From Bryum argenteum (Eukaryota > Streptophyta > Bryopsida > Bryales > Bryaceae): 64,000 nucleotides of DNA. This document shows, piece after piece, positions 1 through 64,000 of this stretch. The position numbers were made by a program, and so were the translations under genes. The notes below the pieces were generated by a model. The model was not told the DNA's origin and searched no databases. It was given only the letters and a program-made list of their open reading frames with translations. Location: contig CM073330.1 in assembly GCA_037043015.1 (NCBI GenBank), forward strand, positions 15,766,512 through 15,830,511. Reading direction: 5' to 3'. Position 1 is the first letter of the stretch; each line of letters opens with the position of its first letter.

Positions 1-140
1 GTTTAGATCTACAATAGCATATCAAAATATGCATTGGATGCCCTTATAACTAATATAGAGTGATATATAACTCTACCAAAGTAGAAAAAAGTAGAAATAG
101 TATAGTGTATGGATTATTCAGAATTTATGCTAGAACGTCA

Positions 141-487
141 AATAATGGCGCAGTGCCAAAAATGGAGCTCTAGTAATCTTCAGTCAGAGTTACATAATAG
201 CTCAATTTCAGCACAAGAAATCTACAGGGATGTCACCAATACAAGCAATTTTCGTGCATGGGGAAAATTAGAAAAAAGATAGAGCAGATGGAATCATCAT
301 TTTTGGATTCTTCTACAATGAGTTATGAATTTTTGAAGTTAGAAATATAGGTGTTCCTATAATGGTGCCCTAAAGTGATACCCTATAATCTCTGTAGTGA
401 GTACATGATACTATTGCATGGGGAAGCTATTATGTGCCTCTGACTGAAGATTACTAGAGCTCCATTTTTGGCATTGCGCCATTATTA
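141..487. repeat. Foldback/MITE-like element with ~63-bp inverted arms
   Basis: The arm at 141-203 (begins AATAATGGCGCAGTGCC) reappears as its reverse complement at about 425-487, with only a few mismatches. About 220 bp of AT-rich sequence lies between the arms. There is no coding potential. This is the form of a MITE or foldback transposon. I could not settle a target-site duplication, so the superfamily is open. Confidence 0.75.
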
Positions 488-939
488 AACACTACTATAA
501 TCACTTGCTTTCCATCTGAAAAATAAAATTTCAAAGTAATATAGCATATTATATATAGATAGAAATCAAAAATTACAATTAATCTATGCCCTTACTTTAA
601 TGACCCAAAGTATCAAATTATGTAATCATAGGGTGCCAAAAATTAGAGAAAAGGAAAATAATAGCCCCCATTTAAATACCCCATGATCGCACCTATATCC
701 CTATTTTTTTCAAGGAGTGCACCCCCCGAGACAACCAATAATGTACAATCATATATAAGTGACATCAAAAAAATCTTATATGTACTTTGGAAAACTAAAA
801 CACTAAAGAGCATCATTAGTAAGAATCTAATTCTTTTAAAAGTACACTATCTAAACACTATCAACCTCTAAAGCCGACAAACGACAAAATATGTTTTGAT
901 CTTGTTGAGCCTTTGGATTTTAAAATTTAGATCATATGA

Positions 940-1570
940 AATTGAGACCATTTGCAAGTTGTAGATTTTTTTTATAGCTTTTCAAAGAGTCCTTATTTGT
1001 CTCAAAATTCCTCATACTTTAAGAGATATTCACATTGAAAGTTTGAGACACTATTTGAAAACTGCCCAAACTGCGGTTTATGCTCATTTATCCTTAAAAT
1101 CTCCTCCAAATCAATTAAATCACATAAACTTCAAAAATTCACCAATAGTCAAGATTTTTCTTTCTTTCAAGTCTTGTTTTTGTGTACATTTAAATAAGGT
1201 TTTAAGGCATGATCTCAGGCTCTGTTTGGATTTTCAATCCAATTATTCTTCAAATGCCATTTCTTTGGTCAAAGATCAGTCTTTGTAGTTGAATTTCAGC
1301 ATAACTCCATGTGAATAATCAAGCAATATAGGTTGCATACTTGCATGAGGGTAAAAATTGCATAAGTATGTTCTTGACTTACCTAGAAACAATAATCTAA
1401 GGAGCCTCATATCAATTTCTTTACTGAAACTAATTTTTGTGGCACTCAAAAAACTAATTACCTTTCCTACAACAAGAGAAAAAACTTTTTTTCCAACTTT
1501 GAATATTATGATCTAACAATTGGTAAGAAATCTAAATGTGAGATTTGATATACACATACACATTATGTGG
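940..1570 (+). repeat. Dispersed AT-rich repeat, copy A
   Basis: Blocks such as CTCATACTTT-AGAGATATTCAC, ACTATTTGAAA, TTCAAAAATTCACCA and AAGGTTTTAAGGCATGATCT recur in the same order near 11190-11640. The distal part (GAATTTCAGCAT, CTCCATGTG, AATAATCAAGCA-like) recurs near 16730-17045. The copies are diverged, so the family is old. No protein frame is shared. Confidence 0.6.
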
Positions 1571-2057
1571 TACATCCTACAAAATACATCAAAATTTGAA
1601 AATTTTCACCTTACATCAGACGTGGATAGTTTGTGGCAATTTTGAGACTCTCTCGCGTTGTTGAGGCAAGTCGACTCTAGGGGTTAACACAAAAACCTCC
1701 ATAATATCTTCTTCTTATACCATACTGCTCATGTGTGTGTATAGTAGTTGGCTCAAAACCCAAGCGACACCACAAACCACTCACTAGACCTATCCAAGAA
1801 GGAGGTACATTATAGCCTCCAATTTCAAATTTCAATCTAATCATGGTGTACATTTTAGGTTGAGTGGTTTTAGGTACACCTATAGGTTCTCCTTCCAAAA
1901 CTTATAACTAGTTCGTTAATGATCCAAATTTAATGATTCTAATTGGTCCAATTTCCAACATAATTTGCACACCTTCCAAAATTGGTTCCCATGGCAACTC
2001 CGCACCGAGCTCTCTCATCCAGAATTTGAGCAATTTCTAAGCCACTTGCGATATAGA

Positions 2058-2357
2058 AGTTAACCCCCTGAGTTGAGCAGCCCCAAAACAACCCAAAGCT
2101 CTCAAATGTGCCCTGTTTCAATGGAGAAGGAAATTTGTTCAATATTGACAAGTTTTGGAAATTTTCAAACTTTGATTGCAAATATCTCATAAAGTATAAG
2201 GTATTTGGAAACACAAGATAATTTTTCTAAAAGATATGGAAAAACTCTACAACCTGCAATAGGTTCTAACTGCAAGCGATCTAAAAATGGTATGACAGAG
2301 GCAGGCCAAACTCAGATCGACCCAATTTAGGCCTCACTCACCTTTAGGGGTTAAGGA
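2058..2357. repeat. Probable TTAA-flanked MITE, decayed
   Basis: GTTAACCCCCTGAG at the left and CCTTTAGGGGTTAAGG at the right form inverted ends of the CCCCTAAA/TTTAGGGG type seen in better copies at 12903-13166 and 15698-15938. The inner block GGCTGCTCAACT next to GGGGTTAA also recurs beside the right end of the LINE near 60098-60115. The pairing of these two ends is an inference. Confidence 0.4.
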
Positions 2358-2539
2358 ATGCAGGTGCATTACTGTCTATGCTTGAAAACACATGTCAAGT
2401 AGCTTACGTCCGTGCGTCATGCACCCATGACTGCACCGCAGACCAGATTGGGGCCCAAGCAATCGAGTCCCAAACTGGAATTACTTACAAATCGCCCCTA
2501 CGGACACAATGGGCACTCTCCCGGGGAAAGTGCAGCAGC

Positions 2540-2557
2540 TTCCAGAGCATTCTCGAA
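2540..2557 (+). promoter_or_regulatory. Heat-shock element upstream of CLPB4
   Basis: The site reads TTC-CA-GAG-CA-TTC-TC-GAA: four alternating units at exact 5-bp spacing, three perfect and one (GAG) off by a base. This is the consensus for heat-shock factor binding. It lies about 290 bp upstream of the CLPB4 start codon. That fits the known heat induction of plant ClpB genes, though induction here is inferred. Confidence 0.6.
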
Positions 2558-2846
2558 ACGCCTCGGGCTTTCCCACGCTGCCTCGCTATTCTTCTAAATT
2601 GCAAAAAGCCACAATCATCCCGCTCCCTCTTCTGCGACAAACGCATCGCTACAATCACGTTACTGTACATTGGATCGCTCAATCGATCGGTTGCATGCTC
2701 TTTCTATGTGCTTACCTTTTGAGCTACAATTTCGATTCTGGACTCTCCTGCGATCTGGAGGAAGTGATTTGAGGTAGATGACAAATTCTTATTACAATAG
2801 TGCTTCGTGTGATTTAGAAGCGATTTTGCGGTGAATTGGCTGCCTG

Positions 2847-5800
2847 ATGAGCATGGCGGTGGCGACGCGGCGTGGCATCTCTAGTGCTGTGGTGGTGCAG
2901 CGTGTGATATCTCGCAGTTTGACCTCAATTGTCGCCAGGTCGGCTTCCAAGCCGCTGCTGGGGACGAGGCAAGTCGTACTACCGGAAGTTGCGAGAGGAA
3001 TATCGTCGGCGAATTCAGTCTTCGGGGCGCTGGGCTTGGCCAATGCTGGTCCATCAGGAGGCTCTTCCAGTTTGCGCTTGGAGCGTGTAGATTGGAATAC
3101 GGAATTGGCGAATTCGAAGCGGAAGTATCAAACGTCTGCATCGGCTCAAGCTCGAGATGGCAGAGTATGCTGATTATCGTTTTTTCTCGATTGCATGAAG
3201 ATCGTCTGCTAACGTAATTAGGGTTTTTAAGTTCTTGGCTGGATCAGAGGATTAAGCTTTCAATTCCGGTTCAACGAGACTTAATTTTCGGCGTCAGGAT
3301 GGCGGAAGGAGAGAACCTTTTTAAATGGACTCGTTTTCTGATAGAATTGTTTGTCTTATGGTGGGTGGCAGATTAATCAGGGCGAATTTACGGCGATGGC
3401 GTGGCAGGCAATAGTGGCCTCTATTGATGTGGCGAGAGAAAGTAAGCAACAGATTGTGGAGGCAGAGCATTTATTGAAGGCATTGTTGGAGCAGCGGAAT
3501 GGACTTGCTCGTCGGATTTTCGCCAAAGTAGGTGTAGACAACACTTCACTTTTGCAAGCTACTGAGCGCTTCATTCAGTCTCAGCCAAAGGTACGTAATT
3601 GGCCTACCAATAACTCTCATGTTAGCCCCGTAAGGATCAAGGTGTTGTGGTCTTTACATGGCTTTACCGAGTGATCATGTAACTTCAATGGGAATTCCTT
3701 GTCTGAGCATGTGTGGATTTAAACACTGACAATCTTGGAGACGGTTTATATTAAAAGTCATATCTTCAAAAGTCTTTCAGCTGCTCTTCAAACTCGAGAC
3801 TGGATGTTTTCTCTTGATTTTGAGAGTGGTTTAAGGGCGAGGGATGGTGTCACAGTCATGAAGACAGCGGGTACGTCATTGAATTCATTGTATTGAACTA
3901 TTGGTTGATGCAGGTGACGGGTGACACAAGTGGATCCGTGCTGGGGCGGGATTTGGAGGGCTTGATCAATAAGGCACGAGGGCATATGAAGGAATATGGT
4001 GATTCGTTCGTGTCTGTGGAGCATTTGGTTTTGGCATTTGCGCAAGACAGGCGTTTTGGGCAACAACTTTTTAAGGATTTCCAGCTAACAGCCAATGCCC
4101 TGAACACTGCAGTCCAGTCTATCCGAGGTTCACAGAAGGTGACTGACCAAGGTAATACTTATCTTGGGTTTTAGCACCTTCAATCATGTTTTATCGGAGT
4201 GCAAGCAGGTAATAGAGATCAAGCAATCGAATTGTGCAGGTCTTCGAATTTGCGAGTTGCAGTGTTGGATGTGAGCACCTGGGGTTTCTATTCTCTGCTG
4301 TCGCTAAGTTGAAGACGTATTGGTCTTCAGTTCTCATCTGGTACCCATAGTTCAGCGATGTCCAACTTTTTTGGTGGCTCTTTTGATTTGATACAGACGC
4401 GGAGGGCAGGTACGAAGCTCTGGAGAAGTATGGGAAGGACTTGACTGAAATGGCGAGGCAAGGGAAGCTCGATCCTGTCATCGGGCGAGATGACGAGATT
4501 CGACGTTGTATACAAATTTTGTCTCGCAGAACGAAGAACAACCCAGTTGTCATCGGAGAGCCCGGTGTTGGAAAGACTGCCATTGCTGAAGGGTGAGTTT
4601 CATGTGACCGTCATCTTTGCATGGGCATGATTGTTTGATGTTTTTTTCTCCAATAGGAAGTTGGGTGTTAGAGGTCAGATGATGCGGGGAGGATTATCGT
4701 GAGAACTACCTGCGATATGGAGTAGTGATTACAATCGGTGGTTGTTGATTAGTAGGTCTGTAGCTTTTTTCTTGTAGTTATCACATGCACTTAGTAGAGT
4801 CTTGACTCGGGCGCCATACACATGCATGCTGTACAGCTAACCCATGATGTATGATAACTATTATGTTTAAAGCTGAAAAGGAATAGAGCAAACTGGAACT
4901 AGGCTAGCCACTTTGGGGTTGAAGTATCCAGGCGCAGGCTTCGCGTTTTTAATTTGTAGATTGTAGGAGACCTACACCGAGGGCACCATTCTCAAATACA
5001 TTATTATACTTCCTGCGATTGTTGACACATTCTGTCGTGTTCACTTCAGTTAAGAGATTTTTGTTAATCCGCTTTATTGTTTGTGAACAGTTTGGCTCAG
5101 AGGATCATGCAGGGAGACGTGCCGTCAGCGCTGCTGAATCGCAAGGTATCTTGCTTAGACCTGGTGTTAGATCTTTAGAGCAGGACTTTCTTGGCTGGTT
5201 CTCCGTTTTAAGGAAAGTGGTGAAGAGGTGTATTTGCTGAATGAGCTTTTTCGGAGTTTTTGCAGGTCATCTCCTTGGACATGGGAGCATTAATAGCCGG
5301 TGCTAAGATGCGAGGAGAGTTCGAGGACAGACTGAAGGCGGTACTGAAGGAGGTGGCTGATTCTGATGGTCAAATCATTTTGTTCATTGATGAGATACAC
5401 ACTGTTGTTGGTGCTGGTAAGTCTTATCATTTGATAATTTGCGCTACATTTATATTTATAGAACAAAGAATTTGCAATTACATACTGAGTGACTCTCTTT
5501 TTATTCCTTATATTCGTTCTTTTCTACCTACGCATGCAGGTGCCACCAGCGGGGCAATGGACGCTGGGAACCTACTGAAGCCGATGCTAGGTCGTGGAGA
5601 ACTACGATGCATCGGAGCCACGACCTTAGACGAATACCGGAAGTACATCGAAAAGGATCCTGCGCTGGAGCGTCGTTTCCAGCAGGTGTTTGTGGACCAA
5701 CCGTCTGTGGAAGACACCATCTCTATATTGAGAGGTCTTCGCGAACGTTATGAACTGCACCACGGAGTACGTATCTCAGACAGCGCTTTAGTGGAGGCGG

Positions 5801-7812
5801 CCATGCTGTCTAATCGCTACATTGCCGATCGGTTTCTCCCTGATAAAGGTAATTGGCGATGTACTATGTATACTTATCGGTTTCTTTCGAGGTTATGGTC
5901 GCATCCTATCTTGTTAATTTACGTCCATTTTATACTCCAAGGTGGTGGTTGTGATTGAAAAGTGGGCATTGTGTAGCAATTGACCTAGTTGACGAAGCCG
6001 CTGCAAAGCTGAAGATGGAGATGACCTCGAAACCAACAGCACTGGATGAAATAGATAGGGAAGTGCTGAAGTTGGAAATGGAGAGGCTTTCGCTGAAGAA
6101 TGACACGGATAAGGCATCTCGAGACCGGTTGAATCGAATAGTTGCGGAGCTGGACGATTTGAAGACTAGACAGAAGGAGTTAACGGATCACTGGGAGCAC
6201 GAGAAGTCTGTGATGACCCGTATCCAGTCTATCAAAGAGGAGGTGGGTACGCTGTACGATCATGGTTGGAATGTTTGACTTGCGTGTCGGTAGCTCCTGA
6301 GGTTCATTTCTGGTGGAGTCGCCGAACCCAGTTCATTTTTCTCCAATTTCGCTATTGCCAGTAGATGAGAAAACCTCTTCAGCTCTAGGGTGTTAAATTG
6401 TGCCGGCAAGAAAGTTGAATCATTGGATTATGTCTCCTGCACTGAACAGGTTGACAGAGTGAACTTAGAAATTCAGCAAGCGGAGCGTGACTACGATCTG
6501 AGTCGCGCCGCCGAATTGAAATACGGGAGCCTAATTACGCTGCAACGCCAGTTGGACGCCGCCGAGAAAGCACTGGCTGAGTATCAGAACAGTGGCAATT
6601 CTATGCTGCGGGAAGAGGTGACTGGGAATGACATTGCTGAAGTGGTGAGCAAGTGGACGGGCATTCCCATTTCCAAGCTGCAGCAGTCGGAGAGGGAGAA
6701 GCTGTTGCACCTGGACGACGAGCTTCATAAGCGCGTGGTAGGGCAGGATCCTGCCGTGAAGGCCGTGGCTGAGGCAATCCAGCGTTCCAGAGCCGGGCTG
6801 TCGGATCCGAATAAGCCGATTGCGAGCTTCATGTTTATGGGACCAACGGGAGTGGGAAAGACGGAGCTGGCAAAAGCTTTAGCCGCTTACCTCTTCAACA
6901 CGGAAGAGGCGATTGTAAGGATTGACATGAGCGAGTACATGGAGAAGCACGCTGTGTCTCGACTTATTGGAGCTCCACCTGGGTACGTTGGGTACGAAGA
7001 GGGCGGACAATTGACAGAGGCGGTTCGCAGAAGGCCATACGCCGTGGTTCTGTTTGACGAGGTAGAGAAGGCCCACAGCGACGTTTTCAACATCTTCCTG
7101 CAGATTCTGGACGACGGGCGTGTGACGGACTCCCAGGGCAGGACGATCAACTTCACCAACTCCGTAATCATCATGACATCAAACGTGGGGTCCCAGTATG
7201 TCCTGACCAGCGCAGACAGTGCCGGCAGCAGCAAAGAGGTGATCTATGAGGCCATGCGAGCTCGAGTGATGGAAGCTGCGAGGGTGACGTTTCGACCGGA
7301 GTTCATGAATCGTATCGATGAGTACATCGTGTTCCAGCAGCTGGATCGGGACCAAATAAGCAGAATTGTGAAGCTGCAGGTATGTGCAATTTCTCCCGTT
7401 GAAACGAACCTATGAAAAAAGCAGCACTGTTTTTTAGAACTAGAGCTAAGTAGTAATGTGGTTGCGTTTGTGCTTGCAGTTGGACCGTGTGCAGAAGAGA
7501 CTGAAGGACCGAAAGATTACGTTGAAGGTGACGGAAAGTGCGGTGCAACTGCTGGCAAACTTGGGGTTTGATCCGAATTACGGAGCACGGCCAGTGAAAA
7601 GAGTTATCCAGCAGAGTGTGGAGAATGAGTTAGCTCGGCTGGTGTTAAAAGGAGAGTTGAAGGAGGACGACACCGTCGTGGTAGACCTAGATCTAACTCC
7701 TGTTTCTGGAGGTGCTCTTCCAGTGCAAAAACTCTCTTTCCGGAAATTGCAGCAGTTGGAGTCTTCGAACCTGGCGGCAGATGCTGATTCGGTTACTTAC
7801 GCACAAGGCTAG
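2847..7812 (+). CDS. CLPB4: ClpB-type AAA+ disaggregase, mitochondrial CLPB4 ortholog
   Basis: This is a ten-exon gene for an Hsp100/ClpB chaperone that, with Hsp70, extracts proteins from aggregates by threading them through a hexameric ring. Exons with GT-AG borders: 2847-3164, 3372-3590, 3914-4151, 4397-4592, 5091-5145, 5266-5416, 5540-5848, 5977-6242, 6450-7379, 7480-7812. They sum to 3015 nt (1004 residues), normal for the family. Order: an Arg/Ser-rich presequence, a Clp-N domain (from [11 protein letters not shown]), a first AAA module with Walker A GEPGVGKT and Walker B ILFIDEIH, a coiled-coil middle domain, a second AAA module with GPTGVGKT and VLFDEVE, the substrate loop GYVGYEEGG, and the sensor region GARPVKR. 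The [14 protein letters not shown] junction and the presequence resemble plant mitochondrial CLPB4 more than cytosolic HSP101 or plastid CLPB3, but targeting is inferred. A second in-frame ATG lies two codons downstream. Confidence 0.95.
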
Positions 7813-10800
7813 AAGGTTCATCCCGAATATCATCAGTTGTGTATATACGAGGCTTGAGGATCATGGCAGATTTTATTGATTGTTTAACCCAAGGCGACAC
7901 TCTTCGGATGTGGAACTTAGTACTATCTATGTCATGTTTCCTGGTTTTGGAAGGACGTGATTTGCACCAAGGTGTTGACTAGCAACATAACCTCATCAGT
8001 TCGATTTTCTGGAGAGAACTGTAAAGGAGGGTGTTGCATACACTTTCTTCCGCATCTTGGGAGTTTCGGTACTCTTTTAGCGGGTGGTCACTAGAATTGG
8101 TTACGTTGGAATCAATTTAAGAGTTAACTCATTTTTAACCCTTGAAAACTCAGGGCAACCACTTGTAGAGGGCATTGAGAGCTTTGCGACAATACCAAGC
8201 AGCTTAATTCCAATACCGAATGAGAACCAGTGTAGAGTTTGAAAGTGGTTTATCATATATGGAGCAACCAGGCTCGGTAGGGTTTTCCATTGTAATTGCT
8301 GGGGATATCGTATCGCTCTGATTGTGTAACTTACTGTCTTTTTGGTTTATGGTGTTCTCATCTTGGATGTTATCTCTTATGTGAGTCACACACCACAGTG
8401 TTCAGGGGTTACAAGCACAATGTTGAAGTATTAGGAATTGGTGTTGTTAACTCAGTGTCCGTAATTAACTCGAATGTTTCGTTTTAGGATCTTGTGATTG
8501 ACTTGATGCAGTAACTCAAGGTGTTTGTATTTGTAGAGATATGTAGGTTCATCACTCTGCGCACAAACGATTTGCAAGTTGGTATGCTCCAGTACAATAC
8601 AAGCAACCCAATAAGTGATGGGTGAAGTTGCAATAATCACATATAATTATGGTAGTTACTAAAAATTACAAGGAATATTTGTATTTGTGTCACGAATCTC
8701 TCACATACATATGTTTTTGTCTTAGAAAATCTTTGAAATACTTCAATTATGAATATCTATTTGTACAAGAAAGCAATTTCAAGTATGTGTAATTTGAGGC
8801 ATAAGCATGTCTAATTTGAAAGTACTCCTGTACTCCAATAGTTGTTGTCAATTGTATACAAGGTGGGCGCGATCAACCAAGTTGGTCGGAAGTATCTGCA
8901 TTTTATATGCTACTGTGAGGTTAAAATAAGCTCATAGATAGACAAACAAGGAAGATGAAATAAAAGCGTAAGACGTATGGTTCAAACTTTTTAAATACCA
9001 TAATTGGCCCACAACACCTATCCTAAGTTCAATACAATGATGAGATATCAAATTTTAAAGTAACCCAATATCGATAAGGAGTAAACAAAGTGTATCGCCC
9101 AGTAGAATGAAAAGAAAATGTTGAAAATATGGTATTAATTGTTGTCCCGTAGTTGTTGAATCCATTCTAAAAACAAGAGTCAATCTTTTATGTGCAAGCG
9201 CAACAATCAAATCATTTGAAGCACTGTTCTGACAAGCAAAATTAGTATTGAAATCACCACCTACTAAAATCTTTACTTCCACCAAGCGCACAAATTCCAA
9301 CGTCTATTGAAGATGTCATGGCTTCAATTCTACATCTTGGACTTCGATACAAACAAATGATATTTGTTCTCATGTAATTGAATCCGGCCACGCTACAACT
9401 TCCACTTTCACCAAGTATAGTTTGAGGTGTTGTACCTACTTGAATATTTACATGATCAACGATACTTGGTTGTGCGTAAATGCGGGCACCATACGGTTAA
9501 AAATGATAATAATCTTTTCCAAAATAATCTCAAAGAATTTTAGGTTCTGAGATACAAAGTCATATCTCCAAGTGGAGGTCTTGTAAATGAACCACCCTTG
9601 ATACTAACTCGTGAATTAATTGAAAACATACAACATTCTAGATTTAATACTTCCCAAAGGAGTACTTAATTACTTTTCACATATTTGATGGTGAAAATTT
9701 CTTACTTGTGTATTTAATCTCGCTTAGATTTTTTGTAACAAAGTGAAGTATACACAATTGTTACATATTGAAACAACTTAACCCCTAAGAGCCCAATCAA
9801 CCATTTTATGGTCGATCCCGAATTTTGAGGAGCTGTACCTGAATAAAAAAATATTTTTTTGGAATTTTTTTTAACATTCCAGAAGTTTGGTAAGTTAGGA
9901 ACCACATCCAATTTACAGAACCCTGTTTGGATTCATAGATTGTTCAGAATAAGCCTTCAAACACAAACAGGGCAAAGTTTTCTTAGTGTAAGAAAACTTA
10001 CTATTTTGGGAAACTAATGAGGTTTCTCATAGGTTACTTGTGGCCTTTCTCCATTTTATCATATAATATGTGATTTTAGCCAATCATAGCAATTTCCAAT
10101 CACTAATAATAGAAATTACATTTTATATTGATTTTCAAAGTTTTACTCTCTTTAATTAATTATGAAACAAATCTTACTTATTTTAGGAAATTTAACCGTA
10201 TAGATCTAATTTAGGGTTTAAGGTCTTCATACTATCTTTGGAGAGCTACTTCACAGGTATTATCGAATCCATATTTTATAACACATCTAAGTTTTTCTTC
10301 AAACCCCTCGGGCCTTTAGGGATTAAGTGATATGATTCTTTTATTTTTTATATGTAGCAAAAGAATGTTAAGATTTGTACACATTTATGGACAATATCGA
10401 ACTCAATTTACACTAACCTAGCATATGCTTCCATTTAACTTCAAGCGTTTCCATATAAGAACTACCTTTCCGACAAAGACATTTCTTTTCTTCATTACTT
10501 CTTTTAACCGAACTATGTATTAATCATTTGAGCAATATATCAAGAACCAAGGCAATTTCTTGCCCATCATAGGGGGGAAGGAGTTTTTGTTAATTTCATA
10601 GTCAAAGAAGAGGCCTTAGTGAACTACCTCTTAAGGAAATGTGCAATATCTGTGAAAGAGTATAATAAAAGAATCGATATTTGTTTACTTTTCTTTATTT
10701 AACTATGAGTTTTGAAAGGTGATGTTGCATGTACTCCTTAACCCTTATATGCCCACACAAGCCCGAGGGGCTTCTTTCGAATAGAATCTGCTATGTAGCT

Positions 10801-12898
10801 CTCACTGTACTCAACTTTTCACTCATATTTTGAATTCCAAACTGGTCACCTTCTTATGATTTCAAAAAGTGAACTTCCACAATTCAAATCACAATTTGTA
10901 TGAGTCATTTTGTGCTTTCAAAGGATTGTGGTAGGTAGGTTGGGGTTGTACAGTACATAACCTTGTAGGAGGTTGCAAGCTCATCATTGATTGGTTCATT
11001 CATAATGCCAAAGTTCCAAAAGTGCACTATTTAAGATCCCCAAGTCCAAAAGATGTTGTGATCCAATTTTAGGCTACCTATTTCAAACCCCATGTGCATT
11101 TAAGGGTTAACCAATAATGCTTCAAACGGCCACAATTTGGTCGTTCTGACTCTAGCGATGATCTCAATACTAAATATAGAATACACGAAGTTGAAAATTT
11201 TGCAAATTGTAATGTTTTTCCATACCTTTCTGAAAAGTCATTCCATGTTCCAAAACTCCTCATACTTTGGGAGATATTCACGGTCAAAGTTTGAAAACAC
11301 TATTTGAAATGTGCTCAAAACTGCCCAAAGTGCAGTATAGACTCCTTTATTCTCAAAATCTACCCCGAATCAATTAAATTGCAAAAAACTTCAAAAATTC
11401 ACCAAAAGATGAGATTTTACTTTCTTCCAAGTTTTGTTTTTTGTACATGTACATAAGGTTTTAAGGCATGATCTTACCATTTGGGTCGACCTCCAATCCT
11501 ATTATTCTTCACATGCCATTTTTATCGTCAAAAAACAACCTTTGTATTTGAATTTCAGGTTGTATGAGAATAAAATTGCAAAGATATGTTCCTAAGTCAC
11601 TTAGGAACAAGAATTTGAAGAACCTCATTTCTCAAATTCAAATGTTCGAAAAGTGCACTATTCATGATACCCAAGTCCAAAAGATATTATGATCCAATTT
11701 TGGGCTGCCCGTTTCAGACTTCACGGACGTTTAACCCCCAAACACCCAAGGGGGGGTAAAGCTCCTAACAGTTGGTAATAATGCTGATTTTTTCAAAACT
11801 GCGTAAAAACAAATAAAAGATGGAAAATGGAAAATCCAACCGTAGGATCTTCTTTGGAGCATGGCAATTAGTATGTCTGCCAAGTTGCATGCCATTTGGA
11901 GGAATGGATTTCAAGATCCATGCAAAAAAGGGGTGAAGATCACACCACCAAAACTTTCATGAAAAATCTCTTTCGCCCACTCTCACAAATTGAGGATCAA
12001 GGTTTTTACTATTTATCCAAGGAGGGAGTAGAGTAACCCCACCGAGGAGTTGAGGAAAAAAAACGGCGGATGAAAAATCGATGGGATGAAAGCGGGGTTG
12101 TGCACCAAAGACGGAGCCTCACATCCAGAATGTCGAAAAATGACACTGTGGGCGCTTAAGGGTTAAGGGTTAAAGCAATCAAGTTGTGGTATACATTCAA
12201 GAATGAACTTGGAGGATAAAAGCATCGGTCGAAACGAAAGAATAATAAATTTAAAAAAAACTCAAATAAAATGAGAAATTGGAAGAAACGTGAGATTTCG
12301 TCAAGGCACACATTTCAATGGTGTCCCATTACCGGTATCCGGATCATGGTTGGTCATGTGGATGTGTTATGTCGGTACATGGGCTTCGTTGCACCCAGTG
12401 AAGGACCATCATTCTGCCATTCAAACACCAAATACACTAAATAGTGGCACATCTGCAGCATCGTGCATCATCTCCTCTAGTCCATTAGCCTCGAAAACTG
12501 CCCAAAAACTCTCAAAGCTGCCCTTTTCAATATGAGACGAAAATTTACTCTTTGACAACTCTTTATGTATGTGTATGTTGGATATAATACCTAACTTGTA
12601 TGTATATCAAATCTTGAATCCAAGTCTTCATTAATTGTAAGATCATGATGTTCAAATTTGGGGACGAAATTAAAATTTTTAATCGAAAGGATAAATATTG
12701 TTCTGGGAGTCAAAAATGCCATTTTTGGAAGTTAATATGAATTGAGGCTCTTCACATACTTGTTCCTAGGTCAGATAGGAATATGTCTTTGCAACTTTTA
12801 AACCTAACAAAATGCTTAATTTTTTACATACAAGTATGCCCAATTTGTAGATTCTGCGATCTAATTGATTTTGGGCGAATTTTGAAAATGAGCGAGCA
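7813..12898. other. Long AT-rich spacer downstream of CLPB4
   Basis: The CLPB4 3' UTR presumably ends within the first few hundred bases. The rest has only short open frames without domain motifs. It contains a possible long TTAA-type element (CTTAACCCCTAAG at about 9778 to CCTTTAGGGATTAAG at about 10326) and repeat copy B around 11190-11640. I see no gene. Confidence 0.55.
11190..11640 (+). repeat. Dispersed AT-rich repeat, copy B
   Basis: Same family and orientation as copy A near 940-1570. Shared blocks include CTCATACTTTGGGAGATA, TTCAAAAATTCACCAAAAG and AAGGTTTTAAGGCATGATCT. The copy is diverged and has no shared open frame. Confidence 0.6.
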
Positions 12899-12902
12899 TT
12901 AA

Positions 12903-13166
12903 CCCCTAAAGATCCACGATGTTTTGGGAGCTTGAAATCCCAACACTGACCACTATGTACTAATGGGGTACTTTCAATATTTTTGGAAATTTTTGATAAT
13001 TTCAACCGTAGGATCTTGAAGTAGACTACCATTGGTAGTAGTGTGAAGATTTTCAACGGTTGGATCATCACTAGATGTGAGATCATAACATTTGAAATTG
13101 ACTATAAAGTTATTTTTTTTGGCCTTGACGGTAAAAGCCGAATCAGTGGCCGTGATCGTTTAGGGG
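12903..13166. repeat. TTAA-flanked MITE, 264 bp
   Basis: The element starts CCCCTAAAGATCCACG and ends TCGTTTAGGGG, and is flanked by TTAA on both sides (12899-12902 and 13167-13170). The inner block CAACCGTAGGATCTTGAA reappears in reverse orientation in the copy at 15698-15938. TTAA duplication with CCC-starting ends is typical of piggyBac-like non-autonomous elements; other TTAA-using superfamilies cannot be excluded. It has no coding capacity. Confidence 0.7.
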
Positions 13167-13379
13167 TTAAGGATTAACTTGTCAAGGACTGAGGGGGTTC
13201 CCTTCCAACAAAGCTTGGTAGTTGGATAGATGTGTTTGTATATTTATGTCTACTCATGGGAAATGCTTTTATTCTCTTTCAATGTAAGGTGAAAATGAAC
13301 GTCTGAAAATGAAACCTAAGTTTCATGTAGAATAAAATACCCAACTTGTAAGAAACCAATTAATATGACTAGATCCAAA

Positions 13380-13590
13380 AGGATTAGGGGACAAGGACAC
13401 ATGTGGACAAATGGACAAGGAGATGAGGGATGAAAGAACGCCAAAAAGGAACATGGGAACAAGGGACAAGGAATGAGGGAATCGGAGAATGGGAGAATTG
13501 GAGAACGAAAGATGGGGAATGACGAAAAGAGAATGCAGAAATGAGGGACTTAGGAAAGGGGCACATATACAGGAACAAGGAGAGGTACAT
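13380..13590 (+). repeat. Purine-rich low-complexity tract
   Basis: The + strand is strongly purine-rich, built of degenerate units such as GGGACAAGGA, GGAACATGGGAA and GGGAGAATTGGAGAA. The reverse complement resembles the pyrimidine-rich tract at about 62840-63260. Open frames across it on both strands are low-complexity artefacts. Confidence 0.6.
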
Positions 13591-13599
13591 ATGTACAAT

Positions 13600-14660
13600 G
13601 CCCTCTCAAAAGTATACCCTCACAACAAAAAGAAGAGAACATGCCTTATTTTTCAAACAACCGCCATGTTCACTAATATCATCCAAATTTCCAAATACAA
13701 ATTGTATGAAAGAGAAAATGAAGTACTTTATACCATCATTCCACAAAATAATAATAAGAAGTAAACAAATAATAATAAAAATGGAAGATTCTGTTTTTAT
13801 ATAGGACTTTTCTAATTTATCATCTACTATTCACCCTTGACTCTCATCACGAGCTACTTTTGTTGATGTATGACACAATGCAAAACTTCAATCATCTCCA
13901 AAAAAAATTATTTTGATACACTTTCTATATATGCAAACTCCTTTTTAGAATGAAATTGTTGTGTACTTACCAAGAAGCTCAACCCTCAAGTTTTGTACTC
14001 CAACTAAAGTGGACAGTATACAAGAGCAACTTCAAATGATCATAACTACCACCTCAAAATACCAAATTCCAGGAAATTGCAATGTTGTGAATGTTATCAA
14101 ATCCATCTCTTTCATGCTAATATATAAAAGCCTCACGGGTAAGGAAAACCCATGAGCAATGATTGCACTTTAAAATGCATATGCAATTTTTTAAATAGAG
14201 ACAACACCAAGGCTTCTTACGCCAACTCAATTCAATATTTGTGAATGTGTAAATGGCATCAAAAGAAGGTCTTCATAAGAGCTAAAGGTAAACACTAAAA
14301 AGCAAGTTAAAGAATTGAAGTTCTCAAATGAATTTACACTATTTTGAAAATTGTTCGTTGCATTGCACTACATTTTTTACATACTTCATAACTTGCAATT
14401 TATATAGATTTTACAAACATGGTGCTCATTTGAAAGTCAATGATATTTTATCTCTTCAGAAAACTTTTGAGAGGGCACTTTACATGCGACTTTGCATTTT
14501 GCACGGGCCTTTGCTAGTGTTTGTATTATGAAGAAAATTTGCACGCCATGAGTGTATCAAACTTTAAAACGTAATGGGTCAACTGAAGTGTGTCCTACGT
14601 CATTAATGTTATGTCCCCTGGGCATATCATCAAGAGTAGGTCGAAGGGACATTTTATTCA
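13600..14660. other. AT-rich spacer without recognised features
   Basis: Short open frames only, none with a recognisable domain. Nothing else is supported here. Confidence 0.5.
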
Positions 14661-14675
14661 CGCCATGCCTACAAG

Positions 14676-14945
14676 GGATCCCTGTATTTCACTCCTACGA
14701 GCGTTTTTCGGAGAGCCCATCAGCCAATGAGATTTTTTCCTCAAAATTTATGGAATTCTCCATCTGGACCCCCCGGTGACCGTTTTTGATGATTTTGAAT
14801 TTAAATTTGAGGTCTGCGACCCCAAATTACCCCTTGGAAGCCTACTTCTTGGCACTTGCAGCTATACATCAAAAAATTAGGGGGCTCATTACCCATCCCC
14901 TCCGTGAGCTCCGAAAACGCTCGTACCACTAAATTACAGTGATCC
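14676..14945. repeat. Mutator-like MITE with 9-bp target-site duplication
   Basis: A 270-bp element has about 38-bp inverted ends. The left end contains GGATCCCTGTA and TACGAGCGTTTTTCGGAG; the right end, reverse-complemented, contains GGATCACTGTA and TACGAGCGTTTTCGGAG. It is bounded by the direct repeat GCCTACAAG at 14667-14675 and 14946-14954. Nine-base duplications with long inverted ends are the hallmark of Mutator-like elements. There is no coding capacity. Confidence 0.8.
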
Positions 14946-14959
14946 GCCTACAAGGGTGT

Positions 14960-15690
14960 GGTGTTCTTATTTGTTTATTTGACTAAAGTGTGAGGCCATC
15001 TTCCCACAAAAGCCAAGGGCACATCCAACGAAAAGAGGTCACTCAATGAGAACAGAAGAAAAACATTCATGAGTATCTTGTAGTAACTACAGTGCCGGGG
15101 AATAATGACATATTCCATATTCTGCTGAAATATCTCGTTGGTAGTACAAGATTCTTCCCGCTCTGGAGAAGATTACAAGATTCTTTGATGCTTCGTTGTG
15201 ACAAAAGGGGGATAAATCCACTTCTTTCCCCTTTACGGAATTTACTGTTAGTCCAATATTAGTAGTCAGTGTTCCAGATTGACGTCTTCACTGCTCTTCA
15301 TTTGCGATCATGTTGCCCTCCAAAATATACTTCTCTCAATTTTGCTCTACAAAAAGAACATCCTAAATCCTAAATCAACCCTAAATCCTAAACTCTAAAC
15401 TCTGAACCAGAATGCTAAATCCGTGTATCTCCTTGAACCGCCCACCCTAGATTCTTGCCTACTTTCTAAATTTCATGTAGAAGAATGTACCTCATGTGCA
15501 TGTGAATGCTTTTAGGTGATGTGGTACATTTCACTTCTAAATATTTTATTTATTTCTAGAAGTGTTGAAAAAATTACAAAAATATGAAAACTACTTTATT
15601 TCTTCATATCTATAATTAAAAAGTAACTATTTACCTATTCCAAGTTCCAACTCCAGTATAGTCCGTAAATGCACAGTTAAAAAATTGTAT
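14960..15690. other. Spacer without recognised features
   Basis: AT-rich sequence with a short run of CCTAAATC/CCTAAACTC-like repeats near 15360-15410. No coding or RNA signature was found. Confidence 0.5.
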
Positions 15691-15697
15691 ACCTTAA

Positions 15698-15938
15698 CCC
15701 CTAAAGGTCCACGAAAGCGAAAACTGCTTTTTGGAGTCCAAAATTCAGTCAACTTTGACCATTATAATCTCACAAATGAAGAAAAATCGATGGTTCAATT
15801 TTGGCAAGTGAGTGGAAGGTTAAGTTAAATTCAAGATCCTACGGTTGGATCTTCCAAATAATTCTTAGATTGAGAATTTTTAGGCCTGAGGTAAGGGAAT
15901 GTCCATTTTTGCAATTTTGCATCAAAAACCTTTAGGGG
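15698..15938. repeat. TTAA-type MITE, 241 bp
   Basis: It begins CCCCTAAAGGTCCACG after TTAA (15694-15697) and ends CCTTTAGGGG before TCAA, a decayed TTAA. The inner block TTCAAGATCCTACGGTTG is the reverse complement of a block in the 12903-13166 element, so the two copies are inserted in opposite orientations. Confidence 0.65.
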
Positions 15939-15939
15939 T

Positions 15940-16640
15940 CAACATGTCGACATGTTGAGAGATCGTACCCTCGGAATATAACACTGAAGAAAACAGCGTC
16001 TACTTTGTGAACGGACTTGCAGATGGATTCCAGATTCATGAGCGGATTCAAAGGAAGCAAAAGATTACCAAGGGAAATGTGGATTGCTATGGTTTTGGCT
16101 CCGAATAATTGCGTACGGTGATTGACAGTTGGAAGCATCAAAGGTGACAGAGTGGAAAGCCAGAGTGAAGGACTTCGTTCCAGGTACCTGCTAAACAAAG
16201 GAGCTCTGCCTCGGAGTCACAAATTTGGCTGCGCCCTCTGCAGGGAAGTGTTGGAGAGTTGGAGTCAACCCCTCCTTGGCGTCACATGTATCAATGCATG
16301 CTCACTGCTCCAACCCCAACTTGTTCTCCTGCAGTGCCTTGCCAGCAGCTTCTTCTTTCACCTGCAGGGTTTAAGCCATTCAACTGAACCTCCCTTAACG
16401 GCCCTTCTCCCCATCGCTAAGCTGGACACACTTATTTCCTGCTTTCTTTTAACCACGAGGCAGGATGGTAAAACTAAATTTGGGGTGAAAGTTGTTCAAT
16501 ATCTTCACCGATGACTTCTCGTCACAGTCGTTCCAAGAAGGCATAGGTTGCTACAAAATCATTCATTTTCAAGATTGGCTTCTGGATTTCAAAGTGAATT
16601 TTCATATATAAATAAAAAGATTCTTAAGATTTTAAAAATA
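15940..16640. other. GC-richer island without a recognised gene
   Basis: This patch is less AT-rich than its surroundings. It carries overlapping open frames on both strands (88 codons minus, 15932-16198; 130 codons plus, 16122-16514). Neither shows a domain I recognise or a clear splice structure. It could be a captured exon fragment or a decayed gene. No function is assigned. Confidence 0.3.
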
Positions 16641-16729
16641 GTATATATATGAACTTCACTAGGTTAAGTAATTATTCTTCCTTGAGTCAAATAATTTTAC
16701 TTGCCTTTTCAATTGTTGAAAACGAGCTT

Positions 16730-17045
16730 TTGTATTTGAATTTCAGCATACCTCCATGTGCATAATCAAGCATTTCTATAGATTCTATAGGTCATATGAG
16801 GGTATAAATTGTAAAGATATGTTTCCAAATCACTTAGGAAAAAGAATATGAAGAGCCTCAAACCAAATTTTCTTCTAAAAATGGTATTTTTGGCCCCAAA
16901 ACATTACTTTGCCATTTTAATACATGCGAAAAAAACTTTTTTTCAACTTTGAATGTCACAATCTCACAAATGGTAAGAAAATTTAATCTAAGATTCAATA
17001 TACAAGTACATGTACAATTTAGGTACTAGATCTTAGAGTTACATA
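16730..17045 (+). repeat. Dispersed AT-rich repeat, copy C, cut by the LINE
   Basis: It matches the distal half of copy A: a GAATTTCAGCATACCTCCATG-like block, ATCAAGCAT, GAGCCTCA, CTTTTTTTCAACTTTGAAT. It stops at the LINE insertion point, and related repeat sequence resumes beyond the right LINE duplication near 60053-60120. Confidence 0.55.
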
Positions 17046-17057
17046 TTCCAAAACTTG

Positions 17058-17975
17058 GAATCTGCAGTAGAACTTCCACGAACACAAGAATCAATTCGGT
17101 GGGAAACCTGAGGAGCTTTTGAGCTCCGAGATTGTAGGTTACATGACTTCCCACACTTAGAAAATCTAGCCTGCCATGGAGCCACGCTCTCTCCTCGCAC
17201 TATGCTACACCCTCGTACTGGTAGCAACTGCCTCTAGCACCAAGCCTTCTCCGACAGAAAACCTCGAGCTGCTCTCTATCCTCACAGCAAATGTTACTAG
17301 CATCTCTACAGATCTCTTAGTACTAGCTTCGATCCCCGTCTATCAAAGGCTCTATATCAGCTCCTGGCCGCCACGACCGCCAGACCTGCACCTCCGCTGG
17401 AATGAGACTCCCAGTTCCTCGTCGAAAGTCATAGCTCCCCAATACTCATTCCGCCTCCTGCATCCGCTCCCCACTCAACACCTCCTGCAAACCAGCACTA
17501 CAGTAGAGCCTGCAGTGTCGCCACCAAGTTCGCAACCGTCGCTCGCAGCACCACGCCCCGCCACGAGCCGTGCAAGATGGACAATTCAAGTGTCACAATG
17601 CCCGCACCAGCAACAGTCCCGCAGCTCGAAGATGGCAAGATACGAGCGCCCCAGTTACCCGGGTCAAGCCCTGTGCGGCACAAGCTGCAGTCACCTCGAC
17701 CACACCACACGTGCACCATGGCTGTCTGTGCTCCCAACAACCCAACTGGTCCAGCTTCCCAGCACGCCGAGGACCTGTCACTGGCATACGAAACGCGCGC
17801 TCTCGGCATCAACATCCCAATCCCGCCACTCAGCAGCACAAGCTTCGCTCCGCATCACTCACAGCAGAACATCGGACACGGCCAAAAACTGCCACAGGCT
17901 GCTGGTACTTCTCTCCCCCTGTATTCATCTCATTCATATACACCCATTTCACCAACATTCGCACTCATTTACAAT
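17058..17975 (+). mobile_element. LINE 5' segment
   Basis: This is the first 918 bp of the LINE, up to the point where the gypsy element entered. A long open frame from 17176 runs on into the LTR and so is not a natural gene. It is Ser/Pro/Thr-rich and shows no domain. The segment most likely holds the LINE 5' UTR and promoter, by analogy with other LINEs. Confidence 0.6.
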
Positions 17976-18767
17976 TGTTACCCGCCACAGCACCGCGGGT
18001 ATCATCACCGAAGACCAGCAACCACGGGAGACCAAGACTTTACAGCACCCACGGGGCTCGAGGCCGGGGCACAGTGAGCAGAGGACCACGATGATCGAGA
18101 CCGCGGACACAGGCAGTTAAGGCCGGAGAACACCGCAGAAGGGTTAGGTTTTATTATAAATAGAGTTAGAGTTACACAATAGGGAGCTCCCTGTGATGCA
18201 CGAATGTAGTGATCAATAGCCACAAGCACAGTGTTGCGATCCTTTGTACCCCTTTTGGCACTCACGATTCAATGCAAGCAGGACTCAGTCCAATTCTACT
18301 CTAACCCCCACTTCTACTTGTATTCCCTCTCCTCTATCCTTGCTATCCTGTGTCCTGAAGTTCTAGTCCGTGTGACGTCCGTGGCACCGTGGGAGTCTGT
18401 GTCGAAGCCGTGTGTCTCAGCGTGCACTACGTGGTCGCGAAGCCACCCACGCGGAGTCACTACAGACAGCCTCGCATTGCTCCGAGCTCCTACCGTGGCC
18501 GAGGAGTTACGCAGTAGAAGAACATCGAACAGAAGGCTAACCCTGGGACTCGACTTGACGAGCACTGCCCTGCCCTCGCGGGATTGACCCGCCCCGACAG
18601 AACTAATCACAGGGTGATTACGGCCACCGGTCAACGGCTGCCCTGACATACCCGGACCGTGGTTAACAGAGGTTGAAGCCCACGGGCCCCCGGTTCTCGC
18701 CCCGTCTACTGCCCCCATTTTGCCCCCTCGCACCTCGGGCACCTCCATACCTGTACCCCGGCTAACA
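17976..18767 (+). repeat. Left LTR of gypsy element 2
   Basis: 792 bp, starts TGTTACCCGCC and ends CCCCGGCTAACA. It matches the LTR at 44724-45515 at all but about three positions. A TATAAATA-like box lies in the TTATTATAAATAGAG stretch near 18155. Confidence 0.95.
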
Positions 18768-18869
18768 TTTTGGCGACCATGCTGGGGATGGAGTGCTGAG
18801 GTAGTAAAAAAAAAAAAAAAAAGAGAGAGACAGAAAGAGAGATTCTTGGCCACGGGCCTACAGAGAGGG

Positions 18870-19490
18870 AAAATGCCCCCGAAAAGACACGCCGCGGAAA
18901 AAGCCGTGGAGAATATAGTTGCAGATATGGAGGAAATAGTGCAACACGAAGACGAGACCAGAGAATTACTTCAATGGATGAAGCAACAGATGACAGATCT
19001 AGCCACTCAGAACGAGGCGACGAATGCCAAGCTAGAATTACTCAGCCTAAAATATCAAGACATCCAAGGCAATGTAACACCCGAGGTTATCGCTTCTAGG
19101 AGTGTGGAAGAACCAGCAGGCGCAGTAAGATCCGCAACCATACCCACGGGAAACAATGCCGCGGCCAGCTCGAGCACCTCGGGAATGCCCTCACCGGCAC
19201 CACCAGCGGCACCCACGGGGGTACCCACTATGTCACACAACCCCGGGAGCCCCGACACCCAGGCCAAGTTACCAAAGATACCATACCCGATGTTCGACGA
19301 ATCTGGGGATCCAGATTGGCACATCAGAAGATTTAAAGTGATAGTACGCACGAATGGCATTTTTTTGGTACCACGCTCCAAGGAAATCATATTAACTGGT
19401 ACATTGACTTCGAATCCGAACACAGCAATGCCAGTTGGGAGGATATGGAACGTAGCTTTTTGCACAAGTTTAGAAAACTTAAATCAAGTT
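18870..19490 (+). mobile_element. gag region of gypsy element 2, left of the DNA-transposon insertion
   Basis: The region encodes a capsid-type gag start: a short basic N-terminus, a coiled-coil-like segment, a Pro/Ala-rich linker and the beginning of a retrotransposon gag domain (KIPYPMFDESGDPDWHI). It is fossil sequence. The other part of gag lies to the right of the DNA transposon, from about 37453, and includes a zinc-knuckle-like stretch near 37600. Confidence 0.75.
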
Positions 19491-19494
19491 CGGA

Positions 19495-19524
19495 GGGTAG
19501 AAGCACACTAAGGTGGGTGCACTT
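19495..19524 (+). repeat. Left terminal inverted repeat of the giant DNA transposon
   Basis: Starts GGGTAGAAGCA and contains CTAAGGTGG and GCACTT. It pairs with 37420-37448 on the opposite strand (GGGTTGAAGCA, CTAAGGTGG, GCACTT). About 24 of 29 positions agree, with one 1-base gap. Confidence 0.85.
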
Positions 19525-19724
19525 TCGGACAGCCTATTGTACTAAATTTGTGGTAAAAGTCAAACTCTTTTGGAGATTCAATTCAAGCTATGCACATTGA
19601 GTATGAATGAATTTTTTAAACATTTAGAGGGCTGACATGTGGTGTTGCAGGTGGTGTGCTTTAGGATCCTCGATCCTCGATGCTCACTTTTTTTTGGAGG
19701 CTGTCAGGGAATTTATTTTTCTGG

Positions 19725-19895
19725 CACAGTTACCGGCGATCACCAGTCGCTGGCGATTAGGAAACCGGTGACCACCAGTTATTTGCGGATTGGGTTTTGG
19801 CAGTTGGCGAGCCATTAATTGGCTCATTAAGGCGGGAGCAGCGCCACCGGTGATCACCAATCACTTTGTCTCCACACCGGTGATCACCGGTGAAC
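19725..19895. promoter_or_regulatory. Subterminal palindromic repeats in the giant transposon
   Basis: Variants of the palindrome CCGGTGATCACCGG cluster here: CCGGCGATCACCAG, CCGGTGACCACCAG, CCGGTGATCACCAA and CCGGTGATCACCGG. Such clusters beside a transposon end are often transposase-binding sites; that role is inferred. I did not find the same motif at the right end. Confidence 0.5.
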
Positions 19896-20212
19896 TCCGT
19901 CTCGCACCTCTGTTGGCGTGGCGGCGCTCAATTTGAAACTCCTTCTGTTTCTCTCGCGGGGAGCTCGCGCAGCGGGTGCGCTGTTGTTGCGTTGCGTATC
20001 GCCTCGTCGTTGGGTTAGAACTAGGCGGGGTTTAGGATAAGGTAGTGGTGTAAATGGAATTGAGGTCAATGTTGTGATTTTTCAGAGGAGCTGCTCTTGC
20101 GGGAGCGCTGTTGGTGCGCTGTCGGTGCGCTGTTGTTGCGCTGCTGGTCGTCGTCGTCGTAGGGGTTAGAACTGGGCGGGTTTGTTACTTACGCAGTTAG
20201 TTAGGGTCACCA

Positions 20213-20377
20213 ATGACGCAGCTGCTGCAAACAGCGTTTGAAATGGAATTCTTCGCTTCGAGCCCCATCGTCGAGATATGCGTTCTAGCCTTGATAGTCG
20301 CACTTGTAGCCTCGATAGTCGTGCTCTTCTATCTCCACAAAAGAGAGAGGTCGAACAGGGAGTTAGTGCAGGTTTAG
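20213..20377 (+). CDS. Putative 54-residue single-pass membrane peptide
   Basis: An ATG-to-TAG frame encodes 54 residues: a short N-terminus (MTQLLQTAFEMEFFASS), a hydrophobic stretch of about 20 residues rich in Val, Ala, Leu and Ile (about residues 20-41), then a basic cytosolic-type tail (HKRERSNR). It lies inside the giant transposon, upstream of the SET gene on the same strand. It could be an independent gene, an upstream ORF in the SET mRNA leader, or chance. I recognise no family. Confidence 0.35.
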   Translation: MTQLLQTAFEMEFFASSPIVEICVLALIVALVASIVVLFYLHKRERSNRELVQV

Positions 20378-20389
20378 GAAGTTATTGAG

Positions 20390-21044
20390 AGGTGATAGCC
20401 CGGGCTGTACGCTGATCGTTAGAATTGGAATTGGTGGAATCAGTTAGAATTGGTGGCTGCACAGTATGTTGATTCTCCAAGCATCGGTAGGATTAGGGTT
20501 TTGGGGTTTTGCATTGATGCATTCTGTGTTTTGTACGCGGGTTGCACAGGAGTGAGATGAGGAGGAGTGGAGGAATGTGTGGGGTGCTGGACGTTGTTAA
20601 CGCCGGTCTCTTTCGGCCAGGGCTGCCGAAGGTGCTGCAGTTTACGGTGGAGTGGCTGCGAGAGTGCATGGCTTCTGAGGTGAAAAGCAAGGCCGAGGTC
20701 GAGCATTCACGGTAAGGCCGAGGTCAAACATTTACGGTGAGTTCAAGCCTAGACCTGCTTTTCTGAGGGTACGGGGTGCTTTCGGTGGGGGACAGGATAA
20801 TCTCTAGTGATTGTGTGAAGATCATACACAATCTCCTTGACTTTTGGCACGAACCCCTATCTCTTCCGACTTGACAGTTTAGGGTCATGCAATTAATTAG
20901 ATTTGCGGTTAGGCTTTATTGCAGAAGCCCGGTTGGACATTTAACCATGAAATTTGCTCCTCAGTTCCCTCACTTGTTCATATGTGTTTGCTTTCATTTT
21001 GCTACCTTCCTTTCTATCGGTGTGCAATCTCGCAGGTTTCCAGC
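20390..21044 (+). other. Presumed 5' UTR exon and leader intron of the SET gene
   Basis: GC-rich sequence without a convincing protein frame. Donor-like sites (CACG|GTAAGG near 20712, TACG|GTGAGT near 20739) and an acceptor-like pyrimidine run ending CTCGCAG (near 21035) just before the SET gene ATG suggest a spliced leader. This is inference from splice-site shape only. Confidence 0.4.
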
Positions 21045-24000
21045 ATGGTTCAGCCCACCACTAACGGAGAGAAGGCAGGGGAGAAGTCTACCTCAGCTGG
21101 GAAGCAGCGGGATGAAGAAGCTGCTACCGACTCCGAGGAAGAGCAGGAAATTTTTGACATTGAAGGAGCTCTTGCGAAGCTCAAGGAACCGCCTCCTGTG
21201 CTGCACATTGAGGACTTCAAGACAAATTTTCTGCTTGAGAGCACTGGCCAGAACCCGCATCGCTTTAAGAAGGGTGAGGTGGCGGAGGAGCTGGTCGTCG
21301 GGTTGTTTGGGAGGCGCTGCGGAAGAGGCGGCCGCGCAGGGTACAAGTGGCAGGACTGCACCGACAAGGGCGTCCTAGCGAGGGTGAAATATTTACACCC
21401 AATTGTGTACCAGCATGACAAGGACACGATGCCAAGTTTTTTGAAAATAAAATTCGTTCAAGGCATTGCACTGGAGCACGTCGGAGGGAGAGGGAAGGTG
21501 AACTGGGCCGCCTACGACCAGGAGACTAACCACACCCAGCGACAACGATGGGATTCACATCGAGCAAAGGTGCTTCTTTGTAAACAGAAGGACATGGAGT
21601 TAACCCAAGATGGCTTCAAGAAAGTGAAGCTGGAAAAAGGCGCAGGTTTTCAAGGAAAGGGAGGGTCACCGAGGCGGGTAAGTAACAATCTCATATGGTG
21701 TCGAGGTTGATACTTTGTTAAGTATGCTCGTTTTGTGACTTGCTTGGTTGTGGCACCATTTGTATTCAAGTAGCACAGGGTAGTGTCAGGGACACGGAAA
21801 CAGATGATAAGAATATGTGGAAACTAACAAGAACTGACAGGAGCTTGAATTAACAAGAAGAGTACACGAACAACAACAAGAGAGATGAGCTAGAGCTCCA
21901 AGAGATGCGTTGTCGAGACTGAAGTTGCCCTCAGCCTCGACTCCTATATATACTAGCTAAGAAGAAGGTTCTCCAGAACCTTCCTCAACCTAGGACCTTC
22001 TAGGACCTTCCAAGAACTTCCAAGACCTTCCAGAAGCTTCCAGGGCCTTCCGGAAACTTCAAGGACCTTCCAAAAACTTCCAGAGACTTCCAGGAACTTC
22101 CAGAAGTTTTCGGAAGCTTCTAGAACCTTCTAGAACCTTCCTAAGTTGTCTACCTAGTACGTGGCCGTGACACAGGGAATCTTCAAGGAATCTTTGAAGA
22201 ATCTTTTAGAGAATCTTCGGAGAATATTTTAGAAGAACCTTCTAGAAACTTCTTGTGTATGTCCGTGACATCACCTCCCCTTCTAGCTTCGAGGTCTCCG
22301 AGAAGCAACGTTGTTGTTAGTCAATACCAACGCAGGAAAATGAAAATCTGCCGCATGACATCTGCAATAAACTCCAATTGTTGTTCACGAGGCAAGTGGT
22401 TCATCGGTCCTTGAAGCCAACGATAGTGGCCGACGCCTTCCACTTCCCACAAGCGTGAACTTACGTGTCTTCGTTATGGAATTGTCGCAAACACACCTTT
22501 CGCGAGACCATTCAAAGCGGGCTCGACCTCAAATACAATCACCGGCGATCGATTGCTCGGAATCCTCCGTCGGCGTCGTGGCGCGAGGCGGTTCTTCATC
22601 TCCAGGTCGCCTTCGAGAGTTGGTTGGTTGAGATGGCATAACTGGTATGCTATCTATCTCTTGACTATCCATGACTAAAAACCAAACTATGACTATAGAG
22701 AAATTCTATCTAGAACAAAATATGTAAATCAAATGTGAATCAAGGTTGTGTTCACTCTCCCCCTTTTATTCTCCTGAGTGGGCAAGCGTCAGAGAGAAGT
22801 TATCGTCGGAAAGACTTAGGTTTATGAGGATATCGTTGATGAAATTCCTGTACCTTTTCCGGCGCATTTACAAGATTTTCGGCATGTTCCCACGTTCTTT
22901 CATTGATGTCGTATCCGCTCCAATGCACAAAATACTCCAAGTTTCCCCTTCTGCGCCGTGAATCCAGACCTTATCCACCTCATATTCCTCGTGGTTCTCA
23001 ATTTCGATACTAGGTGGCGGCCCTCGCACTCTTCCCGGAAAAGTCGACTCTCGATAAGGTTCCAATAAAGACACGTGGAAGACTGGATGTACCTTCATAG
23101 TAGCTGGTAACTCCAACCGATACGCCACTAGATTGATTTGTTTCTGGATGGCAAATGGTCCCAATCTTCGATAGTCCAACTTATCACACGGCCGCTTGGT
23201 CTTGATATTCCGTCGAAGCAGCCATACTTTATCTCCGATCTTGAAAGTAGGTGCCTCATTCCGAAATTTATCTGCGGACGCCTTGTACGACTCTTGGGCA
23301 GTTTGCAATTGAAGTCTCAGCGTTGCTTGAAGTTCCGATAGCTGCTTCACAAAATCTTCTGCTGCTGGGTTGTTATTGGCCACTGAATTCCATAAATCAA
23401 GCTTCGGGTGGTATCCGTAGTTGGCAAAGAATGGTGTTTGTTGGGTCGACGTATGAATAGTGTTGTTGTAGGCAAACTCGGCAAGCGGTAGATACTCGAT
23501 CCAATCGTCTTCTTGGCGATAGTTGATGGTGCAACGTGAGATCTTTGCTCCAATACTTGATTCACCCGTTCCGTCTCGTCCGTCGGTTTGAGGATGAAAT
23601 GCCGAAGAAAGCTTGATATCCACCTTCAATATCTCAAATAGAGATTTCCAGAACTTGGAGACGAACTGGGTTCCGCGATCCGACACAATATCATCTGGCA
23701 AGCCGTGATAACGATATACATTATCAAGAAAGAGTCTTGTTGTATCTTCGCTCGACGATGTCTTCTTGCAAGGAACAAAATGCGCCATCTTCGTCAGCCG
23801 ATCTACCACAACAAAGATGCTGTCAAACGAGTTTGAAGGCGGCAGGTCCGTAATGAAATCCATGGAAACTGAAGACCATGGTCGATGCGGGATAGGCAAT
23901 GGCTGCAAAAGTCCATAGGGGCGATGCCGAGGGTTCTTCGACCTTGAACAAATATCACAAGAGAGAACAAACTCCTTCACATCCTTCCACATTTGGGGCC

Positions 24001-27000
24001 ACCAGAAGTCTCGCGAAATAAGCTCCAATGTCTTGTTGTATCCAAAATGTCCTGCAGCTGGAAAGTCATGGCGTGATTGGAGGACTCGAAGTCGTGTTCG
24101 TCCCTTAGGAATATACAGTCGCTCTTCAAAGTACAAAAGATCTCCCTCCACCTTGAACTTGTCATTATCAGCACGCTTCTTGATCTCGAGAGCTACAGAA
24201 TCTTCAATTGTCGCAGTACGTATCTGGTTAAGGAAGTCCGTATCAATTGGCATGACAGTAGCGCAAATTCTAAAATGCTCCGGTTTCAGCAATGTGGTGC
24301 ATTGTTGATCAAACGCCGCTTTCTTCTCGACCTTTAGGCGCGGATACGATCTCCTCGATAAGGCATCGGATAGTCCTTGTTGCTTCCCAGGCCGATAGGT
24401 AATAACAAAGTCAAATCGTGACAACGACATATTCCACCGAGCTTGACGTCGATTCAAGACTCGAGCCGACATAAAGTACTCCAAATTCTTGTGATCCGTG
24501 TATACGGTCACTTTGGATGTGCTGTGCCGCCGAGAAAGTGTCGCCACTCTTGGAAGGAATCTACTATGGCAAGAAGTTCCTTATCGTGGATTTCATAATT
24601 GATTTCAGCAGCAGAAAACTTTCGAGAATAGAACGCCACTGGATGAAGCTTCCCGTCCACGTCCATCTGTGAAAGTACGGCTCCCAAAGCAAAATCAGAA
24701 GCATCGGTCTCCAAATAGAAGGCCTTTGTAAAGTCAGGATGTACCAAGATTGAGCTGTGATAAATGCCATCTTGAGGTCTTGGAATGCCTTTTCTCGCTT
24801 GAGGTCCCCATTCGAGCTTGTCCTTACAAGTCAACCGAGTGAGTGAGTGGAGCGGCGACTCGAGAATAATTCTTGATGAAGATTCGATAGAAGTTAGCAA
24901 ATCCAAGAAAACATTGTACGTCTCTAACCGTCTTGGAACCTCCCATGATACAATTGCTTCCACCTTCTTAGGGTCCATCTTCAAAATGTCATGTAGTGCA
25001 ATGAACCCTAAAAACTCCATCTCGGTTTGGTGGAATAGGCACTTCTCCAACTTGGCGTAGAGTCCTCGTTCTCGTAGTTTCTCGAGGACCAAACGAACGT
25101 GCTTCTCGTGCTCTTCTTCGTTTTTGGAAAATATCAGGATGTCATCCAGATAGATGACAACAAAGTCGTCAAGGTGCTCCCGAAAGATGTCATTCATCAT
25201 GTGTTGGAAAACAGCCGGAGCATTGGTAAGGCCAAAAGGCATGACATTATATTCAAAATGGCCATACCTTGTACGGAACGCTGTCTTCCACTCGTCTCCT
25301 TCCTTGATCCGTACGAGGTTGTAAGCTCCCCTCAGATCAACTTTTGTAAAGATCTTTGCACGCCCGAGCTGCTCCAAGAGACCAGAAATCAAGGGTAACG
25401 GATAACGATTTTTCTTAGTTACCTTGTTGAGGCCTCGATAGTCCACGCACATTCGTAAGGAGCCATCCTTCTTCTTTACAAATAAGATCGGTGCCCCAGC
25501 TGGCGACTTTGAATGACGAATGAAGTTCTTCGCTAGATTTCGTCAATGTCTTTTTCAGACTCCGCTAACTCGGTTTGAGAGATTGTAGATTGGGCCAAAA
25601 GGCGGTTGTGCTCCTTCTTGCGGTCTATGGCGCGGTCGTATGGCCGATGCTCGGTAGTATGTCCGCGTTCTTCTTCAAACACGTCCTCAAAATCCTTATA
25701 TTGCTGCTGGTATGCTTGCCGTCGAACTCTTTCTCCGTGCTAGTTGAAATTTGCATAGATGACAAAGGGTGCTGCTTCTTTGGATGATCGTACGAACGCC
25801 CTTGCTCCAATAAACAATGGTTTCCCTATCTTGGGATGTCTACTAGGTTGGCTCTTGGAATGTTCTTTGGAAAAAGTCATTTTCCGCAACTTCCAATCTA
25901 TGGTAGGGTTATGTTGTTCTAACCAAGAGAGACCTAGGATGACAGGGTTTGACGGGGTTCTAATGACATTAAAAACGACGTAACTACTATGGTCCTTAAA
26001 CGCCACCTCTATAGGTACTGATTCATGTAGGTGTGTTTTGCCAGGACAATAAAGGTCGTCCATCTATCACCTCTACATAAACAGTTTGGACTTACGTACT
26101 AGACGAATCTTGTGGAGCTTAGCAAATTCTTCATCTAAAAAACAAGTAGATGCTCCCGAATCTAATAGAGCTAAAGTTTTGTGTTTTTGAGGACCAAGAG
26201 ACAAGGAATTGTAAAACAACGGGCGGGTTGGATGAGAGAAAGAGGAACCCGATTGTTGTTGTGGCATTGAATCGTCGGCCCGCATGGTTCCTATCGTAGT
26301 TGGGCATCGTCGTTTTCGGGATCACCGCACTCCTAGTCTTAACAATGCGCCGGTTACGCTTCTTGGGGCAATTTCCAACCTTGTGGCTTCTTCTCCGCAA
26401 TACAAACGAGTTCTTCTTCCATACGCCGTTTCTTCTCTTCCGGAGTAAGAGCTTTGACACGTGCGCGTCGATTTGCATGGCTTCGCGCTCCGAATGAGAA
26501 CTCAAATTGTTTGCCGACATACTCGTGGTGTAGCGACTCGTTTGGTATTTTGGGCGCCGGTCTTTGACGATTTGGAATAAACGGTTGTCGCACTTTATAG
26601 CTTGGCTAATGGCTTCGTTGAGCGTTTGCGGATCGGGAAGAGATAAAAGTAGGTCCTTCACATCATCCTCAAACCCCAATAAAACCGACTCACCAATGCT
26701 TCTTCGCCCTGATTGATGTCACTAGCTTGATTGTCTAAAATCCGATGCGTAGACTGATGCAGAGCGCATTCCTTGTCGTAGTGATCGGATCTTTGTTGTA
26801 GCCCATCGGACCTTGTCATGTTCGCCAAATGCTTCTGCAAATGCCTCCAAGACCGTCTCAAAGTTGCTCAGAATTGGTGATCGTTTCTCGAACAAGGGAG
26901 CAAACCACGACAAAACTTGCCCTGTAAGCAGAGTTCCAACAAGTCCAACACGCGCCTCCTCCGTCGGATATCGTTCAGGCTGTAAAACTGTTATCAACTT

Positions 27001-30000
27001 GATTTGGTTGACAAAACCTCGAAACTTGGAACGCGTTCCGTCGAACTTGTCAGGAAGACTAACTCTAGGCTCCTTCCGTTGTTGAATCATTGGGTTTTGT
27101 TGAACCAAATGTGTAGTCGCCTGAGACTGGTGAATCCTGGATGATGTTATCCCGGATGCTCCGTCATTGTGAAGTCTTGCCATGGCTCCTTCTATCTCCG
27201 CTTGTCTATGTGATAATGCAGCAAGAGCACTCATGATGGCGTCCAATTTGGATTCCAAATTTTCAGCCATACTAACGTCTTGATCTTTGACTAAATCTAC
27301 GAAAGAAAAGAAAAAATTTGACAAGAGAACAATATTGGTTTAGAGGAGGGTAATCCGCAACCTCTAAAACACTAGCACACCTTCGAGAAGAGGGGTAATC
27401 CACTCTCTAACAAGAAGGGACTAACTCTGATATTTGTGAGAAGGTAGTCTCGACAAAATCTGAGGGACACGGAAACAGATGATAAGAATATGTGGAAACT
27501 AACAAGAAGCGACGGGAGCTTGAATTAACAAGAAGAGTACACGAACAACAACAAGAGAGATGAGCTAGAGCTCCAAGAGACGCGTTGTCGAGACTGAGGT
27601 TGCCCTCAGCCTCGACTCCTATATATACTAGCTAAGAAGAAGGTTCTCCAGAACCTTCCTCAACCTAGGACCTTCTAGGACCTTCCAAGAACTTCCAAGA
27701 CCTTCCAGAAGCTTCCAGGGCCTTCCGGAAACTTCAAGGACCTTCCAAAAACTTCCAGAGACTTCCAGGAACTTCCAGAAGTTTTCGGAAGCTTCTAGAA
27801 CCTTCTAGAACCTTCCTAAGTTGTCTACCTAGTACGTGGCCGTGACACAGGGAATCTTCAAGGAATCTTCGAAGAATCTTTTAGGGAATCTTCGGAGAAT
27901 ATTTTAGAAGAACCTTCTAGAAACTTCTTGTGTATGTCCGTGACAGGTAGTCGCTAACTATAATTTTCGCAGTGGATTGTACAGCAAGAATCTGAAGTGT
28001 GTGCGTCGAGAATACCAAGTCGCTTTGAGGAAGCTGCTGACTCGCGTACGCAGGAGAGGGTGTCGCAAATGACTCAGCTAGTGCAAGTACTGAACGATGA
28101 AATGAGGGAGTTGCATTCAGCCTTGGCGCGAGCTCAAGGACGAAGAGATCAGGCTGCGCAAGAAGCAAAGAGCATCGAGCTGTTTCTTGCAAGCCTAGAG
28201 CGTCAACTCGCAGGGATGCAAACTTCGGTTCCAGCGAGTGACGTAGAGTTTGTGGAGGCAGAAACAACGAAGTCCATTATGGGGAGGATGAAGGCCGACT
28301 ACGAGACGAAGCTCGTAAATTCAAGGCAAGACGCTGACAAGAAAGCCGTGGAGCTGCAGCAGTTGAAAGCAAGTGTCGCCCTCAAGCAACGACAATTTTC
28401 AGCATTGCAAGAGGAGGTGGCCAAACTGCAGAACGGGGGTCGGCCGCGTTCTATGCTACCTTGGCCTCTCAGGTACCCCAAGTCAGCCGGGTCTACTCTG
28501 AATGACACTTACCTATCGATTACACAGTGCTCATTGTGTGAGTGTGAGTTTCCCGATTTCGATATTGTTGTAGCAAATTGCAAACACCTGTACCATCCTT
28601 GGTGTTCTTTAGTTGTTTTTAGCAAGGGGAAGAAGTGTGTAGTAGAAAGTTGTATTGGGGAAGCAAGCGCAAATTGGCAGAAGAGCTTCGGCTGGTTGCT
28701 ACCAAGTGAGGATTTCAAGCCACAAGAGCAGGACTTTCAGGCCGTTCAGGGCGTCCTTCCAGAAGAAAAGCTTACACACGGTGAAGTTCAACCATCGGAT
28801 CGGAAAAGGAAAGGCATAGCAAAATCAGGTATGTATCTAATCTGGTACTTTGTAATGGTCCATGTTCTTATAAATGCATGTTTTAAGTACAACACTGGTA
28901 CTATTAGGATACTATACGTTGAACTTTGATGTGCTGGACTATTTAGGTGTGAAGTTTGTAGATAGTGTATCTTCAGAATGGTTCAATTAGTAGTCTAGTT
29001 ACAAAATATATGTACAACCAATGCACCAGTTAGGTATACGTGACTGAATTGTGTGAATTGGTACTAGTGATGTGAAAAATATGGAAACTTAGTAATCTAT
29101 GTACAAAGCCAGGGTACATGGGTAGAAGAAGTGTTTGTGGAAACATGTTTGATACTCAAGCTACTTACTTTACAGAACAATAAGTATATGATGTGTTCTT
29201 TAGTATGAAACTTTTGTACTTACTCTGTTTCAGGAACAGCTTAGGTACACTTCAAGGAATGTATAAGCTAAATTTTTGTACTTATTGTGTTTCATGAAGA
29301 GCTTAGATACACCTCAGGCACTTCTGAAGTACGTATGAAGTAGTTAGTGTACTTTTAGTAAGTGTAATAGTTAGTGGCTCACCATAATAGATTCTGAATT
29401 CACTTCTGTAGTACATATGGAGTAGTTATGGAGTAGTTAGTGTAATAGTTAATTGCTCACTATGATATGCTCCTAATTCACTTTTGTGCTATGTGCAGGT
29501 CCTCTTCCCAATGCCGGGGCTGCAAGTTCAATGAAGGTGAGCGTGAAGGTGGACTCACAAAAAGAATTTGTGATGCCAAGCCCACAGCCGGCGCGGGTGG
29601 CTCAAAAACCCGCCGAGGAGCAATGCCAGGCGAAACTTGACACACCTATAGTACCCACGGTGTCACTGAATCAAGGTAAACTTATATACATTTTATAACA
29701 AGTCCAATTCAATGTTTGCAATGCATTGGCCTTCAAATACTAATCCTGCTTTTATGAATCATTGCAGGCATTGTGAGAGGAAGTCCAAAAGAATTTTCCA
29801 ATGTATCAGACGATGAGTCCCTTGAAATGTCTGCTGAGGAGGGTTCAGGAGAGGACAACGATGGAGAAGGGGATGTGTCACTGCCGGTGCTAGAAGTGGC
29901 AGACAAAGCCCATAATCACGTTGATTGGGCTGTGCTAGGGCTCGTAGATAGTTTGCAGGCGGGGTCTTCAAAGGAGCCCACCTCCCAGAATACAACGGAA

Positions 30001-31835
30001 GTGGTTCTAGAAGGTGATTGTGTGCCAATTACAGAGCCTGGGGTGGACGTGGATGGGCCTTCCGTCACCCACACGTTTGCTGTTGTTGAACGAGTGAACA
30101 CTCGTGGAAGGCGACGCCATTCCGAGGAGGAGCACCACGCGGTTGTCACCTCTCCCGCTCAGCCGAGTAATAACCGCGGTAACAAACGGCGTTCTCTCTC
30201 GGCCAAGGATTCCTCTACAGAAGACATTCTGAACCGAGAGGTTGAGACGAAGGCCACGGAGATGGATATTGAGGGGACTGGTCCGGGAGGCGCAAAGAAG
30301 GTGAAGATGATGGAGTCACTTGCCCCTGGCAAAGGGAAGAAAAAAAATGGTAAAACGGTGACTTGGTCGAAGCAGTCTATTCTGGTTTGTTTTGTCGCTA
30401 TATTTAGGGTCTTGTCAGCGAAGTCACTTGCAAGCTTGGGTCTGTGAGTTTTGTATGATAAGATCCTCTTGATCTTGATGATTTTATTAATATGAAAGCG
30501 TTTTGATCACTATGGGTTTGTGTGAATAATTTTTTTTCTATTTGGGCAGGCTCCTTGGGTAGATTGCAAGGACCTGTCTAGAGGGACTGAACAACATCCG
30601 GTTCCAGTGTTTAGCAACGTGGAAGGCCCCAGCCACATGTTGCCATTCACATATGTAACAAAGAGCGTTTTCTATGAAGTCGTAGTTGTAGAAAATGCTC
30701 CAGAAAGCAGGTGCAGCTGTACGGGGAGGAACTGCTTGCTGGGTTCAGCAGCATGTCAGTGCGCATTGAAGAATGGAGGGCGTTTTGCTTACACCCTAGA
30801 AGGAAGGTTGGCCCCTCACATGTTGAAGCAGGTAAGAGATTGATTCAACAAATGTACTTTTTAGAACTTGTTTTATAGAATGCTTACTCCGATTGCTTAC
30901 TGAATTGGTCCTCCGATTGCTTACTGAATTCTGTTGCCTTGTAGGGGGAGCCACAGCCAGTGTACTGTGACAAGGGGCACGGATGCTACAGGGGCAGTGG
31001 TGAAAATGGTGCAAAGTTGGACCTCAAGGTTACTTGTCATGGGCATGTGCCGAGAAAGTTTATATGGAAGTGCAATTTGATGTGTGGTTGTCATATGGAG
31101 TGTGGTAACAGGGTCGTTCAACATGGCAAGAAGGTGAAGGTCGGGGTCTTTTGGACAGGAGAAAAGGGTTGGGGGGTTCGAACATTTGAGCCCATCCCCA
31201 TTGGTTCATTTGTGTTTGAGTATGTAGGAGAGATTTGTAGCAATGCAGAGCTCATTAGCAGGCATGCTAATGAATCACATCTTCACGGCATTTGGTATGC
31301 TACCGGACTTGAACGCGGGATTTGGAAAACCGAGGCTGGGGTGAACGACAACGAGGCTCTGTGTATAGACGGCTTCAAATACGGCAATGTCGGGAGATTT
31401 GTCAACCATCGGTGCGAAGATGCCAATTTAATGGACATCCCAGTGAGGATTGAAAGCCGTGATCCTCATGTTTACCATGTGGCATTTTTTGCCAATAGGC
31501 ATATACATGCCCTTGAGGAACTAACTTGGGTAACAAAATCTTCATTCCTTCATTTTTCTTATCGTTTGAACTTCCTTATTCTTTGATGTCATCTGCTGCT
31601 GGAGCTGGTTTAGTACTTGTTGTTCTCAATCTCTTTTGTGAAAAACTTACTTCTGATGTGGACAACTGGATATGTGCAGGACTACGGGACGGCTTTTTGG
31701 GAAGCACCAGAGTGTGGTCCTTGTTCTTGCAAAAGTATAGTTTGTCGTGGTAGGAAGCTGGGAAGCACCTCGGCCCCACCTCGAACATCTTACAGGAAGA
31801 TCTGCCGCAAGCTATTTGGGCAGAAGGGTGATTAG
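21045..31835 (+). CDS. SUVR-type SET-domain histone methyltransferase fused to coiled coil and RING-like finger, transposon-borne
   Basis: Predicted to methylate histone H3, probably Lys9, in chromatin. Seven coding exons: 21045-21677, 27973-28828, 29499-29675, 29768-30384, 30550-30831, 30945-31529, 31680-31835. All have GT-AG borders and matching phases, and sum to 3306 nt (1101 residues). Residues 1-211 are an unrecognised domain. About 239-367 are coiled coil. About 397-438 form a RING-like finger ([17 protein letters not shown], then two more Cys). An acidic, basic linker follows. Residues about 762-890 are a SUVR/SUVH pre-SET ([21 protein letters not shown]). The SET domain has [15 protein letters not shown] and EELTWDYG, then a post-[11 protein letters not shown]. 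All catalytic landmarks are present. Plant SUVR1/2/4 are the nearest relatives I recognise. Gypsy element 1 sits in the first coding intron. It is convergent with the transposase gene. A split into two genes is possible but the phases argue against it. Confidence 0.8.
21784..22270 (-). repeat. LTR of gypsy element 1 (3' LTR in coding direction)
   Basis: 487 bp, nearly identical to 27461-27945. It contains an uninterrupted alternating GAA/TTC heat-shock array at 22113-22140 and many further TTCnnGAA pairs from about 21990. Confidence 0.9.
27461..27945 (-). repeat. LTR of gypsy element 1 (5' LTR, promoter-bearing)
   Basis: 485 bp. Read on the minus strand it begins TGTCACGGAC, passes a heat-shock-element array, and then a TATA box (TATATATAGG, plus positions about 27618-27629) before the internal region. 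Confidence 0.9.
27788..27815 (-). promoter_or_regulatory. Heat-shock-element array in the LTR
   Basis: Six alternating GAA and TTC triplets at exact 5-bp spacing (GAA-GC-TTC-TA-GAA-CC-TTC-TA-GAA-CC-TTC). Many looser copies follow in the neighbouring 200 bp. It lies about 160 bp upstream of the TATA box in the element's own direction. Heat-shock factor binding is the expected function, as in the heat-activated plant element ONSEN; activity here is inferred. Confidence 0.75.
28829..29498 (+). other. Intron of the SET gene with internal duplications
   Basis: The second coding intron (670 bp) is AT-rich and contains partly duplicated segments, for example GGAGTAGTTA, TAGTGTAATAGTTA and GCTCAC-ATA-T repeated around 29320-29490. 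It also has many GTAC tetramers. No coding signal. Confidence 0.5.
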
Positions 31836-31862
31836 AATTCCAAGTCTTGTGTGCGTACATAG

Positions 31863-32200
31863 GAGACGCTGAGTATGTATGAGACACTAGACTTGAACTT
31901 GTACAGATTTGTACTCACACTGCATAGATATGTCAACGACTTCTGTACATTAGAGACGCTGAGTATGTAGGAGTCACCGGACTTCAAGTTGTACAGTTTT
32001 TGTACTCATAGTGCATAGATAATTCAATGACTTCTGTACATTAGAGACGCTGAGTATGTAGGAGTCACCGGACTTCAAGTTGTACAGTTTTTGTACTCAT
32101 AGTGCATAGATAATTCAATGACTTCTGTACATTAGAGACGCTGAGTTTGTAGGAGACACCGGACTTCAACTTGTACAAATTTTGTACTCATAGTGTATAC
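31863..32200 (+). repeat. 91-bp tandem repeat, about 3.7 copies
   Basis: GAGACGCTGAGTATGTA begins a unit at 31863, 31953, 32044 and 32135, so the period is 90-91 bp. Copies 2 and 3 are almost identical, copies 1 and 4 diverge. The array starts just after the SET gene stop and lies between the two convergent genes of the transposon. Confidence 0.85.
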
Positions 32201-32239
32201 GGATAACAAGCTGTGAACAGAGGGTGAGGAAATAGCAAT

Positions 32240-32354
32240 GGCTGAATTTATTGGCATGTTACTTACCTGAATAATTGGAATGTTACTTGGCTGAATTATT
32301 GGCATGTTACTTGGCTGAATTATTGGCATGTTACTTGGCTGAATTATTGGCATG
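32240..32354 (+). repeat. 24-bp tandem repeat, about 4.7 copies
   Basis: The unit is GGCTGAATTATTGGCATGTTACTT with slight variants in the first two copies, split here as GGCTGAATTATT plus GGCATGTTACTT. It lies between the convergent SET and transposase genes. Confidence 0.85.
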
Positions 32355-32784
32355 ATCAATATTTGACTCATATAGGATTGCTTATTCCAACAAATTTAGA
32401 CTTATGCATATCGTGAAGTAGGCATTTGATATGCATATTAGAACCATCCAAAATCAAATAAATGTCATGTCAAAACACATTCGCCTATGTACCACGAGAA
32501 TCCCAGAATAGGCCCAGTTTCGCAAAATAAAGGCTCTTATATATTTTTGATCTACTAAGTACCCATGGAGTGTCACATGCTCTAACTATTACAACAAGGC
32601 GCAATTTAGCCTGAAACCAATGGAAATCACCTTACACGCAATGAGATACTCAAATTAGAGGTCCTGAAATTAAACAAAAGGCTACTATCTCTTATCATTG
32701 TGTAAGTAGTACATGCAGTCACTATGGCGCTCATAACACCAGAGAATGTGCCTAAACGTGGGTCAAGCAAGAAGCTCCACATGG

Positions 32785-35700
32785 CTACAACTCTAAAGCC
32801 ATGTCCGTAGCCCACCAATTTCTGAGAGCTTCGTTGATTAGAATCTCTGTATCTCCACCTAACCTATACACAGCAGAATCACCCTTAACTACGTGAGAAG
32901 CCAAGACCATTGGAAATTTGCAATGTCTCACCAAATGCGCATCCACATGCGCTATGGGAGAATTATGAAGCAGGACATATGTATCAGAGCCCGAGCCATT
33001 CTTTTGATAGTATGAACCTGCTATGACATAGTCGCCCCTTCTGAAATCACCACCCCACGGACACATGAAATCTCTCTGGACTCGAAACTTGGGCTTCTGG
33101 CACTGGAGAATGTAAAACTCAACCCCCTCTTCATTGCCTTCCTCCGCTGGTATGACAAAGTTGTCGCCCACCTGAACAATATCCCCGTGGACTTCAGCAC
33201 CTCCAGTATGAGGCAATTCGGTTGGCTCTTCAGCTGATGCAATATGAGCTTGTACAGGTCGGGCAGATTTTGGCCTTAAGCGGACCACACGCCAATGGGA
33301 AACGTGTGTCTGCTGCTCACAATTGACCCAATCACGGTTAATACAAGGGGCGCAAAAGCATGACAATTCACGGACCAAAAGCACTGTTGGATCAGTTTCT
33401 GATTGTCCTAAAATTGAATGGAACTTGCTAGAGCCCGAAATCGTTCTACATTCCCACTCATTCGTTCTATCCACATCTTCTATACCAATGTGCCAAAACT
33501 CACGAGATATAGGCATCTCTTTTGACTGCTCATAGGAACTCAGAACACGGTTAGAGAATCTGGATTTCAGAAAATCAACTACATGCCTTGCATTTGCCAT
33601 CTCATCCTCTGGATGCTGGATCTGATGTATTAGGATGGCCCTCTTGATGACGGCGCCAGCCCCATCCCATTCACCTGCATTGATAAAACATGGCAACTAG
33701 TTAAGGCCTACATCAACCGAGCCCTTGCCACATGTTGCATGTACATTTTGTACAAAACATACCCATATTATTCAACCAACTCTACTCCATTTGTAGTACA
33801 AAGGACCTAAACCATGTCTCAAATGTAGTATGTATGTATATTGTACTCATCGGACCTGAAGTCCTCGTAAAATATACAAAACATGTGATGAATATACAAA
33901 AATTTGTACTCTAAATAGCAACTGGACTCTGAAGGGTACTTAACAAACTGTACTCATTCATTGAGTAACTAACTTGCGTACTCCTCTTTCACTATAAGTA
34001 GTAGGCACACCGTAACGAAGACACTAAGTGTATTCCTAGTACAACTAACTTAGCCCAATTGTACGTTAGAAGGTGGAAACTAGCAAACCAGTCAACTTGT
34101 ACTCAAAAGCTACTCAGTGTACACAACCCATTGCTCATTGCAGTACGTCATGTGTACTCTACTTTGCTTTAAGTAGAAGCCACACTGTAACCAAGACAGT
34201 AAGTGTACTGCTAGGTTCAAGTGTACTCCTAGATACAACTAATTCAACCCAATTGTACAGTAGAAGGTGGAAACCACCAAACCAGTCACTCATACTCAAA
34301 AGTTACTAAACGTACACAGCCTATTGTACACAGCTCATTGTAGTACTTGATGTGTGCTCCTCCAACACTATAAGAAGTAGCCACATACTTACCAAGACAC
34401 TAATTGTACTCGTAATACAACTATTTTAGCCCAATTGTATAGTATAAGGTGGAAGCTAACAAATAGTCACTCCAAATTTGGTTGTTTTTCACCATTACTA
34501 CTATTAATACCCTGAATTCTTCACCTTGCATTATAAAGAATTAAACACAGGATCCAAATTTTTAGAATGGGAAACAAAACCATATGTTGAGAGGGTACCT
34601 TTCCCATGTCCACTGCCGAAATAATTCCACCTCATGCTGCACCCTGTCAGACCTGGGTATCGAGCAACAAAGTACATTGCGCGAGATCCCTTGAATTGTG
34701 CTGCGCAGCCGTCACTATACACCCAGTGCTCCATCGGCCTAAAGCTGGAATTCAACATCCAATTCCAATGCAACAACAAACAGTGTTGCACAAAAAGCGT
34801 GTCGTGTTTTTTGTCATCAGAATTGTAGTAGTGGGTATACTTTTGTATGCCACCATCCTCACCTGCTTCATTTGGAGGCAATCTCCACAATTTTATGTGA
34901 ACTAATATGCTAATAGATGTTGAATACCAATGCATCGACTGTATTTCGTTTTGTATTGCAAAACTGTAATTCTCTGCAAAATCGATGTGTGATATCAAAA
35001 CACCTTCAGGTAAATTGTTCATCATCATCCTACACTCAGAATCCTGCCAGTTTGCCACAAAATTGTGGGTTATGAAATTTCCCACCTTAGATTTAAGGTA
35101 AGATACAAACTCACCTGGGGAAGTCTCTTTGTGAACCTGCTGAATTCTTTTACAGTCACGACCGGTATCCTCATGAACCCCAATAACAACTTGCTCTAAG
35201 CATTTCCACTTGACTGTTTGGTCAGTACTAAAACTCAACTCCTGAGGGCAGAAGTTGAGTTTCTTTACCCCGCATTCACTACAATTACCCATGACGCAAT
35301 CTAATTTGTACCACTTATCAAATTCACCCTTTGGACACACGCAAGATGTCCATAACATTGTCAATCTCTGAAACGCATGAGAATGCGCATCACAATGCCC
35401 CTGTCCATCTCCACAAATATTGCACGCACAATTGCAAGATTGAGATAAATGTAAACCTCTAGAACACAACCTAAGATCATTCAACCCTGTTCGCATGATA
35501 TCCATTTCTGTGTGATAGATACAACAGCACGTATTTTGATCATTGAGAGTTTTTACGTACCAAGGCTTTAAGTACTCAAAAGCCCTTTGTTTGATTCTGC
35601 ACTCGGGGTGAGCGTCCCTGAAATTGAGAAAGAGTTGGGTCTGTCAAAGAGAAGCAGACCACACATCAGATAAACAAACCCTGGATCGTGTTTTTCGGTG

Positions 35701-36592
35701 GTACTCAAAGATGCATGAAAAGCTTCAAAATACAAAGGAACACAAGCTTATTTTTCACTTCTAACTGAGTCATCAAGCAGTAGTGATTAACAACAACTGA
35801 GTACATAAGGCTTACTTGAGTCTCAGTAAGGTAGTGCGTTGCATGGACAGAGTAATCGTTTTTCCCAATCCTTTTTCGAGTGACATCCTTTTTGTTGGGG
35901 CTGACCCGAGTTTGCTGAGTCCACCACAAATGCACCTTGTCCTTCACATATTGAGTCACTCCAGCACGCTTTCTCCTCTCTAGAAGAGCAAATTGATTCG
36001 CAGGCTCAACACCGATCCTCCTGCCTACAGCAGCGTAAACGTTTCGTGGGTGAATCTGAAGTACACGTGAGAGAGTCCTTGAACTGTCGCATCCCTCGCT
36101 TACTGCAGCATCAAGAAGGGCTCCCTTCCTCGCCAAAAACACTTTTGAGTTTGCCGTCTTCACTGACTGCAACTCCGTTCTGAAACTCTCAAGGAAAACA
36201 AAAATTGACTTTGCTTCACAAGGCCTGGGATAATACTCCGGTAGTTGAGGCCATATGGTATTGTGATTCAGAATCTTTTCCACTACCAAGCGCCTGCAAC
36301 TTAGAGTTTCGCACGCCTTCAACTCTTCGTTGATCGCTCCTGCAAGTTTGTTTGAAAGCCGACACGAAGAGCGTTCAGTGATTTGGACGGGCTGTGGATC
36401 TTCATCATGGGAGAATAGAAGCGCCGCCTGCGCTGCAGCTGCAAGTTTTGCGCGCCTCCTCGCCTGCCGAATGCGAGCGGCTTCGGCGCTCACCACTCAC
36501 TCAGCTTCCGCCTTCGCAATCGCTGCTGCCCTAACTTGGGGTCCAAGACGCGAGACCCCACGACGCCTTTCTGCCAATCGACTACTTCCCAT
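32785..36592 (-). CDS. Zinc-rich DDE/D-type transposase of the giant DNA transposon
   Basis: Three minus-strand exons: 36592-35816, 35640-34599, 33674-32785, with GT-AG borders and compatible phases (2709 nt, 903 codons). The N-terminus is basic with a helix-turn-helix-like region. The second exon has CCCIYHTEM and CNCACNIC Cys clusters, then ISHIDFAENYSF and VYSDGCAAQFKG. The next block, WNYFGSGHGKG, ends at the exon border and the third exon continues EWDGAGAVIKRA. The two Asp and the Glu/Asp after HGKG look like an RNase H-fold catalytic triad. Proteins with these motifs are scattered through animal and lower-plant genomes as uncharacterised families. The C-terminus has a second Cys cluster (ELSCFCAPC) and a BAH-like beta-rich domain. 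One in-frame TGA lies near codon 32, so this copy is probably inactive unless translation starts downstream. The Sola-like assignment is tentative. Confidence 0.7.
33700..34560 (-). other. Intron of the transposase gene, GTAC-rich with internal duplication
   Basis: The 924-bp intron between transposase exons 2 and 3 contains partly duplicated segments: AGAAGGTGGAAAC recurs near 34069 and 34263, and TACTCAAAAG-TACT, CAACT-A-CCCAATTGTA recur. It has many GTAC and TGTACTC motifs. No coding signal. Confidence 0.5.
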
Positions 36593-37419
36593 CGTTTTCA
36601 GCCACTACTCCAAACAATTTTACAGCAAAACACCAACAGCAACTAACGATCGTTTACAGCCACTATTCCAAGCAATTTCACAGCAAAACACCAACAACAA
36701 CAAAGGATCCCTGAGAAGCAAACGGACCTGCTCGGCCGTCGGAGGAAGAGACTAAAGCCGCCAAATTGATGAAAACATCCTCCGTCAGTCACTTCAAAGC
36801 TAACTAGAAAATGGCGACTACACGCACTGTCAGAGTCATTATAGCCTCGGCGGCACTATCGAGGTAGTGGGGGGTACTTTTGGTAGAGAAATTGTACCTT
36901 TTCAAGAGTTCAAGGTGTGTAAGAAGTCCAGCGTGTACTCAAATTTTCACAAAATCAACTTGTTACCCAGACGAGGATTCCCTTAAAACAACTGGATACT
37001 GAAAAAAAAACAAAGTTTGGATCATTTTTGAGGAAATTCCACTCAAAACCAACTTTAGCACTTTGACCAATAAATTCGCAATGTGCAACTAAAAATTATC
37101 ACAACTTTCAATATGCATTTGAAGCCTTAAGACGTGTTCTTCCATAATCCGAATGTGAATTTGTCCTATTCTATGTTAAACAACATGTAATTTGTACTTT
37201 TGTTGTTTTTTTCCAGACAGTGATGTACTTTCTGAAACTTAAAAAAGTACATATATTTATGGGTTCCTAATGTTTTTTGAAGAGATGCAAAATAGTTTTA
37301 TAATATTCATTAGTATTGCCAACATCATTGCCAAATACATTAGTACATTTGTTTTAGAATCTCCACTATTTTGGACATTGAAGTTGAAGACCCCCTGAAA
37401 TTCCTGCTCGTGACGTACT
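36593..37419. other. Right subterminal region of the giant transposon
   Basis: No gene. It presumably holds the transposase promoter (reading leftwards) and subterminal sequence. A direct repeat CAATTTTACAGCAAAACACCAA / CAATTTCACAGCAAAACACCAA-type pair lies near 36615-36695, quoted here as AATTT-ACAGCAAAACACCAA. Confidence 0.4.
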
Positions 37420-37448
37420 AAGTGCTCCACCTTAGCTTGCTTCAACCC
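37420..37448 (-). repeat. Right terminal inverted repeat of the giant DNA transposon
   Basis: On the minus strand it reads GGGTTGAAGCA, then CTAAGGTGG, then GCACTT, mirroring the left end at 19495-19524. CGGA follows at 37449-37452. Confidence 0.85.
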
Positions 37449-37452
37449 CGGA

Positions 37453-40400
37453 AGTCCTCCGAGCGCTGGGATCAATGACGCAATCTACAAACGAACCGGT
37501 GGATAAGTTTTATGACAGATTTAAGCAGTTGGCCGATAAACTTAGCCAACGACCCGAGGAGATCAACGTGGATGCTTTTCAGCCCGGTCGTTCGGACGCT
37601 TGCTGGGAATGCGGGGGTTTGGATCATTGACGAAGCCAGTGCCCCGTATTCAAACAAAAGTGGGCACAAGGCCGAAACAGTAATGCCCTAGGACCGCCAA
37701 GCACCAGTTCCGCGGCTCATAAGAGAGGAGGAGTAACATTGACCGAAGTCCACGGACAAGAAACAAATGTATCCACGATCTCAGCCGCCGCGGTGACTAC
37801 AAGATCCAAGGCTATTCCACCAAACCACGTGGTAGAGCACCGGAAACCATTCCCGGAACATCATTGGGAACGACTACACAACATGAGGACGGATATACAA
37901 AGGGACCTAGAAACTGCACACACAGACAAAGAGCGTACTACGGACCACACCTTGCGACAAATTCTGGACGCCACCAACGTAAGCATCACCCTGGCAAAAC
38001 TACTGCAGATTAGCCCAGAGCTACAACAATATCTACAGCGGGCTATGGTGATCGAAGCAAAACCCGATCCCACGTTTGTAGAAGTTAACGCCACCACGAT
38101 GGATCCAGACGCTGCACTGATCCACGTGCAATTAGGAGGACAGAGGTTAACTAACGTCCTCGTCGATGGGGGGTCTGGCGTGAACGTAATGAGCAACCAC
38201 GTCCGACAGGCCCTCGGCTTACCACAACCCCGAAGCGCTCGTCTTATTTTACGCATGGCTAACGACGCCCCCGTTACACCGTTGGGAATCCTCACCATGG
38301 TTGGGATTACAATACACGGGGTATCCACACCGGCGACATTCGTAGTGATCGAAATGCCACACGACAGCGGGTTTCCGGTAATCCTTGGAAGACCTTGGTT
38401 GCGAGACATGCAGGCAATCCATGACTGGACCAAAAATCAGATCCGCATTCAACGCCACGGGAAAACCGTGATCATACCCGTGGACAGTTGCCTGACTCGC
38501 GCCAAGACAAATCAGATCAGGACCTCAGCAGGAACCAACTGGCCGGAAGAATTCACAAACGAGCAGGAGGCCCTAGTACTCCTCGTTCATCCCAGCTTAA
38601 TATCCGTGGCCGAGATTCAGTTAGAAGAAAAATTGGATATCCCCAAACACTTCACTCGAGAGATAGCCGGGGACGTGGTAGTGAATGCTGTCCCCGCCAA
38701 AAAGGCATTGTATCACGAGACCATCACGGGTTGGACGCACGGGGCCAAGGAGAGGGTACAGCTGGTCAACCTTGGGACAACAGAAGAACCCAAGTATATC
38801 AAAATCAACACAGACGCACCCCCGGACATTAAGCAGGCTGCCATAGCCCTGTTCCACGAATACAGAGACATATTTGCGTGGAACCACGAGGACTTGAAGG
38901 GTATTTCCAACGCCCTAGCAGAACATACCATTGACCTCGTCCCCGGTGCGACCCCGGTGCAGCAACGACAGTACATGATGAACCCAAATTATGCCGCTCG
39001 AGTTAAGGCTGAATTGGATAAGTTACTCCATGCCAAGTTCATCTCCCCCGTGGATGCAGCACCGTGGCTATCCCCCATGGTTATCATTCCCAAAAAAAAC
39101 GGTACGTTGCGCATCTGTGTGGATTTCAGAAAACTCAACGCCGCAACAAAAAAGGATCACTATCCGTTACCATATATGGAGGAGATCATCGATGGGGTTG
39201 CCGGACATGAGATGTACTCGTTCCTCGATTGTTTCTCGGGATATTACCAAGTGGCCATGGCCGAACAAGACAAAGGGAAAACAGCTTTCTCCACGGAATG
39301 GGGACCTTATCAATTCGAGCGTATGCCCTTTGGGGCCAAAAATGCACCCATGACATTCCAACGTGTTATGGAATTAATTTTCAGACCATATCTCAAGCAA
39401 TTCTTCCGAATCTACCTAGATGATGGAACCGTCTATGGCAAAATGAAAGATCACGTCTCGCACCTCAAGCAAATCTTTCACGCATGTCGAACCAACGGGG
39501 TAAGCCTCAACGCGGATAAGTGCATGTTCCTGTACTTCGCGGGGGTCATCTTGGAGTACATTGTGTGTAAACACGGCAAGCTCCCCGACCCCGAGAAAAT
39601 CAAGGATATCCTGTGCATGACGCCGCCACCAAATCAAAAAGGCGTACAACGGCTCCTGGGCTTAGCCCAATTCAACCGGATCTACATCGAGAAACTGGCC
39701 CACATCACCGCCCCGATCACTGCACTGAATCATGCCAAATATACATACCCACGGGACTGGACACCGGAGGCACAAACAACACTAGAGAAGATAAAAAGTG
39801 CTTACTCAAACGCACCAATACTTATTGCCCCGGACAGGTCTAAGCCGTTCCACGTCCACACGGACGCATCCAACATTGCCGTGGGGGTTATGCTAGCACA
39901 GAACATAAATAGCAAACACGACCAACCCGTGGCTTACGCTAGTCGACTTCTCAACCAGGCAGAGCGAAATTACTCCACCACGGAACGCGAGGCCCTGGCA
40001 ATGATTTACGCTGTCAAAAAGTTCAGACATTACCTCCTCGGGAAGAAATTCCGTTTCATGGTCGACCATCACAGCTTGTCATACCTAGTCAATCAACCCT
40101 TGGTCACGGGGAGGGTGGCTCGGTGGATCATGATACTACTCGAATACGACTTCGAGGTCGTATACGTCCCCGGGAAGTGACACATCGTGGCAGATTACCT
40201 GTCCAGGGACACTAACACTACCGCGGAAGGAATAGATGATTCTTTCAACGAGGCATATGTACAGGCCACACAAATAGCCACGAACCCCGAGGAACACAAG
40301 GCAGACTGGAGGGCCGATATCATTCGATATCTCACCACGGGCAACACCCCCGTGGACGCGACTGGAACTCGCAAAATCAGTTTCGTACAAACGGCACTGC

Positions 40401-42610
40401 CCTACACCCTGGTCCAAGGAAAGTTATACAAACGGGGACCAGATCAAGAGATCCGGTTGTGTGTACCAGCTGACCAACAGCAGCAGATCATCACACACCT
40501 TCACGACGGACCCGCGGGAGGACACCAGGGCCCCGATACCACGGTAAAAAAGATCCTCTCGGCCAAATATTGGTGGCCAACGCTCCACAAAGATGTAATC
40601 ACATACGTCAAGAACTGTCACGCCTGCCAAATATCCACGCCAAACTTTCAGCACCAAGGCAAAGTACCAATGAAGGCAATACCACCTTTGGGCCCATTTC
40701 AACGATGGGGGTTAGACTTCGTGGGCCCGATAAAACCAGTTACACGCCAAGGATACAAGTATATCCTTGTAGCCACGGATTATACCACAAAGTGGGTGGA
40801 GGCCAAGCCTCTGCGAACTAACACCGCAGTCGTCACGGCCTCGTTTATCTACGAGAACATAATCACGAGGTTTGGGTGCCCACTGGAGATCGTATCAGAC
40901 CAAGGCACTCACTTCGTGAACATCATCATACAAGACCTCCTTGACAACCACGTAATCAAGCATCGAACCAGCACTGTGTATTATCCCCAGGGAAATGGAC
41001 AAGCAGAGTCGACAAACAAAACATTAATCAACATGCTGAAGAGATTCGTCCACGCTAATCAAGCAGACTCGGATGACTGCCTACCCGCAGCACTCTGGGC
41101 GTACCGCGTAGCCGTCAAAACCGCCACGAAAGCTAGTCCATTTGAAATGGTTTACGGCACCCAACCGCTACTACCTACAGAATATATTGTGCCGACATTC
41201 CAGACACTACAGCCCAGGGATTACACTCCGCACATGGTGCTGGCAGCCCGCGTCGGGGATCTACACCACCTCGAGGAAATTCGAGCCTTGGCAACCTCTA
41301 ACATCACGCACAAACAAGCCCTAGCCACCAGACACTTTCAGGGCACACAGCCCCCGCGGGTGTTTCAGAGGGGTGACCAAGTACTCTGGTGCCCCCGAGA
41401 CCCAAAACTCAAACGCTCCAAGTTTGAGTCGATCTGGCACGGTCCCTATACGGTGCAATTGTCCCTACCTAACAATACCGTCCTCCTCGTAAACAGCCCA
41501 AATTACGATCCCCACGCCACGATAGTCAACGCCGCAAAGTTGAAACAATATCATACGCAAACACCACAACTCACGACAGCCCTGAGCCTGCAAGATATCC
41601 ACACGACGTTGGCAGCCGAGGCACGTAACGAGGAAGAAAACACCGTGGACCCAGCACACATAAGAACACAGTCCACGGAAACTGAGGACACACAACTCGA
41701 GGAAGAGAGTAATACAGGCAGCAAGAAGCGCCAGGCAGAAATCCGGGGAGACAAGCACGAGCACACCAACACAGAACCCGAGGCACAAAAATCCACACAA
41801 AACTCTGGGGAACAGACACAGAAGCACGGGGGAGCCGTGGCAGAAAAATACATAGGCAGTCCTTGGGACTTAGCCGCACAGGGAATCTCCCCCGCCTCGG
41901 CCATGTTGATGCCCATGCCATACACATACATCAGCCACATACATGTTTGCCATGGCCATAGCCCGGGGAGTCACAGTCAGAACCTTACCCCCGAGGCATG
42001 GCAGATTGAGGACATAATTACCCCCCTAGGCACTCCCGAGGCATCATCACAACACACTTTAAAAGCGGACACCGCCGCCACAGAAAAGCTCTTAATGACC
42101 ACGCTCGCATCACAACAGCCAGCAGGAGCATATAGGCCGGGGCAGCCCCCTGTGAGAGACCTCATTTCCCCGCCATTGCCACACGCACCTCCGCGCAGCA
42201 ACCCCTCTCAGCGCAACATCTCTGGCTTTTCACCCTCTCGCACTCCTCCCCCTCGTTCGGACCCCTCGATACAAGTTCCAGCGGTCATGGCGCGCGGTGC
42301 TCCCTGGGATCGCAAGCCCCTGTACGTACCTCGGCAGATCGCGGAATGGAAGAAATACCCCGATGTAGAATGGCTCACGGAGGCAGGGTTGTTTCGATAC
42401 GCAAACCACCTCCGTGAGAATATCGATTTAGGTCGCTGCCGAGCATTCATCACATTGATGCGGGAGAGGCAGCTGGAGGACCTCAGCAACAGGGACGTGG
42501 CCGGGGTCATAGAAGGAGTCCTCGTGCGGTACTCCCCGAGGTACTTGCATCAGTTCTTTGGGTGGGATGGCACGGGGGTCACCAGTTGGACACCGCGGAG
42601 TAGCTTTCCA
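37453..42610 (+). mobile_element. gag remainder and pol region of gypsy element 2
   Basis: Domains in order: the rest of gag with a zinc-knuckle-like CWECGG motif (near 37600), an aspartic protease-like region (VLVDGGSG, near 38160), reverse transcriptase with FRIYLDDG (near 39410), RNase H (VHTDAS), and an integrase with an HHCC zinc region (near 40500-40640) and the DDE core beginning GLDFVGPI. A chromodomain was not recognised. The long open stretches show little decay. It is treated as a fossil. Confidence 0.85.
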
Positions 42611-44690
42611 TAGCCAGACACCACGGTATACACCCACGGGTACCTAGCACAGGGAGATGGCAAGTTCGACGTCTACGAAATCACACGCAACAACCCGAAG
42701 ATGCCCGACCCCTGGTTCGGTAGGATCCGTGGGATACTAAGTCAAGTCTTTTTCTGGAATGACTGCAATGCAGTGCACCCGGATCAACTTGCATTGTGCA
42801 TAATGGCGGGCCGTGGGAAGAAGATCAACTGGGGCAAGCTGGTCGACAGAAACGCGGTGAGTCAGATATAGGGCCACGTTCACAACGATGCGTACGAAAG
42901 CCCCATCGCCCCGTTCCTGACACAATTCATCGGGCATTTTCTGGATTACCACAGGGTAAACCACCACCCGTGGCCCATGGGCACATTTTTGGATGTGCAG
43001 CGCGAGATAGCAGAGTCCGCACACACGAAGACCACGCCGACACACCGAGGCAAGAGGCCACGCACCGAGGAAGCCGGTGTAGACAAAGGAGGCCACATGG
43101 AGGTGGCCAGTACATCCACCGCCACACAGTTTGGTCCTCGCACCACGGAGTTTGAGACAAAGAAACGCACCGTGGAGACGTGCATGGAGGAAATGCTCAA
43201 TTTCCTCTACACCACCGAGCAACAGCAACAGGCAGCCACGGCTAAGCAGAAAGAATGGGAGATTCGGCACAAGCGCCACACTGCTCAGCTAGTACAGACC
43301 ACCCAGGCCGCGGCTCACAAAGCCATGGAGGACTATAAGCTGGAGGTACAGCGTCAAACAGAACAACTCCAAGGGCAGCTGACTTCCCTGCAAAACCAGC
43401 TCAATACGAGGGATTTGGAGTTACAGGCTGCCACGGAGAAATCCCGGTCCTTCGAAGATCAGAGCACCAGGGATCGCGAGAGGATTGAGAGATTGGACCG
43501 CCAAACAGCTGAGCTCGTAGCACAATGCAAGGCTTTAACCGAGGAGCTGACTCTCAAACCCAAGACCCCGTCCTCAAACACCGTGGCCATGGACTCGATA
43601 CAACAGCAGCGCCAGGAGATCGACAACGCCCGTGAGAATTTCGAGGCCAACAAGGTGGCATGGACGAACCATGCGGCCCGGATAATCGCCACCACGGCAT
43701 ATCAGATGCTGCGATCCACGTCCGAGGACCCCCCCCCCCGCGTTATTTCTTGATCAGTGTACGGGTGACGCACTGATAACCTTGGAACTGGAAAACTCAG
43801 AAAATACCTGGGGCAGCCAGGGAGACCCCTTTCTTGGCGAAGACGAGGAGGAGACGCAGCCCCAGCCCATGGAAGAACCGGAGCTGACACAACCCCGGTC
43901 ACATGTCCACGAGGAGGATTACGACGACATATAGGAGGAGGATACCCGCGCAACACAGGGCCAAGCACAAACCGAGGACAGGGGCAGGGAAATCAACTCC
44001 GGGGAAGAGATGTATCAATACTCGACACGGATAGAAGAGGAGAGAGTAGACATACCCGAGGGGTTCACGGATCAAGAGCAGACTCTCCACCAATCTCCCC
44101 GGCACCATACCTCGGCGAATTCGCCACAATATCACCTCCCGGTCCTGTCACCACCAACACGATATGAGTCCCCAGTGAGGCAGAACCCCGATGGCACATA
44201 CCCGTGGCCGACGCGAGCGGAGTCCCCACTATCCCCCTCGAACCCCTTGCCCACGTTTTCACCATTGCGAGTAATACCGTCACCGATACCCTCCGCAAGG
44301 CACAGGCAAATTATCCTTCAAAAGGAGGAACAGGAAGGCTGGAAAGTGGAAGACGGGGATGAGGCCGGAGACGAGTCCTCAGAGTCCATGCTATTCGTGT
44401 TGCGGTACTTCCACGAACACCCCGATCTTGCTGCTCATTATACCAATTCCGAGGCAACCGGACGGCAATGCCCGGCATGTAATCGAACCCTGGGAGGCAC
44501 GGTGTTTGATGTGTATACCCACGCACTCAATTTCCGTGGAAACCACATCCTGATGCATCGTGCAGTGGCTGAAGCACTTCGGCGATTGTACAACGGTGAG
44601 GAGCCTCCTCGCAGCGGCCACCAATTTCTCCGAGAACAGGCCCGACCGAACAGGAGGCCCGCCCCCACGCGTCGCTAACCCAGCAATTCG
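42611..44690 (+). mobile_element. Extra 3' coding region of gypsy element 2
   Basis: Between the integrase region and the right LTR lie about 2 kb of additional coding-like sequence. It includes a long Gln/Glu-rich coiled coil (about 43200-43560) and a CPACNRTL...H...H zinc-finger-like motif (about 44470-44560). Several plant gypsy lineages carry an extra 3' ORF. I cannot match this one to an envelope protein or to any other named domain. Confidence 0.55.
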
Positions 44691-44723
44691 CGGACGAATT
44701 GCACTCTGCGAAGGAGGGCAAAA

Positions 44724-45515
44724 TGTTACCCGCCACAGCACCGCGGGTATCATCACCGAAGACCAGCAACCACGGGAGACCAAGACTTTACAGCACCCAC
44801 GGGGCTCGAGGCCGGGGCACAGTGAGCAGAGGACCACGATGATCGAGACCGCGGACACAGGCAGTTAAGGCCGGAGAACACCGCAGAAGGGTTAGGTTTT
44901 ATTATAAATAGAGTTAGAGTTACACAATAGGGAGCTCCCTGTGATGCACGAATGTAGTGATCAATAGCCACAAGCACAGTGTTGCGATCCTTTGTACCCC
45001 TTTTGGCACTCACGATTCAATGCAAGCAGGACTCAGTCCAATTCTACTCTAACCCCCACTTCTACTTGTATTCCCTCTCCTCTATCCTTGCTATCCTGTG
45101 TCCTGAAGTTCTAGTCCGTGTGACGTCCGTGGCACCGTGGGAGTCTGTGTCGAAGCCGTGTGTCTCAGCGTGCACTACGTGGTCGCGAAGCCACCCACGC
45201 GGAGTCACTACAGACAGCCTCGCATTGCTCCGAGCTCCTACCGTGGCCGAGGAGTTACGCAGTAGAAGAACATCGAACAGAAGGCTAACCCTGGGACTCG
45301 ACTTGACGAGCACTGCCCTGCCCTCGCGGGATTGACCCGCCCCGACAGAACTAATCACAGGGTGATTACGGCCACCGGTCAACGGCTGCCCTGACATACC
45401 CGGACCGTGGTTAACAGAGGTTGAAGCCTACGGGCCCCCAGTTCTCGCCCCGTCCACTGCCCCCATTTTGCCCCCTCGCACCTCGGGCACCTCCATACCT
45501 GTACCCCGGCTAACA
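44724..45515 (+). repeat. Right LTR of gypsy element 2
   Basis: 792 bp, the same ends as the left LTR. The few differences from it cluster within about 30 bp near 45428-45455. Confidence 0.95.
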
Positions 45516-45749
45516 ACATTATACTCTCCAACCAAATTAGCAATACCATGCCTCTACCAGGCACATACATCACACTTCCACACGCACCAAAAACACCATC
45601 ATCTCTTCTTTACACTCAAAAATTTCACAGTCACACGGAAAAGCAACTCCATGTTCAAAACAGTCCTTTATTATGAAATAACTACCCCATACACAGCTTC
45701 TGTGCATGCACAGAAGAACTTGGATTCCAACATAACCACACTGCTACCT

Positions 45750-46270
45750 CTGCACCACGGCGTCAGTCACACCGATCTGATGCTGGCGCTCCGCATTCTA
45801 CGGAACCACAACTTTCAAAATGAGTCTGGTTTCAGCTCCCCAAACACACCTCCGAAATTCACGACCCACGCGCACCACTCGCACCCGAACTGCATCATAA
45901 GGATCTTATCTTCTTATCCATCAACTTGCTTAGCTGGGAGACATGCATTCCACTCGATGCGCCCACAGCAACTTACAACAGGTACTCAACATGACACATA
46001 TACCGAAACTCTGCACCACGGAGTCAGTCACAACGATCTGCTGCTGGCGCTCCGCATTCTACGGAACCACAACCTTCAAAATGAGCCTAGTTTCAGCTCC
46101 CCAAACACACCTCCAAAATTCTCGACCCACGCGCACCACTCGCACCTAAACTGCACCATAAGGATCTTATCTTCTTATCCATCAACTCGCTCAGTTGGCA
46201 GACATGCATTCCACTCGATGCGCCCACAGCAACTTACACCAGTCACTCAACATGACACATATACCGAAAC
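45750..46270 (+). repeat. Two tandem 261-bp monomers in the LINE 5' region
   Basis: CTGCACCACGG begins a unit at 45750 and again at 46011. The two copies (45750-46010 and 46011-46270) are highly alike throughout. They lie upstream of ORF1. Tandem 5' monomers acting as promoters are known from mammalian L1; the same role here is inferred. Confidence 0.85.
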
Positions 46271-46970
46271 GGCCAAAATATATCCCAGGCACCGTAAACC
46301 TCACCCATTTCCTGAATCTCCTATCCAACACCACCAACACCATTTACCAACTCAGATTACTTCCCACCGAGAAATCTACATTCGAATCTCTAACACACAA
46401 TCACCACCTCTCATCGTCAGTCCCACTCTGCGTCCACCCAAACCGCCGAAAAGCACAACCAGAAAAAATCGGCACCTTTCAGAATACCACCGTACCCTCG
46501 GCTTTTACACCTCGACAGTTACAACACTATGGCACATTCTTCCTCCCTTAACTCTTCCCCTACAAACACTGAAATCACACTCTCAAACCACCACATTACA
46601 CTTGTCAATAATTAACTCAAAAATCACACAACCCACCCATCTCAGACGAACGAAAAACCTCCACGCATCTCGACAGCTCATACATGCCCCTGACACGCCT
46701 CGAAGAGACAATCGTAAATCCCAAGAACTTACCAAGCACCCCCCATGGATCACTACAGCCGCCTCCACACATTCCTCAGGAAATAATTCCCCTATAAATA
46801 AGACCCTGACTCTGAACAACCTCACTCATGCCTGCAAACCACTGTGGTACTACACTCTCCCCTTTCGCACACTGTTTCTCATATCACCCTACACTTCTGA
46901 TAGTATATTGTCTAACTTCTTATATTCTTGCATTACCTGTACAGATCGTTACCCGTATCCTCTTCGCATC

Positions 46971-49067
46971 ATGGCTCCATCAAAATCCGTCAAGGCTCCA
47001 CGCTCCCTCAAATCAAGCTCTTCACACAAGAAAAAGAAGATGACCAATAAGCTGAGCGATCTGGCGCTTGATCCCGAACCCGCTGCGATGAGAGACTGGC
47101 CGGACGAGTGTGCACCAAACCAGTCAATGCAGGAAGCCCAGACTCCATCGAAACTGACCCTCCGAAACCAGAAGCGTATCCGAGTGCACGAAAGCGAAGA
47201 CTCAGACGCTGACAGAACTTCACACTCATCGGTGGCCTTTCGGTCCCCTGCAGCATCCATCCACGACCTCTCCGCGGCCTCACCGACACCATCACCAGGT
47301 TCTGCCGAACTTGCTCAGCCTGTGGCGTCTTCAGAACACAGCGCACCAGCTTCCATCACTAGCACGCCCAACAGCACAAGCCAACAACGGAACCCGTCAC
47401 GCTCACCGGATGCATCAACCTCTGCAGCTCCACAGAACAATACCCCATCTCAGGTAATCCCTGACACGCAACTACCGATCACTAACCCTGCTATTACACC
47501 GCTAACTCTTACTCCGATCAAACCTCCCAATTACGCTGACTATGCACAACACCTGTGGCTATCCTTTTCTGTTCACCAGCATCTTAACTCACTTCATGGT
47601 ATTAGTGAGTATACCACATACGCTTCTGCTACCATAGGTCTCAGTGGCATGCCTGACAATGAAGTGAGAGAGTTCCATAGCTGTAGGCACTCCTTCCCAA
47701 ACGTACCGCAGCTCTTGTACCCATCCACACGCCCAGGGCAATTCTTACACTTGACACAAATCCCATCTGGTATAGATATTGACTCTAGCATCGGTTTGTC
47801 AAAAACTCATCAAATACTAATACGATTTGACAGTTGCTACCAATCTATGACCAAAAATGTTGTCCAGGAATCTGCAATCGCCCGTTTTGAAGCAATGGGG
47901 ATGCCACTCTCGAATAGATTTCGAGAGCCAGTAATAGCGCTCGTACATCCCCAAACCAAGACATGGTTGGGTTTCCTCAAAGTAGACCTCCTAAATCCCT
48001 CTACTGACGGCATTGCACTACTCAAAGGTACCCGCCTATTCACCTTACAGCTAGAAGACTCATCTTATGTTGTTGGTAAAGTAGAAAAGGCATTCGAGTT
48101 TTCATCAACAGCCACTAATCGCAAACTCCTTCTTAAAAGCCCTTCTTTGTCACAATTTACCTCTAGGGAACTCCTCAGTGAACTAACACGTCTTAGCTAT
48201 GTTGGAGGTACTAATCTCGAATTTGTCGGGGTGACCAAGCGCACGAAAGACCTAGAGTACGCTGAGATAACGGTTGCTTCAGACAAGACTAAGCAATACT
48301 TACTTCACACCCCTATAGAGTTTGCCAATCACAAACTTAATATCACTTTGCCTTCATCTGCCAAGTACACCAACTCTAACACTCAAGATACTATGACATT
48401 CTCTCTCCTAGTCCGTGGACTGCCAGTTTACAGGTCTCAACAAGACATCACGGCAGCTCTTCACAAACTTCTAGGCCCCAACAACGTACACTCCGTCTCC
48501 TTCAACCGAGCAGAGGGAGATCACATGGACCGCCATGACGGAGTTGCCACAATTCGGTGCCTAAACTCCTCGGTTTACACTCAATGGTACAAGAGCAAAG
48601 CAACACCTTGCCTTGGCAAGTTCATTGACTTTGCTCCACACCCACGCAGCTTGAAGGGCTCAAATCCTTCCTCAACCGCAAAGAAGCATGATGAACGCCC
48701 CACACGCGAAGTCATCGTAGACGCCATCACCGCCTTCAAAAACGCGACACCATCCGGCCCAACACTTTCCCAATTCAAGGACTCAATCCACGAAGTTGAA
48801 AATAGACTCAAAACGCATATTTCTTCCTTAGGTACTACTATCAATTCCCACACCTCAGATAAGAATCATAAGATAGATTGTGTTGTCACACAACAACAGC
48901 AACAACACACCCATCTAGCCCGCCAGCTAGAACTGCTAACATCCTTCTCTAGGGACTATAGCTTACAGATAGGCAACATATTTTCCGCCTTAAACGGAGG
49001 ACCTCTAGGAGGCCCTCCTATCCATAATTCCTCCTTACCTACAGAGAACATTCATCCAAATGAATAG
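46971..49067 (+). CDS. LINE ORF1 protein (698 residues)
   Basis: I chose the ATG at 46971 (ATCATGGCT, good context). The open frame extends further upstream but reaches into the gypsy LTR, and its upstream part is tandem-monomer sequence. The N-terminus is basic and Ser/Lys-rich (SSSSHKKKKM), followed by a Ser/Pro/Ala linker, a central folded region with no family I recognise, an RRM-like segment (TFSLLVRGLPVY ... GVATIRCL, about 48390-48610), and a Gln/His-rich helical tail. ORF1 proteins of LINEs bind RNA and chaperone the ribonucleoprotein; this role is inferred. The stop overlaps the ORF2 start in ATGAATAG. The frame is intact. Confidence 0.65.
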   Translation: MAPSKSVKAPRSLKSSSSHKKKKMTNKLSDLALDPEPAAMRDWPDECAPNQSMQEAQTPSKLTLRNQKRIRVHESEDSDADRTSHSSVAFRSPAASIHDLSAASPTPSPGSAELAQPVASSEHSAPASITSTPNSTSQQRNPSRSPDASTSAAPQNNTPSQVIPDTQLPITNPAITPLTLTPIKPPNYADYAQHLWLSFSVHQHLNSLHGISEYTTYASATIGLSGMPDNEVREFHSCRHSFPNVPQLLYPSTRPGQFLHLTQIPSGIDIDSSIGLSKTHQILIRFDSCYQSMTKNVVQESAIARFEAMGMPLSNRFREPVIALVHPQTKTWLGFLKVDLLNPSTDGIALLKGTRLFTLQLEDSSYVVGKVEKAFEFSSTATNRKLLLKSPSLSQFTSRELLSELTRLSYVGGTNLEFVGVTKRTKDLEYAEITVASDKTKQYLLHTPIEFANHKLNITLPSSAKYTNSNTQDTMTFSLLVRGLPVYRSQQDITAALHKLLGPNNVHSVSFNRAEGDHMDRHDGVATIRCLNSSVYTQWYKSKATPCLGKFIDFAPHPRSLKGSNPSSTAKKHDERPTREVIVDAITAFKNATPSGPTLSQFKDSIHEVENRLKTHISSLGTTINSHTSDKNHKIDCVVTQQQQQHTHLARQLELLTSFSRDYSLQIGNIFSALNGGPLGGPPIHNSSLPTENIHPNE

Positions 49068-50480
49068 TTCACTTAGTAAAACCCAAGGTATCTTCATTAG
49101 TAGCTTACTGCCTAGTCTCTACCTTCGTGTGCTACTGCACTTTGTTACACATTATTTTGTGATAACAGTCCACAGCACTGATACATGCTTTTCTCATACT
49201 AAGCAACAAGCTTTGACACAAACCCCCGTTCTTGGCTCCAAAATCCTTACACCACAAGTACCGCATGCTTCCCAAGATACAAACCCACAATCTTACAGCC
49301 ACACAAAGACCCACATGCACCGAGCCAACGTAAATACGATACTCATAGATGAAATCATCCTACACACAAACAACCAATTTGTTCCAATATACATGTACGA
49401 TGCTTATTTACTGCACTGCTCACACCACGTGACCAAAAAAATATCACCCAAAGGCATTGTCGCGCTCACCAAAACACACCATTCCCCACACATTAAACAG
49501 CGGCATTGTTATCTGCCCTCGCCATCAAACCTACAGCCCCGACACCCAGTTAAGATACCTGGTCGGCAACCATTCCAATGTCACCTCGCTGGCCGGCAAC
49601 CCCGATACCAAGTACACATGTCTGCCCAGCGATTCTACTGCCCAGCCGACACACCCAGATGGCGAACCTATTACCCGGCCAATATGCCAGGCCAACGACC
49701 CTACTGCCCAATACTTGACCGGAGACCTTGCTGCCCAGCAATTGATTGGAGACCCTGCTGCCCGGCACTTGACCGAAGACCTTGCTGCCCGATACTTGAT
49801 CGGAGACCCTTCTGTCCGGTATCTGACCGAAGGCCCTGCTGCCTGGTTAACATCCCGGCACTGAGGCCCTGCTCCCTGACTCAAACCGGCACCTGGATAC
49901 TACCCGCCAATACCCGACCATATGAACATATACTCGCCCCAAACAAACCCCAATATGCCCTACACACCAATACTAATTCTATCCAGCCCCAAACACCGAA
50001 TCCAACCCCACCAGTAACCTCCACAACACAAGTACATCCCGAGTACACTTACTCCTATATCTCCCATCCCTAGACCCCCACCTCCTATAAAAACCTTACA
50101 AATACTCATTACCTCAAACCCCCGCATTTTAACCATTTAAATAGAGTGTTCGTTCGACCTATCCAAAATAACTACCCCCATACACAACATAACACACATA
50201 ACCTAAATTACAGACCATCACCCACCTTATCTACCCCTAAAATAACCCTCATAAAACAACAATCTAACAGTTTCAAGAACAAAGGTTTCTCCCCCTCTCA
50301 ATCTCGATCCATATTGCACAAAGATCTACCAATCCCAAATCTATACTCCACAATCAAAATCAGCTTTCAAGTCTACACACACACACACTTACGCCGCCCA
50401 AGACCCACCAAACAACCATATATATTCATCCCCAACTGCATACTACTAACACTATCTGGTGATATAGAAACCAACCCTGG
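49060..50480 (+). CDS. LINE ORF2 N-terminal extension ending in a 2A-like motif
   Basis: The frame starts at the ATG overlapping the ORF1 stop (ATGAATAG). It runs about 470 codons with one in-frame stop (TAG, 50071-50073) to LLTLSGDIETNPG, where the 2-kb LTR insertion begins. The D-x-E-x-N-P-G-P pattern is the ribosome-skipping 2A motif known from picornaviruses and from several animal and trypanosome LINEs. The expected Pro codon (CCC) is the next codon on the far side of the insertion. The extension is Pro/His-rich with a hydrophobic N-terminus (FISSLLPSLYLRVLLHFV). Its function is unknown. Confidence 0.55.
49715..49849 (+). repeat. 27-bp coding minisatellite in LINE ORF2
   Basis: Five consecutive 27-bp units (TTGACCGGAGACCTTGCTGC-type) encode a nine-residue repeat such as DRRPCCPAL. 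More degenerate units extend leftwards to about 49560. The period is a multiple of three, so the reading frame is kept. Confidence 0.8.
50445..50480 (+). other. 2A-like ribosome-skipping motif in the LINE, split by an insertion
   Basis: Encodes LLTLSGDIETNPG up to the insertion point. The duplicated CCTGG (50476-50480 and 52511-52515) covers the Pro-Gly codons, and the base after it on the right starts ACCC, giving the Pro of the canonical NPG-P. Confidence 0.7.
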
Positions 50481-52510
50481 TGTCGTAACGTGCTTTCCCG
50501 ATTCGTGCCCGGATAACCCTTTTTCACGGTAAAAGAGGTTTCCTAAACAAGAACCCGAGTATTCGTTCCACGGAGATCCTGTGAAGTGCAAACGCAACAG
50601 ATTTCACTGATTAGCTAACCCGGACTTGTGCTATCCGGGTTCTATCCTATCCCCTCTCGTGCCCTATATCCCGTCCCGGAAGAGCCGCCCGGACAGGAGA
50701 GGAGAGGGTGTTTGGTCTTTGTGGTTTAATTTAGCCTCTGTATTCACCTCGGAGGGATTTTCCCGGACTTAGATAAGTGGGGGATTAGGCCACTTCTCCC
50801 GTTGATTAACGTGACCGGAAAGGTCACCGAGACTCTCTCTCCTTACCTCGTTAGGAACTTCCCTTATACCTCCCTCTACGCCCGGACTCTAAATCCACAC
50901 GCATGTCACAAAGGTTGGTATCCGGTTCTCCTATGGTCCGTTATCACAACTTACTACCCGGGTTAGTAGATCCCGGGTTCTTCGGATCGGGGGATGGTGC
51001 GGCGCCGGAGTTCACCGCTATCACCTACTGAGACAAAACCCGCCTACCCGGACTTGGCGATCTAGGGGACTCAACCGATGGTGTTCTCGGGAGTCGGTTG
51101 AGCGGCCGGAATCCCTTCCCGGCCGCCGTAATCCCGCACGCTACACGGACAGACCGGACCCAACCCTAAGTGGCAAGTGCCGTTCGCTAGCCGCACTCCT
51201 CCCCCGTCGCCTTCTCTACCTCCCGTACTACTCTCCGTTCAAGGACGGAACCGCTCTCTCTCTTGCCCGGATAGCAAGGGTCCTCGGACTCGCAAACACC
51301 CGACCCAAAGCAGACAAGACGGGGAAAAGGAGAAGGACACACAATCGACACACACGCACACACACGAGGGAGATGAGAAAGAGGCGGGCTTGCACTGGAT
51401 TAGGGTATTGCGAGAATCACAAAAGACCCCGAGGGAGTATCCTTCCCTCGGCTAAGTAGCGGATCCTCCCCGGCATCCCGGAGAGGACAAAACCCCGTGC
51501 GGGAATCTTTCTAAATCTAGCCTCGACACTCTAGCGCCGTCATTCTCCTACCGCCATAAAGGCGCCGAAATCCAACCCTATCTTCGGCCATTTGCATCCG
51601 CCTCAATCGACTCGGCCTTGGTTCTTCTGTCCCGCCCATCCTACTTGCGACCTCGGAAGCCTCGCGATCTCGGTAGTCGCGACCTTCTCGCGCTCCCAAC
51701 CCGGGTTGGGAGGTGACCTCCTCCTCCTCGTTCCCCGTCTCCGGAGCACTGGAGCGGTCTCTTCACTCCCAAGGATCTCGGTGTCTCGAAGGCATCGGGC
51801 TGAGGTGTCGGGAGGGCCTCCCGATCTCGGGACCTCGATCAAGTCCTCGTGGATGAGGGGGATGATCTCCGCGGGTAGTGCCTTCTCGGGGAGGGCCCCG
51901 AGATCAGATGGCTCCAATGGGACGACCGGATCCGGGCAGGGGGGTGCCTGCAGCATCTCTATGCTCAGCCCGGGTTGTCGGCGCCGCCGGTGGTTATACC
52001 GCCCGGACCGTCCTTCCACCCGGCGGCCTCTCCGGCCATTGATAACCGGCCGGGTTATAACCGGTCGGTCTATGTTCGGTCGGGCCATAGCCGGGCCGGG
52101 CAATGACTGTCCGGGTCGTGCCCGGACAGATCGCACCGGGCCTCTCATGCCCGGTCGGCACATGCCCGTCGGTGCATCCCGGGTCGATATATGCCTTCCG
52201 GTTTGAGCGGACCCGAGATCGGGTCGGCTAAGCCCTACCCGGGCGCTCAGTGCTCGGGCTAGGCACGGTGAGTCCGTGCACGAGTTTTAAAAGCAAAGGT
52301 TACGAAGCAAAAGGCGGGTTAGAAATTCCGCTATCCTATCCTGCCCACTAAGCTTTAGGATGCTCCCGGACAGCGTGTCCCCTGGCTAAGCTAACCCTAC
52401 CCGGTTATTACCCGGATAGCCGGTTACCAGGGCGTTATTTATCCTATTTAACTACTACTAAGCACTATCCGGACCAAATTGGGGCAAAAACGAAAAAATG
52501 AGGTTTGACA
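50481..52510. mobile_element. Solo-LTR-like insertion (2030 bp) in the LINE
   Basis: The segment begins TGTCGTAACG and ends GTTTGACA, so it has TG...CA ends with TGTC/GACA inverted termini. It is flanked by the 5-bp direct repeat CCTGG. It is GC-richer than the LINE and has no gag or pol. Open frames inside run over repetitive CCCGG-rich sequence on both strands and are not genes. A solo LTR of an unseen family, or a short non-autonomous LTR element, explains it best. Confidence 0.75.
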
Positions 52511-54571
52511 CCTGGACCCATGCCCAATCTCCTCCACTCTCACCCAGCAAAACATAGACGACATTGCTGCACATACTTCATTTCAAGCACAATCCTATTA
52601 TACCCGGAATACAAACACCTTGCAAAAATATTCTCCTCTACAATCCAGATTATACACCCCGAACACCCCGAAAGTCTTAACAAATACCCACACCTGACAA
52701 GATACATACACACACACCCCCAATTCACACCGCCGAATCTTTTATATGCATTAATTACCACCATTGGTCCTACGCTACCAATGTGTTAAGAATACATTAT
52801 TTCACACCCATCCCCAGATTGGACTACATCCCTCCTTAACAAACTATCTAGACTACCCAACAATCCCTCCAGACTCCTTACTCCACAACACCCCTACACC
52901 AAATTTTTAGAAACCCATCAACACAATATTACACCCTCCCTCACAATACACAACGAACTTTATAAACATCTTACAAACTCATTCACAACGGTCACACTGC
53001 AATCACTCACGGATGAATTCCCATACCTACCCATTGAACTACTCCAAGAGACTTTGAGATGCAAACAACACATTCCCGAATATTCACAACCACCTCAAAT
53101 TCAACCTAATCCCCCCATACACCCTCAACCTCAAATTATAACCCAACAAAGAACACTTATGACTACCTGGAATGCCGCCTCACTCAACACTGCACTCCCA
53201 AACATACACAAACTCACAGAAAACTTCCCCGCGATCATTACCATACAAGAAACAAAACTAACCGCCAATAAATCCACAAAACACATACAACGCATGCTAC
53301 CACAATACAAATTTATTTTCAACAACACACACGCGCTCACTAGATGCATACAACAAAGATTCCGATTCACACCGACTAGAGGAGGCCTTCTCACTCTAAT
53401 ACACCACAACTATGCTTCCCCAGGTAACATTACCAAAATCCCAATATCAGCCAATATTTCACCTTATCTCCAAATCATACTAATAGCAAACAAACCACTT
53501 ACGCCTTGGCTACTCATACATCTATACATGCCATCACACCCAGAAGACATAGACCTAATCCCCTCCATTCAACAAACAATTACAATCCAAACTCAAGCAC
53601 ACCCAAATCACACCCACATACTTTGCGGAGATTTCAACAGAGACATTGCACTAATTGGCAGACAAAATGAATATACCACCACTCCACCACAAGAAGAAGA
53701 CATTCAATGGCGTACTTTTACCGACAGTCTTAATCTCAACTATATACCCACAAATAGTTCATTCTCCCGCCAAGGAGGACACAACTATACAGAAACAAGC
53801 CTTATTGATGGTTACTATACAAACTCCACAAACCCCCTTCTCTTCACATCCACTACCAATCACACACAAGACCTAAACTCTGACCACTCACCAATACACC
53901 TGCACATCCCACAACAACTACTTATTTCCCGACCGCTTCCAATAACCACCGCCAAACCCCCTCGAGTTCTCAACCCCATCCCCCAAACTAACTTAGACAA
54001 ATTTAACACTACATTTTTTGAACAGAACGCAATCTCTATCAACAACCTCACAATAACTCTAAAACAAGACCAACTCACTCCCATAGAATGGTCCTCCGCA
54101 TGCACACTCCTAGTCAACCTCATAAGTAACATCACAGAGACTTTGCTAACTACATGTACCGCCCCCCCTATTCCAACTCTCACCCCACAAACAAACCTGC
54201 AAGGTGGATTCTTACCAAGAATACCACAAAGAGAATGGAAAAAACACCTCTCCACATACCACCTAATCCGCAAAACTATCTACATAGCTAACAACAATGA
54301 AAATTGGAGAACACACCCAATAATACTAGCTATACAACAACACACACCAGTAAGCATACCACCACCCCCGGAAACGGACTATACTAAGAAGGACTGGCTA
54401 AACACACTAGCAGACTTGGCTAAAACTGCAAACAAAAAGGCAAGGAACATCACCACGACATACACTCGCCGATCCATCAAAAAGGCAATAACCAAATACA
54501 GACAACTGTACAACACCAGCCCTAAGAAAATAAACAACAGTCTTCAAAAACCTAGAAACCCCACCACTTGA
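52511..54571 (+). CDS. LINE ORF2, APE-type endonuclease part
   Basis: It continues the ORF2 frame after the insertion, with one in-frame stop (TAA, 52787-52789). A linker precedes the apurinic-endonuclease-like domain from about 53155. Motifs: TTWNAASLN, IITIQETKL (catalytic Glu), HILCGDFNRD (Asp/Asn) and LNSDHSPIHL (the terminal Asp-His). These are the metal- and phosphate-binding residues that nick target DNA at the start of LINE insertion. The frame ends at 54571 and the reverse transcriptase continues in another frame from about 54564. Confidence 0.75.
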
Positions 54572-56873
54572 CTGCATCACTACGCACAACAATGAAATCC
54601 TCACTAGCTCAGAAGACATAGCCGAAGAAATCTTCCTACAACAATCCATCACTAATCGCCCTGCAATCCCAACCTGCTATTATCACCCAGACCACCCATA
54701 TGACTGCACATGTGCAGTTCGACAATATCCATGGCATGAATTAGATGGATTTATCCTTGAAAAGAGAGGTACCCCTGAAATCCCACTACATACATATTAT
54801 AATCGCGAAACTTTCAATATATGCCTAAAAAATCTTTCACAAAACAAAGCCCCTGGCCCCGATAAAATACCTAACTCCATCCTCAAAAATATGCCAGATT
54901 CATTCCTCACACTTCTACATCTCTTCTTTTTCCATTGTTACAAACAAAAACAAATACCAGCATCATGGAAAACAATCCTTACCATACTACTATACAAGAA
55001 AGGCAACCCATCACTTCTCCCAAACCATAGACCCATCGCCCTAGCAAACACAATATACAAACTCTTTACGAGTACCCTCACATTAATTTTATCAACATAT
55101 GGTGAACATCACCAAATCCTTCATGACAGCCAGGAAGGCTTCCATGCTGAAAGAAGCACATCACGACAAATTCAACTTATTACAGCTGCTCTTGAAGATG
55201 CTAGAATCACAAACCAAGACATTTATATTATGTACATAGACTTCAAAAATGCCTTTGGTTCCCTAGACCACGCAAGTCTCTTAGCAATAATAAAAGACCT
55301 TGGCTACCCAGAAGATGCTGTTGCACTAATTGGTAATATCTACTCTCACTCCACCACCATATACACAGGTGAACACTTTGGACAAACAAAACCAATTCCG
55401 ATTCAACGTGGCACCATACAAGGTGACACATTAAGCCCATATCTCTTTATCATATTTTTAGAACCTCTCCTCAGATGGCTGCAACGAGGAAACTACGGTT
55501 ATAAGTTTGGCACCTCAAACACAACTATCAACTCTGCTGCATATGCTGATGACTTGGCTGCCCTTACTGCTACCCTCCAAGCACTACAAACACAAATGAA
55601 CAAAATCGAGAAATTCAGCAAGTGGACAGGACTCGAAGTTGGCACCCAAAAATGTGCAGTTACAGGCTGCCCATACAAATCAAAACTCACTCCAACCGCC
55701 TTCAAAAACCTTCTTCAAACACAAAACGTCAACTACAAGAATGAACCATTACCAACACTACACCAAAACGAAGCCTACCCATATCTAGGCATTCAAATAG
55801 TACCGACACTCAAATGGAAACTCCAAACACACCTTACCACCAAAAAACTTACCGAACAATGCCAAAAACTCTCTACCTGCCCAGCCACAATCAAACAAAA
55901 AATTAGTATGGTGGATACAGTAATACGTGCAGGCATCGCATACAGCTTCTATGCAGTACCCTACTCATTACCAATGATCAAAAAACTAGACAAGAAAATT
56001 ACCAGCATCCAAAAAACGATATGTGGTCTACCTAAATGTACGGCAAATGTTATAGCACAACTACCACATGAAGACTTTGGTCTTGAAGCATTTTCCCTTA
56101 AAAATGCTTACCTCAGATGCATTGGAGACCAACTAACAAATGCACTAAATGATAAAGGCAAACTAGGACCAATTTACCAAGGTCTTATCCAACACATTTT
56201 AGTAAAATTTGGTGGATCCAAAGAAATTCCACGCATAAAATACAATGACTGTATACATTCTCCAATCACAAGAACACTTTTTTTACTCAAAGAATCGGGA
56301 GAGTTACATCTAAAAAGCACACTTGATACCTTCCAACTAGAAGCCACCGAATTAGAAATACAATGGATGTCCCAAGCATCAAAGCTTCTACCTCACCTAG
56401 ATCACAAACTGTCCCTCAAATTATTACATAAATTACTACGACACAAAATATACAAAATAAAACACCTCATACTACCAAATGGTACCACCCTCATGTCATC
56501 TATCGACTTCAGGAAATATTACAAAAACCCTACAAAACTAGAGCGAAGTGCCCTAAACCTAGCACAACAACTTTTCTGCCAGAATAACTGCACCACTGAA
56601 TGTTCACACCCGTGCAACACACACCCACGATCCCATCTTCTATACGACGAATATATCACACATAATCACGTAATATCTCCCCATACTCCTCCACCTTCAG
56701 CGCACCCAACGCCCCCACCTACGATACCAATAATACCCCCACCCAAACAAATCATCATTGACCCGATTAACTTTCCCATACACCATATCTCTGCACACAA
56801 AGTTCACAAACTAGTTACCAAAAAAGATAAATACAAAATCGCACATTCCTCCAACATATATGTCTGCCACTAG
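54564..56873 (+). CDS. LINE ORF2, reverse transcriptase part
   Basis: This is a non-LTR reverse transcriptase that would copy LINE RNA at the nicked target. Motifs in order: NKAPGPDKIPNSIL, LPNHRPIALANTIYK, IMYIDFKNAFGSLDH, QRGTIQGDTLSPYL, AAYADDLAAL (catalytic YADD, near 55540) and the thumb-region YPYLGIQI. A C-terminal region with CSHPC and Pro-rich segments follows. It is in a different frame from the endonuclease part and ends at a stop at 56871-56873, after which related sequence continues. All catalytic residues are present. Confidence 0.85.
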   Translation, partial: PLDCITTHNNEILTSSEDIAEEIFLQQSITNRPAIPTCYYHPDHPYDCTCAVRQYPWHELDGFILEKRGTPEIPLHTYYNRETFNICLKNLSQNKAPGPDKIPNSILKNMPDSFLTLLHLFFFHCYKQKQIPASWKTILTILLYKKGNPSLLPNHRPIALANTIYKLFTSTLTLILSTYGEHHQILHDSQEGFHAERSTSRQIQLITAALEDARITNQDIYIMYIDFKNAFGSLDHASLLAIIKDLGYPEDAVALIGNIYSHSTTIYTGEHFGQTKPIPIQRGTIQGDTLSPYLFIIFLEPLLRWLQRGNYGYKFGTSNTTINSAAYADDLAALTATLQALQTQMNKIEKFSKWTGLEVGTQKCAVTGCPYKSKLTPTAFKNLLQTQNVNYKNEPLPTLHQNEAYPYLGIQIVPTLKWKLQTHLTTKKLTEQCQKLSTCPATIKQKISMVDTVIRAGIAYSFYAVPYSLPMIKKLDKKITSIQKTICGLPKCTANVIAQLPHEDFGLEAFSLKNAYLRCIGDQLTNALNDKGKLGPIYQGLIQHILVKFGGSKEIPRIKYNDCIHSPITRTLFLLKESGELHLKSTLDTFQLEATELEIQWMSQASKLLPHLDHKLSLKLLHKLLRHKIYKIKHLILPNGTTLMSSIDFRKYYKNPTKLERSALNLAQQLFCQNNCTTECSHPCNTHPRSHLLYDEYITHNHVISPHTPPPSAHPTPPPTIPIIPPPKQIIIDPINFPIHHISAHKVHKLVTKKDKYKIAHSSNIYVCH

Positions 56874-57394
56874 GAAATAAACAATCAACCTCTATACCGC
56901 ACTTGGCTATCACCAAAAGAATTATTTCCACGAAACTACCCAACAGCCATAGAACACAACCTTAACCTTCTAACTAATTACTACACACAACAAAAACACA
57001 AACTCTATAAACATACCATCGATACATTCTTCACAACACCACAAATGAAAGACACCCGCTTCATTCCACCCCCAACAAACATACCCCTTACACAAATATA
57101 TCTCTAAGATTGCAACCCTAACAAAGACATCCTCACAAACTCCCCCACCATACAAGTCTTAAACGAAACCGCGCATCTATTCGACAACACAGGCCAGTTT
57201 CTTCTTACTATCCCCACAACACGGCTCACATGGCTATGGAAACAATACCACACACACCTCAACACCAACCACGGCCTGACACCCCCTACCCAATCCTTCG
57301 AAACCGAAATCATCTTACTCTACAAGCGTTATCACCACACACTCTCCAAAAAGGAATCCCAAAACAACAAACCATCACACACTTCCCACACCCA

Positions 57395-59538
57395 TAATTG
57401 ACACAATAATCACCTCCTTCCACATAACACACACATATTTCTCCTCCCCGATAACATGCCCACTTCAAATCACCACATTCTACTCTACATTTCCCCGTGA
57501 CAAAATATTTGGCTCTAGTGGCCTTGCCTTTCAATACAAATGGCAAGGAATTGGTTACGCCCACCCTCACAATGATGAAACTGCTCAACAAACCATACAC
57601 TGGGCTCGGTTAGCCGCACAACAAGACCAAAATGCCACAACCATTATTGTCATGCCTGACAAAGAATGGTTCCACAACCCAACACCATATTCAACTGAGT
57701 TTCCAGATACACACGTTTTAGCACACTTTGCTGCAGACACAATAACATACGAAGAACCCACTATTCCCAATGACCATTACAAACCTCGCACTGAATCAAA
57801 CACAATTCAAATTCTTTGCATCCACCACCAAAAGCATAATCTCACTACCCCAACAGACATACAAAATCTCACAACCACCCTTAGGAATTTATCCGTCACT
57901 CAATTCCACCTCCAAGAAATCCCCTCCACCCCTGAAAACACCAGAGTTAACAAAAACAAAAATTGGACAAAATTACTCTATCCACCAACCTATACATTTA
58001 ATCTCTTAAACACACCTCCACTCCCACAATACAATACAAATCTTCCTCTTAAATTTCCACTTGAATATAGCTACTACACAGACGGCTCCTTCATACCACC
58101 ACAAAAAACAACAGCTGGACATATGCTTCCTGAAACCGCCGGCTATGGTATCTATAACCCAACCAAACCAGAAATAGAAATATCAAAAAGACTCCCTGGT
58201 TTACAAACCATCTTCAGAGCAGAACTTATGGCCATATACAAAACACTCAAAATCCTCACAACCAAAGACATAGACGAACCCGCATATATCTTCACAGATT
58301 GCATAAATTGCTTGTACGTTTTGCAAACACACCACACACACCCTTCTCTACAAAACAACCACCCCGACCTTAACACCCTCATCGCCATAACCAATATGCT
58401 AACAATACGCACACAGCCCACTACATTCCACAAAGTACGAGCCCATGTAAACATCTCGGGCAATGAGAAAGCAGACAAACTCGCCAAAGCAGGTAATCAA
58501 AAAAATTATAAATTTGCCCGTAAACAACACGAATTTGCACACATTACCCCTTTCTACTACCAAAAAGATACTTGGCCTGGACCACACCACAGACCAAATA
58601 AAGGCCCAGTCAGAAATCTAGCTACATATCTTACCAAATACGACCGAGATAACAACCTCAAAACACTAGCACAAAACTTTCCTAACATAAACAAATGGAC
58701 CTCTAACCCATATATACATGCGAAATCCTCAAATGCCTTCTGGAATAACCCGAAAACCACAGATTCTCAAATAACTAGCATACTGAAATTCCGCACAGGC
58801 CAATACATGGGACACGCAAGAAAACAACTATTTTTTGGACATATACGGTTCCCATCAAAAACTTGCCCTATATGCAACTCAACAGACGTAGACACATGGC
58901 TACATGTCTTACTTAAATGCCCCCATCCAAACATCCACGCACTCAGAATTACCAGGCACAATCAAGCAGCTAAAACCATCAAACAACTAATCCTGTCAAA
59001 CACCAAATCAAGATGTTACACACTTATAAATGCCGGTAGACACCTCAACACACCCTCAGATAACACGGTACCAAATTGGCTCCTTCCTTGCAACTGCGAC
59101 ACAAGAAGATGCCACTGCAACGCAAGATTTAGACCTGATTTACTATGCGTAATTGGTCTCCCCCACCAAGGCACACCTCCACTACACCCAAATGACAACC
59201 TTATCATCCAATATATTGAATTCACATACTGTAATGATAGATTCCCGCAAGAAACCATCACAAATAAAACCAACAAATACCAACCATTACTAGACTCAAT
59301 AGCTGCCCGCGGCTGGAAAGTTAACCCCCTCATAGTCGTCACTGCACGTGCCAGAGGCACAACTCACACACCTTCAATAAAACCATTAAAAACCACCTTC
59401 AAACTTACCAAAAAACAAATCAAAAATACATTCAAAACAATTAACATAATAGCCATACAACACGCTGCACTAATCCTCCTACACAAACGCAAAATAGAAA
59501 ATCATCAACCCCTCCCTACAAATATCGAACCAACTTGA
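57395..59538 (+). CDS. LINE ORF2, C-terminal part: methyltransferase-like module, RNase H, CCHC finger, R2-type nuclease
   Basis: Parts in order follow. At about 57400-57830 is a module with DKIFGSSGLAFQYKWQGIGYAHPHND, here split as DKIFGSSGLAFQ and KWQGIGYAHPHND, then HWARLAA and FPDTHVLAHF. It resembles adenine-methyltransferase-like modules in which NPPF stands where this copy has HPHN. RNase H spans about 58065-58500: YYTDGSF, FRAELMAI, FTDCINCL and HKVRAHVNISGNEKAD, with the acidic active site complete. A CCHC finger with CPICNS, HVLLKCP and RITRHNQ lies at about 58860-58970. A PD-(D/E)xK nuclease follows: RFRPDLLCVIG, YIEFTYCND and a later K-x2-KY (about 59120-59290), as in R2-type LINEs. 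Each part is readable; the methyltransferase link is the weakest. Confidence 0.65.
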
Positions 59539-60040
59539 AAAAGAGGGGGTAGTGGTGCAAACCACTGTTGTTAGCAGCAAGGTGATTCAGTCTCAGCTTC
59601 TCGGGTAGGATCGGGTGGTTGTTTTATTTTTCCTGCCATATACTCACAGACAGCCCCAAGCCATGCGTACTGCTCAAACGAGCCCTTCGGGGTTCGAACT
59701 CGGACCAGCACAAATACAAATGTCTCACACATCAACCACCCTAGGACTGCACGGCTTGGTGACCAATTACCCACCCAAATCTCACTTAACACACCCATCA
59801 TAACACCAAGCACCCCAAACGGCTTTATCTCGGTTACTCTAGTTTAGTTTTATCTTGGTTACTCTAGTTCAGTCCAGTTGCAATTTTTGTAGAGTTTAGT
59901 GTCTATTCCCGAAAGGGGTGAGTAGTTTTGTTCTTTTACCTCTTTGTCCTGTGGCCATTGAGGTAAAGACATTACGAACAGACACTGTATTCACGCCAAT
60001 TTTCAATTTGAAGATTGGAGTTCTTATCTATCTATCTATC
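59539..60040 (+). other. LINE 3' UTR with a tRNA-like (SINE-like) segment and TATC tail
   Basis: Non-coding. On the minus strand, roughly 59765-59570, GTCCGAGTTCGAACCCCG resembles a tRNA B box, preceded by an A-box-like TAGGGTGGTTGATG. This suggests a SINE-like insert or a tRNA-like part of the LINE tail. The element ends in TTATCTATCTATCTATC. Confidence 0.5.
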
Positions 60041-60052
60041 TTCCAAAACTTG

Positions 60053-60600
60053 TCAAAAATTCAAAAATTTCCATCTTGCATCTAAAAAGGGCAGTTTTGA
60101 GGCTGCTCAACTTTAGGGGTTAATACTCTTGAAAAGATTAGATGAGGAATGAAGAGGCAAATGAGCGAGGGCGAGGGCGAGGGGAGGGCCGTGCGAAGAG
60201 GCAGAAGAAGCGGTGCCAGAAGTGGGACGAGTACCGGAGGCAGCCGTTACGCCGAAGCTTCGGGTGTATGGGACAGTGGAATTCAGTGGAAGTGTTGTAC
60301 TACCAGTAGTCGGAGGGGTACTACAGCCCTGTACCACCCCAGTACGACCCCCAGCCACTGTACTACCCTTCTACAGTGCTGTACCCAGCCCCTTCCTCTT
60401 CCTCCCCGCGAAAAATATTACAATTTGATTCGATTCCCCATCCAGGCCATATACCCCTCTTTCACTCCGCCTCTAATTCAGACATCATCTCTCCCCATAT
60501 CTTCCCCGCCTCTGCATCTCTTCCGTCGCCACTTGCATTCTCGCAGCCCCCCCACCTGCTCCTCACTCGGCATTGCAGTCGCCCTCCGCGCTACTCTCCC
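60053..60600. other. Host sequence right of the LINE and upstream of the AGP gene
   Basis: The first 70 bp continue the host repeat interrupted by the LINE (GGCTGCTCAACTTTAGGGGTTAA). A GC-rich stretch with GCGAGGGCGAGGG repeats and several GTAC-containing palindromic bits follows. Its open frames are low-complexity. It is probably promoter-proximal DNA for the peptide gene. Confidence 0.4.
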
Positions 60601-60608
60601 CTATATCA
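60601..60608 (+). promoter_or_regulatory. TATA-like box of the arabinogalactan-peptide gene
   Basis: CTATATCA in a pyrimidine-rich context, about 220 bp upstream of the start codon. This leaves room for a 5' UTR of about 190 bases, possibly with a leader intron ending GGCAG just before the ATG. Confidence 0.4.
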
Positions 60609-60824
60609 TTTCATCTCGCACTTTCTCAGCTCCATTGTCTTCCACGCCTTCCAGCTCCATCTTGGTCCCTGCTGCACTTCACTCCCTCGCTGGTAATTTA
60701 CAGTCTTCGCATTGGTTTCTGGCTCCACTCTTGTTGAACCGATTAATGCATTAATTACATCAGGCTCCTCTTTCCGTTGTAGCAAGCTACTTACAGTTCG
60801 TGGGTATCTGCTCTGGCAGGGACT

Positions 60825-61034
60825 ATGGCTGGAGCAATGAAGACATTGTTGGTGACTTTCTTCTTGGTGGTCATGGCTGCCGTTGCCGTCAACGCTCACA
60901 ACGGCGTCGACCACGGCCCCGCTGCGGCTCCGCATGCGGAAGACTCCGCTGCGGGAACTCTGGTGGCCTCATGGATGGCGCCTCTGCTGATCGCCGCGGC
61001 GGCCTTCGTCGCGTCCACGCAAGGTCGGTTTTGA
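60825..61034 (+). CDS. Arabinogalactan-type peptide precursor (69 residues)
   Basis: It encodes a tiny secreted proteoglycan core of the AG-peptide class, active at the plasma membrane and wall surface. Residues 1-24 form a signal peptide (two Met; hydrophobic TLLVTFFLVVMAAVAV, then a cleavage site after NA or AHN). The short mature part has HGPAAAPHAED, with the Ala/Pro pattern in which Pro is hydroxylated and glycosylated. Residues about 47-63 are a hydrophobic tail (WMAPLLIAAAAFVAS) preceded by small residues, typical of GPI-anchor addition. A longer product is possible if the CAAG|GTCGGT near the end is used as a splice donor. The size and layout fit the family; the sequence is too short for a firm ortholog. 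Confidence 0.7.
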   Translation: MAGAMKTLLVTFFLVVMAAVAVNAHNGVDHGPAAAPHAEDSAAGTLVASWMAPLLIAAAAFVASTQGRF

Positions 61035-62150
61035 AATGCTGTGAGCATTCAACTATCATACAAGGGAGCATGAACAACGAACTCCCCTTTGGACAACGAT
61101 TTGTTAGTGGCCAAATTTTTCTCTGAACTCGTTTCAATTCATACATGGCCGTCTCTGTAATAACATCGGTGGCTCTTCGGACCATTCCTTCTGATTACAC
61201 GACTTCTTTGTACTTTTACTCTCAATCGGATTTCGATCGTATCGTCCGCGTCTTAGGGTGTTCCACTCATCTCCTGTTGCATGAACTCTCTATAAGCACC
61301 GACTGATTCCAATTGCAGAAGGTTGAATCCTCAGAAGCTCTCTTGCAATGTAGGTTTATCACGATTGGAAATTCGTTCTCACCGATATTGCATAGCCGTC
61401 CTGGTGAATCCGATCATTACATCACCGTCTTTGAAATGAACAACGCTATCAGTCCTTCACCTTGCTGATCTGTGTCCTGTTTGAGAAAAGATGAATTCTC
61501 GCCCACCCTTTCGAGTTCCTGGAGTCGAAACTGTCGTGATTATGTCATATTACTGGTTAGACTATTGTGATTGTGATGAAGATCCGGAGAATTGATGTAA
61601 TCAGGACATAGGATAGCGGAGCAGGAAAGAATGTGACGACCGAAGAGACGAGGGCTGTGGTTGTCTGTAGGGATGTATCAGTGATTGGGGTTTTGGAAGG
61701 GGTTCAATGGATAGGTGCTTGGTAGGACCTATTAGTGAATCTGCTAATGCCGTAGTAGTGAAGTGTGTGCGCTTTCCGTCGTGCGCATTAGTAGGCTGGC
61801 AGTGTGCGCCTGTAGCGTGACCTGCACTTTTGAGGCGGTAGTATGAACTAGATCGTTCATATTGCTACAATGTAGTAACGATCAGTCCTTGAAACTTGTC
61901 AACTTCTTGGGCAAATTTGTGAAAATTCTTCACTGCCTCATTTCCAGCAATGTCATCATTGATGTGTATTTTCGTCCAATCTACGCAATTCTTGATGACT
62001 TACAGGAAAAGAGTCCATTTTGTAGACATGTCTTTAAACTCCTCTTCTGCTATGCAAAAGTACAAGATCATGAATGTACCTGCGATTACACTTTGATGCG
62101 TGTTGTCAATTGGAAGATGAGAACCTACTTTTGATTAGTGCCCTGTACTT
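61035..62150. other. 3' UTR and spacer after the AGP gene
   Basis: The 3' UTR of the peptide gene presumably occupies the first few hundred bases. The remaining sequence has only short open frames (the longest 90 codons at 61862-62134), with no domain I recognise. Confidence 0.5.
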
Positions 62151-62840
62151 TCATTGAAGTGTTTGTCGAAAGTGGCGACTTACTGTTGGAGGAAGCTGCA
62201 ATTCAATTCCGCTAAGGGCATTATCACCCCGCCGCGCCAGGCCAGGCCGGCAAACAAGTGCCGGCCGGGGTCAGCTGGGAAGAATGCCCAGCGTGGCCGG
62301 CGAGCAGAGCCACCGCCGCCTGCCACTGCCTGCTGCCGCAAGCCACCGCTTGCTACCGCGGTCCGCCGCGAACCATCGAAAAACAGTACACATGGCTCCG
62401 ATACACATCGATTTTCTTACTAATAAAATATTACCACGTGTCATCTCACCATTGGTTAAAATGCTAGTGAAGGCCGGACATATATTGGAGACAAGTCCTT
62501 ACCCGTGTCCTCCGACATGGTATTGAGATTTATAAAATATATAAGAAATCAAGGCCTAAGGGCCACTTTATACAGAGGCCAGGGCTGGCTGGAGGCTGGG
62601 CCGGGTTCGACAGCTAGGGCTTGGGCCCAAGTTGGGGAGTTCGGGACTTGGGAAACCTTGTCCCAATTGCATCACTTGGGCCCGAACATTTTGGCGCCAA
62701 AACAGTGCCACGTGGGATGCCACATAGGATAAAGTGAAGTTTTGGTCAGACCCTAGTCGGGTCCTAGTATAAAGCCCTTGGGCCCGATTTGAAAGAATCG
62801 AGCCATCCTATCGGTTGAAATTTGAAGAATTCGGGCATGT
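62150..62840. other. Spacer with a GC-rich patch
   Basis: A GCCGG-rich patch (about 62220-62370) is out of keeping with the AT-rich surroundings. Overlapping frames on it differ in composition and none has a domain. It could be part of an unrecognised transposon. Confidence 0.4.
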
Positions 62841-63260
62841 ACTCCGCTCCCATCTTTGTGGTTCCTCGTGTTTTTTTAAAGATATGTAGCATGTCCTCCG
62901 TTCCCTCGTTTTATTGTTCCCAGTTCCCGGTCGTCTATTATGGTTTCCCATTCTCCATTATTTTTCTTATTGGTTATCTACTTCCAAAGTCTCGTTCAAC
63001 ATTCACAGATTTTGTTCCCAGTTCTCGATCCCACAACTCACCTTATTGGTTTCCATCATTCGTTCATGGTTCTCATCATTCGTTCATGGTTCTCATCATT
63101 CGTTTCCGGTTCCCATCATTCATTCCTAGTTCCCATCAATCATTCCTAGTTCTCGTATATTTGTTCTTGGTTCCCATCTGTTCTCAATTCCTAACCTTCA
63201 TTCCCCATTCCTAGATCCCCTCCGATTTTCCCTTCATCCCCTCTTCACTTCTTCTTTGCT
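62840..63260 (+). repeat. Pyrimidine-rich low-complexity tract with 18-20-bp repeats
   Basis: Degenerate repeats of TTCGTTCATGGTTCTCATCA and CATTCCTAGTTCCCATCA recur, the best three units around 63055-63115. Open frames rich in Ser, Phe and His are artefacts of the composition. The complement resembles 13380-13590. Confidence 0.6.
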
Positions 63261-63460
63261 CCCATTTTCATGTTTCATATTCCTTGTCTTTTTGCCTCCT
63301 TGTTATATTCTTAAGATCTAGTAAATTCCTTAATAACAATCAAATACAACTTATGGAAACTCTTCAAATTCTTAAAAACTCTTTATACCATGTATACATG
63401 ACCACCTGCAACCGCCGGACAGACAAACCCCTAATCGTGTTCTTTTATATATAGAGATAT

Positions 63461-63592
63461 GGTGTGCCTGACGTTAGTGATAGTGATATTGATATAGATC
63501 GCGTTATAGGGATAGTGTGTGGGGGTGGTGTGCCGAACTTTAGTGATAGTGATATTGATATAAACCGGGTTATAGGGATAGTGTGTGGGGTG
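63461..63592 (+). repeat. 66-bp tandem duplication
   Basis: GGTGTGCC starts a unit at 63461 and 63527. Both contain TTAGTGATAGTGATATTGAT and TTATAGGGATAGTGTGTGGG with a few differences between copies. Confidence 0.85.
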
Positions 63593-63666
63593 GGGTTCCC
63601 CGCATGCTGTACCATCACTACTCAAGAGTTGTTAAAGAGTGTTAATTGTAATCTAAACACTAAATG

Positions 63667-63893
63667 CCAGAGATAGATAAAAGATAGAAACTTCGGTCCC
63701 TTTCTGAGGGGCCGGCAATTGGAACAATACTACTTCCCCCTCTCGAGGTACCCATACAACAAGGTCCAAGGAACCCCCACAATAGTTGGGTGGACAATAG
63801 TGGTGAGCACCACGCCGGCATGGGAATAGAACCCACGACCTCCTCATTGGGGGCCATGAGCCCTAACCACCAAGCCAAGGCTTGTGGTGCCTT
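63667..63893 (-). repeat. tRNA-derived SINE with 9-bp target-site duplication
   Basis: CACTAAATG flanks both sides (63658-63666 and 63894-63902). On the minus strand the head has an A-box-like TGGCTTGGTGGTTAGGG and a B-box-like GGTCGTGGGTTCTATTCCC, as in a tRNA-derived RNA polymerase III promoter. The body of about 140 bp follows, and the 3' end is TTTCTATCTTTTATCTATC-like. The length of 227 bp is normal for a plant SINE. It is not a functional tRNA gene because no cloverleaf can be drawn. Confidence 0.8.
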
Positions 63894-64000
63894 CACTAAA
63901 TGTCACACATCACTATAGTATTACAACACTAATCTTTAAAACATAACACTAAATGTCTTAAACACTAAATGTCACACATCACTATAGTATTACACACTAA
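63894..64000 (+). repeat. Direct repeats of a CACTAAATGTCACACATC block
   Basis: CACTAAATGTCACACATC followed by ACTATAGTATTACA occurs at about 63894 and again at about 63963, with a shorter ACACTAAATGTC between. The array runs off the end of the window, and the SINE is inserted at its left edge. Confidence 0.7.

Follow-up and report, generated by a model that had tools for sequence, protein, structure and literature searches.

H3K9 methylation is one of the main silencing marks on plant transposons. In Phytophthora, SET histone methyltransferase genes are incorporated in HarbingerS and MuDR transposons, as stated in the consulted part of a 2025 paper (PMC12730594) that cites Kojima and Jurka 2014 (Repbase Reports). 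The same part describes fungal Kyakuja, Zisupton, Dileera and further transposons bearing TET/JBP dioxygenases, for which escape from silencing has been proposed, and Vandal families of plant MuDR elements with a protein that regulates their own silencing. A SET domain fused to a transposase is found in SETMAR (Metnase), as given in an excerpt of PMC4593633. As for the plant SUVR proteins, excerpts of two further papers report that Arabidopsis SUVR4 is active on H3K9 (PMC7218100), and that for Arabidopsis SUVR2 no activity was detected and the protein functions without catalysis (PMC4260354).

Here we analyzed 64,000 nucleotides from contig C10 of the moss Bryum argenteum (genome 258.8 Mb, 25 contigs), in the following termed the window, which contain a DNA transposon at positions 19495-37448. 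With a probability of roughly 0.85, the window holds a damaged copy of a large and diverse DNA transposon family that has ends starting with GGGT or GGGC, a 4-bp target-site duplication and two convergent genes, one for an integrase-like transposase with an Asp triad, the other for a protein that combines an N-domain, a coiled-coil-like stretch, a RING-like cluster, a charged linker and a SUVR-type SET domain.

Structure of the element and its insertion site

The element is bounded by imperfect terminal inverted repeats that both start with GGGT, GGGTAGAAGCACACTAAGGTGGGTGCACTT running from 19495 and GGGTTGAAGCAAGCTAAGGTGGAGCACTT (reverse-complemented) finishing at 37448, and inside them a seven-exon SET gene on the forward strand converges with a three-exon transposase gene on the reverse strand. 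The features are, in window coordinates:

19491..19494, no strand: left target-site duplication CGGA, direct repeat of the right-hand CGGA
19495..19524, forward: SET-side terminal inverted repeat, with a matching end at 4 sibling loci
21045..21677, forward: second gene exon 1, encoding the N-domain (about residues 54-190)
21784..27945, reverse: nested gypsy retrotransposon within SET intron 1, missing in all four siblings
27973..28828, forward: second gene exon 2, with a coiled-coil-like stretch and a RING-like Cys/His cluster (about 28527-28650)
29499..29675, forward: second gene exon 3, from the gene model
29768..30384, forward: second gene exon 4, encoding a charged stretch of low complexity
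30550..30831, forward: second gene exon 5, in which the Pre-SET domain begins
30945..31529, forward: second gene exon 6, in which Pre-SET ends and which holds the SET core with its NHRC; small indels change a conserved segment here
31680..31835, forward: second gene exon 7, in which SET ends and which holds the post-SET cysteines
32785..33674, reverse: transposase exon 3, third conserved Asp
34599..35640, reverse: transposase exon 2, with the first two conserved Asp residues
35816..36592, reverse: transposase exon 1, interrupted in the window copy by an in-frame stop (codon 31)
37420..37448, reverse: transposase-side terminal inverted repeat, inverted partner of the SET-side end
37449..37452, no strand: right target-site duplication CGGA, direct repeat of the left-hand CGGA

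The sequence that received the insertion is a gypsy gag, and when the two flanks are joined minus one CGGA a single open gag frame results. In gag copies elsewhere in the genome the insertion point is uninterrupted in 40 of 40 scored cases (among 211 candidates). A preliminary description of this DNA had noticed the inverted GGGT ends, the flanking CGGA and the gag sequence on both sides, as well as the convergence of a seven-exon SET gene with a three-exon transposase gene; all of these observations are confirmed. The gypsy element nested in SET intron 1, which that description did not list, has LTRs at 21784-22270 and about 27460-27945 and a 5-bp duplication GGTAG, and without it the window element measures about 11.8 kb, comparable to its siblings (11,736-11,847 bp).

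Between the convergent genes, the stretch 31855-32354 contains two tandem repeats, with units of 91 bp (3.8 copies) and 24 bp (4.8 copies). Outside the element, the target gypsy has two extra open frames after its integrase (42977-44678), neither with a match above Pfam cut-off. The stretch 45468-59538 contains frames for a reverse transcriptase (54891-56873) and for an RNase H (57652-59538) and is probably a non-LTR element; fragments of a Clp/AAA ATPase gene at 5260-7415 probably derive from a host gene.

Further copies, target-site duplications and empty sites

Allowing up to 2 mismatches, the end pattern matches 223 times genome-wide versus once for the reversed control. On account of this difference, and since four loci carry the same ends and exons with duplications of their own, the pattern is not a product of chance. 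These four sibling loci have all seven SET and all three transposase exons, with SET exon 4 partial at the two loci on C9, and are 97-99% identical to the window in transposase DNA and 92-97% identical in the DNA of SET exon 6. A further sample comprised two stretches each from six more diverged elements and portions of eight additional loci. Fourteen loci were scanned for ends, and perfect 4-bp duplications flank nine of the ten end pairs (CGGA, AGAA, CCAT, CTCA, CATT, ATAA, TGTC, GAAT and TCAA), the tenth pair, at C10:7.81 Mb, combining ends from different elements. At the remaining four loci, where the sequence was partly covered, one end was seen at two and no end at the other two. The preliminary description had proposed to look for both genes between the same ends with differing 4-bp duplications, and several such loci have thus been found.

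Paralogous empty sites exist for two of three loci tested, the window locus and C3:19.72 Mb. For the latter, 24 of 28 rows cross the junction, and the other four comprise both flanks of the element itself and a single copy divided over two rows. For C10:8.36 Mb none of 41 rows crosses the junction; the right flank is repeated, and no full-length relative of this target was found.

Some observations on the same sequences may be added. At C2:1183655-1185854, about 2 kb of sequence interrupts a relative of the C3:19.72 target near the same position, maybe through another insertion. At C9:3764748-3794171 four end-pattern matches on one strand follow each other at a spacing of about 9.8 kb, as if in a tandem array of one family. 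The 223 matches comprise several end types (e.g. GAAGCATACTAGGGTGGATCACTT), which may belong to additional families or to short copies that are non-autonomous.

The transposase

The Asp triad D206, D289 and D331 is invariant across 44 rows. Together with the inverted ends, the fixed-length duplications and the paralogous empty sites, it marks the element as a probable cut-and-paste DNA transposon. In the structural model the transposase core is integrase-like, with a predicted RNase H-like DDD arrangement; the integrase matches of this model come from a second structural aligner, and in a Foldseek comparison against the PDB none reached an E value of 0.001, and TM scores were poor. The transposase likewise has no Pfam match above cut-off. 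In IMG/VR, 34 pattern stretches were considered as candidate relatives and none was confirmed.

In the gene model made here, the transposase has at least one in-frame stop in each of the five close copies, and the codon-31 stop of the window copy is missing from all four siblings. The SET frame is free of stops in two of the five (the window and C9:6.35). An autonomous copy was not found among these five, and the window copy itself is probably not autonomous, as judged from its codon-31 stop and the SET indels that alter a conserved segment.

The SET gene encodes a larger element protein

The second gene of the window is an open frame for a protein of 1101 aa, whose Pre-SET and SET domains score above the Pfam cut-offs; all zf-RING matches of the RING-like cluster in exon 2 stay below. 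The N-domain, contained in the first 190 residues, occurs at 147 loci; within 15 kb, it lies upstream of a SET sequence on the same strand at 96 of them and has one on the opposite strand at a single locus. Its predicted structure, with a mean pLDDT of 44.6 from 8 sequences, is too low in confidence for interpretation. The preliminary description had regarded the SET gene as cargo; that it is mobile alongside the transposase holds, but the SET domain is the C-terminal portion of a larger element protein and not loose cargo.

The best named relatives of the SET part are plant SUVR2 and SUVR4, with about 42% identity over Pre-SET and SET (best 120 matches listed per search), so that the earlier SUVR-type assignment proved correct. 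Relatives in the PDB are SUVH6, EHMT2, EHMT1, Clr4, SUVH4 and SETMAR. Closer ones, up to 77% identical over part of the query, are metagenome and transcript proteins among the matches listed, and they suggest that similar elements exist in other organisms. Most listed host SUVR2/SUVR4 proteins bear a WIYLD domain; in the window protein Pfam reported Pre-SET and SET alone. A genome search for WIYLD yielded a single place, on C2, 2.3 kb from a host SET exon. The host's own SUVR with WIYLD is a separate gene, and it falls among the land-plant SUVRs in the tree, with weak inner support.

Pairing of the two genes across the genome

An exon search for the transposase gave 411 candidates, 117 of which were scored. 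The corresponding SET search (150 scored among 334 candidates) merged to 137 loci, to which a search for diverged SET sequences (150 scored among 373 candidates) added 36 hand-picked loci. A SET gene lies within 10 kb of 95 of the 117 scored transposase loci, and in all 95 cases the two genes are convergent; when placement was randomised 1000 times, the average was 1.8 and the highest count 8. The preliminary description had allowed for the two genes never occurring together elsewhere, and the opposite is the case. With the first SET list alone, 79 of the 117 were paired. Among the 22 transposase loci lacking a SET gene inside 10 kb, ten have one at 10.7-67.5 kb, and 78 of the 173 SET loci have no scored transposase partner. 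Note that the pairing counts are lower bounds, as most transposase candidates were unscored. For genome annotation these numbers call for caution, in that at least 95 SET loci adjoin a transposase of the family and represent element genes or their remains, not host SUVR genes.

Gain, loss and joint divergence of the SET domain

The distances among SET sequences and among transposases are correlated (Mantel r 0.897, 16 loci, 0 of 5000 permutations), the coefficient being raised by the inclusion of near-identical copies, and a SET gene adjoins even transposases that are just 51-57% identical to that of the window. In the transposase tree a group of 21 rows, supported at 98/98, unites all 16 SET-bearing loci, three metagenome rows and two loci without a visible SET. 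At one of these two, C4:25.07 Mb, the N-domain and the zinc parts are present and no SET was seen within the 12 kb read; at the other, C3:2.08 Mb, the stretch read stops inside a retroelement, with a convergent SET at a distance of 12.6 kb. Four further loci (C1:15.71, C8:12.73, C8:3.70 and C3:26.89) combine a similar transposase with the N-domain and have no SET in the scored search lists, and at C11:4.73, C5:14.54 and C8:17.42 an N-domain and a convergent transposase occur with no SET among the loci listed. The locus C2:34.40 Mb, which falls outside the 21-row group, has a relative of the N-domain (profile E 1e-9, one-sequence search) and the zinc site, and no SET was found there.

One subfamily thus seems, by its gene content, to retain the second gene minus its SET part in multiple copies, from which it follows that SET is not required for spread. 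The distribution, with one outside locus, favours a gain of SET after the split from the C2:34.40 lineage and a later loss in one subfamily. A plant SUVR sequence would have been fused onto an older element protein, SET and transposase would thereafter have diverged jointly, and the SET part would subsequently have been lost in the SET-less subfamily. The trees are compatible with a single capture of SUVR as well as with several: with SUVH6/EHMT2 as outgroup, a single clade of element and metagenome SETs was marginally rejected in the AU test (p 0.0425), and without outgroup a single plant SUVR clade was not rejected (p 0.297).

Possible functions of the second protein

The element family appears to retain its own SUVR-type enzyme, of a kind that plants use to silence transposons. 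A comparison between two groups of close copies gives a dN/dS of 0.30-0.33 in the SET gene and of 0.19-0.25 in the transposase; within groups the values are 0.29-0.51 and 0.42-1.04, respectively. For the SET part alone the range between groups is 0.22-0.63 with few changes, so that constraint on the catalytic part is less certain than on the whole gene. The N-H-x-C signature is retained at all 16 element SET loci examined.

At not quite even odds, we favour a mechanism in which the second protein would recognise the element or its own transposase, the SET domain would then alter methylation at H3K9, or at a different lysine, in the element's own chromatin, and host silencing would be tuned to the element's advantage. 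A more specific version is tentative and held with distinctly less than even confidence: a host SUVR joined long ago to a DNA- or transposase-binding protein may form an H3K9 writer encoded by the element itself, perhaps with a link to ubiquitin via the RING-like site, that sets the chromatin state of the element's own copies. If true, a silencing mark would have been turned into the element's tool, with the SET-less subfamily as a natural control.

It is rather unlikely that the SET domain has little or no catalytic activity and serves host silencing complexes as a scaffold or decoy, by analogy to Arabidopsis SUVR2, for which no activity was detected and whose catalytic sites are dispensable for silencing, according to the consulted part of PMC4260354. 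The motif ELTW, common to the element SETs and the compared plant SUVR rows, might seem to point the same way; however, it is also present in the Salvia SUVR4 row, and as Arabidopsis SUVR4 is active (PMC7218100, in the part consulted) it does not discriminate between the two possibilities. The invariably retained N-H-x-C argues against a dead enzyme.

Less probable again is a role in directing insertion, e.g. into heterochromatin or repeats, for which the protein would write or read H3K9 methylation. Two of the three target sites examined are repeated sequence and the second gene adjoins the transposase at most scored loci, but the third site is without a full-length relative, and three sites are too few to claim enrichment in repeats or target choice. 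We consider it improbable to a still greater degree that SET is a passenger, a captured host sequence without benefit, even though many SET copies genome-wide bear stops, a SET-less subfamily exists and the dN/dS of the SET part is noisy, reaching 0.63 between groups. The low dN/dS of the whole gene between groups, the persistence of SET beside transposases of 51-57% identity, its fusion to an element-specific N-domain and the conserved N-H-x-C all speak against it. That host SET genes came to lie near unrelated transposases by chance or segmental duplication can be dismissed, as no point in its support was found, the terminal repeats with 4-bp duplications at nine loci and the empty sites rule out a host gene beside a transposon, all 95 pairs are convergent, and the host SUVR with WIYLD is a distinct gene.

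With this family one can test whether transposons turn silencing enzymes to their own use, be it for anti-silencing, self-limitation or target choice, and SET-bearing and SET-less subfamilies within one genome offer a ready comparison.

Comparison with known systems

The Sola superfamily has a 4-bp target duplication and a DDD triad, and the moss element matches it in these two features. SETMAR is similar in that a SET domain is associated with a transposase, but it is a single chimeric host protein and not a mobile two-gene element. Plant SUVR2 and SUVR4 resemble the window protein in Pre-SET and SET and differ as host proteins that mostly contain WIYLD.

As described in the consulted part of PMC12730594, the fungal TET/JBP transposons also place an epigenetic enzyme beside a transposase. 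Their enzyme is a dioxygenase acting on methylated DNA, whereas that of the moss element is a histone methyltransferase, and the fungal gene has switched between superfamilies, in contrast to the agreement of SET and transposase distances in the moss. The Vandal families share with it that a plant DNA transposon encodes a regulator of its own silencing; that part of the source names no histone methyltransferase for them. The Phytophthora HarbingerS and MuDR elements are alike in being DNA transposons with a SET gene. The moss element occurs in a different host group, and it may also differ from them in its transposase, which lacks a Pfam match above cut-off, and in its 4-bp duplication.

The preliminary description knew of no described plant transposon with this pairing, and none with a SET gene was found in the literature, as judged on the titles and abstract openings listed, with Repbase Reports and most subscription journals outside the scope; the consulted parts of PMC13076208 and PMC5725981 contain nothing on SET genes in transposons. 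The claim stands for the plant SUVR version only, as SET-bearing transposons had already been stated for oomycetes. Given the Phytophthora cases in the consulted part of PMC12730594, a transposon-borne SET gene is a known kind of arrangement, and its plant SUVR version is new within the literature searched.
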